Shown piece after piece: positions 1 through 35,138 of a stretch of DNA of 35,138 bases. Origin of the DNA: Rhodococcus triatomae BKS 15-14 (GTDB taxonomy: Bacteria; Actinomycetota; Actinomycetes; Mycobacteriales; Mycobacteriaceae); contig AODO01000011.1 in assembly GCA_000341795.1 (NCBI GenBank), positions 1-35,138 on the forward strand. The letters are read 5' to 3'. Positions within the stretch are counted from its first letter, which is position 1. The number at the start of each line of letters is the position of its first letter. The translations under genes and the position numbers were made by a program. Below the pieces are notes generated by a model. That model worked only from the letters and a program-made list of their open reading frames with translations. It was not told the DNA's origin and did not search any database.

Positions 1-1239
1 GGCGTAGGTCGCGAACACGATGGTGCCGAAGAGCACGTAGTGGAAGTGCGCGACGACGAAATAGGACTCGTGCAACTGGAAGTCGAGCGGCGGGCTGGCC
101 AGCAGGACGCCGGAGAGGCCACCGAACAGGAACGTCACCAGGAAGCCGACGGAGAACAGCATCGGCGACTCGAACGTCAGCTGTCCCTTCCACATGGTGC
201 CGATCCAGTTGAAGAACTTCACGCCGGTCGGGACGGCGATGAGGAACGTCATGAAGGAGAAGAACGGCAGCAGGATGGCGCCGGTGGCGTACATGTGGTG
301 CGCCCACACGGCGACGGACAGGGCCGCGATGCCGAGGGTGGCGTAGACCAGGCCGCTGTAGCCGAAGATCGGCTTACGCGAGAAGACCGGGAAGATCTCC
401 GAGACGATGCCGAAGAACGGCAGCGCGATGATGTACACCTCGGGGTGGCCGAAGAACCAGAACAGGTGCTGCCACAGCAGGACGCCGCCGTTGGCGGGGT
501 CGAAGATGTGGGCGCCGAAGTGACGGTCGACGAACAGGCCGAGCAGCGCAGCGGTCAGCAGCGGGAAGGCGAGCAGGATCAGGACGCTGGTCACCAGGAT
601 GTTCCAGGTGAAGATCGGCATGCGGAACATGGTCATGCCGGGGGCGCGGAGACACACGACGGTCGTGATCATGTTGACGCCACCGAGGATGGTACCGAGG
701 CCGCTGACACCGAGGCCCAGGATCCAGAGGTCCGCACCGACGCCGGGCGAGTGCAGGGCGTCGGTCAGGGGGCTGTACGCTGTCCAGCCGAAGTCGGCGG
801 CACCACCGGGGGTGATGAAGCCGGCGGTCGCGACGGTCGAGCCGAACAGGTACAGCCAGTAGCTGAAGGCGTTCAGGCGCGGGAACGCGACGTCGGGCGC
901 ACCGATCTGCAGCGGCAGGATGTAGTTCGCGAAGCCGAATACGATCGGGGTCGCGTACATGAGCAGCATGATCGTGCCGTGCATGGTGAACAGCTGGTTG
1001 AACTGCTCGTTCGACAGGAACTGCATGCCGGGGATCGCGAGTTCCGAACGCATCAGCAGGGCCATCAGGCCGCCGATCAGGAAGAACGCGAACGACGTCA
1101 CCATGTACATGATCCCGAGGACCTTGGGATCGGTCGTGGTGATCATCTTGTAGATGTAGGAACCCTTAGGTCCAAGCCTCGCCGGAAACGGCCGTTTGGC
1201 CGTTAGCTCGGGGACTGGCTGGGGCGCTACGGCAGTCAC
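1..1239 (-). CDS. ctaD: Cytochrome c oxidase subunit I (aa3 type), 3' end cut by window edge
   Basis: Catalytic subunit of the aa3 terminal oxidase in the cytoplasmic membrane; it reduces O2 at the heme a3/CuB centre and pumps protons. The first 413 codons are present and the frame runs off the left edge. It starts at GTG 1239 behind a strong AGGAGGATCA ribosome site. The translation begins [14 protein letters not shown] and follows mycobacterial CtaD closely: [11 protein letters not shown] (low-spin heme His), [15 protein letters not shown] (His-Tyr cross-link and the conserved Glu), [10 protein letters not shown] (two CuB His) and [11 protein letters not shown] (heme ligands). The C-terminal part is missing. 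It is divergent from fecB, as in Mycobacterium tuberculosis (Rv3043c/Rv3044). Identification is secure. Confidence 0.97.
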
Positions 1240-1660
1240 TGATCCTCCTGAATGTGCCCTTGGTCGCTCCGCAGGCCCGCTCCGGACGGTCGTCCCGGGC
1301 TGCGAGACGGCCATCCTCATGGCTTGCGCTGTGAGAATCGTAGACCGTCGCCGGATGATCCGGGGAACGGGTCCTACCTCTTGTCGTACTTGGTGTCGAT
1401 CCGAAATGCGCGCCCCGCGCTGACCTGGGCCGACGGCGACGCCCGGATCGGTCACTTCTCGCGTCGCCGGCACAGGGTCACCGTCGACGATGGGCGCGGG
1501 GCGCCGCCGACGTGGGACCGCTCACGCGACGCACCGAGCATGCGGGGCATGTTGCTAAGGTTTGGCTTACCTATTTTCAATTGGTCTCCCCGGCGGTGAC
1601 GGCCCGCGAGCCGTCGATACTCTCGGAGCACCCCCACGAGAAGAGGAAAGCACCGCCATC
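1240..1660. other. Divergent ctaD/fecB intergenic region, no gene
   Basis: This 421-bp stretch separates two divergent genes and carries no convincing coding frame; the short open frames here have no family resemblance. It should hold the ctaD promoter on its left side and the fecB promoter on its right. The one clear signal is the iron box at 1556-1574, about 87 bp before the fecB start. Confidence 0.7.
1556..1574. promoter_or_regulatory. Iron box (IdeR/DtxR operator) for fecB
   Basis: The 19-mer TAAGGTTTGGCTTACCTAT matches the IdeR/DtxR consensus TTAGGTTAGGCTAACCTAA at 15 of 19 positions, including the AGG..CCT blocks. It lies in AT-richer sequence than its surroundings and upstream of a siderophore-binding lipoprotein gene. 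Iron-loaded IdeR would be expected to repress fecB and the overlapping genes behind it. The site is read directly from sequence; the regulator is inferred. Confidence 0.82.
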
Positions 1661-2737
1661 ATGCGCAAGCCCACATCCCTCCGCCGCCTGACACCGGCCG
1701 CCGCACTCGCCGCCGCCGCACTCGTCCTCACGGCCTGCGGCGGATCCGGCACCGAGGACGCGGCGAGCACCATCGTGCGCAGCACCACGAACGTGGCGGG
1801 TGCCGGTGTTCTCGGTAACGCCCGCGACACCGAGAACGTCTGCGGCCCGACGGCACCGGTCGATCCCGAGGGCGTCACCGGATCGGTTCGCAAGGTCGTG
1901 CACGCGGCGGGTGAGACCGAGGTTCCGGCGGATCCGCAGCGGATCGTGGTCCTCGACACCGACAAGCTCGACACGATCTGCGCGCTCGGACTGCAGGACC
2001 GACTCGTCGGCGCCGCGGTCACCGGCGCGGTGGGGGCGCAGCCCGAGTACCTCGGGGCGACGATCGCGGGAGTCGAGCCGGTCGGCACCGTTCAGGAACC
2101 GAACTTCGAGAAGATCGCCGCGCTGCAGCCTGACCTCATCCTCGGTTCGGAGTTCCGTACGCCCGAGGCCTACCAGCGCCTCTCCGCGATCGCACCGACC
2201 ACCTTCACGGAGAAGGTCGGCCTGACGTGGAAGGACAACATCGTCCTCGACGGCACCGCGCTCGGCCGGGGATCGAGCGCACGGCAGGTACTCGACCAGT
2301 ACGAGACCGCCGCGTCCGAGACCGGGAAGTCCCTGAACTCCTCCGAGACCCAGGCGTCGGTCGTGCGGTTCATGCCGGGCGTCATCCGGATCTACGGCCC
2401 GGACAGCTTCTCCGGTCAGGTCCTCGCCGACGCGGGCGTGCAGCGCCCCACCTTCCAGCGCCTCGAGGGCGCACAGGACCGTCGCTTCGCCGAGATCAGC
2501 GAGGAGACGCTGCCGAACGCCGAGGGCGACGTGATCTACGTCAGCTTCTACGGCGACGAGGCACGCGGCCAGGGCGTCGACGTCATGAACGGCGAGCTGT
2601 GGCAGCGCCTCGGCGCGGTCGAGGACAAGCGCGTGTTCACCGTCGACGACGAGATCTGGATGACCGGGATCGGCGTGATCGCCGCGAACGGCATCCTCGA
2701 CGATCTGGAGGCATCACTCAATGGGTACGCCAACTAG
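1661..2737 (+). CDS. fecB: FecB-type periplasmic siderophore-binding lipoprotein
   Basis: Predicted substrate-binding lipoprotein of an iron-siderophore ABC importer, 358 aa. The start at ATG 1661 follows AAGAGGAAAG and gives a proper lipoprotein signal: basic MRKPTSLRR, a hydrophobic stretch, then the lipobox LTAC with Cys26 as acylation site. The mature part has the segment [18 protein letters not shown] seen in M. tuberculosis FecB (Rv3044), then a two-lobed type III binding fold: [20 protein letters not shown] around residues 90-110, [13 protein letters not shown] near 160, and C-terminal [19 protein letters not shown]. No permease or ATPase gene is adjacent, so its partner must be elsewhere. 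It overlaps the next gene by 17 bp, which suggests translational coupling, and an iron box lies upstream. Confidence 0.92.
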
Positions 2738-3818
2738 GGCATCGGTCAGGTCCCGGATCCTGCTCGCCGGGCTGGGTGCGGCGCTCGCCGGCTCGGCGCT
2801 GACCACCCCCGCCGCGGCCGCCGCGCCGGCGGACACCGCCCGCATCGAGGTACTCGCAGCGGACGGCGTCACGCCGCTCGGCGAGTCCGCCGTCCACGAA
2901 GGCGACCGGATCGTGGTGCGCGGCACCGGTTTCGACCCGAACGCGAACACGTCGGGGCTGCCCGTGCCGGTGCCGCCCGGTGTCCCGCACGGCACCTTCG
3001 TCACGTTCGGCGCCTTCGCACCCGACTGGCGTCCCTCCGAGGGCGCTCCCGCCGACGCCCGGGTGGGGCAGCAGCGGTCCGCCACCGCCTGGGTGATGTC
3101 GGAGGACGCGTTGGACCGGGTTCCCGACGCTCCGTTCGACTTCCGCCGCACGATCCGCCAGCAGTGGGTTCCCCTCGCCGACGACGGCTCGTTCACCGCG
3201 ACCCTCACCGTCACGGAGCCGGCGAAGGCCGCACCGGATGCCGTCTACGGCGTCTACACGTACGCGGCCGCCGACGCGGTCAACGCGTCCGAGGAGTTGG
3301 CGGTTCCGGTCAACTTCGACCCCGCCCCCGGTCCCAACGCCCCGGTTCCGCCGCGGCAGGACCTCGTGTGGGGGTTGGCTCCCGGATACCGGGACCTCGT
3401 GAAGAACACCCTGCAGGGTTCGGTCACCGGCAGTGACGGTGCGTCCGTCGACGCCGACGGCCGCCTGACGTTCGAACTCGACGGCGCCGACGTCGATCCG
3501 GAGACCGGACTCGGCGCCGTCCGCTATCGGGGAACCGTCGTCTCGTTCACCCGGTTCCATCTCGCGGAGATCGCGCTCGCGAACCCCTGGATCGAGTTCA
3601 CCGAGCAGGGCACGTTCCTCACCGCGGAGACCTCCGGCGGCAACATGGTCGGCACCGACTCCATGCACCGGATCCGATTCGCCCGGCTCGATCTGCCCGC
3701 GAGTCCGGACGGCGGCACCTTCACCGACGTCCCGGCCCGGTTCACGGCGCCGCTCGAACCGAGCATCCTGCTCCCCTATTCCGGGCAGCAGGCCGCGCCG
3801 GTCGACTTCCGGTTCTGA
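2721..3818 (+). CDS. Secreted HtaA-like (CR-domain) protein, putative heme/iron binding
   Basis: 365 aa. The N-terminus is a Sec signal peptide: RASVRSR, a hydrophobic [16 protein letters not shown] core and a probable cut after the AAAAA run near residue 35. The C-terminal half (about 215-320) resembles the HtaA conserved region used by corynebacterial heme-uptake proteins: [19 protein letters not shown], a central [16 protein letters not shown], then [20 protein letters not shown] and [16 protein letters not shown]. No C-terminal anchor or sortase signal is visible, so it is probably exported and loosely wall-associated. Its ATG lies inside the end of fecB and its stop overlaps the next start (TGATG), so all three should be co-translated under iron control. 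The HtaA assignment is by pattern only; heme binding is inferred. Confidence 0.68.
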
Positions 3819-4291
3819 TGCCGGTTCCGGAGTTCATCGTCGAGCTGCGCGCTCACGTCGGACACGCCCCACTGTGGCTGTCCGGCGTGAGCGCCGTCGT
3901 CGTGGACGACGACGGCCGAATCCTGTTGGGCCGCAGGTCCGACAACGGGAACTGGGCCATCGTCTCGGGCATCCTGGAACCCGGCGAGCAGCCCGCGGCC
4001 GCGATCGTCCGGGAGATCCGTGAGGAGACCGGTGTCGAGGTCGAACTGGTGCGACTGACCGGCGTCGACGTCACGCCACCATTGACCCATGCGAACGGAG
4101 ATCAGGCGCAGTATCTCGATCTCTGCTTCCTGGCCCGGTGGACGGGCGGCACACCACAGCCGGCGGACGACGAGAACGTCGACGTCGGATGGTTCTCGCC
4201 CGACGCGCTGCCCACGCCGATGAACGACTCGTCCGTCGGCCGCATCGCCACCGCGTTGCGCGGCGACGAGGGGGCCTGGTTCGCCCGCTGA
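3818..4291 (+). CDS. Nudix hydrolase
   Basis: 157-aa cytosolic hydrolase of the MutT/Nudix family, which cleaves nucleoside diphosphates linked to another moiety using Mg2+. The signature GX5EX7REUXEEXGU is complete at residues 51-72: Gly51, Glu57, Arg65-Glu66, Glu69-Glu70, Gly72. Upstream, LSGVSAVVVDDDGRILLGRR is the usual first strand, and the C-terminal ENVDVGWFSPDALP is typical of ADP-ribose/NADH-pyrophosphatase-like members. The substrate cannot be told. The ATG overlaps the stop of the HtaA-like gene by one base (TGATG), placing it third in the fecB transcript. It is convergent with the next gene, leaving only 15 bp. Confidence 0.9.
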   Translation: MPVPEFIVELRAHVGHAPLWLSGVSAVVVDDDGRILLGRRSDNGNWAIVSGILEPGEQPAAAIVREIREETGVEVELVRLTGVDVTPPLTHANGDQAQYLDLCFLARWTGGTPQPADDENVDVGWFSPDALPTPMNDSSVGRIATALRGDEGAWFAR

Positions 4292-4306
4292 GTCACCCGA
4301 CGTCGG

Positions 4307-4693
4307 TCAGGACGTCCGGGTCTCCCACAGCCCCATCACGTTGCCCTCGGTGTCGGTGAAGTACGCGGCGTACCCCATGTCCCCGACCTCGGTCTTCTCC
4401 CCCACCGGTTCGCCGCCGAGTGTGGTGATCTTCGCGAGCGTGTCGTCGATGCTCGCGACGTCGATGGTGACCACCGGGCCCCGGGGGAACGACGGTTCAC
4501 GCTCGAACATGCCGCCGCCGATGTATCCGGGTTCGGCGGGCATCCCGTTCTCCCCCGTGGGACCGGTGGACACACCGGTGTAGTTGTACTCCGGCATCTC
4601 GTGGTAATCCCAGCCGAAGACGTCCCGGTAGAACGCCCGCGCCCGGTCCCCGTCGTTGAACGGGACCTCGAAGTGCACCACTCGACCGCTCAT
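4307..4693 (-). CDS. VOC-superfamily (glyoxalase/bleomycin-resistance-like) protein
   Basis: 128 aa, one vicinal-oxygen-chelate module of two beta-alpha-beta-beta-beta halves. The first half has VVHFEVPFNDGDRARAFYRDVFGW; the second has VVTIDVASIDDTLAKITTLGGE and ends GYAAYFTDTEGNVMGLWE. His7 and the C-terminal Glu in GLWE sit where VOC metal ligands usually lie. This is the common 27-kDa-antigen-like subgroup whose members mostly lack an assigned reaction, so no substrate is proposed. The start is ATG 4693 behind GAGGAGGCGGCG. It is transcribed alone, convergent with the Nudix gene. Confidence 0.85.
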   Translation of the reverse strand: MSGRVVHFEVPFNDGDRARAFYRDVFGWDYHEMPEYNYTGVSTGPTGENGMPAEPGYIGGGMFEREPSFPRGPVVTIDVASIDDTLAKITTLGGEPVGEKTEVGDMGYAAYFTDTEGNVMGLWETRTS

Positions 4694-4761
4694 CGCCGCC
4701 TCCTCGCGCGATTGGTGAACCCGCCAGCCTCGACGCTAGCCCGATCGTCCGTACCCGGAAA

Positions 4762-4812
4762 GAGCGAAGGCGGCCTTCATCTCGGCCATCCGTACGACGG
4801 TGGCCTTCAGCC
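4762..4812. repeat. Intergenic palindromic repeat, copy A
   Basis: The left arm GAGCGAAGGCGGCCTTCA (4762-4779) contains the small palindrome GAAGGC-G-GCCTTC; the right arm GGTGGCCTTCAGCC lies at 4799-4812. The same 18-mer left arm recurs inverted at 23622-23639. It lies between nrdF and the VOC gene, next to copy B. It codes for nothing recognisable. Confidence 0.6.
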
Positions 4813-4835
4813 GCGACGCGCGCCCACCCCGACAC

Positions 4836-4886
4836 GGCTGAAGGTGGCTTTCATGCGCGTGGAGCGGATGAAAGCCACCTTCAGCC
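4836..4886. repeat. Intergenic palindromic repeat, copy B; possible nrdF terminator
   Basis: Perfect 19-bp inverted repeat: GGCTGAAGGTGGCTTTCAT at 4836-4854 and its complement at 4868-4886, with a 13-nt loop. It begins about 20 bp beyond the nrdF stop and could terminate the nrdHIEF transcript. The arm shares GCCACCTTCAGCC with copy C at 23657-23669, so it is more than a simple terminator. Confidence 0.68.
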
Positions 4887-4906
4887 TGAGCGTGGAGGGA
4901 CGTGGG

Positions 4907-5908
<1,002 letters not shown>

Positions 5909-5918
5909 TTAGCAGACG

Positions 5919-8105
5919 TCACAACATGCACGAGACGCAACCCTCCACCTCGGTCCCCTCGAGCGCCATCTGCCGCAGGCGGATGTAGTACAGGGTCTTG
6001 ATTCCCTTGCGCCACGCGTAGATCTGGGCCTTGTTGATGTCGCGGGTGGTGGCGGTGTCCTTGAAGAACAGCGTCAGCGACAGGCCCTGATCGACGTGCT
6101 GGGTGGCCGCCGCGTAGGTGTCGATGATCTTCTCGTACCCGATCTCGTACGCGTCCTGGTAGTACTCCAGGTTGTCGTTCGTCAGGTACGGCGCCGGGTA
6201 GTAGACGCGACCGATCTTGCCTTCCTTGCGGATCTCGATCTTCGACGCCACCGGGTGGATGGAGCTGGTGGAGTTGTTGATGTAGGAGATCGACCCGGTC
6301 GGCGGGACGGCCTGCAGGTTCTGGTTGTAGATGCCGTGCTCCTGCACCGACGCCTTCAGCTCGCGCCAGTCGTCCTGGGTGGGGATGTGCACGCCGGAAT
6401 CGGCGAACAGCTGCCGCACCTTCTCGGTCGCGGGCTCCCACACCTGGTCGGTGTACTTGTCGAAGAACTCACCCGACGCGTACTTCGACTCCGGGAACCC
6501 GGCGAAGTACGCGCCGCGCTCCTTGGCGATCGCGTTGGACGCGCGGATCGCGTGGTACACGACCGTGTAGAAGTAGATGTTCGTGAAGTCGATGCCCTCC
6601 GCCGAGCCGTAGTGGACGCGTTCGCGGGCGAGGTAACCGTGCAGGTTCATCTGCCCGAGGCCGATGGCGTGGCCCTCGTCGTTGGCCTTGCGGATCGACG
6701 GGACGGAGTCGATGGACGTCTGATCCGCAACCGCGGTCAGCGCACGGATCGACGTCTCGATGGTCTGCGCGAAGTCCGGCGAGTCCATCGTCTTCGCGAT
6801 GTTGAGCGAGCCCAGGTTGCAGGAGATGTCCTTGCCGACCTTGCTGTAGGTGAGGTCGTCGTTGTACTCCGACGGCGTCGACACCTGCAGGATCTCGGAG
6901 CACAGGTTCGAGTGGGTGACCTTGCCGGCGATCGGGTTCGCGCGGTTCACGGTGTCCTCGTACATGATGTACGGGTAGCCGGACTCGAACTGCAGCTCGG
7001 CGACGGTCTGGAAGAACTCGCGCGCCTTGATCTTCGACTTGCGGATCCGCTTGTCGTCGACCATCTCGTAGTACTTCTCGGTGACGTTGATGTCCGCGAA
7101 CGGCTTGCCGTAGATGCGCTCGACGTCGTACGGCGAGAAGAGGTACATGTCCTCGTTCTTCTTCGCCAGCTCGAACGTGATGTCCGGGATGACCACGCCG
7201 AGGGACAGCGTCTTGATACGGATCTTCTCGTCCGCGTTCTCGCGCTTGGTGTCGAGGAAGCGGTAGATGTCCGGGTGGTGCGCGTGCAGGTACACCGCGC
7301 CTGCGCCCTGACGCGCACCGAGCTGGTTCGCGTACGAGAAGGAGTCCTCGAGCAGCTTCATGATCGGGATGACGCCGGAGCTCTGGTTCTCGATCTTCTT
7401 GATCGGGGCACCGTGCTCGCGAACGTTACTGAGCAGCAACGCAACTCCGCCGCCGCGCTTGGACAGCTGCAGCGCCGAGTTGATGGCACGGCCGATGGAC
7501 TCCATGTTGTCCTCGATGCGCAGCAGGAAGCACGACACGGGCTCGCCGCGCTGCTTCTTGCCGGAGTTGAGGAACGTCGGGGTCGCCGGCTGGAAGCGGC
7601 CCGAGATGATCTCGTCGACCAGCCGGGTTGCGAGTTCCTCGTCGCCCGCGGCGAGGGTGAGCGCCACCATGCAGACGCGATCCTCGAACCGTTCCAGGTA
7701 GCGCTTGCCGTCGAACGTCTTGAGGGTGTACGAGGTGTAGTACTTGAACGCGCCGAGGAACGTCGGGAAGCGGAACTTGTGCGCGTATGCGCGGTCGATC
7801 AGATCCTTGACGAAGTTGCGGGTGTACTGATCGAGAACCTCACGCTCGTAGTAGTTCTCCTTGATCAGATAGTCCAGCTTCTCGTCCTGGTTGTGGAAGA
7901 AGACGGTGTTCTGGTTGACGTGCTGGAGGAAGTACTGGTGAGCCGCCTCGCGGTCCTTGTCGAACTGGATCTCGCCGTTCGGGCCGTACAGGTTCAGCAT
8001 CGCGTTCAGCGCGTGGTAGTCGAGCTCCCCCGCGGACGAATCGGGTCGTGCCGTAGCTCGCTCTACACTCCCAGCCGGGGCTGTGTCTGTGATGGTCGGT
8101 GCCAC
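5919..8105 (-). CDS. nrdE: Class Ib ribonucleotide reductase, catalytic subunit alpha
   Basis: Converts NDPs to dNDPs using the radical from NrdF and electrons from NrdH. 728 aa from GTG 8105. The active site is intact: Cys192 (PVSCFLLR) and Cys429 (DISCNLGS) form the redox pair, Asn400-Cys402-Glu404 (NLCSEI) is the thiyl-radical loop, and the tail cysteines Cys723/Cys726 (CVSCML) take electrons from NrdH. The N-terminal cone lacks an extended ATP-cone, as expected for class Ib. The chosen start makes it overlap nrdI by 43 bp; a shorter start at Met36 (MLNLYGPNG) would remove the overlap but drop residues ([13 protein letters not shown]) conserved in mycobacteria. Confidence 0.97.
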
Positions 8106-8521
8106 TGTTCACTCTCCATGAAGTCTGCGAGGCCCTGGCGCACTGCGTCGACGTCCTCGGCTGTTCCCATTAGTTCGAAGCGGTACAGGTACGGAACCCG
8201 ACACTTCTGCGAAATCACGTTTCCGGCATAGCAATACGACTCGCCGAAGTTGGTGTTGCCAGCAGCGATCACCCCTCGGATGAGGGAGCGATTGTGCGTG
8301 TTGTTGAGGAATCGGATGACCTGCTTCGGCACGTAACTCGTGTCGCGCCCGGTCACCGTCGTCCCCCCGCCGTAGGTGGGGAGGATCAGGACGTACGGTT
8401 CGTCGACCTCGAAGGTCCCGTCACGATCGTGAAGCGGGATGCGCGTAGCCGGGACACCCAGCTTCTGCACGAAGCGGTGGGTGTTCTCCGACGCGCTGGA
8501 GAAGTAGACCAGCGAAGTCAC
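8063..8521 (-). CDS. nrdI: NrdI flavodoxin-like protein for NrdF cofactor assembly
   Basis: Small FMN protein that supplies the oxidant used to assemble the Mn2-tyrosyl radical of NrdF. 152 aa from GTG 8521. The phosphate-binding loop is [16 protein letters not shown] (residues 7-22); the aromatic/glycine-rich loops around FMN are [12 protein letters not shown] and [15 protein letters not shown], and the family signature [12 protein letters not shown] follows. The tail [16 protein letters not shown] runs into nrdE (43-bp overlap). It is 23 bp behind nrdH and co-transcribed with it. Confidence 0.95.
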
Positions 8522-8544
8522 TGCCGATCATCTCCGTGAAGTGT

Positions 8545-8778
8545 TCAGGCTGCTGCGGTCGCGAGGGACTTGATGCGATCGGGGCGGAATCCCGACCAGT
8601 GATCGTCGCCGGCGACCACGACGGGCGCCTGCAGGTAACCGAGGGCCATCACGTAGTCGCGGGCCTCGGCGTCCTCGCTGATGTCGATGACGTTGTACTC
8701 GATACCGGCCTTGTCGAGCGCACGGTAAGTCGCATTGCACTGAACGCACGCCGGCTTGGTGTAGACGGTGATGCTCAT
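8545..8778 (-). CDS. nrdH: Glutaredoxin-like electron donor NrdH
   Basis: 77-aa thioredoxin-fold redoxin that reduces the tail cysteines of NrdE and is itself reduced by thioredoxin reductase. The active site is CVQC (residues 11-14) in VYTKPACVQCNATYRAL. The C-terminal WSGFRPDRIKSL is the hallmark that separates NrdH from true glutaredoxins. The start is ATG 8776-8778 with AGAGGA upstream. It is the first gene of nrdHIEF; two candidate NrdR boxes lie about 205-250 bp upstream, so the leader is long unless another promoter lies closer. Confidence 0.96.
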   Translation of the reverse strand: MSITVYTKPACVQCNATYRALDKAGIEYNVIDISEDAEARDYVMALGYLQAPVVVAGDDHWSGFRPDRIKSLATAAA

Positions 8779-8982
8779 GTAAGTCCTCTTCCCCTTGGCT
8801 TACGAATCGACGCGGTGCTTTCGAAATCCAGTGAGCGGTGTTTACTCGGCACATCGGAACGCGGTTGCCACGACCGTGAACAGCCGGATCGTGACGCCTT
8901 CTGTGACGCCAATCTCACCTACTGAAGCAGCCCCACGGCCCTCGTTCTCGACCGTTCCGGCACTGCCCTCTCGGTTCCTCCG

Positions 8983-8998
8983 ACACTACACCTAGTGG
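8983..8998. promoter_or_regulatory. NrdR box 1
   Basis: ACACTACACCTAGTGG agrees with the NrdR consensus acaCwAtATaTwGtgt at 12 of 16 positions and has perfect CACTA/TAGTG arms. NrdR represses ribonucleotide reductase operons when dATP is high. The assignment rests on motif and location before nrdHIEF. Confidence 0.68.
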
Positions 8999-9014
8999 CA
9001 GACAAACCTGCAAC

Positions 9015-9030
9015 ACGCGAGATGTTGTGA
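9015..9030. promoter_or_regulatory. NrdR box 2
   Basis: ACGCGAGATGTTGTGA agrees with the NrdR consensus at 11 of 16 positions, less well than box 1. It starts 32 bp after box 1, so the two lie on the same face of the helix about three turns apart, the arrangement known for tandem NrdR boxes. Confidence 0.55.
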
Positions 9031-9167
9031 ACGACATTCGTGAAATTCCCAGGTCGTAAGCCTTCGCGCAGGTCACCGCGCATTCCCGTCGGCGTGTCGT
9101 GCGTCACTCGATCCGGATTCGACCACGGTGTTCGCTGCGATGTGCCTGGTCGTCCTAGGGTGAGGCC

Positions 9168-9974
9168 GTGACGACCCCCGACGACCCCCTGCACCCGGCT
9201 CTCGTCGCCGACGTGACAACGGTCTCACCGAGCCTTCGACGGATCCGCTTCGAGATGCCCGCAGGGACCGGGTTCACCGCCGCCGGGCAACCCGACGAGC
9301 GGGTCCTGATCGACTTCCCCGGACTCGATCACCGTCGCAGCTACACCGTGCGCGGGTGGGTGCCCCACCGACGGCTCCTCGACGTCGACTTCGCGGTCCA
9401 TGCCGGAGGTGCGGCCGCGGCGTGGGCCCGGTCCGCGGCGCCGGGCGACGCGGTGCGGCTGTCCTCCGCGACGGGATGGTGGCGTCCGCCGCCCGGCGCC
9501 CGCGAGCTGCTCCTGCTCGCCGACGTGAGCGCGCTGCCCGCAGCGGGCCGGATCGTCGAGTCGCTCGGCCCCGGCACCAGCGTCCGCGTCGTCGCGGAGA
9601 TCCCCGACGCCGGGGACCGGCAGGAGTGGGACACCCACGCCGACATCGCGGTCACCTGGCTGACCTCCCCCGGCCTCCTCCCGAGCACGCTCGTCGACCT
9701 CCCCGGCCTCGACTCGGTCGAGTACCTGTGGTCGTGCGGCGAAACGAGCACCTCCCGGCGGATCCGCGCTCATCTCCGTCGCACCCTCGGCTGGGCGCCG
9801 GAGCGCTATCACGTGATGGGCTACTGGCAGGCGGACCGGGAGGGGTGGCTGGCCCGCTACGCCCGCGTGCAGGACCGGATCGAGGCGATCGCCGCCCGCG
9901 AACTGGCGGCGGGCCGGTCCGCCGACGAGGTCCGCGACGTCATCGACGACGCGCTGTCCGAGGCGGACCTGTAG
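9168..9974 (+). CDS. Siderophore-interacting protein (FAD-dependent ferric-siderophore reductase)
   Basis: 268-aa cytosolic flavoprotein of the SIP/ViuB family, which releases iron by reducing imported ferric siderophores with NAD(P)H. The N-terminal FAD-binding barrel carries RRSYTVRGW (residues 56-64), the flavin-binding R-x-Y-[TS] motif, followed by DVDFAVHAGGAAAAWA. The C-terminal NAD(P)-binding half has LLLLADVSALPAAGRI and YLWSCGETSTSRRIRAHLR, and the family ending HVMGYWQADREG. A helical tail of about 40 residues follows. The start is GTG 9168 behind AGGGTGAGG. I see no good iron box at its promoter, unlike fecB. It is convergent with the DUF1206 gene. Confidence 0.9.
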   Translation: MTTPDDPLHPALVADVTTVSPSLRRIRFEMPAGTGFTAAGQPDERVLIDFPGLDHRRSYTVRGWVPHRRLLDVDFAVHAGGAAAAWARSAAPGDAVRLSSATGWWRPPPGARELLLLADVSALPAAGRIVESLGPGTSVRVVAEIPDAGDRQEWDTHADIAVTWLTSPGLLPSTLVDLPGLDSVEYLWSCGETSTSRRIRAHLRRTLGWAPERYHVMGYWQADREGWLARYARVQDRIEAIAARELAAGRSADEVRDVIDDALSEADL

Positions 9975-9993
9975 CGCACCGGCCCCGGCGTCG

Positions 9994-10806
9994 TCACATC
10001 CGGGCGTAGCGCGCCATCACGAAGCTGTACAGCCCGTACGACGCGATCCCCGCGCCGGCTGCGACCAGCAGGAACTGCCCGAACGGGGCCTCTCCCAGCG
10101 TCTTCACCGCACCGTCGATGCCGGTGGCCTTGGACGGGTCCGAGCGGAGTGTCGCAACGATGACGAGGATCCCGGCACCGACGATGACGAGCCCCTTGGC
10201 CACGTAGCCGACGACCCCGAGCGGCTCGACGAATCTCCCGCCCGAGGTCTTCAGGTCGTCGAGGAAGTTCTTCGACGCGCCCTTGTACACGTGGTATGCG
10301 CCGATCGCGATCGCGATCAGCCCCACCACGATCAGCACCGTCTTGCCTCCGGTGGATTCCATGAGGCGCGCACTCAGCCCCGCGTTCTGCTCCCCGCTGG
10401 ACTTGCCGCTCCCCCGCGCGAACTGGTACGCGGAGTACGCGAACGCGAAGTACACGACCGCCAGCCCGAACGCCTTCATCCGGTCGAAGAACGACGAGTC
10501 GTCCTCGGTCGACGGCTCGGTGGCGTGCGGTCCGATCACCGTTTCCGCGAGGCGCCACAATCCCATCGCGAGGAAGACCACGACACCGACCCAGAGCACC
10601 ACAGCACCGCCGGTGGTCGACGCCAGGGTGCCCAGTGCGCCCGACTGGTCGGCGGCGCCGCCGCCCCCGAAGGCGAGGCGGACGACGATGTAGCCGATCA
10701 GCAGGTGCACGAACCCGCTCATCACGTGCCCGCCACGCGCCGCCCGCTCGAAGCCACGGTTGCCGGTGGCCCTGTCAACCGCTCGATTGACGGGATTCTG
10801 GGTCAT
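9994..10806 (-). CDS. DUF1206 integral membrane protein
   Basis: 270 aa with about six transmembrane helices arranged as three similar two-helix units: residues about 27-90 (MSGFVHLLIGYIVVRLAFG then GGAVVLWVGVVVFLAMGLWR), 110-178 (MKAFGLAVVYFAFAYSAYQFA then GKTVLIVVGLIAIAIGAYHV) and 195-265 (VVGYVAKGLVIVGAGILVIVA then FGQFLLVAAGAGIASYGLYS). Each unit ends in a G-x-(W/Y)-x-(V/L) like turn. This is the DUF1206 pattern, common in actinobacteria and without known function. The start is ATG 10806 behind GAAGGAA. No neighbour hints at a role. Confidence 0.85.
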   Translation of the reverse strand: MTQNPVNRAVDRATGNRGFERAARGGHVMSGFVHLLIGYIVVRLAFGGGGAADQSGALGTLASTTGGAVVLWVGVVVFLAMGLWRLAETVIGPHATEPSTEDDSSFFDRMKAFGLAVVYFAFAYSAYQFARGSGKSSGEQNAGLSARLMESTGGKTVLIVVGLIAIAIGAYHVYKGASKNFLDDLKTSGGRFVEPLGVVGYVAKGLVIVGAGILVIVATLRSDPSKATGIDGAVKTLGEAPFGQFLLVAAGAGIASYGLYSFVMARYARM

Positions 10807-10891
10807 CAGGTTCCTTCGGTGGTCGGATCCGAGGCTGCCGGTCGACAGCGCACACCGTGGTTACCCCGGGAGCGACCCAGTCATCCCTGAC

Positions 10892-11491
10892 TCATGCCGC
10901 GGGCAGGCGCCCGAATCCCACGACCGCGGAGTCGTCCGCCCAGTCGACGGTGTGGACGCGGATCCGTCCAAGCTCGTTGCCCCCGACGGTGGTGGCGGTG
11001 TCCCCCTCGACGGCGACGACTACGTTGGTGTGCTGACCCACCCAGCTGGTGTTGTCGTAGAGCACGACGTCACCGACGACGGGCCGGTATCCGTTGCCCG
11101 CCGCCTCGAAGCGCCCCTCCCCCTCGTAGTACTCCTGCAGGGTGTAGACGCCGGGGATGCGCCAGTGACCGGAGTTCGGGTTCGACAACGGCATCCCCGC
11201 CTCCCGCATGATCCAGCTGACGAAGTTCGCGCACCACGGCTGCTCGACCCCCTCCGAGTAGAAGGTGCCGGGTCGCTGCTCGGAGTGCTCGGCCTCGAGC
11301 AGGTCCACCACCCCGACCTGTTCCGCGGTGAGGGACGTCCGGTCGATGTCGGGGAAGCGGGCGGTGTCCCACGGAAGGTAACGGTCGGGCACCGACCACA
11401 GCACCGCCGCCCCGGCGAGCACGATCACCGCGACCGCGACCGTCACCCAGGCGAACACGCGGGAGCGAGCAGGGGTCGGTGTCGTCGTCAT
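10892..11491 (-). CDS. Membrane-anchored CHAP-domain protein (putative peptidoglycan amidase/endopeptidase)
   Basis: 199 aa. One N-terminal membrane segment (VFAWVTVAVAVIVLAGAAVLW, about 12-32) is followed by a short linker and a CHAP domain outside the cell. The catalytic Cys87 is in QPWCANFVSWIMREAG and the His154 in VGQHTNVVVAVEG; the third polar residue is probably the Asn in GGNELGR. CHAP enzymes cut peptide or amide bonds in peptidoglycan. No amidase-targeting or SH3 domain is present, so the protein is minimal. A strong terminator just upstream insulates it from the exporter gene, and its promoter must therefore be very close to the start or inside that hairpin region. Confidence 0.85.
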   Translation of the reverse strand: MTTTPTPARSRVFAWVTVAVAVIVLAGAAVLWSVPDRYLPWDTARFPDIDRTSLTAEQVGVVDLLEAEHSEQRPGTFYSEGVEQPWCANFVSWIMREAGMPLSNPNSGHWRIPGVYTLQEYYEGEGRFEAAGNGYRPVVGDVVLYDNTSWVGQHTNVVVAVEGDTATTVGGNELGRIRVHTVDWADDSAVVGFGRLPAA

Positions 11492-11511
11492 GCTGCCAAT
11501 CTAGCGACGAG

Positions 11512-11549
11512 CGAGGGGCTCCTCCCGAATCGTCGGGAGGAGCCCCTCG
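11512..11549 (-). terminator. Terminator of the DHA2 exporter transcript
   Basis: Perfect 17-bp stem (CGAGGGGCTCCTCCCGA at 11512-11528 and its complement at 11533-11549) with a 4-nt loop ATCG. It begins 19 bp past the exporter stop on the minus strand. No U-tract follows, as is usual for actinobacterial hairpins. Confidence 0.85.
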
Positions 11550-11567
11550 TGTGGAGATCCGCTCGCC

Positions 11568-13256
11568 TCAGCGCTGGGCGTGCCGCCCGACCCGGGACTT
11601 CTCCTCGAGTTCGTCGACCTCGGAGATCATCTCGCTGTCCGCGCCGCCGACGGACAGGACGTCGGCGGCGGCCTGGGCCGCCCGCTCGGCGGCGAGTTGT
11701 TCCATACCGCTGTGCGTCTTGAGGGCGACCTCCTTGATGAAGGCGATCGCGACGAGACTCAGCAACGCGAGGATGCCGGCGATGAGGAAGACCCGCGCCG
11801 TGGCGTCACCGTACGCACCGCGCACGATGGCACCGATCTGTTCGGGCAGCTCGTTCAGGTTCGACAGCCCCGCACCGGAACCGGACGCCTTGCTCATGTC
11901 GACACCGGCGTCGGTGAGGCCCTTCACGGTGAGGTTCGAGACATGGGTGGACAGGACCGCACCGAGGACGGACACGCCCGCCGCACCGCCGAGCGAGCGG
12001 AAGAAGGCCACCGTCGCGCTGGCGGAGCCGAGGTCGGTCGGCGCGACATTGTTCTGCACCGGGAGCACCAGGTTCTGCATGGTCATACCCATGCCGACGC
12101 CGAGGACGAACAGGTACAGGCCGATCAGACCCATGTTGGTCGCGTGGTCGGTGGTACCGAGCAGCAGGAACCCTGCCGCCATCCCGATGCCACCCGCGAC
12201 CAGGTAGCGCTTCCACTTGCCGTACTTGGTGATGAGCGAGCCCGACACGGTCGCCGACAGCATCGATCCGACCACCATCGGCAGGGTCAGCAGGCCGGCC
12301 GCGGTCGGCGAGTAGCCGCGCGCGATCTGGAAGTACTGCCCCAGGAACACCGCACCACCGAACATCGCGACACCGACCGCGATGCTCGCGAGGGTGGCGA
12401 GCGTCATGGTGCGGTCCCGGAACAGGCGCAGCGGGACGACCGGATCCTTGGCCTTGGTCTCGACGAACACGGCGAGCCCGAGCAGCACCACACCGAGCGC
12501 GACGAGCAGGTACGACGTGCCCGACGCCCACGCGAAGTTCTTGCCTGCGAGGGTGACCCAGATCAGCAGGACGCTCACGCCGGCGGCGATGAGGGTTGCA
12601 CCGGCGTAGTCGATCTTGACGTCGTCACGCTTGACGACGGGCAGGTTCAGGGTGCGCCCGATGACGACGAGTGCGATCACCGCCAGCGGGGCTCCGACGA
12701 AGAAGCACCAACGCCAGCCGAGCCAGCTGGTGTCGACGATGAGGCCACCGAGCAGCGGACCGGCAACGGTCGCGACGGCCATCACCGCGGCCATCGGGCC
12801 CTGGTAGCGGCCGCGCTCGCGCGGGCTGAACATCGCGGCGATCACGATGATGCCGAGCGCCTGCAGGCCGCCGAGTCCGAGACCCTGGACCACCCGGAAC
12901 CCGATCAGCCACGGAACGCTGGTGGAGAGTCCGGCGAGGACCGAGCCGACGGTGAAGAGCACCAGCGACAGCTGCACGAGCAACTTCTTGCTGACGAGGT
13001 CCGCGAACTTGCCCCAGATCGGGGTCGTCGCGGTCGACGCGAGCAGTGTCGCGGTGACGATCCAGGTGTACTGGTCCTGAGTGCCGTGGAGTTCGGTGAT
13101 GATGGTGGGCAGCGCGTTCGAGACGATCGTCGACGACAGGAACGCGACGAACATGCCGAGCAGGATGCCGACGAGCGCCTCGATGCGTTGCTTGTGCGAC
13201 ATGGCGCCGAGCGACGAGTCCTCGGCTGGTGGACTGTCGGTGGACGACGTGGTCAT
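11568..13256 (-). CDS. DHA2-family (14-TM, EmrB/QacA-like) multidrug MFS exporter
   Basis: 562 aa. Proton-driven drug exporter of the cytoplasmic membrane with about 14 helices. Markers are the helix-1 end LSSTIVSNALPTI, motif A GKFADLVSKKLL, the LIGFRVVQGLGLGG motif B region, and motif C in helix 5, AVATVAGPLLGGLIVD, typical of antiporters. A 50-residue charged cytosolic tail (LAAERAAQAAADVLSV onward) follows the last helix. I start at ATG 13256, because GAAGGAG is 5 bp upstream; the in-frame GTG six bases earlier would overlap that ribosome site. A MarR gene lies just upstream on the same strand, so substrate-induced derepression is likely. Confidence 0.92.
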   Translation of the reverse strand: MTTSSTDSPPAEDSSLGAMSHKQRIEALVGILLGMFVAFLSSTIVSNALPTIITELHGTQDQYTWIVTATLLASTATTPIWGKFADLVSKKLLVQLSLVLFTVGSVLAGLSTSVPWLIGFRVVQGLGLGGLQALGIIVIAAMFSPRERGRYQGPMAAVMAVATVAGPLLGGLIVDTSWLGWRWCFFVGAPLAVIALVVIGRTLNLPVVKRDDVKIDYAGATLIAAGVSVLLIWVTLAGKNFAWASGTSYLLVALGVVLLGLAVFVETKAKDPVVPLRLFRDRTMTLATLASIAVGVAMFGGAVFLGQYFQIARGYSPTAAGLLTLPMVVGSMLSATVSGSLITKYGKWKRYLVAGGIGMAAGFLLLGTTDHATNMGLIGLYLFVLGVGMGMTMQNLVLPVQNNVAPTDLGSASATVAFFRSLGGAAGVSVLGAVLSTHVSNLTVKGLTDAGVDMSKASGSGAGLSNLNELPEQIGAIVRGAYGDATARVFLIAGILALLSLVAIAFIKEVALKTHSGMEQLAAERAAQAAADVLSVGGADSEMISEVDELEEKSRVGRHAQR

Positions 13257-13276
13257 GGTCACTCCTTCGAAATCAG

Positions 13277-13301
13277 AAAAAAGCCCTCACCGCGGTGGTG
13301 A
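13277..13301 (-). terminator. Possible attenuator between marR-like gene and exporter
   Basis: Read on the minus strand, a 5-bp hairpin TCACC-accgc-GGTGA (13301-13287) is followed by GGGC and six T residues (13282-13277), ahead of the exporter ribosome site. A T-run after a hairpin is unusual in this GC-rich sequence. The stem is short, so this is tentative. Confidence 0.3.
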
Positions 13302-13362
13302 ACGTTCCGCGGGTCGGGAAGTTGCAGAACTCGGCCGCCGACGGGCGACGGAGAGAGGGACG

Positions 13363-13815
13363 TCAGCGCGCGGATGACACGGGATCCGGCGCGGCGGTGT
13401 CGCGCAACCTGCCGAGACGGTCGGTCAGGTCGCGTACCTCCTCGTCGGTCCAGTCGGACATCATCGACAGTGCCCAGTCGAGTTGCGCCTCTCGGTGCAT
13501 GCGCAGGGCTTCGACACCGGCCTCGGTCAGCGACAGGAGCGTGGCCCGGCCGTCGCGGGGATCCGGCGTACGCGTGACGTAGCCGAGTGCCTCCGCCTGC
13601 GCCACCTGCCTGCTCAGCGCGGACTGTGTGACCCGCAGGTCTTCCGCCACCGCACTCGGGCGGTGCCCCTCGGTGCACGAGACGTGGGACAGCAGCGCGC
13701 CGAGCGGCGGCGCGAGCATCCCGAGATGTGCACTGCGCGCCGCCTTGGCGCGAGCGTGCCGAACGAGGCCGCGCAGCGTGTCGATCAGATTCGACGCGGC
13801 TTCGGCACTGACCAT
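13363..13815 (-). CDS. MarR-family repressor, probably of the adjacent exporter
   Basis: 150-aa winged-helix dimeric regulator. The recognition helix region is RPSAVAEDLRVTQSALSRQVAQAEALGYVTR (split here as SAVAEDLRVTQSALSRQV and its continuation) and the wing is TPDPRDGRATLLSLTEAG, both classical MarR features; helices on both sides make the dimer interface. I take ATG 13815 because GGAGGGT sits six bases upstream; the ATG twelve bases earlier overlaps that site. Palindromes lie immediately upstream, as expected for autoregulation. It lies 106 bp before the exporter on the same strand and may share a transcript. Confidence 0.88.
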   Translation of the reverse strand: MVSAEAASNLIDTLRGLVRHARAKAARSAHLGMLAPPLGALLSHVSCTEGHRPSAVAEDLRVTQSALSRQVAQAEALGYVTRTPDPRDGRATLLSLTEAGVEALRMHREAQLDWALSMMSDWTDEEVRDLTDRLGRLRDTAAPDPVSSAR

Positions 13816-13826
13816 GTCACCCTCCA

Positions 13827-13881
13827 TTAGTTGATAGATGCAACCATATACTCAATTGATTGCGTCTTGCAACTAAGTTGC
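13827..13881. promoter_or_regulatory. Palindromic operator region for the MarR gene
   Basis: Two inverted repeats occur in unusually AT-rich sequence: GTTG-N7-CAAC at 13830-13844 and GCAAC-TAA-GTTGC at 13869-13881. TTAGTTG (13827-13833) also recurs as its complement CAACTAA (13870-13876). Placed 15-66 bp upstream of the MarR start, they are good candidates for its own operators. Confidence 0.55.
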
Positions 13882-13897
13882 CCGTGAGGTGAACCTC

Positions 13898-14332
13898 TCA
13901 GCTCGCGGCCTCGCCCAGACGGCGCAGGAGCGCGGCGAGCGACCTGAGATCGCCGGAGTCCCACTGCTCCAGACTCCGGCGCCACCGCGCAACCCGCTCG
14001 TCGCGCTGCTCGGACACCCGCGTGCGGCCGCCCTCGGTCAGTTCCACGAGTTTCGCCCTGGCATCGGCGGGATTCCGGCGACGCCGCACCAGACCGAGCC
14101 GCGTCACCGCGTCGATCTGCCGGGTCAGTGTCGACTTCTCCACCCCGAGGTCCTGCACGAGGGTCGCCATCGGAACCGCGTCGACCGACCGGGCGAGCAG
14201 GATCAGGAGCGGATAGCACGCCGGGTCGAGCTTGGGGTCGATCGCGTGCGCGGACTCGCGGGTGCTGATGCTCCCACGGCGCCACATGTCCACCAGCTCG
14301 GCCTCGAGTTCGGCTATCGGATCCTCGCTCAC
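13898..14332 (-). CDS. MarR-family transcriptional regulator
   Basis: About 144 aa from GTG 14332. It has DPKLDPACYPLLILLARS, the helix-turn-helix AMATLVQDLGVEKSTLTRQI-like segment (here VPMATLVQDLGVEKSTLTR) and a wing RRRRNPADARAKLVELTEGG. It differs clearly from the MarR gene 82 bp downstream. The start is uncertain: the frame stays open upstream, with ATG 14419 adding 29 residues that include a GC-rich low-complexity part and read through a run of eight C; the shorter form fits family length. No ribosome site is strong for either. Its target may be the same exporter or a site upstream of itself. Confidence 0.78.
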   Translation of the reverse strand: MSEDPIAELEAELVDMWRRGSISTRESAHAIDPKLDPACYPLLILLARSVDAVPMATLVQDLGVEKSTLTRQIDAVTRLGLVRRRRNPADARAKLVELTEGGRTRVSEQRDERVARWRRSLEQWDSGDLRSLAALLRRLGEAAS

Positions 14333-14633
14333 CTCGACGATCCAACCAGGCGCCGACCCAGGGAACACCCGTCGGCCCGGCTTCCACCCCCCCCGGACGA
14401 GCCCTGGCCGAGTCGACATTCGTCGTCGACGCGACGCGCTCACACAGTGACGGGAGTGATCACTCCGAGAGTTGACACGATCGAATGCGAGCCCCCGCGT
14501 GAGTGGCAGCACGTCTGGACGCCGCAATCGTGGGCTACACCGACGACAGGTACCACCGCACGGTCGCACCACGACGACGGTCGTCGCCGTGAGGCGTGCA
14601 CCGGCGCAGTGGCGGCGGGTGGCGTGGTCGCCG
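14333..14633. other. Region upstream of second MarR gene
   Basis: 301 bp between the TesB stop and the MarR start, without a supportable gene. It contains the 14-bp perfect palindrome GGAGTGATCACTCC at 14453-14466, a TTGACA at 14472-14477 beside it, and a run of eight C at 14387-14394. The palindrome lies about 120 bp before the MarR start and could be its operator. No terminator for tesB was found. Confidence 0.45.
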
Positions 14634-15431
14634 TCATCCCGCTGGTTGCGTGCGAGCGAACCGGACCAGTCCCTCCTGGGCTGCGACCGCGACGAGCCGA
14701 CCGGACGAGTCGAACAGCCGCCCCGACACCAGCGCCCTTCCCGATTCCGACGACGGCGACACCTGGTCGTAGAGCAACCAGTCGTCGGCGCGGAACTCGC
14801 GCAGGAACCAGAGCGTGTGGTCGAGTGATGCGCCGTTCAACGGCTGCTCGGGGTGCGGGAGCAGGCCGGCGTCCAGCAGATCCATGTCGCTGAGGTAGGT
14901 CAGCGCGCAGGCGTGCACGACCGGATCGTCCGAGAGCCGCTCCCGGTGCCGGATCCACAGTTGCTGCCGCGTGGACGATTCCGGCCCGCGTGGCACCCAT
15001 CGCCGGTCCCACGCATCCCACTCGGCGAGGCCCGCATGGTCCTCACCGCCGGTCAGCTCCGCCGGGCCGGGCACCGTCGGCATGGCGTCCTGGTGCGAGA
15101 ACCCGTCGTCACCGCGGTGGAACGAGGCCATCATCGTGAAGATGACCTCGTCGCCCTGCGTCCCCGTCACGCGGCGGGTGCGGAAGCTGCCGCCGTCCCG
15201 GATCCGGTCGACGGCGAAGTCGGTCGGGTCGAGGATTCGGCCGGGACGCAGGAAGTAGGCGTGGACGGAGTGCACGCGGTATGCCGTGTCGACGGTGCGC
15301 GCGGCCGCCATCAACGCCTGACCCGCGACCTGCCCGCCGAACGTCTTCGGCAGCTCGCTCGGAATGGGACGGGACCGGAACGTGTCCGGCGCCGACTCCT
15401 CGAGGTCGAGTATCTCGTCGAGATGTGCCAC
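14634..15431 (-). CDS. Acyl-CoA thioesterase II (TesB family)
   Basis: 265-aa double-hotdog thioesterase that hydrolyses acyl-CoA to free acid and CoA. First hotdog: PKTFGGQVAGQALMAAARTV and VHSVHAYFLRPGRI; second: LTYLSDMDLLDAGL, SLDHTLWFLREFRADDWLLYDQ and GRLFDSSGRLVAVAAQEGLVR, with the usual catalytic Asp, Thr/Ser and Gln positions present (SDMDL, SLDHT, AAQEG). I start at GTG 15431 behind GGGAGG; upstream in-frame codons do not resemble the family. A strong hairpin just upstream cuts it off from the SDR operon, and no copy of the shared TetR-type operator is present, so it may not belong to that regulon. It could release CoA from stalled intermediates. Confidence 0.9.
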   Translation of the reverse strand: MAHLDEILDLEESAPDTFRSRPIPSELPKTFGGQVAGQALMAAARTVDTAYRVHSVHAYFLRPGRILDPTDFAVDRIRDGGSFRTRRVTGTQGDEVIFTMMASFHRGDDGFSHQDAMPTVPGPAELTGGEDHAGLAEWDAWDRRWVPRGPESSTRQQLWIRHRERLSDDPVVHACALTYLSDMDLLDAGLLPHPEQPLNGASLDHTLWFLREFRADDWLLYDQVSPSSESGRALVSGRLFDSSGRLVAVAAQEGLVRFARTQPAG

Positions 15432-15484
15432 GGTTGCCTCCCTTTCACGCCGTGACGCGGGGCGTCCGCTCCCGACGTCACGAA

Positions 15485-15521
15485 CGCCGGGGTGGGTTCG
15501 CGATCCGAACCCACCCCGGCG
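15485..15521 (-). terminator. Terminator of the seven-gene catabolic operon
   Basis: Perfect 16-bp stem (CGCCGGGGTGGGTTCG at 15485-15500 and its complement at 15506-15521) with loop CGATC. It starts 34 bp past the last SDR stop on the minus strand and separates the operon from tesB. No U-tract. Confidence 0.85.
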
Positions 15522-15554
15522 GCCAACTGCTGTGCGATCACGCTCCCACACCCG

Positions 15555-16331
15555 TCAGCGGGTGCCGCTGATACCCCCGTCGACCGGGATGACGGTCCCC
15601 GTCAGGTAGGCGCCCGCCCGCGACGACAGGAAGATCGCGGTGCCCGCGATGTCGTCGGGGCTGCCCACCCGACCGAGTGGGACACCGCCCTCGACCGCCG
15701 CGCGCGCGTCCGGGTTGTCCAGCACGAACGCCATCATCTTCGTCGGGAACGGTCCCGGCGCAATGGCATTGACGGTGATGTGCTCGCTCGCCAGGGTCGC
15801 GGCGAGCTTCCTCGTGAGCATGTGGACCGCCGCCTTCGACGCACCGTACGAGAAGTTCTCGGTTCCCGACACCCCGATGCCGTCGATCGAGCCGACGTTG
15901 ATCACGCGGGCGGGATCCTCGACGCTCGCCGCCGCCCGCAGCTGTGGCAGCAAACGCTGTGTCAGCAGGAACACCGACTTGACGTTGACGTTCATGATCT
16001 TGTCGAAGCCAGAGGCGGGGAACTCGTCGATCGGTGCGCCCCAGGTTGCGCCCGCGTTGTTGACGAGGACATCGACCTTGTCGAACTCGCCGGCGACGAA
16101 CGTCGCCAGGTCGGCGACGCCGTCCCCGGTGCCGAGGTCGGCGGGGTGCGCGACCACGTCACCGAATGCGGACAGTTCCGCGGCCGCGGCTGCGCAGGCG
16201 TCCGGCTTGCGGGAGGAGATGATCACCTTCGCGCCTGCTTCGGCGAAGCCCTTCGCGATCATCGACCCGATACCGCGGGTGCCGCCGGTGACGACGACGT
16301 TCTTTCCCGTGACGTCGAACAGATTTCCCAT
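15555..16331 (-). CDS. SDR-family oxidoreductase (last gene of operon)
   Basis: 258-aa classical short-chain dehydrogenase/reductase. Cofactor motif TGGTRGIG (15-22) with SSRKP after strand 2, where Arg41-Lys42 favours NADP(H); NNAG at 91-94; catalytic Ser148 (NVGSIDG), Tyr162 and Lys166 (YGASK). The C-terminus PVDGGISG is typical of 3-hydroxyacyl-CoA/FabG-like members. It is the seventh gene of the operon, before the terminator. In the proposed route it could oxidise a hydroxyacyl-CoA or interconvert 4-oxo and 4-hydroxy acyl-CoA; sequence alone does not decide. Start ATG 16331 behind AAGGGA. Confidence 0.9.
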   Translation of the reverse strand: MGNLFDVTGKNVVVTGGTRGIGSMIAKGFAEAGAKVIISSRKPDACAAAAAELSAFGDVVAHPADLGTGDGVADLATFVAGEFDKVDVLVNNAGATWGAPIDEFPASGFDKIMNVNVKSVFLLTQRLLPQLRAAASVEDPARVINVGSIDGIGVSGTENFSYGASKAAVHMLTRKLAATLASEHITVNAIAPGPFPTKMMAFVLDNPDARAAVEGGVPLGRVGSPDDIAGTAIFLSSRAGAYLTGTVIPVDGGISGTR

Positions 16332-16366
16332 GGATGTCCCTTCGGATTCGGCGGTGTCGCGGCGCG

Positions 16367-17359
16367 TCAGCGCAGGAAGACGAGGCGGCCGACGGTGGAT
16401 CCGTCGCCGAGGCGGCCGACCCCGTCGGCGACGTCGGTGCCACCGCTGAGCGCGAGTCGCTCACCGATCAACGGGCGCAGCAGTCCCTCGTCGGCGAGTC
16501 GGGTCAGCTCGGTGTGACAGTCGTCGATGACGGCCCGGTTCTTCGCCTGGTACAGACCCCAGTGCAGGCCGACGATCGAGTAGTTCTTGATCAGCGCGTG
16601 GTTGAGGGCCGGCTGCGGAATGGTGCCACCGGCGAAGCCGATGACGACGATCCTGCCCTCGAACGCGATGCACTTGGTCGAGCCGGCGTAGGCGTCACCG
16701 CCGACCGGATCGAAGACGATGTCGGCGCCCCGGCCACCGGTGAACTCCTTGACTGCCGCAACGAAGTCCTCGGATCGCCGGTCGACGACGAGGTCGGCGC
16801 CGAGTTCCTTGGCGTAGGCGGCCTTCTCCGGCCCGCCGACGACGCCGATGACGGTGGCACCCGCGGCCTTGCCGAGTTGCACGGCCGCGCTCCCGACTCC
16901 ACCAGCGGCGGCGTGCACCAGCAGGACGTCTCCGGCGGCGATCTGCGTACGCCGGTGCAGGGCGAACCAGGCCGTCTGGTACCCGATGGTCAGCGCGGCG
17001 GCCTCGGCGTCGTCGAGGGCCTGCGGGGCGGGAAAGACGTTGCCCTGCTCCATGAGCGCGAACTCGGCGAACGCGCCGCCGGGCAGGACGGGCGTGCCGA
17101 CGACGCGGTCGCCGACGGCGGCGCGGGTGACACCCGCCCCGACTCCGACGACCTCGCCGCACAGTTCCACGCCCGGTGTGAACGGCAGCGGCGGTGTGAT
17201 CTGGTACTTGCCGCGGCAGAGCAGGACGTCCGGGAAGTTGGCCGGCGCAGCCAGCGTGCGGACGAGGACCTGACCCTCCCCCGGGGTCGGTTCGGGGACG
17301 TCCTCGAGCGTGAGGACGTCGCGGGGTTCACCGAGTTCATGGACGCGCCATGCCTTCAT
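16367..17359 (-). CDS. Zinc-independent MDR oxidoreductase (NADPH:quinone oxidoreductase-like)
   Basis: 330 aa, medium-chain dehydrogenase/reductase without zinc sites. The N-terminal GroES-like half has VLVRTLAAPANFPDVLLCRGKY and PFTPGVELCGEVV; the Rossmann half has the nucleotide motif AAAGGVGSAAVQLGKAAGA and DIVFDPVGGDAY. Such enzymes reduce quinones or the C=C bond of enoyl groups with NADPH. Within this operon, reduction of an enoyl-CoA or of an unsaturated lactone-derived acid is plausible. Start ATG 17359 behind AGGAGCTGAACG. It lies 43 bp after the upstream SDR. Confidence 0.9.
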   Translation of the reverse strand: MKAWRVHELGEPRDVLTLEDVPEPTPGEGQVLVRTLAAPANFPDVLLCRGKYQITPPLPFTPGVELCGEVVGVGAGVTRAAVGDRVVGTPVLPGGAFAEFALMEQGNVFPAPQALDDAEAAALTIGYQTAWFALHRRTQIAAGDVLLVHAAAGGVGSAAVQLGKAAGATVIGVVGGPEKAAYAKELGADLVVDRRSEDFVAAVKEFTGGRGADIVFDPVGGDAYAGSTKCIAFEGRIVVIGFAGGTIPQPALNHALIKNYSIVGLHWGLYQAKNRAVIDDCHTELTRLADEGLLRPLIGERLALSGGTDVADGVGRLGDGSTVGRLVFLR

Positions 17360-17402
17360 CGTTCAGCTCCTGGGGTGTGGTGGGGTGGCTCGCGGCGGGC
17401 GA

Positions 17403-18161
17403 TCAGTCCCGAGGGCCGCCGGCGACGTAGACGACCTGACCGGACACGAAGCCGGCGCCGTCGCTCGCGAGGAACGACGCCGTGTTGGCGATGTCCTCGG
17501 GCTGACCGACGCGGCCGACGGGGATCTCCGCGGCGGCGGCCTTCTTCATGTCGTCGAAGTCCACCCCGACCCGCGCCGCGGTGGCGGCGGTCATCTCGGT
17601 CTCGATGAAGCCGGGGGCGATCGCGTTGGCGGTGACGCCGTAGCGGCCGAGTTCGATCGCGAGGGTCTTGGTGAAGCCCTGCATGCCGGCCTTCGCGGCC
17701 GAGTAGTTCGCCTGGCCCCGGTTGCCGAGCGCGGACACGCTCGACAGATTGACGATGCGCCCGAACTTGGCATCCACCATGTACTTCTGGACGGCGCGGG
17801 CCATCAGGAACGAACCGCGCAGGTGCACGCTCATCACCGAGTCCCAGTCCAGGACGCTCATCTTGAACAGCAGATTGTCCCGGGTGATGCCGGCGTTGTT
17901 GATCAACACCGTCGGCGCGCCGAGTTCGGTGGCCACCCGCTCGACCGCGTCGGCAACCGAGGCCTCGTCGGAGACGTCCGCACCGACGGCGAGGGCGGAG
18001 CCGCCCGCGGCCTCGATCGCGTCGACGGTGTCCACGCACGCGGACTCGTCGAGGTCGACGACCGCGACGGCATACCCGTCCGCGGCGAGCTTCTTCGCGA
18101 CGGCGGCGCCGATGCCTCGCGCCCCACCGGTGACGATCGCGGTCCTGCGTTCCTGGGTCAT
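17403..18161 (-). CDS. SDR-family 3-oxoacyl reductase/3-hydroxyacyl dehydrogenase (FabG-like)
   Basis: 252 aa. TGGARGIG (11-18) binds the cofactor; VVDLDES with Asp after strand 2 points to NAD(H); NNAG at 88-91; catalytic Ser140/141 (NLSSVS), Tyr153 and Lys157 (YSAAK). The ending VVYVAGGPRD is slightly unusual, FabG normally having VDGG. NAD preference would suit oxidation of a 3-hydroxyacyl-CoA, the step after MaoC hydration. I start at ATG 18161 behind GAGGA; the frame upstream runs into the kinase gene without similarity. 35 bp after the kinase gene. Confidence 0.9.
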   Translation of the reverse strand: MTQERRTAIVTGGARGIGAAVAKKLAADGYAVAVVDLDESACVDTVDAIEAAGGSALAVGADVSDEASVADAVERVATELGAPTVLINNAGITRDNLLFKMSVLDWDSVMSVHLRGSFLMARAVQKYMVDAKFGRIVNLSSVSALGNRGQANYSAAKAGMQGFTKTLAIELGRYGVTANAIAPGFIETEMTAATAARVGVDFDDMKKAAAAEIPVGRVGQPEDIANTASFLASDGAGFVSGQVVYVAGGPRD

Positions 18162-18196
18162 GCTCGTGTCCTCACTGTCGGATGCGTGTTGTGGTG

Positions 18197-19243
18197 TCAG
18201 ATGCCCGCGGAGTCGGCGATCTCGCGGGCCTTGCGGACGATCGAGTCGATCCGCTCGGCCGTCGGTGTGCCGGCGGCGGCCTTGTTCGCGGGAGTGTCCA
18301 GCGCCCGCCGCATCACGCCCTCGGCGATGATCGACAGCTTCCACAGCCCGAGGGCGTGCCAGAACTTGAGCGCCTCCGGATCACGTCCGGTCTCGTCGAG
18401 GTAGATGCGCGCCAACTCGGCCCGGTCCGGGAACCCCTCGAGGGTGGACGCCGGGAAGTCACCTCCGGTGTCCTCACCGGGCTCGGGCCAGTACGCGAGC
18501 ATGGAACCCATGTCCGCCAACGGATCCCCGAGGGTGGAGAGTTCCCAGTCGAGCGCACCGATCACGTCGCCGGTCTCCCGGGAGACGATCACGTTGCGCA
18601 GATGGAAATCGCCGTGGACGAGAGACAGCTCTGTCTGCTCGGGGGCGGCGGCGACGAGCCGCCGGGTCAGGTCGTCGAGCTCGGGCAGTTCCCGCGTCTT
18701 CGACTGCTCCCACTGGCCGGCCCACCTCTTCAGCTGGCGCGCGGCGTACGGCTTGCGACCGGCCAGATCCGACAGGCCCACGCGGTCGAGGTCGACGGCA
18801 TGGATCTTCGCGAGGGTGCGGGGCAGCGACACCGCGATCTCCCGGCGCCGCTGCGTGGTGAGCGACTCGGCGATCTCCATGGTGTCGACGACCTGCCCGT
18901 CGATGTGCTCCATCAGGACCAGCGGAACCTCGGAGACAGCCGGATCCTGCGCGACGCCGAGGATCCGCGGGGCCGGGACGTCGGTGTCGGCGAGCGCCGC
19001 CATGATCCGCGCTTCCCGTGCCACGTCGTGCGCCGACGCGAGGAGGTGACCGAGTGGCGGGCGCCGCAGTACCCACCGCTTTCCCTCGTCGTCGGTCACG
19101 AGGTACGTGAGATTCGACTGGCCCAGACCGATGCGGCCGAAGGTGAGCCGTCCGGCGACCGTGATCCCGAGGTCGCCGAACCAGCCGGTCACCGCGGCCG
19201 GGTCGATTCCCACGACGTCGTCCTGTTGTACTGCGTCAGGCAC
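18197..19243 (-). CDS. APH-fold kinase, ACAD10/11 N-terminal-domain type (LvaA-like)
   Basis: 348 aa, phosphotransferase of the aminoglycoside-kinase fold. Nucleotide pocket LGQSNLTYLVTDDEGKRWVLRR (around 40-61, shown here as key residues Gln42, Asn44 and the Lys/Arg pair) and GHLLASAHDVAREARI; catalytic loop His210-Gly-Asp212-x4-Asn217; metal-binding Asp232 in LDWELSTLGDPLAD. These blocks match the kinase half of human ACAD11 (LIHGDFRLDNIV, LDWELSTIGHPLSD). Kinases of this type, including LvaA of Pseudomonas putida, phosphorylate the 4-hydroxyl of 4-hydroxyacyl-CoA. GTG 19243 overlaps the upstream SDR stop by 8 bp, giving tight coupling. The ACAD partner is two genes upstream. Substrate is inferred from family and neighbours. 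Confidence 0.88.
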   Translation of the reverse strand: MPDAVQQDDVVGIDPAAVTGWFGDLGITVAGRLTFGRIGLGQSNLTYLVTDDEGKRWVLRRPPLGHLLASAHDVAREARIMAALADTDVPAPRILGVAQDPAVSEVPLVLMEHIDGQVVDTMEIAESLTTQRRREIAVSLPRTLAKIHAVDLDRVGLSDLAGRKPYAARQLKRWAGQWEQSKTRELPELDDLTRRLVAAAPEQTELSLVHGDFHLRNVIVSRETGDVIGALDWELSTLGDPLADMGSMLAYWPEPGEDTGGDFPASTLEGFPDRAELARIYLDETGRDPEALKFWHALGLWKLSIIAEGVMRRALDTPANKAAAGTPTAERIDSIVRKAREIADSAGI

Positions 19244-20024
19244 CGAGGGACGCTCCGCTCCGGAACGGCAGGGCGTCGCCGAGCCGCATGCCACCGTCGA
19301 TCACCATGGTCTCGCCGGTGATCCAGGACGCGGCGTCGGAGGCGAGGAACGCGATCGCCGCGGCGACGTCCTCCGGCTCCCCGATCCGGGCAAGCGCGGT
19401 GGATGCCGCGACCTGCTCCTCGTGTTCCTTCCACAGCGCTTCCGCCAGCTTGGTGCGCACCACGCCGGGCGCGACGGAGTTGACCCGGATCCTCGGCGAC
19501 AGTTCCAGCGCGAGCTGCTTGGTCAGGTAGATCAGCGCCGCCTTGGACACGTTGTACATCCCGATACCGGCCTCGTGCCCGAGTCCGCCGATCGACGCGG
19601 TGTTCACGACCGATCCGCCGTGCTCACCCATCCACGCCTCGACGGCGAGCCGGGTCCACAGCAGCGGAGCCCACAGATTCACGTCCATCGTCTTCGCGAA
19701 TCGGCCGTGGTCCTGGTTGATCAACGGACCGAAGGCCGGATTGGTGCCCGCGTTGTTGACGAGAACGTCGACACGGCCGAACTTCTCGATCGTGAGCTCG
19801 ATACAACGCCGGGCCTGGTCCTCCTCGACCGCGTGCGCGCCGACCCCGATGGCGCTGCCGCGGATCAGGGCGGCGGCCTCGTCTGCTGCCTCCTGCTTGC
19901 GGGAGGTGAGCACCACGTTGGCACCGGCGTCGGCGAGGGCCTGCGCCGTCGCCAGTCCGATGCCCCGGGAGGCGCCGGTGACGATCGCGGTCCTACCGCT
20001 CAGGTCGAGGGTGTTGCTCGTCAT
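19236..20024 (-). CDS. SDR-family oxidoreductase
   Basis: 262 aa. TGASRGIG (16-23), NNAG (90-93), Ser144 (NTASIGG), Tyr157 and Lys161 (YNVSK), and C-terminal MVIDGGMRLG. TSRKQ after strand 2 suggests NADP(H). It sits between the ACAD (7 bp upstream) and the kinase (8-bp overlap), so the three are almost certainly translated together and in fixed stoichiometry. The position suggests action on the same 4-substituted acyl-CoA, for example 4-oxoacyl-CoA reduction as LvaD does in levulinate catabolism, but residues seen do not prove this. Confidence 0.9.
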   Translation of the reverse strand: MTSNTLDLSGRTAIVTGASRGIGLATAQALADAGANVVLTSRKQEAADEAAALIRGSAIGVGAHAVEEDQARRCIELTIEKFGRVDVLVNNAGTNPAFGPLINQDHGRFAKTMDVNLWAPLLWTRLAVEAWMGEHGGSVVNTASIGGLGHEAGIGMYNVSKAALIYLTKQLALELSPRIRVNSVAPGVVRTKLAEALWKEHEEQVAASTALARIGEPEDVAAAIAFLASDAASWITGETMVIDGGMRLGDALPFRSGASLGA

Positions 20025-20030
20025 GGGGAA

Positions 20031-21257
20031 TCAGACACCTTCCGGTCGCAGCTCGCGGTACCGGCGCAGCTCGCGCCGGGCGATGGCGCGCTTGTGCACC
20101 TCGTCCGGTCCGTCGGCCAGGCGCAGGGTGCGCAGGTGCGCGTAGGCCATGGCGAGCGGGAAGTCGTCGGTGACGCCGCCGCCGCCGTGCACCTGGATGG
20201 CGCGGTCGACGATCTTCAGCGCGATCTGCGGCGCGGCGACCTTGATCGCGGCGATCTCGGTCTGCGCCTCCTTGTTGCCGACGGTGTCCATCAGGTACGC
20301 CGCCTTGAGGGTGAGCAGTCGGATCATCTCGATGTCGATGCGCGCCTCCGCGATCCAGTCCTGGATGTTGGCGTTGTCGGCGACCGGCTTTCCGAAGGTC
20401 ACACGCGACTGGGCGCGCTTGCAGAGCAGTTCGAGGGCGCGTTCGGCCATGCCGATCGAGCGCATGCAGTGGTGGATCCGGCCGGGACCGAGACGGGCCT
20501 GACTGATCGCGAAGCCCTCCCCCTCGCCCTTGAGCACGTCCTTCGCCGGGACACGAACATCCGTGAAGTCGATCTCGCCGTGGCCCTCACGGTCCTGGTA
20601 GCCGAACACCGGCAGGTTCCGCAGAACGGTGACGCCGGGCGCGTCGATCGGCACGACCATCATCGACTGCTGCCGGTGCGGCGCCGCCGTCGGATCGGTC
20701 TTGCCCATCACGATCATCACCTTGCAGTTCTGGTGAAGAGCGTTGGAGGCGAACCACTTCCGGCCGTTCAAGATGTAGTCGTCGCCGTCGCGGACCATCG
20801 ACAGCTCGACGTTGGTGGCATCCGAGCTGGCCACCGCGGGCTCGGTCATCGCGAACGCGGACGCCATCGTGCCCTCGAGGAGAGGCTTGAGGTACTTCTC
20901 CTTGTGCTCCTCGGTCCCGAAGAGCTCGAACACCTCCATGTTGCCCGTGTCGGGGGCGTTGCAGTTGCAGGCCTCGGACGCGATGTGGCTGCGGCCCATG
21001 ATCTCCGCGAGCGGGGCGTACTCGAGGTTGGTCAGTCCGGCGCCGGTTCCGGGGTGCGGATGGAAGAGGTTCCACAGTCCCCGGCGCTTGGCCTCGGCCT
21101 TGAGCTCCTCGAGAACCGGGGGCTGGAAGTGCGGGTTGCCGGACTCGCGCATCTGCTCCTCGTACACGACCTCGGCCGGGTAGACGTGCGAGTCCATGAA
21201 GGCGAGCAGTTCCTTCTGCAACTGCTGGGCGCGTTCAGAGATGTCGAACAGGGACAT
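20031..21257 (-). CDS. Acyl-CoA dehydrogenase, ACAD10/11 type (LvaC-like)
   Basis: 408-aa FAD enzyme. It follows the ACAD half of human ACAD11 almost along its length: [12 protein letters not shown] (59-70), [12 protein letters not shown] (98-109), [15 protein letters not shown] (135-149), then [34 protein letters not shown] and [11 protein letters not shown] near the end. At the position where straight-chain ACADs carry the catalytic Glu (YEGT) this protein has Asp382 (ADGP), as the human ACAD10/11 group does. Human ACAD10/11 and LvaC act on 4-phosphoacyl-CoA, eliminating phosphate to give an enoyl-CoA. Start ATG 21257 behind CAGGAG. Second gene of the operon; substrate inferred. Confidence 0.93.
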
Positions 21258-21334
21258 GAGAACTCCTGGAGTGGAATGGATTCGAGTTGGTTCGTGGGCC
21301 TCGGTCGGGGACGGCCGCCCGATGCGGGCGGTGG

Positions 21335-22150
21335 TCAGCTGCCCTGGAGGGAGGCCTGGTAGCGGCGCATGCCGCGGAGCCAGCGGTCGTAGTCGGCACC
21401 CTTGTGCCGGTACATGTCGAGGACCTTGGGGTGCGGCAGGATCAGGAACCGCTCGTCGTCGATCGCAGCGAGGACGTCGGCGGCGACCTGCGCGGGCTCG
21501 AGGACGTCGCCGGCCTCGGTGACGGCCTTCATCGCCGTGGCCGACAGACCGTCCTGCGAATCGTCCTCGGGGAACAACAGTTTGGTGTTCACGCCCTGCG
21601 GGCACAGGCAGCTGACCTTGACACCCTGGTCGCCGTAGGTGACGGACAGCCACTCGGCGAATCCCACGGCGGCATGCTTCGTCACGGCGTAGGTCGCTCC
21701 GCCGATCTGGGTGAGCAGGCCCGCGGCGGAGGCGGTGCTGACGAAGTAGCCCTCGCCGCGCCGGGCCCATCCGGGCACCAGCAGTTGCGCGGCCCGGATG
21801 TGGGCACGCAGGTTGACGTCGAGCGAGAGGTCCCACGCGGCGTCGTCGGCGTCGAGGCCGGGCGCACCGGTGATGCCCGCGTTCGCGAAGTACATGTCGA
21901 CCGGACCGAACTTCTCCTCCGCCAGCGCGATCAGGGCGCGGATCACCTCGGTGTCGGAGACGTCGCCGCCGCCGGCGACCGCGGAACCGGGGTGTTCTGT
22001 GTTGATCTCGTCGACAACGGCCTGCGCCGTCGCGGCGTCGAGGTCGGCCACGACGATCCGCGCACCCTCGGTGGCGAGCGCCCGGGCGATGGCCCCGCCG
22101 ATTCCCCCGCCGCCCCCGGTGACGACGGCAACCTTGCCTGCAACCTTCAC
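21335..22150 (-). CDS. SDR-family oxidoreductase (first gene of operon)
   Basis: 271 aa from GTG 22150. TGGGGGIG (11-18) with ADLD after strand 2 (NAD-type acid), ANAG (89-92, Ala replacing the first Asn), Ser141 (STASAAG), Tyr154 and Lys158 (YAVTK). A longer C-terminal tail with [19 protein letters not shown] distinguishes it from the other three SDRs; this tail is common in mycobacterial SDRs of lipid metabolism. It opens the seven-gene operon, with a promoter and operator about 96-119 bp upstream, and is divergent from maoC. The exact substrate is unknown; a hydroxyacyl-CoA is likely. Confidence 0.9.
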
Positions 22151-22239
22151 TGACGAATCCCCGCTTTCGAGTCGATCGTGCGTGCCGAAGCGAAGGCCGG
22201 CGACGCCGACCCGAGCCGTGTGATGCAGCTCTCTCGTCA

Positions 22240-22276
22240 TGTATAGTTGAATCCGGCGTCAGATTCAACCTCATAT
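22240..22276. promoter_or_regulatory. Divergent promoter with perfect TetR-type operator (site O1)
   Basis: A 24-bp palindrome has perfect arms GTTGAATC (22246-22253) and GATTCAAC (22262-22269) around CGGCGTCA. On the minus strand TTGAAT (22268-22263) and TATACA (22245-22240) are spaced by exactly 17 bp, a sound -35/-10 pair for the SDR/ACAD operon. On the plus strand TTGAAT (22247-22252) is followed by a weaker TCATAT (22271-22276) towards maoC. A repressor on the palindrome would cover both promoters. Related sites lie at 23564, 23676, 27014 and 29296. Confidence 0.85.
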
Positions 22277-22326
22277 CGCTACCAGCGTGACGCCCCCACC
22301 TTGACCTGCAGACATCAAGGAGAACC

Positions 22327-22803
22327 ATGGACACGACCACCCTCCCGATCCGACCGAGCACGGCCGCGGACCTCGCCGATCTCGTGGGCCGGGAACTCGG
22401 CCCCACCGAGTGGTACGAGATCACCCAGGACCGCGTGAACGCGTTCGCGGACGCCACCGGTGACCACCAGTGGATCCACATCGACGTGGAGAAGGCCGCC
22501 GCCAGCCCGCTCGGCGGCACGATTGCGCACGGACTGTTCAGCCTCTCGCTCGGACCGTTCCTGTCGAGCCGGTTGCTCGCGTTCGACGGGTTCGCCCACG
22601 GCCTGAACTACGGCTACAACAAGGTTCGCTTTCCCGCTCCGGTCCCGGTCGGATCGCGAATCCGCATGCGTGTCACGGTGAATGCCGCCGACGAGGTCGC
22701 CGGCGGTATCCAGGTGACGACCACTCAGGTGGTCGAACTGGAGGGCTCCGACAAGCCCGTGATGGTCGCCGAGTCCGTGGCTCGCGTCGTCGCCGGAGCC
22801 TGA
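22327..22803 (+). CDS. MaoC-family enoyl-CoA hydratase
   Basis: 158-aa single-hotdog hydratase that adds water to trans-2-enoyl-CoA, giving (R)-3-hydroxyacyl-CoA. The hydratase motif is complete: [14 protein letters not shown], with catalytic Asp46 and His51, followed by [35 protein letters not shown] is the usual central strand region. Start ATG 22327 behind AAGGAG. It is divergent from the operon across the shared operator. In the proposed route it would hydrate the enoyl-CoA left by the ACAD/kinase pair. Its stereochemistry (R) would call for an R-specific SDR. Confidence 0.93.
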
Positions 22804-22832
22804 CCCGGAGACGTCCCCCGCCCGGCGCGCGC

Positions 22833-22852
22833 CTCCACGGACGACCGTGGAG
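22833..22852. terminator. Hairpin terminator between convergent maoC and tetR
   Basis: Perfect 8-bp stem CTCCACGG / CCGTGGAG with a 4-nt loop ACGA, 30 bp after the maoC stop and 26 bp after the tetR stop in the other direction. It may serve both transcripts. No U-tract. Confidence 0.6.
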
Positions 22853-22878
22853 CCCGGCGCCGGTCGGGGAATCTCGAG

Positions 22879-23550
22879 TCAGCGCCCGCCGGGGAACCTC
22901 AGCGCATTGGCCCACAGCCGGGTGAGCGCGCCGACCAGCTCGTCGAGGTCGTACTCGCGGCCACCGTCGGCCGCCTCACCCGAGACGAACACCCCGTATG
23001 CCATTCGGCTCACCATGCCGGAGAGGGCACGTGACGCCGTCATCGGATCGACCTCGGGGTCGGCGATCGACCGTCGCTGCAGTTCGGCGATGCCGCGAGC
23101 GTTGCGCTCGATGAACGCCTCGGCGCGCTCGGTCCGGATGCGTCGGAACTCCGGATCCACGTGGGCGACCTGCTCCATCAGCCCCATGAGCTTCGCATTG
23201 CGTTGATACGCGGTCAGATACGCGCGATTGCTCGCTTCCAGAACGGCGTACGGGTCGTCCTCGTCGTCGACCCGATCCATGCCGGGATGCATCATGTCCT
23301 TGCGGGCCTCTTCGAGGACGGCCGCGAAGACCTCTTCCTTGTTGGTGAAGTAGGTGTAGAAGGTGCCGGTGGCGCAGCCTGCCTCCTTCGTGATGTCCGT
23401 GAGGCGGGCGTCGAGATAGCCGTCGCGCTCGAACACGACCCGTGCCGCGGCGACGAGCGCGGCCCTGGTCCGCACGCCACGCGCGGTGGCGGGCATCTCG
23501 CGCACCGGCGGCGCCCCACCCCCGTCATTCCCGGGCACAATCGTCGTCAC
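22879..23550 (-). CDS. TetR-family repressor, paralogue 1 (candidate regulator of the island)
   Basis: 223 aa from GTG 23550. Helix-turn-helix region: RTRAALVAAARVVFERDGYL then LTDITKEAGCATGTFYTYF and NKEEVFAAVLEEA; the C-terminal domain has EASNRAYLTAYQRNAKLMGL, seemingly ligand-binding and dimerising. It is about two-thirds identical by eye to the second TetR at 27076-27747. The start is chosen because a -10 element TATAAA (23563-23558) ends 7 bp before this GTG, which predicts a leaderless mRNA; the length then equals that of the paralogue. Operator O2 overlaps this promoter, so it is probably autoregulated. The inducer may be an acyl-CoA of the pathway. Confidence 0.87.
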   Translation of the reverse strand: MTTIVPGNDGGGAPPVREMPATARGVRTRAALVAAARVVFERDGYLDARLTDITKEAGCATGTFYTYFTNKEEVFAAVLEEARKDMMHPGMDRVDDEDDPYAVLEASNRAYLTAYQRNAKLMGLMEQVAHVDPEFRRIRTERAEAFIERNARGIAELQRRSIADPEVDPMTASRALSGMVSRMAYGVFVSGEAADGGREYDLDELVGALTRLWANALRFPGGR

Positions 23551-23557
23551 CTTCACG

Positions 23558-23587
23558 TTTATACATGAATCTGGCGTCAAGTTCGAG
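23558..23587 (-). promoter_or_regulatory. tetR paralogue 1 promoter with operator O2
   Basis: The operator (23564-23587) is 17/24 identical to O1: TGAATCTGGCGTCA core with right arm AGTTCGA. On the minus strand TCGAAC (-35), 17 bp and TATAAA (-10, 23563-23558) repeat the promoter geometry of O1, followed 7 bp later by the GTG start. Confidence 0.72.
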
Positions 23588-23617
23588 GTTTCACCCACCG
23601 CCGCCCCCTCCCCCGAC

Positions 23618-23669
23618 CGGCTGAAGGCCGCCTTCGCTCGGCTGAACGAGCCGATGGCCACCTTCAGCC
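23618..23669. repeat. Intergenic palindromic repeat, copy C
   Basis: Arms GGCTGAAGGCCGCC and GGCCACCTTCAGCC (12 of 14 pairing) enclose an inner hairpin GCTCG-gctgaa-CGAGC. It shares an 18-mer with copy A (inverted, 23622-23639) and a 13-mer with copy B (23657-23669). It lies between a tetR gene and a divergent ligase gene, so termination is not its only possible role. Confidence 0.6.
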
Positions 23670-23675
23670 CGGAAA

Positions 23676-23699
23676 CTCGATATTGACGCCGACTTCAGG
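23676..23699. promoter_or_regulatory. TetR-type operator O3 before acyl-CoA ligase
   Basis: Read on the minus strand the site is CCTGAAGTCGGCGTCA followed by ATATCGAG, 15/24 identical to O1 with the full TGAAnYYGRYGTCA core. It lies 74-97 bp upstream of the ligase start. No good -10 element was found, so the promoter itself is not placed. Confidence 0.68.
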
Positions 23700-23772
23700 T
23701 GTGTGGTCTGGTGAGACCCACACCACAGTCGTAGTGATCACCCCCCACACCCGATCCGGAAGGCGCACGCCG

Positions 23773-25272
23773 ATGCCCAACCTGCTCGATCCGATCACCC
23801 GCCACGCCGCCGCGTCCGACACGGCGATCGCGATCCGCACCGCCGACGACAACTGGACCTACGCGACCCTGCGCGACCGCTGTCTGCGGTACGCGGGCGC
23901 GCTGCGCTCGGCGGGGGTCGGCGCAGGAGACCGCGTCCTGCTGGTCGCACCGTCGGTTCCCGAATTCGCGGTGGCATACATGGGGATTGCGGCCGTCGGC
24001 GCAGTCGTCGTTCCCGTCAACACCATGTCGACGGCAACCGAGATCGAGTACCACCTCACCGATTCGGGTGCCTCGCTCGCCATCGGCTGGCACGGCCTCG
24101 AACCTGCTGTGCGCGACGCGTGCGTCACCGTCGGGGTCGCACGGTGGAGTCTCGACGCGGGTGCCCCGAGCGACGCCGATCCGATCCCGGACGTCGTCGA
24201 CCGGGCGAGCTCCGACACCGCCGCCATCCTCTACACCTCCGGAACCACAGGACGACCGAAGGGCGCGCAGCTCACGGTCGGAAACCTGCTGGCCGCCGGC
24301 GAGATCGGGTCGGCGGTGAGCGGCGGAACCGCCAACGACCGCACGGGTACCGGCCTGCCGCTCTTCCACGTCTTCGGTCAGGCGTCCGTCATGATGGCCT
24401 CGTTCACCGGCGGGGGATCGTTGTCCCTGCTCAGCCGCTTCACCCCGGACGGGATGATCGAGATGATGCGGCGTGACGACCTGACGATCATGTGCGGCGT
24501 ACCGACGATGTGGAACGCCATGCTCCACGCCGCCGCCGATCTCGACGCGACCGACTTCGCGCACTTGCGGGTGGCCGTCTCCGGCGGAGCCTCGCTGCCC
24601 GGAGAGATCGCTCGCGCCTTCGAATCCCGCTTCGGCTGCACCATTCTCGAGGGGTACGGCCTCACCGAGACGACCGCGCTCGGCACGTTCAACGACGTCG
24701 AACGCGGCGGCAAGATCGGATACACCGGCGCGGCGGTGCCCCGGACGCAGGTCGAGGTCCGCGACGACGACGGCAGGCCCTGCGCCGCCGGGACCGTCGG
24801 CGAGGTGCACGTCAAGGGCGAGACCGTGATGTCGGGCTACTGGAACCGCCCCGACGCCACCGCAGCCGCCTTCACCGACGACGGCTGGTTCCGCACGGGC
24901 GACCTCGGTGAGTTCGACGGGGACGGCGATCTCCGCATCGTGGACCGGTTGAAGGACCTGGTCATCCGCGGCGGCTACAACGTCTATCCCGGCGAAGTCG
25001 AGGAGGTGCTCTACCAGCACCCCGAGATCGTCGAGGCGGCCGTCGTCGGCGTTCCCGACGACCACTACGGCGAGGAGGTCGCCGCGGTCGTCGCCCGACG
25101 GCCGGGCTCCGAGCTCACGGCGGAGGAGGTGATCGCCTGGAGCAGGGAGAGACTGTCGGCCTACAAGATTCCGCGTATCGTCCGATTCGTGGACCAACTC
25201 CCCAAGGGATCGACCGGCAAGATCCTCAAGCGCGACATCGACCGTGCCGAGCTGCGGGCGGCACACGCATGA
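23773..25272 (+). CDS. Acyl-CoA ligase (class I adenylate-forming)
   Basis: 499 aa. Activates a carboxylic acid to its CoA thioester through an acyl-adenylate. ATP loop ILYTSGTTGRPKGAQLT (A3, around 152-168), YGLTETTAL (A5), WFRTGDLGEFD (A7), RLKDLVIRGGYNVYPGEVEE (A8 hinge and CoA tunnel) and C-terminal PKGSTGKILKRDI with the catalytic Lys (A10). All core residues are present. Start ATG 23773 behind GGAAGG; the frame upstream overlaps operator O3. Its stop overlaps the next start (ATGA), so it is coupled to the CurA-like reductase. It is the second ligase in the island beside the one next to qsdA; chain-length specificity cannot be read. Confidence 0.92.
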   Translation: MPNLLDPITRHAAASDTAIAIRTADDNWTYATLRDRCLRYAGALRSAGVGAGDRVLLVAPSVPEFAVAYMGIAAVGAVVVPVNTMSTATEIEYHLTDSGASLAIGWHGLEPAVRDACVTVGVARWSLDAGAPSDADPIPDVVDRASSDTAAILYTSGTTGRPKGAQLTVGNLLAAGEIGSAVSGGTANDRTGTGLPLFHVFGQASVMMASFTGGGSLSLLSRFTPDGMIEMMRRDDLTIMCGVPTMWNAMLHAAADLDATDFAHLRVAVSGGASLPGEIARAFESRFGCTILEGYGLTETTALGTFNDVERGGKIGYTGAAVPRTQVEVRDDDGRPCAAGTVGEVHVKGETVMSGYWNRPDATAAAFTDDGWFRTGDLGEFDGDGDLRIVDRLKDLVIRGGYNVYPGEVEEVLYQHPEIVEAAVVGVPDDHYGEEVAAVVARRPGSELTAEEVIAWSRERLSAYKIPRIVRFVDQLPKGSTGKILKRDIDRAELRAAHA

Positions 25273-26267
25273 GCAACCGTCAGGTCCGCCTCGCCACCCG
25301 CCCCGTCGGACGCATCGACGACAACACCTGGTCGATCACCTCCGAGCCCGTCCCCGAGCCCGGCGCGGGTGAGTTCGTGGTGAAGATCGACTACGTGTCC
25401 GTCGATCCGGCGATGCGCGGCTGGCTCGACGACGTCCGCTCGTACGTACCACCGGTCGCCATCGGCGCCGTCATGCGCGCACACGCCGTCGGCCGGGTCC
25501 ACGCCTCCCGCAACGACCGGTTCCCCGCCGGCACGCCGGTCTCGGGACTCTTCGGCGCCTGCGAGTACGCCCTGTCCGACGGCTCGGACGTGACGGTCGT
25601 CGACCTCGATCTCGCGCCCGGCCCGACATGGCTGGGCGCGCTCGGATTCCCGGGCATGACCGCCTACTTCGGGCTCCTCGACGTCGGTCGCCTGCGGCCC
25701 GGCGACACCGTGCTGATCTCGGGTGCCGCGGGCGCGGTGGGCAGCATCGCGGGTCAGATCGCGAAACTGTTGGGCTGCCGCGTCATCGGCATCGCGGGCG
25801 GCCCGGAGAAGTGCGCCTGGCTGACCGACGAGCTCGGCTTCGACGCGGCGATCGACTACCGCGCCGGGTCGATCGGCCGGGCGTTGCGCGCCGCGGCACC
25901 GAAGGGAATCGACGTGTTCTTCGACAACGTCGGGGGCGACATCCTGAACTCGGCGCTCGCCCAGCTCCGGACACACGCGCGGGTCGTGATCTGCGGGGCC
26001 ATCTCCGGATACAACGCGACGGAGCCGCAACCCGGGCCGTCGCGCTACCTGTCCCTGCTCGTCAACCGGGCGTCGATGGCCGGTCTCATCGTGTTCGACT
26101 ACGCGGACCGATTCCCGGAGGCGCAGGCCGCGTTGTCGAACTGGATCCGGCGTGGCGATCTGATCACGCGCGAGCAGGTCCGGTCCGGCGGCATCGAGGC
26201 GTTCGGCGACACACTGAACATGCTGTTCGACGGCGCCAACACCGGCAAACTCGTCCTGGAGGTGTAG
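25269..26267 (+). CDS. NADP-dependent MDR reductase (CurA / leukotriene-B4-dehydrogenase family)
   Basis: 332 aa, zinc-free MDR. N-terminal VRLATRPVGRIDDNTW and VDYVSVDPAMRGWLDD-like region (here KIDYVSVDPAMRGWLDD) are diagnostic of the PTGR/CurA group; the Rossmann part has LISGAAGAVGSIAGQIAKL and IAGGPEKCAWL; then VFFDNVGGDILNSAL and GAISGYNAT. These enzymes reduce the C=C bond of alpha,beta-unsaturated ketones or 2-alkenals with NADPH. It is translationally coupled to the ligase by a 4-bp overlap. Here it might saturate an unsaturated precursor before or after activation; that is inference. Confidence 0.9.
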   Translation: MSNRQVRLATRPVGRIDDNTWSITSEPVPEPGAGEFVVKIDYVSVDPAMRGWLDDVRSYVPPVAIGAVMRAHAVGRVHASRNDRFPAGTPVSGLFGACEYALSDGSDVTVVDLDLAPGPTWLGALGFPGMTAYFGLLDVGRLRPGDTVLISGAAGAVGSIAGQIAKLLGCRVIGIAGGPEKCAWLTDELGFDAAIDYRAGSIGRALRAAAPKGIDVFFDNVGGDILNSALAQLRTHARVVICGAISGYNATEPQPGPSRYLSLLVNRASMAGLIVFDYADRFPEAQAALSNWIRRGDLITREQVRSGGIEAFGDTLNMLFDGANTGKLVLEV

Positions 26268-26319
26268 TGCCGCGTGAGCGTCGCCGGTGGAGGGAACCAC
26301 CGGCGGCGGGCACGGGTCG

Positions 26320-26967
26320 TCAGCACACCGACGTGGGGAATCCGAAGCGGTCGCGCAGTTGGCGGGCGGTGTCGGCGCCGGCGGTGTGGAGGACGCCGGC
26401 GATGCCCAGCCGCGCGGCACCGTCGAGGTTCTGCTGCAGGTCGTCCACCATCACCGCCTGCTCGGGAGCGACGCCGAGCCGCTCGCAGGCGATCCGGTAG
26501 ATCTGTCGCGACGGCTTTCGGATCCCGACCTCCGACGAGATCACCACCTCGTCGGCGAGCTCGCCGAGATCGAACCCGGCGTACGTGTCTCTCCCGAATG
26601 CATTGGAGACCAGGGCAACCGGAACGCCGGCCGACCGCAGGGCTCCGAGCAGAGCGATCGTCGCATCGTCGCGACGCAGCCCCGCCTGCATTCGCGCGGA
26701 GAGACCGGCGGACTCGACCGCGGCTCCGTGCGCGCGGAGACGCTCGGCGAATCCCTCGTCGAACGTCGTGGCGTCGATGCGACCGGACTCGTGCGCCGAC
26801 AGCAGTGATCGCGAGGTCTCGTCGCGAGCGAGCAGGGTCAGCGGCAGGTCGGGATCGCCGATGTCCGATCCGAATGCGCGGAACGCGCCCAGGACGCTGG
26901 TCGTCACCACTCCCCCGAAGTCGACCAGGACCGCAGTGCGATCGGCGTCCACCGTGCTCGACGTCAT
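26320..26967 (-). CDS. HAD-superfamily protein, ACAD10 N-terminal-domain type
   Basis: 215 aa. HAD motifs: VLVDFGGVV with nucleophile Asp16; VSNAF (motif II Ser); GIRKPSRQIYRIACERLG (motif III Lys); VMVDDLQQNLDGAARLGI (motif IV Asp pair). The second Asp of the usual DxD is Gly18, so phosphatase activity may be weak or altered. The pattern agrees with the HAD part of human ACAD10 (GGV; CKPDPRIY; LDDLGTNL; AARLGI) and of soluble epoxide hydrolase. Found with the separate kinase and ACAD genes, it completes an ACAD10 domain set. Operator O4 lies 47-70 bp upstream. Role unproven: phosphate removal or proofreading is possible. Confidence 0.82.
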   Translation of the reverse strand: MTSSTVDADRTAVLVDFGGVVTTSVLGAFRAFGSDIGDPDLPLTLLARDETSRSLLSAHESGRIDATTFDEGFAERLRAHGAAVESAGLSARMQAGLRRDDATIALLGALRSAGVPVALVSNAFGRDTYAGFDLGELADEVVISSEVGIRKPSRQIYRIACERLGVAPEQAVMVDDLQQNLDGAARLGIAGVLHTAGADTARQLRDRFGFPTSVC

Positions 26968-27013
26968 TGCGCATCACCCGTTCTCGTCGGCGTCACTCCG
27001 ATTGAACCGCATA

Positions 27014-27037
27014 TTTGAACTCGACGTCAACATTGAA
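27014..27037. promoter_or_regulatory. TetR-type operator O4 before HAD gene
   Basis: TTTGAACTCGACGTCA with right arm ACATTGAA, 14/24 identical to O1 and with the shared core. On the minus strand TTCAAT and an ATATGC/TATGCG hexamer flank the same 17-18-bp spacer as at O1. It sits between the second tetR stop and the HAD start, in an AT-rich stretch. Confidence 0.68.
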
Positions 27038-27075
27038 ATTGCGGCGCGCGGGGCCCCACACCCCGGGACCGGATG

Positions 27076-27747
27076 TCAGCTGCGAGGAATCACGAGCGCG
27101 TTGACCCACAGCCGCGTCGCGGTTCGCACCAACGCGTCGAGGTCGCCGTCGCCGTCGCCGATCACGAAGTGGCCGAACGCGAGCCGGCTGATCATTCCCG
27201 ACAGTGCACGCGAGGCGAGCAACGGGTCCATGTCGGAGTCCGCGAGTCCACGGGACTGCAGCGACGCGATGCTGCGCGCGTTGCGCCTGATGAACGCGTC
27301 ACCGCGTTCCTGGCGGAGTCGGCGGAACTCCGGGTCCACGTTCGCGACCTGTTCGAGCAGGCCCATCAGTTTCGCGTTGCGCCGATACGCTTCGAAGTAC
27401 GCACGATTGCTCGCTTCGACGATGGCGGCGGGGTCGTCCTCGTCCGCGACGTGCGGCATCCCGGGATGCATCATGTCCTCTTGCGCGAGCTCGAGAACCG
27501 CGGCGAAGATCTCCTCCTTGCTGGAGAAGTACGTGTAGAACGTCCCCGCCGAGCAGCTCGCCTCCTTGGTGATGTCGATCAGCCGGGTGTCGAGGTACCC
27601 CTCGCGCTCGAAGACCGCACGGGCGGCGGAGATCAGCGCCGAACGGGTGCGCTGCCCGCGTTCGGTGGCGGGAAGTTCGCGAAGCAGCGCCGAGTTCGCC
27701 ATCGACGGCGGCGCGTCCTCGGGGGCCTCCTCTGTAGAACCTGACAT
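27076..27747 (-). CDS. TetR-family repressor, paralogue 2
   Basis: 223 aa from ATG 27747. HTH region RTRSALISAARAVFEREGYL, LIDITKEASCSAGTFYTYF and SKEEIFAAVLELA; C-terminal EASNRAYFEAYRRNAKLMGL and LASRALSGMISRLAFGHFV. It and the TetR at 22879 are close paralogues (same length, recognition helices differing at few positions), so they may bind the same operator family with different ligands. A TATAAC hexamer (27760-27755) ends 7 bp before the ATG, predicting a leaderless transcript. Unlike paralogue 1, no shared-type operator was found at its own promoter, so it may be constitutive. Confidence 0.87.
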   Translation of the reverse strand: MSGSTEEAPEDAPPSMANSALLRELPATERGQRTRSALISAARAVFEREGYLDTRLIDITKEASCSAGTFYTYFSSKEEIFAAVLELAQEDMMHPGMPHVADEDDPAAIVEASNRAYFEAYRRNAKLMGLLEQVANVDPEFRRLRQERGDAFIRRNARSIASLQSRGLADSDMDPLLASRALSGMISRLAFGHFVIGDGDGDLDALVRTATRLWVNALVIPRS

Positions 27748-27754
27748 GACCACA

Positions 27755-27760
27755 GTTATA
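27755..27760 (-). promoter_or_regulatory. -10 element of tetR paralogue 2 (leaderless start)
   Basis: Minus-strand TATAAC, 7 bp before the ATG. Transcription would begin at or within a base of the start codon. The -35 is not recognisable. Confidence 0.45.
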
Positions 27761-27824
27761 GCAACGACGCCGGTCACGCCCACCCATCCACCCACCGACA
27801 CGCGTCACCCGGCCGTGCGCGCGG

Positions 27825-27855
27825 CGATGCCCGCCACCTGGCGTGGCGGGCATCG
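27825..27855 (-). terminator. Terminator of the MHS transporter gene
   Basis: Perfect 13-bp stem CGATGCCCGCCAC / GTGGCGGGCATCG with loop CTGGC, 30 bp past the transporter stop on the minus strand and upstream of the tetR promoter. No U-tract. Confidence 0.8.
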
Positions 27856-27885
27856 TCGATTCGTCGATCGCGTCCGGCCGGCGTG

Positions 27886-29262
27886 TCAGCGCCCGAGTTG
27901 CGCACCCGGGACGGCGGCCGGATCGTTGCGCACCTCCGCCGGATTGGTCTCCCGCAGCCGCCACGCGGAGAGGACGGTGACCAGTCCCATCAAGGCGACG
28001 AACACCGCGACGAGAGTGGTGGTTCCGGTCCGGGCGATCAGCGCCGTCATGATGAACGGGGTTCCGCCACTCACGGTGATCGCCGCCAGCTGGTACGCGA
28101 GCGACGCTCCGGAGTACCGCACGTTCGGGGCGAACAGTTCGCCCATGTACGCGGCGATCGGACCGTAGGTCATCGACTGGAAGATGCTGCCGACCGTGAC
28201 GGCGAGGAAGAACAGCCCGAGGTTCGCCGTGTTGACGAGCATGAAGTACGGGAACGCCCACAGCACGATCGCGATGCCACCCGCGATGATCATGGGACGC
28301 CGACCGATGCGGTCCGAGACCCATCCCGAGAAGGCCACCACGGGCACCGAGATGATGCAGCTGAGCATCGAGATCGTCAGCAGGTCGTTCCGGTTCATGT
28401 CCAGCTCGGAGGTGGCGTAGGTGAGCACGCCCGCGATCGAGATGTAGAACAGCGCGTTCGTCGCCGCGAGCAGCCCGCAGCCGAGCAGGATCGTGCGCCA
28501 GTGCTCCCGGAGCGCCTGCTTCAACGGCGCCTGTGCGACGACCTCCTTGCCCGCGGACGCCTTCTCCTCCAGTTCCTTGAACTCCGGACTGTCCTCGACC
28601 TTGGTCTGGATGTAGAGGACGACGGGGAACAGGACGGCGCTGGCGAGGAAGGGAATGCGCCAGCCCCACGCAAGGAAGGCGTCGTTCGAGATCGCCGCAG
28701 TGGCGCTGAGGAACGCGATGTTGCCGAGCACGACACCGAACGACACGCCCATCTGCCCGAAAGTGCCCGAGAAGCCCCGCTTCTTGGGATCGGCGGACTC
28801 GGTGAGCAGCAGGACGATCCCGCCCCACTGGCCACCGCACGCCAGACCCTGGACGAAGCGCAGCACGACCAGCAGGATCGGCGCCGCGACCCCGATCGCG
28901 TCGGCGCCGGGAAGGCAGCCGATGAGGAAGGTCGCCAGGCCCATCAGGAGCAGACAGACGACCACGGCGGGCTTGCGACCGAACTTGTCGCCGTAGTGAC
29001 CGGCGATGAGCCCGCCGAGCGGGCGCGCGACGAAGCCGGCCCAGAACGTGCTGAACGAGAGCAACGTCGCCATGAGCGGCGACGAGTCCGGGAAGAACAC
29101 GTGCGGGAACACCAGCGCGGCCGCGGTTCCGTAGAGGAAGAAGTCGTACCACTCGATGGAACTGCCGACGAGTCCGGCGAACAACAGCTTGCGGTGGGCG
29201 CTGGCACCCGCCTTCGACCGGGTGGCGGTTCTGCGACTGGGGTCGACTGCCGATGTGGTCAT
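27886..29262 (-). CDS. MFS transporter, metabolite:H+ symporter (MHS) family
   Basis: 458 aa, 12 predicted helices. Family signatures: helix 1 GLVGSSIEWYDFFLYGTAAA, the loop LGGLIAGHYGDKFGRKPAV (motif A), RFVQGLACGGQWGG in helix 4, and TYGPIAAYMGELFAPNVRYSG, which closely resembles shikimate, alpha-ketoglutarate and proline/betaine symporters of the MHS group. These import organic acids with protons. With operator O5 upstream and the ligases around it, uptake of a hydroxy- or keto-acid substrate of the island is the likely role. Start ATG 29262 behind AGGAGG. Confidence 0.91.
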   Translation of the reverse strand: MTTSAVDPSRRTATRSKAGASAHRKLLFAGLVGSSIEWYDFFLYGTAAALVFPHVFFPDSSPLMATLLSFSTFWAGFVARPLGGLIAGHYGDKFGRKPAVVVCLLLMGLATFLIGCLPGADAIGVAAPILLVVLRFVQGLACGGQWGGIVLLLTESADPKKRGFSGTFGQMGVSFGVVLGNIAFLSATAAISNDAFLAWGWRIPFLASAVLFPVVLYIQTKVEDSPEFKELEEKASAGKEVVAQAPLKQALREHWRTILLGCGLLAATNALFYISIAGVLTYATSELDMNRNDLLTISMLSCIISVPVVAFSGWVSDRIGRRPMIIAGGIAIVLWAFPYFMLVNTANLGLFFLAVTVGSIFQSMTYGPIAAYMGELFAPNVRYSGASLAYQLAAITVSGGTPFIMTALIARTGTTTLVAVFVALMGLVTVLSAWRLRETNPAEVRNDPAAVPGAQLGR

Positions 29263-29295
29263 CCATCCTCCTGAGAGTCGTTCACTGGACAGGTG

Positions 29296-29319
29296 TTCAA
29301 AGTTGACATCAACTTCAAG
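29296..29319. promoter_or_regulatory. TetR-type operator O5 before MHS transporter
   Basis: On the minus strand CTTGAAGTTGATGTCA with right arm ACTTTGAA, 14/24 identical to O1; the outer arms are the most AT-rich of the five. It lies 34-57 bp upstream of the transporter start and after the stop of the qsd ligase gene, showing that the transporter has its own promoter. Confidence 0.68.
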
Positions 29320-29416
29320 TAAGCGAGCGCTTGCCCACTATCTCGGACCAGAGTTGTGATGTCAATCACTTTCGCGGGTGACTCGACGCCACACGCGAGT
29401 CGACGGTGTGCGCGCG

Positions 29417-31063
29417 TCAGACCTCGCGCAGGGCGCGGCGAAGAATCTTGCCGCTCACCGTCTTCGGGAGATCGTCACGGACCTCGACGACGCGAGGACA
29501 TTTGTAGGCGGCGAGCCGTGCACGGCAGAACTCCTGCAACGCAACGGCGTCCGTCGAGAGCCCGGGCCTGAGCGAGACCACCGCCTTGACGGTCTCCCCC
29601 CGATAGGCGTCGACCACCCCGACCACGGCCGCCTCACGAACCGCCGGATGCTCGTAGAGCACGTCCTCGACCTCGCGCGGCCACACCTTGAACCCGGAGG
29701 CGTTGATCTGGTCCTTCTTCCGATCCACGATGTAGAACCAGCCACCGGAATCCATGAAACCGACGTCGCCCGTGTGGAATCGGCCCGACGGCATCGCGCG
29801 CTCGGTCTCATCGGGCCGATGCCAGTAGCCCGCCGAGACCTGCGGCCCGGAGACCACGATCTCGCCGATCTCGCCGACGGGTACCGGAACGCCGGTCTCG
29901 TCGACGACGGACGCCACCGTCCCCGAGACCGGCACCCCGACCGAGACCGCGCCCGAGGCGGGATCGACCGGCGCCCGCACGCCGTGCGGAACGACGACGG
30001 CCGGGCTGGTGGTCTCGGTCAGCCCGTAGCCGTTGTGGATGTAGTGCCCGAACTTGTCCCGGAACGCCGCCAGGGCCGCGTGCGGGACGGGAGCACCGCC
30101 CGAGTACACCGACTGCAGACTCGACAGATGCTCGGCCGTCACCTCGGCACTGTTCGTCCAGGCGATGAACACGGTGATCGCACCGATGGTCGCGGTCGCC
30201 CGACGTTCGGCGATCACCTCTGCCGCCACCACCGGATGGAACCGGCACGTCAGTATCGTCGCGGCGCCGGCCAGCAACGGTGCGGCGATGTTCGCGATCA
30301 GGCCGGTGATGTGGAACAACGGCGCCACCGCGTACACCACCGACTCCGGGTCCAGCCGCGTCCAGTCGCGATAGATCTGCGCGGTGAACACGACGTTGGC
30401 GTGAGTGTTCATCGACCCCTTGGGCGGGCCGGTGGTGCCCGAGGTGTACGGCAGGTACGCCAGGTCCTCGGCGGCGAGCGGGACGTCGGCCGGGGTGCGA
30501 CCGCCGTACCGGTCGATGAGGTCGAGCAGGTCGTCCCCGGCGTCGGCCGGACGGTCGTCGTCGCCGAAGATGCGCGGCTCGTCCCGCGTCCGGAAGGCGC
30601 GTTCGGAGGTCGTGATCACGTGGGCGACCCCGGTCCCCGACGCCGCCGGGGCCACCTCGTCGTGCACCGACTCCAGGCAGATCACGGCGGCGGCACCGCT
30701 GTCGGAGAGGACGGCGCGCAGCTCGCGGTCCCGGTACATCGGGTTGAGCGGCACCACCACCGCGCCGAGCTTCCACGCGGCGAGGACCGCGATGTGGAAC
30801 TGCGGCACGTTCTGCAGGACGAGTGCGACGCGATCCGCCTTCCCGACACCCCGCTCCCCCAACGCAACGGCGAGAGCATCCGACATCTCGTCGAGCTCCC
30901 GGTAGGTGACGGTGGCGTCGAAGTAGTGGATCGCCGGTGTCTCGGGCGCCCGGGCGAGCGTGGCCCGGAACACCGCGAGCGCCGTGTCGAACTCGACGTG
31001 CGCATCCACCGGGACGTCGATCGGGTAGTGCTCCAACCAGATCCGGTCGTCGTAGGCGCTCAT
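29417..31063 (-). CDS. Acyl-CoA ligase of the qsd locus (QsdC-like)
   Basis: 548-aa class I adenylate-forming ligase. YLPYTSGTTGPPKGSMN is the ATP loop, NGYGLTETTSPAVV the A5 region, FHTGDVGFMDSGGWFYIVDR the A7 segment, KDQINASGFKVWPREVEDVL the hinge and LPKTVSGKILRRAL carries the catalytic Lys. All core motifs are intact. ATG 31063 overlaps the qsdA stop by 4 bp (ATGA), so the two are coupled: the acid released by the lactonase would be passed on to CoA activation. In Rhodococcus erythropolis the qsd locus also pairs the lactonase with a ligase, as I recall it; that naming is not certain. Confidence 0.91.
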   Translation of the reverse strand: MSAYDDRIWLEHYPIDVPVDAHVEFDTALAVFRATLARAPETPAIHYFDATVTYRELDEMSDALAVALGERGVGKADRVALVLQNVPQFHIAVLAAWKLGAVVVPLNPMYRDRELRAVLSDSGAAAVICLESVHDEVAPAASGTGVAHVITTSERAFRTRDEPRIFGDDDRPADAGDDLLDLIDRYGGRTPADVPLAAEDLAYLPYTSGTTGPPKGSMNTHANVVFTAQIYRDWTRLDPESVVYAVAPLFHITGLIANIAAPLLAGAATILTCRFHPVVAAEVIAERRATATIGAITVFIAWTNSAEVTAEHLSSLQSVYSGGAPVPHAALAAFRDKFGHYIHNGYGLTETTSPAVVVPHGVRAPVDPASGAVSVGVPVSGTVASVVDETGVPVPVGEIGEIVVSGPQVSAGYWHRPDETERAMPSGRFHTGDVGFMDSGGWFYIVDRKKDQINASGFKVWPREVEDVLYEHPAVREAAVVGVVDAYRGETVKAVVSLRPGLSTDAVALQEFCRARLAAYKCPRVVEVRDDLPKTVSGKILRRALREV

Positions 31064-32037
31064 GCCGCGGTCTCGAAGTAGCGCCGCGGGTTGTCGACCA
31101 TCATCACGGCGATCTGCTGCTCGGTGACGCCCCGGTCCAGGAGTGCGGGAATCACGTCGTCGCTGATGTGGGTGAAGTTCCAGTTCGGGACGGCTGCCGC
31201 CTTGGCGCCCTCCTCGAACCAGTCGATGAAGCACGCGGCATCGTGCGCGAGCACCATCTTCTCCGCGTATCCCCGGCGGACCAGTTCGGCCACGGTGTCG
31301 ACCCGGTTCGCGAACGGGAGCAGTACGTCGAGACCGAACCGGTCCATGCCGAGATACGACCCCGCGTCCGCGAGGGAGCACAGGTGGTCGAGATCGGTGG
31401 AGTCGCCGGAGTGGCCGATGACGACCTTCGTCAGATCCACACCCTCGGATGCGAGGACCTTCTGCGCGACGAGGCCCGACTCCGTGTGCGGGTTCGTGTG
31501 CACGGTGATCGGGGCGCCGGTCTCGACGTGCGCCTGGCCCACCGCCCGCATGACGCGCTCGACTCCCGGCGTCAGGCCCTGCGCCTCGATGGCGCACTTG
31601 AGGAACGCCGCCTTGACCCCGGTGTCGGCGATCCCCTCGCGGATGTCCTTGACGAACAGCTCGACCATCGGCTCGGGCACGTCGAAGAGCAGGCCGGGGC
31701 CGGTGTAGTGGAACTGGAACGGAACGTCGTTGTAGGTGTAGATCCCGGTCGCGACCACGATGTTGACGTCGACCTGCTCGTTGATCCGCTGGATGCGTGG
31801 GATGTAGCGTCCGAGGCCGATGACGGTCGGGTCGACGATGGTGTCGATTCCACGCCCCGAGCACTCGGTGAGCTTCGCGACGGCGTCGGCGACCCGGGCG
31901 TCCTCGTCCCAGTGATTGGGATGGTCGCCGTAGTTCTGCCTCATCTCCTCGCCGAGAACGAAGACGTGTTCGTGCATGAGCGTGGACCCGAGTGCGGCGA
32001 CGTCGACGGGTCCGCGAACGGTCTGTACTTGGGACAT
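31060..32037 (-). CDS. qsdA: QsdA-type lactonase (phosphotriesterase-like, quorum quenching)
   Basis: 325-aa TIM-barrel metalloenzyme of the PTE-like lactonase family. Metal ligands are visible: His22 and His24 (LMHEHVFVLGE), the carbamylated Lys147 (AAFLKCAIEAQG), His180 (ITVHTNPHTE), His209 (VIGHSGDSTDLDHL) and Asp266 (VLAHDAACFIDWF). The whole sequence resembles R. erythropolis QsdA, which opens the lactone ring of N-acyl-homoserine lactones and is linked to gamma-lactone growth. Start ATG 32037 behind GAGGAG. First gene of a two-gene operon with the ligase; divergent from qsdR across a palindrome. Products from gamma-lactones would be 4-hydroxy acids, the substrate expected for the rest of the island. 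Confidence 0.93.
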   Translation of the reverse strand: MSQVQTVRGPVDVAALGSTLMHEHVFVLGEEMRQNYGDHPNHWDEDARVADAVAKLTECSGRGIDTIVDPTVIGLGRYIPRIQRINEQVDVNIVVATGIYTYNDVPFQFHYTGPGLLFDVPEPMVELFVKDIREGIADTGVKAAFLKCAIEAQGLTPGVERVMRAVGQAHVETGAPITVHTNPHTESGLVAQKVLASEGVDLTKVVIGHSGDSTDLDHLCSLADAGSYLGMDRFGLDVLLPFANRVDTVAELVRRGYAEKMVLAHDAACFIDWFEEGAKAAAVPNWNFTHISDDVIPALLDRGVTEQQIAVMMVDNPRRYFETAA

Positions 32038-32071
32038 GAGAGCTCCTCGATGTGACTGGCATCACTCTTGG

Positions 32072-32096
32072 TGAGACAGTGCGCTAGTCTGTCTCA
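32072..32096. promoter_or_regulatory. Palindromic operator between qsdA and qsdR
   Basis: Perfect 8-bp arms TGAGACAG (32072-32079) and CTGTCTCA (32089-32096) with a 9-nt spacer, 35 bp before qsdA and 67 bp before qsdR. Its sequence is unrelated to sites O1-O5. QsdR would be the expected ligand-responsive repressor. Confidence 0.75.
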
Positions 32097-32162
32097 GGGA
32101 CCCCGAGTCGTCAACCGTCACCTCGAATTGCATGATGTTCCAGCACGTGAGGAGATGACCTG

Positions 32163-32729
32163 ATGCCACCCGACGCCGACCGCCGACGCGCGATCGACGC
32201 AGCAACCCGGATCTACCTGGACGAGAAGCCTCTCGACATGTCGTCGCTCGCACAGGAACTCGGCGTCGGGCGCGCCACCCTGTACCGGTGGGTCGGCAAT
32301 CGGGAGGAGCTCCTCTCGACCGTCCTCACCGAGGCGACCGAGCGCACCTACCGGTGGGCCATCGGCCGCGCCACGGGCAGCGGGGCCGAGTTCATCCTCG
32401 ATTTCGTCGAACGCGTCATGCGAACGGTGGACGCGTCTCCCCCGCTGCGGGCGCTGACGAAGCGCGAACCCCTGCTCTTCACCCGGCTCGCCCTCATGCC
32501 GGGGTCCATCGAGGCGGTGTCCGCGCAGATCACCGCCGAGATGCTCGAGCGGGAGGAGGCGTCCGGCGCACTGGCCCTGGCATTGTCACCGGCCGTGCTC
32601 GGTGAGGCCATCGTGCGTATCTGCGACATCCACCTCTACGCCCCACTGCTCGGCGGTGAGACCGCCCAGATCGACACCGCACTCGACCTCGTCGCCCTGC
32701 TCCTCGGCGTCACCCGCAGCCCGGGCTGA
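32163..32729 (+). CDS. qsdR: QsdR-type TetR-family repressor
   Basis: 188 aa. HTH: RRAIDAATRIYLDEKPLDMS and SLAQELGVGRATLYRWVGNREELL; the C-terminal ligand/dimer domain carries EFILDFVERVMRTVDASPPLRAL-type helices and ends ALDLVALLLGVTRSPG. Divergent from qsdA with a perfect palindrome between them, it is the likely repressor of qsdA and the ligase; in R. erythropolis QsdR is released by gamma-lactones. Start ATG 32163; GAGGAGATGACCTG precedes. It is not close to the two TetR paralogues of the island. Confidence 0.87.
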   Translation: MPPDADRRRAIDAATRIYLDEKPLDMSSLAQELGVGRATLYRWVGNREELLSTVLTEATERTYRWAIGRATGSGAEFILDFVERVMRTVDASPPLRALTKREPLLFTRLALMPGSIEAVSAQITAEMLEREEASGALALALSPAVLGEAIVRICDIHLYAPLLGGETAQIDTALDLVALLLGVTRSPG

Positions 32730-32811
32730 CACACCGGAATCGGATGCGCGCGACGCCGCCCGGGTCCACCATGGTGGGCGGCCCCGAACTGCACGCGCAC
32801 CGAACTGCGAG

Positions 32812-33651
32812 GTTCCACCCACGTCCACCCCGGCACTCTCCGACGTCGCCGCCACACTGCGGGCGGCCGGATGCGTGTTCGCCGAGGACGAGGCCCGGTT
32901 GCTGGTCGGCACCGCGGCGCACGAGGCCGAACTCGCCGACATGATCCGGGCTCGGGTGTCCGGCCGACCGCTCGAGCAGATCCTCGGATGGGCCGAGTTC
33001 TGCGGCCTCCGGATCGCCGTCTCACCCGGCGTGTTCGTTCCGCGGCGCCGTACCGAGTTCCTCGTCGACCAGGCTCTGGCGGCGCTCGACCGTCCCGACG
33101 CCGTGGTCGTCGACCTGTGCTGCGGGTCCGGTGCCGTCGGCGCCGCGATCGCCGCCGGGGCCGCGACCGGACAGGGAACCGGGCCCGTCGTCCTGCACGC
33201 CGCCGACGTCGACCCGATCGCGGTGGCCTGCGCCCGCCGGAACGCCCCGACCGGGACCGTCCACCTCGGCGACCTGTTCGACGCGTTGCCCCGCAGCCTG
33301 ATCGGCCGGGTCGACCTGCTCGTCGTGAACGCCCCGTACGTCCCGTCCGGCGCGCTCGCCACGATGCCGCCCGAAGCGCGACTGTACGAACCCCGCCTCG
33401 CACTCGACGGCGGCCTCGACGGCGCCGACGTCCATCGCCGGGTTGCCGCCGAGTCCCCCGCCTGGCTCGCACCGACCGGGCGCCTGCTCGTCGAGACCAG
33501 CGAGCGGCAGTCCGTCCTCACGGCCGGCGCGTTCGCACGAGCAGGCCTCGCTGCGACGGTCGCTCACTGCTCCGAACTCGACGCGACCGTCGTGTCCGGG
33601 CGACGCCGCTCGCTAGACTCCGCTCATGTCGAGCGATCCGGGCCTGCGTGA
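32812..33651 (+). CDS. PrmC/HemK-like N5-glutamine methyltransferase paralogue; start unresolved
   Basis: About 279 aa. SAM-dependent methyltransferase: motif I VVDLCCGSGAVGAAIA, acidic HAADVDPIAVACARRN, and the motif IV NAPYVP where release-factor methyltransferase PrmC has NPPY. The front part GRPLEQILGWAEFCGLRIAV and VFVPRRRTEFLV is typical of the family. The family-like reading begins near VPPTSTPALSDVAATLRAAG, but no ATG, GTG or TTG lies in this frame between GTG 32602 (inside qsdR) and GTG 32875 (inside the conserved part). The position given is the first residue of the plausible N-terminus, a GTT codon, not a proven start. It overlaps the next gene by 26 bp. The substrate is unlikely to be certain from this. 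Confidence 0.7.
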   Translation, partial: VPPTSTPALSDVAATLRAAGCVFAEDEARLLVGTAAHEAELADMIRARVSGRPLEQILGWAEFCGLRIAVSPGVFVPRRRTEFLVDQALAALDRPDAVVVDLCCGSGAVGAAIAAGAATGQGTGPVVLHAADVDPIAVACARRNAPTGTVHLGDLFDALPRSLIGRVDLLVVNAPYVPSGALATMPPEARLYEPRLALDGGLDGADVHRRVAAESPAWLAPTGRLLVETSERQSVLTAGAFARAGLAATVAHCSELDATVVSGRRRSLDSAHVERSGPA

Positions 33652-34360
33652 GGACTCGCAGACGAGCGGCCACGAAGCACGGTGGGAGCAGCACAACTCC
33701 GAGCGGCGGTCCCGGATCCTGCGAGCCGCAGTGGAACTCCTCGAGGAGGCGCAGGCGGGAACGGACGTCTCGGTCCGGCAGATCTCGGCGCGCGCCGGTC
33801 TCGCGAAATCCGTCGTGTACCGCCAGTTCGAGGGACGTGAGGACCTCGACAGGAGGATCCGATCGCACCTGATCGACGACTTCTCCCGAACCCTCGAAGC
33901 AGGACTCGACACCTCCCACGGTTCCGTCGAACAGATCATCGCGCGCACCATCCGGGCGGTCGCGGACTGGATGGCCGACCATCCCCGACTCGACGAATTC
34001 GCCCGCACGGGCCCGACCCACGAGGGCCCGGCCGACGTCGACGCGGTCACGAGCCTGAAACTCCGGATGTCGCAGCGGGCCCGGGACGTGCTCACCTCGA
34101 TCGCCGATCAACTCGGCGTGGACACCGACGACGGCATCTTCGACACCCTGCCGTTCGCGGTGGTGACGATGGTCGAGGGCACCCTGACGCACTGGGTGCA
34201 CGACCCCGATCCGACGCGCAGCCGGGAGCAGATCGTCGACGAACTGACGACCCTCACCCGATACGTACTCGACGGTGCGATCAGATCGGTCGGCCTGTCC
34301 GTCGATCCGCGCATGGAACTGACCGACCTGATCGCGCAGTTGTCCGCGCGGGACGCCTAG
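33626..34360 (+). CDS. TetR-family transcriptional regulator
   Basis: 244 aa. HTH segment RRSRILRAAVELLEEAQ, VSVRQISARAGLAKSVVYRQF and GREDLDRRIRSHL; the C-terminal domain has RTIRAVADWMADHPRLDEFA and TLPFAVVTMVEGTLTHWV. No clear ribosome site precedes ATG 33626, which lies inside the methyltransferase gene, so translation may be coupled or the true start later. Its stop codon overlaps the stop of the convergent diiron gene (CTAG). It is a natural candidate to regulate that gene, but no operator was identified. Confidence 0.85.
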   Translation: MSSDPGLREDSQTSGHEARWEQHNSERRSRILRAAVELLEEAQAGTDVSVRQISARAGLAKSVVYRQFEGREDLDRRIRSHLIDDFSRTLEAGLDTSHGSVEQIIARTIRAVADWMADHPRLDEFARTGPTHEGPADVDAVTSLKLRMSQRARDVLTSIADQLGVDTDDGIFDTLPFAVVTMVEGTLTHWVHDPDPTRSREQIVDELTTLTRYVLDGAIRSVGLSVDPRMELTDLIAQLSARDA

Positions 34361-35138
34361 ACGACGACACGGACGCTGCGGTCCGGCTCGCTGCGGTACC
34401 TGCTGTGCCGACCGTCGATGGCGAGCCGCCTCCACAACCGCTTCGTCGTCCGGTTCATCAGACCCAGTTCGTCGGCGAGCGCGCGCATGTCGTCGAAGTA
34501 CCCGGCGAGGATCGCCCGCGAGTGCTCACTGCGCCAGAACGCCTCGCGCATGACCTCCGGCGGAATGTCGAAGGTACGGGCGAAGGACTTCGGCGGCGTC
34601 ATGATCTCGCCGGCCAGCCACCGCATGGCGAGCGGGAAGGTCACCCCGGCGGCGGCCCGCATCACGGGCCCTGCGTGCACGAGGTGTGCCCGCAGGAACT
34701 CGCCCGCGAACGAGATGTGTCTCGCTTCCTCCGCGATGTGGATCTGCATCGTCCGCAGCACCGCGGGCGGCAGATTCGCACCGTCCCGAATGAGCGCCTT
34801 CTGGTAGTGGTCGATCGGCTCCTCACCGCCGAGGATGCCGATGAACAGCCCGAGCGGCGCGAAACCGCCGAGGACTCCGATGAACGGAGAGAGCATGCGG
34901 AAGGTCGGGCGCATTCCGGGTACGTCGACTCCGATGCGATTGACCAGTTCCTGGAACATCTGGATGTGGTTGCACTCCTCCGTCATCTCGTGGAGGCAGT
35001 AGCGGAACTCGGCGGAACCGTTGGGCAACCGCATGATGTACTGCATCATTCCGCGGATCAGGATGCTCTCGAACGCCGCTCCCACCTTGATCGAGTTGGC
35101 GTGCCGCCACCTGCCGATCTCGATCTGCCGGTCGAGCG
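34357..35138 (-). CDS. AurF-like diiron oxygenase/hydroxylase, N-terminus cut by window edge
   Basis: About 260 residues visible; the frame is open to the right edge (LDRQIEIGRWRHANSIKVGA precedes the first internal start-like codon). All-helical ferritin-like protein with the carboxylate/His pairs HEMTEECNHIQMFQELV and MQIHIAEEARHISFAGEFL, the diiron ligand pattern of the AurF (p-aminobenzoate N-oxygenase) family. A hydrophobic segment LGGFAPLGLFIGILGG lies between them. In actinobacteria many AurF-like proteins have no known substrate, so only the cofactor is claimed. Stop codon TAG overlaps the convergent TetR stop. Confidence 0.8.
   Translation of the reverse strand, partial: LDRQIEIGRWRHANSIKVGAAFESILIRGMMQYIMRLPNGSAEFRYCLHEMTEECNHIQMFQELVNRIGVDVPGMRPTFRMLSPFIGVLGGFAPLGLFIGILGGEEPIDHYQKALIRDGANLPPAVLRTMQIHIAEEARHISFAGEFLRAHLVHAGPVMRAAAGVTFPLAMRWLAGEIMTPPKSFARTFDIPPEVMREAFWRSEHSRAILAGYFDDMRALADELGLMNRTTKRLWRRLAIDGRHSRYRSEPDRSVRVVV

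Follow-up and report, generated by a model that had tools for sequence, protein, structure and literature searches.

A probable gamma-lactone and 4-hydroxy acid catabolic regulon in Rhodococcus triatomae with separate counterparts of the three parts of ACAD10

The data presented here suggest that a 35,138-nucleotide stretch of Rhodococcus triatomae BKS 15-14 DNA (the window, taken at its full length) probably carries a regulon for the catabolism of gamma-lactones and 4-hydroxy acids, in which an APH-fold kinase and an ACAD would act on 4-hydroxyacyl-CoA and a HAD protein would restrain the kinase. Gene identities, key residues, gene order, common palindromes and conservation were established directly (Table 1), and from these we infer every reaction and substrate, the binder of the palindromes and the role of the HAD protein. 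The proposed route runs from lactone to 4-hydroxy acid, 4-hydroxyacyl-CoA, 4-phosphoacyl-CoA and 2-enoyl-CoA. The QsdA-type lactonase would open the ring of the gamma-lactone and the QsdC-type ligase would convert the resulting 4-hydroxy acid to its CoA ester. The kinase is proposed to phosphorylate the 4-hydroxyl of this ester, and the ACAD, with an Asp base and an Arg/His/Arg phosphate pocket, is proposed to eliminate the phosphate from 4-phosphoacyl-CoA with no net oxidation, yielding a 2-enoyl-CoA that could enter beta-oxidation via MaoC and an SDR. SDR_D is possibly a 4-keto/4-hydroxyacyl-CoA oxidoreductase like LvaD, interconverting the two forms, or it may invert an S-isomer poorly accepted by the kinase. 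The HAD protein would be a dedicated partner that restrains the kinase and so keeps phosphoacyl-CoA from accumulating; such restraint has been reported for the ACAD10 HAD domain.

Table 1. Genes and operator-like palindromes of the locus (positions in the window)
Feature	Position	Strand	Remarks
SDR_A	15555..16331	-	
Quinone-oxidoreductase-like MDR protein	16367..17359	-	
SDR_B, FabG-like	17403..18161	-	after kinase
APH-fold kinase, LvaA/ACAD10-11 type	18197..19243	-	proposed 4-hydroxyacyl-CoA kinase; GTG start; Pfam APH 165 bits
SDR_C	19236..20024	-	between ACAD and kinase
ACAD, ACAD10/11/LvaC-type homologue	20031..21257	-	proposed 4-phosphoacyl-CoA phosphate lyase; ATG start
SDR_D	21335..22150	-	first gene of ACAD-kinase operon; adjoins ACAD in many relatives
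Palindrome TTGAATCCGGCGTCAGATTCAA	22247..22268	.	SDR_D/MaoC divergent promoter; 35.1 bits
MaoC-type hydratase	22327..22803	+	divergent from ACAD-kinase operon
TetR1 regulator	22879..23496	-	67% identity with TetR2
Palindrome copy	23565..23586	.	TetR1/FadD1 divergent promoter; 30.2 bits
Palindrome copy, weak, second	23677..23698	.	TetR1/FadD1 promoter; 19.4 bits, barely over best shuffle
FadD1, second acyl-CoA ligase	23773..25272	+	
MDR-type oxidoreductase	25269..26267	+	
HAD protein, unnamed clade near TIGR02247	26320..26967	-	ATG start; Pfam Hydrolase 59 bits; motif I D-F-G-G
Palindrome copy	27015..27036	.	47 bp upstream of HAD start; 21.8 bits
TetR2 regulator	27076..27747	-	candidate palindrome reader
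QsdD-type MFS transporter	27886..29262	-	
Palindrome copy	29297..29318	.	34 bp upstream of qsdD start; 21.0 bits
QsdC-type acyl-CoA ligase	29417..31063	-	start overlaps qsdA stop
QsdA-type phosphotriesterase-like lactonase	31060..32037	-	Pfam PTE
QsdR orthologue, TetR-type repressor of gamma-lactone operon	32163..32729	+	PDB 4za6, 268 bits, residues 1-186

The original prediction had placed counterparts of the kinase, ACAD and HAD parts of human ACAD10 on separate genes of one locus, and all three genes were found where it put them, on the minus strand and with translations that match their families. However, the HAD gene stands outside the ACAD-kinase operon, as its own unit 5.1 kb from the ACAD. 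The claim that some motifs agree nearly word for word was also confirmed, as a 16-residue word and LADGPDEVH align unchanged to ACAD11. By eye, the plus-strand translations at these three genes resemble shadow frames.

When the ACAD was compared with solved structures, it matched ACAD11 (8v3u) at 445 bits and 4hr3 at 432 bits, whereas ordinary ACADs reached 155 bits at most. In ACAD11, R626, H634 and R637 are linked to the 4-phosphate and D753 is given as the base (PMC12440821). The equivalents of R626, R631, H634, R637 and D753 in the window are R255, R260, H263, R266 and D382 (the ACAD11 structure-chain numbers in the alignment, counted by hand, run one below the PMC12440821 numbering throughout). 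Counted over distinct sequences, R255 is kept in 123 of 123 relatives, H263 and R266 in 121 each and D382 in 117, the other cases being gaps except for one Tyr at 263, while 54 low-scoring ACADs have His at 263 in no case and Asp at 382 in two. The kinase is closest to 9o56, 3dxp and ACAD11. Its top solved match, 9o56 (167 bits), carries the deposition name 'Aminoglycoside phosphotransferase', which is also given to LvaA in a table of PMC6692424. It scores 138-142 bits to ACAD11 and, among the matches listed, no more than 38 bits to macrolide, hygromycin and APH-VIII kinases, and it has the HGD and DWE Asp residues, the former aligning with D220 of ACAD11. As far as sequence goes, the likeness of both proteins to ACAD11 is far beyond chance.

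The kinase gene starts 8 bp inside the preceding SDR_C, and a kinase of this type was found within the examined stretch of 50 of the 80 ACAD loci from named genomes, in 35 cases no more than 300 bp away. Residues, nearest relatives and neighbourhood thus give good support to the predicted pairing of a putative 4-hydroxyacyl-CoA kinase with a phosphate-eliminating ACAD. The kinase and ACAD part of the predicted conversion to 3-ketoacyl-CoA stands on the same evidence, and its MaoC and SDR steps are plausible from family names. A pathway of this kind is already known from the lva operon of Pseudomonas and from a Burkholderia pair tested in PMC11342911. No fusion of HAD, kinase and ACAD was detected in the stop-to-stop frames of loci L031-L230 at a 50-bit threshold.

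A qsdRACD-like locus, not noticed in the original prediction, lies 6 kb upstream (27886-32729), which suggests a source of 4-hydroxyacyl-CoA. Phosphotriesterase-like lactonases follow the metal-ligand rule HEH, K, H, H, D, and all of these words are present in the lactonase of the window. It matches 4if2 at 427 bits and 2vc5, a Sulfolobus lactonase, at 248 bits; plainly named phosphotriesterases reach at most 156 bits among the matches listed. The QsdA, QsdC and QsdD types rest on gene position together with Pfam and structure matches, and after the match of QsdR to 4za6 the next TetR scores 23 bits. The divergence of qsdR from qsdA-qsdC-qsdD, an order known from PMC4640858, is found in the window as well. 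The accessible text on qsdRACD, the gamma-lactone operon of Rhodococcus erythropolis, describes what follows CoA ligation solely as beta- or omega-oxidation. Four lactone-ring compounds showed no QsdR binding by calorimetry (PMC4640858), and gamma-caprolactone is reported to release QsdR from DNA (PMC6476934).

The two sets of genes are linked beyond the window. In 151 genomes of the family, 11 of 21 QsdA orthologues (identity of at least 70%, in genomes also having this ACAD) are found 12 kb or less from the ACAD, against a chance expectation of about 0.1; the other 10 are farther away or on another contig. Two relatives (L035 and L041) have qsdR and a divergent array of qsdA-fadD-SDR_D-ACAD-(SDR_C)-kinase, one relative has qsdR divergent from SDR_D-ACAD-kinase, and two have qsdR followed by qsdA-kinase-ligase.

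These arrangements bear on the possibility that the same phosphorylation and elimination chemistry serves another hydroxyacyl-CoA (from a cyclic ketone, a terpenoid or a 5-hydroxy acid) and that the qsd genes are mere neighbours. The window genome encodes at least three other ACADs and at least nine other kinases of the ACAD10/11/LvaA type, in searches that scored a limited number of candidates per genome. With the pair itself this makes four or more ACADs and ten or more kinases in one genome, which, together with the many extra oxidoreductases of the operon, suggests that substrates are varied and may have diverged. Many relatives also have the pair without a nearby qsdA, and of the six genomes of the window's genus with an ACAD orthologue, only two, that of the window and G004, contain a lactonase that passes the threshold applied, leaving four without. 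However, the single array shared by two relatives, tight and divergent from qsdR, and the third relative in which SDR_D-ACAD-kinase faces qsdR alone make a different substrate distinctly unlikely. A further alternative, an ordinary acyl-CoA dehydrogenase alongside a kinase with some other substrate, is very improbable. Both proteins do belong to broad superfamilies, but the Asp at the base position, the phosphate-binding residues and the presence of such a kinase at 50 of the 80 loci argue otherwise, and ACAD10/11 were inactive on plain acyl-CoAs under the conditions used in PMC12440821. The preferred reading remains a pair acting on 4-hydroxyacyl-CoA derived from gamma-lactones.

Evidence for a common regulon comes from an operator-like palindrome. 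With a matrix built from relatives' sites, four window sites score 21.0-35.1 bits and a fifth 19.4, compared with 19.2 bits for the best of 200 shuffles and 12.2 for the next window site. One caveat is that the window is where the palindrome first came to light, and that its consensus was then used to find the training sites; the two strong window sites are not independent, and the independent gain of the matrix is the HAD and qsdD sites. The strict pattern occurs once in the genome, at 22247, and a looser pattern with two mismatches gave 36 genome matches against 5 for the reversed control. A separate palindrome search returned 13 matches, which fall at 8 positions, 3 of these within genes. 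The copy at 23565 is upstream of TetR1 provided that the start of TetR1 is 23556 or 23496. TetR2 possibly reads the palindrome. The best palindromes of L035 and L041 (12.9 and 17.2 bits) are below window strength, which indicates that the palindrome regulon is not general.

The HAD protein, whose role the original prediction left open, can now be tied to the ACAD-kinase neighbourhood and to a probable regulon. Its top NCBIfam match is TIGR02247, an epoxide hydrolase N-terminal-like HAD family, yet at 88.4 bits it falls below the curated cut-off of 125.4; ten relatives are also best to this family, and the 11 scores span 78-109 bits. A survey of 148 genomes placed 26 of 65 clade members (at 170 bits or more, a threshold set at a score gap) no farther than 10 kb from such an ACAD, compared with 1 of 49 lower-scoring HAD matches. 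The model was built from nine linked loci, and 24 of the 26 linked HADs are in nine families outside the model set; kinase distances in this comparison are examples from 22 chosen rows, not a count. Because of this linkage, and of the palindrome before both the HAD gene and the ACAD-kinase operon, the two probably belong to one regulon. The idea that the HAD gene is a mere neighbour was rejected on the same clade association and upstream palindrome, although G004 has no HAD at the corresponding place (L031). The HAD is not essential, as only 27 of 86 genomes having the ACAD, and 6 of 80 in the named set, carry a clade HAD within 10 kb of it.

It could also be proposed that the HAD is a true phosphatase that clears 4-phosphoacyl-CoA or dead-end 4-phospho acids. 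In favor of this, all 40 distinct relatives retain the nucleophile Asp as well as the Lys and the Asp pair, and YihX, whose entry is labelled glucose-1-phosphate phosphatase, is among the best solved matches (about 45 bits). However, the second Asp of motif I, absent in the window, is Gly in 40 of 40 relatives. The HAD of ACAD10 also lacks one motif-I Asp and has negligible phosphatase activity, and mutating its remaining motif-I Asp raised kinase activity (PMC11342911). A phosphatase role is thus somewhat unlikely, and restraint of the kinase is favored.

The literature drawn on comprised PMC12440821, PMC11342911, PMC6476934, PMC6692424, PMC4640858, PMC6262395 and PMC3689677. The locus shares kinase and ACAD sequence and key residues with mouse and human ACAD10/ACAD11, and its HAD resembles that of ACAD10 in keeping only the first motif-I Asp, judged by the motif state described in PMC11342911. 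However, its genes are separate, the HAD is its own unit and a lactonase operon adjoins. The lva operon of Pseudomonas putida (LvaA, LvaB, LvaC, LvaD and LvaE) also keeps kinase, ACAD, SDR and CoA ligase together, but it begins at levulinic acid. LvaA has a 12-kDa partner, LvaB (PMC6692424), no homologue of the ACAD10 HAD is present according to PMC12440821, and the accessible accounts name no lactonase. Seven Pseudomonas-type loci have such an ACAD and no model-recognised kinase, and are thus unusable as an lva yardstick. qsdRACD of R. erythropolis R138 shares the divergent qsdR, lactonase, CoA ligase and MFS transporter; its pathway as described in the accessible text names no kinase, ACAD or HAD, whereas the window has them nearby. 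A literature search, with most subscription papers outside its coverage, found no kinase or ACAD in the qsd pathway and no bacterial HAD linkage.

The qsd lactone pathway serves plant biocontrol by rhodococci, and a putative kinase and phosphate-eliminating ACAD beside qsd genes make the step after CoA ligation testable. Lactone-opening-like genes side by side with ACAD10-like parts suggest how gamma-lactones enter fat breakdown, and a free-standing bacterial HAD beside its kinase offers a simple two-protein test bed for the proposed regulatory role of the ACAD10 HAD. Only tentatively, the actinobacterial HAD-kinase pair may be the unfused N-terminal half of ACAD10, with the HAD an ancient regulatory subunit dedicated to 4-hydroxyacyl-CoA kinases and ACAD10 formed by fusion of a HAD-kinase-ACAD gene cluster like the one present in locus L065; jointly with this, the same enzymes may supply the missing lower half of the quorum-quenching lactone route of rhodococci. 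When the HAD clade was sought in the genomes of 17 loci mostly outside the Actinomycetes (an 18th, L132, was left out), 15 had some match, and 5 matches reached at least 130 bits, of which one adjoins a kinase and one an ACAD.

The original prediction placed counterparts of the kinase, acyl-CoA dehydrogenase (ACAD) and HAD domains of human ACAD10 in one locus. All three genes are real, and all three lie on the minus strand of this 35-kb contig of a 5.8-Mb genome. The kinase and ACAD genes share an operon; the HAD gene stands on its own, 5.1 kb away from the ACAD gene. The chemistry assigned to the kinase and ACAD, phosphorylation of 4-hydroxyacyl-CoA followed by phosphate elimination, is judged to be right and was already known. 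What is new is the tie of these genes to a qsd lactone operon, together with evidence that the bacterial HAD belongs with the kinase and the ACAD. Neither the qsd tie nor the HAD linkage was found in searches of open-access literature.

Genes and palindrome matrix sites of the window
Feature	Position	Strand	Remark
ACAD-kinase operon		-	reading direction: SDR_D, ACAD, SDR_C, kinase, SDR_B, MDR, SDR_A; then thioesterase
Kinase	18197-19243	-	
ACAD	20031-21257	-	
MaoC	22327-22803		divergent from ACAD-kinase operon
HAD	26320-26967	-	
Lactonase (qsdA)	31060-32037	-	
QsdR	32163-32729	+	
Methyltransferase-like gene	32602-33651		
Further TetR-type gene	33626-34360		
AurF-type N-oxygenase family protein (after TetR4)	34357-35138		contig end
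Matrix site	SDR_D/MaoC promoter		35.1 bits
Matrix sites	both at TetR1/FadD1		30.2 and 19.4 bits
Matrix site	47 bp before HAD		21.8 bits
Matrix site	34 bp before qsdD		21.0 bits

Among solved structures, the window ACAD was closest by phmmer to ACAD11 entries (8v3u, 445 bits; 2wbi, 435 bits) and to the putative ACAD 4hr3 (432 bits), and the next match reached only 155 bits. Entries 8v3u and 8v3v are not identical at the Asp in [11 protein letters not shown], and 8v3u carries Ala in place of the Asp of the kinase HGD motif; these changes fit the two mutants described in PMC12440821. ACAD11 binds the 4-phosphate through R626, H634 and R637 and uses D753 as the base, and R631 is conserved across ACADs (PMC12440821). 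Counted by hand on the alignment, with chain numbers one below those of the paper throughout, the window equivalents of R626, H634, R637, R631 and D753 are R255, H263, R266, R260 and D382. In 123 distinct relatives (loci L031-L180), R255 and R260 were Arg in every case, H263 was His in 121 (one Tyr, one gap), R266 was Arg in 121 (two gaps) and D382 was Asp in 117 (six gaps). At positions 255, 263, 266, 260 and 382, 54 low-scoring ACADs carried these same residues 2, 0, 5, 38 and 2 times, respectively.

The top solved match of the window kinase was 9o56 (167 bits), deposited as an aminoglycoside phosphotransferase, a label that is also given to LvaA of Pseudomonas putida in a table of PMC6692424. 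Further matches were 3dxp (155 bits, deposited as a putative acyl-CoA dehydrogenase) and ACAD11 (138-142 bits); macrolide, hygromycin and APH-VIII kinases scored at most 38 bits. Of 79 distinct relatives with scores of at least 250 bits, 78 had both the HGD and the DWE aspartate and the last had a gap. A kinase of this type was found in the examined stretch of 50 of 80 ACAD loci, and within 300 bp in 35 of them. These loci, which come from named genomes spread over several phyla, are the best 80 of 596 candidates, and for some contigs the stretch was short. The genome of the window (G000) itself has four or more ACADs of the ACAD11 type (e.g. C68:156647, C53:120851, C68:219709) and at least ten kinases of this type (e.g. 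C37:34193, C72:233132), so that phosphorylate-and-eliminate chemistry may have come to serve several substrates.

The HAD has no named family; its top NCBIfam match, TIGR02247, gave 88.4 bits against a cut-off of 125.4, and ten relatives scored 78-109 bits. A nine-row model searched against 148 genomes of the class returned 114 HAD matches. Among the 65 at or above 170 bits, 44 shared a genome with an ACAD of this type; 26 lay 10 kb or less from it and 21 lay 2.5 kb or less. The 49 matches below 170 bits included 37 in ACAD genomes and a single one within 10 kb, cut by a contig end. With that match included, 27 of the 106 ACADs, each in a different genome out of 86, had a HAD within 10 kb. A kinase was 2-11 bp from eight of the 26 ACAD-linked clade HADs; 22 chosen kinase rows were compared, hence these are examples. 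When flanks of up to 1.5 kb were considered at 30 HAD loci, 18 contained a kinase (6) or an ACAD (12). In one relative (L065), HAD, kinase and ACAD follow one another as do the domains of ACAD10; with automatically chosen starts, the genes overlap or are separated by 2 bp. D16, G18, K151, D175 and D176 were present in 40 of 40 distinct HAD relatives, and the constancy of D16 and G18 indicates a motif I in which the first Asp is kept and Gly replaces the second.

After processing, the HAD of ACAD10 remains together with the kinase; its phosphatase activity is negligible, and mutation of its remaining motif-I Asp leads to higher kinase output (PMC11342911). LvaA of P. putida has a partner, LvaB, in place of which P. 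citronellolis has a phosphatase-family gene (PMC6692424). On these grounds, we infer that the bacterial HAD would act as a partner of the kinase. The ACAD10 kinase shows an approximately fourfold preference for the R isomer (PMC11342911); a possible role for SDR_D, whose gene is next to that of the ACAD, would be to deal with the other isomer.

In the lactone operon, an acyl-CoA ligase gene follows the lactonase gene, its start overlapping the lactonase stop, and an MFS transporter gene is next. The solved structures nearest to the lactonase were 4if2 (427 bits) and then 2vc5 (248 bits), a lactonase-type enzyme; entries named plainly phosphotriesterase reached at most 156 bits among the matches listed. 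The lactonase contains HEH, K, H, H and D words, presumably its metal ligands. The QsdR protein matched PDB 4za6, named as the QsdR entry in PMC6262395, at 268 bits over residues 1-186, with the next TetR at 23 bits. The gene order, qsdR, qsdA, qsdC and qsdD, is the same as in R. erythropolis R138 (PMC4640858). In the published qsd pathway gamma-caprolactone, the gamma-lactone of 4-hydroxyhexanoic acid, is opened and CoA is then ligated (PMC6476934); for the later part, PMC3689677, citing another paper, gives a step of beta- or omega-oxidation. After qsdR come the methyltransferase-like gene and the further TetR-type gene, both named by eye from translations; in R. erythropolis a FadR gene is downstream of qsdR (PMC6262395).

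Across 151 family genomes, at the thresholds used, the lactonase was found in 59, the ACAD orthologue in 66 and both in 28. Thirty lactonases had at least 70% identity; 21 were in genomes with the ACAD, and 11 lay within 12 kb of it, compared to about 0.1 expected by chance, and 13 within 25 kb. Among the 31 lactonases of 50-70% identity, nine were in ACAD genomes and three within 12 kb. It should be noted, as counter-evidence, that only two of six ACAD-bearing genomes of the window's genus have the lactonase. QsdR was present in 12 of the 151 genomes, in 11 at 126-186 bp from the lactonase; the twelfth is 983 bp from the ACAD, and at the threshold used its genome has no lactonase. In relatives' loci L035 and L041, qsdR is followed in one direction by qsdA, ligase, SDR_D, ACAD, SDR_C (L035 only) and kinase, and in L211 and L212 by qsdA, kinase and ligase. 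In L044, qsdR faces SDR_D, ACAD and kinase (10679-14481), and no lactonase was found in the 20-kb stretch or, at the threshold used, in the genome, which suggests that QsdR there may sense something besides lactones.

A pattern derived from the palindrome before SDR_D matched the window 13 times with at most three mismatches, at eight places, where 1.4 matches were expected; none of 100 shuffles reached 13. A matrix of six sites from relatives found the five window sites listed in the table, with 19.2 bits for the best of 200 shuffles and 12.2 bits for the sixth window site. Sites at places matching those of the window were found in L213 (before SDR_D, 32.6 bits; FadD1/TetR1, 26.6; before qsdD, 22.1; before HAD, 19.8) and L047 (before SDR_D, 27.0; between HAD and qsdA, 19.5). 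The same scan of L035 and L041 gave no site above 17.2 bits. TetR1 and TetR2, which are 67% identical, are the obvious candidates to bind the palindrome. Across G000, a looser pattern with two mismatches gave 36 matches versus 5 for the reversed pattern, and these sites may mark other regulon members, for example C6:84668 and C1:130329, two sites with matches on both strands.
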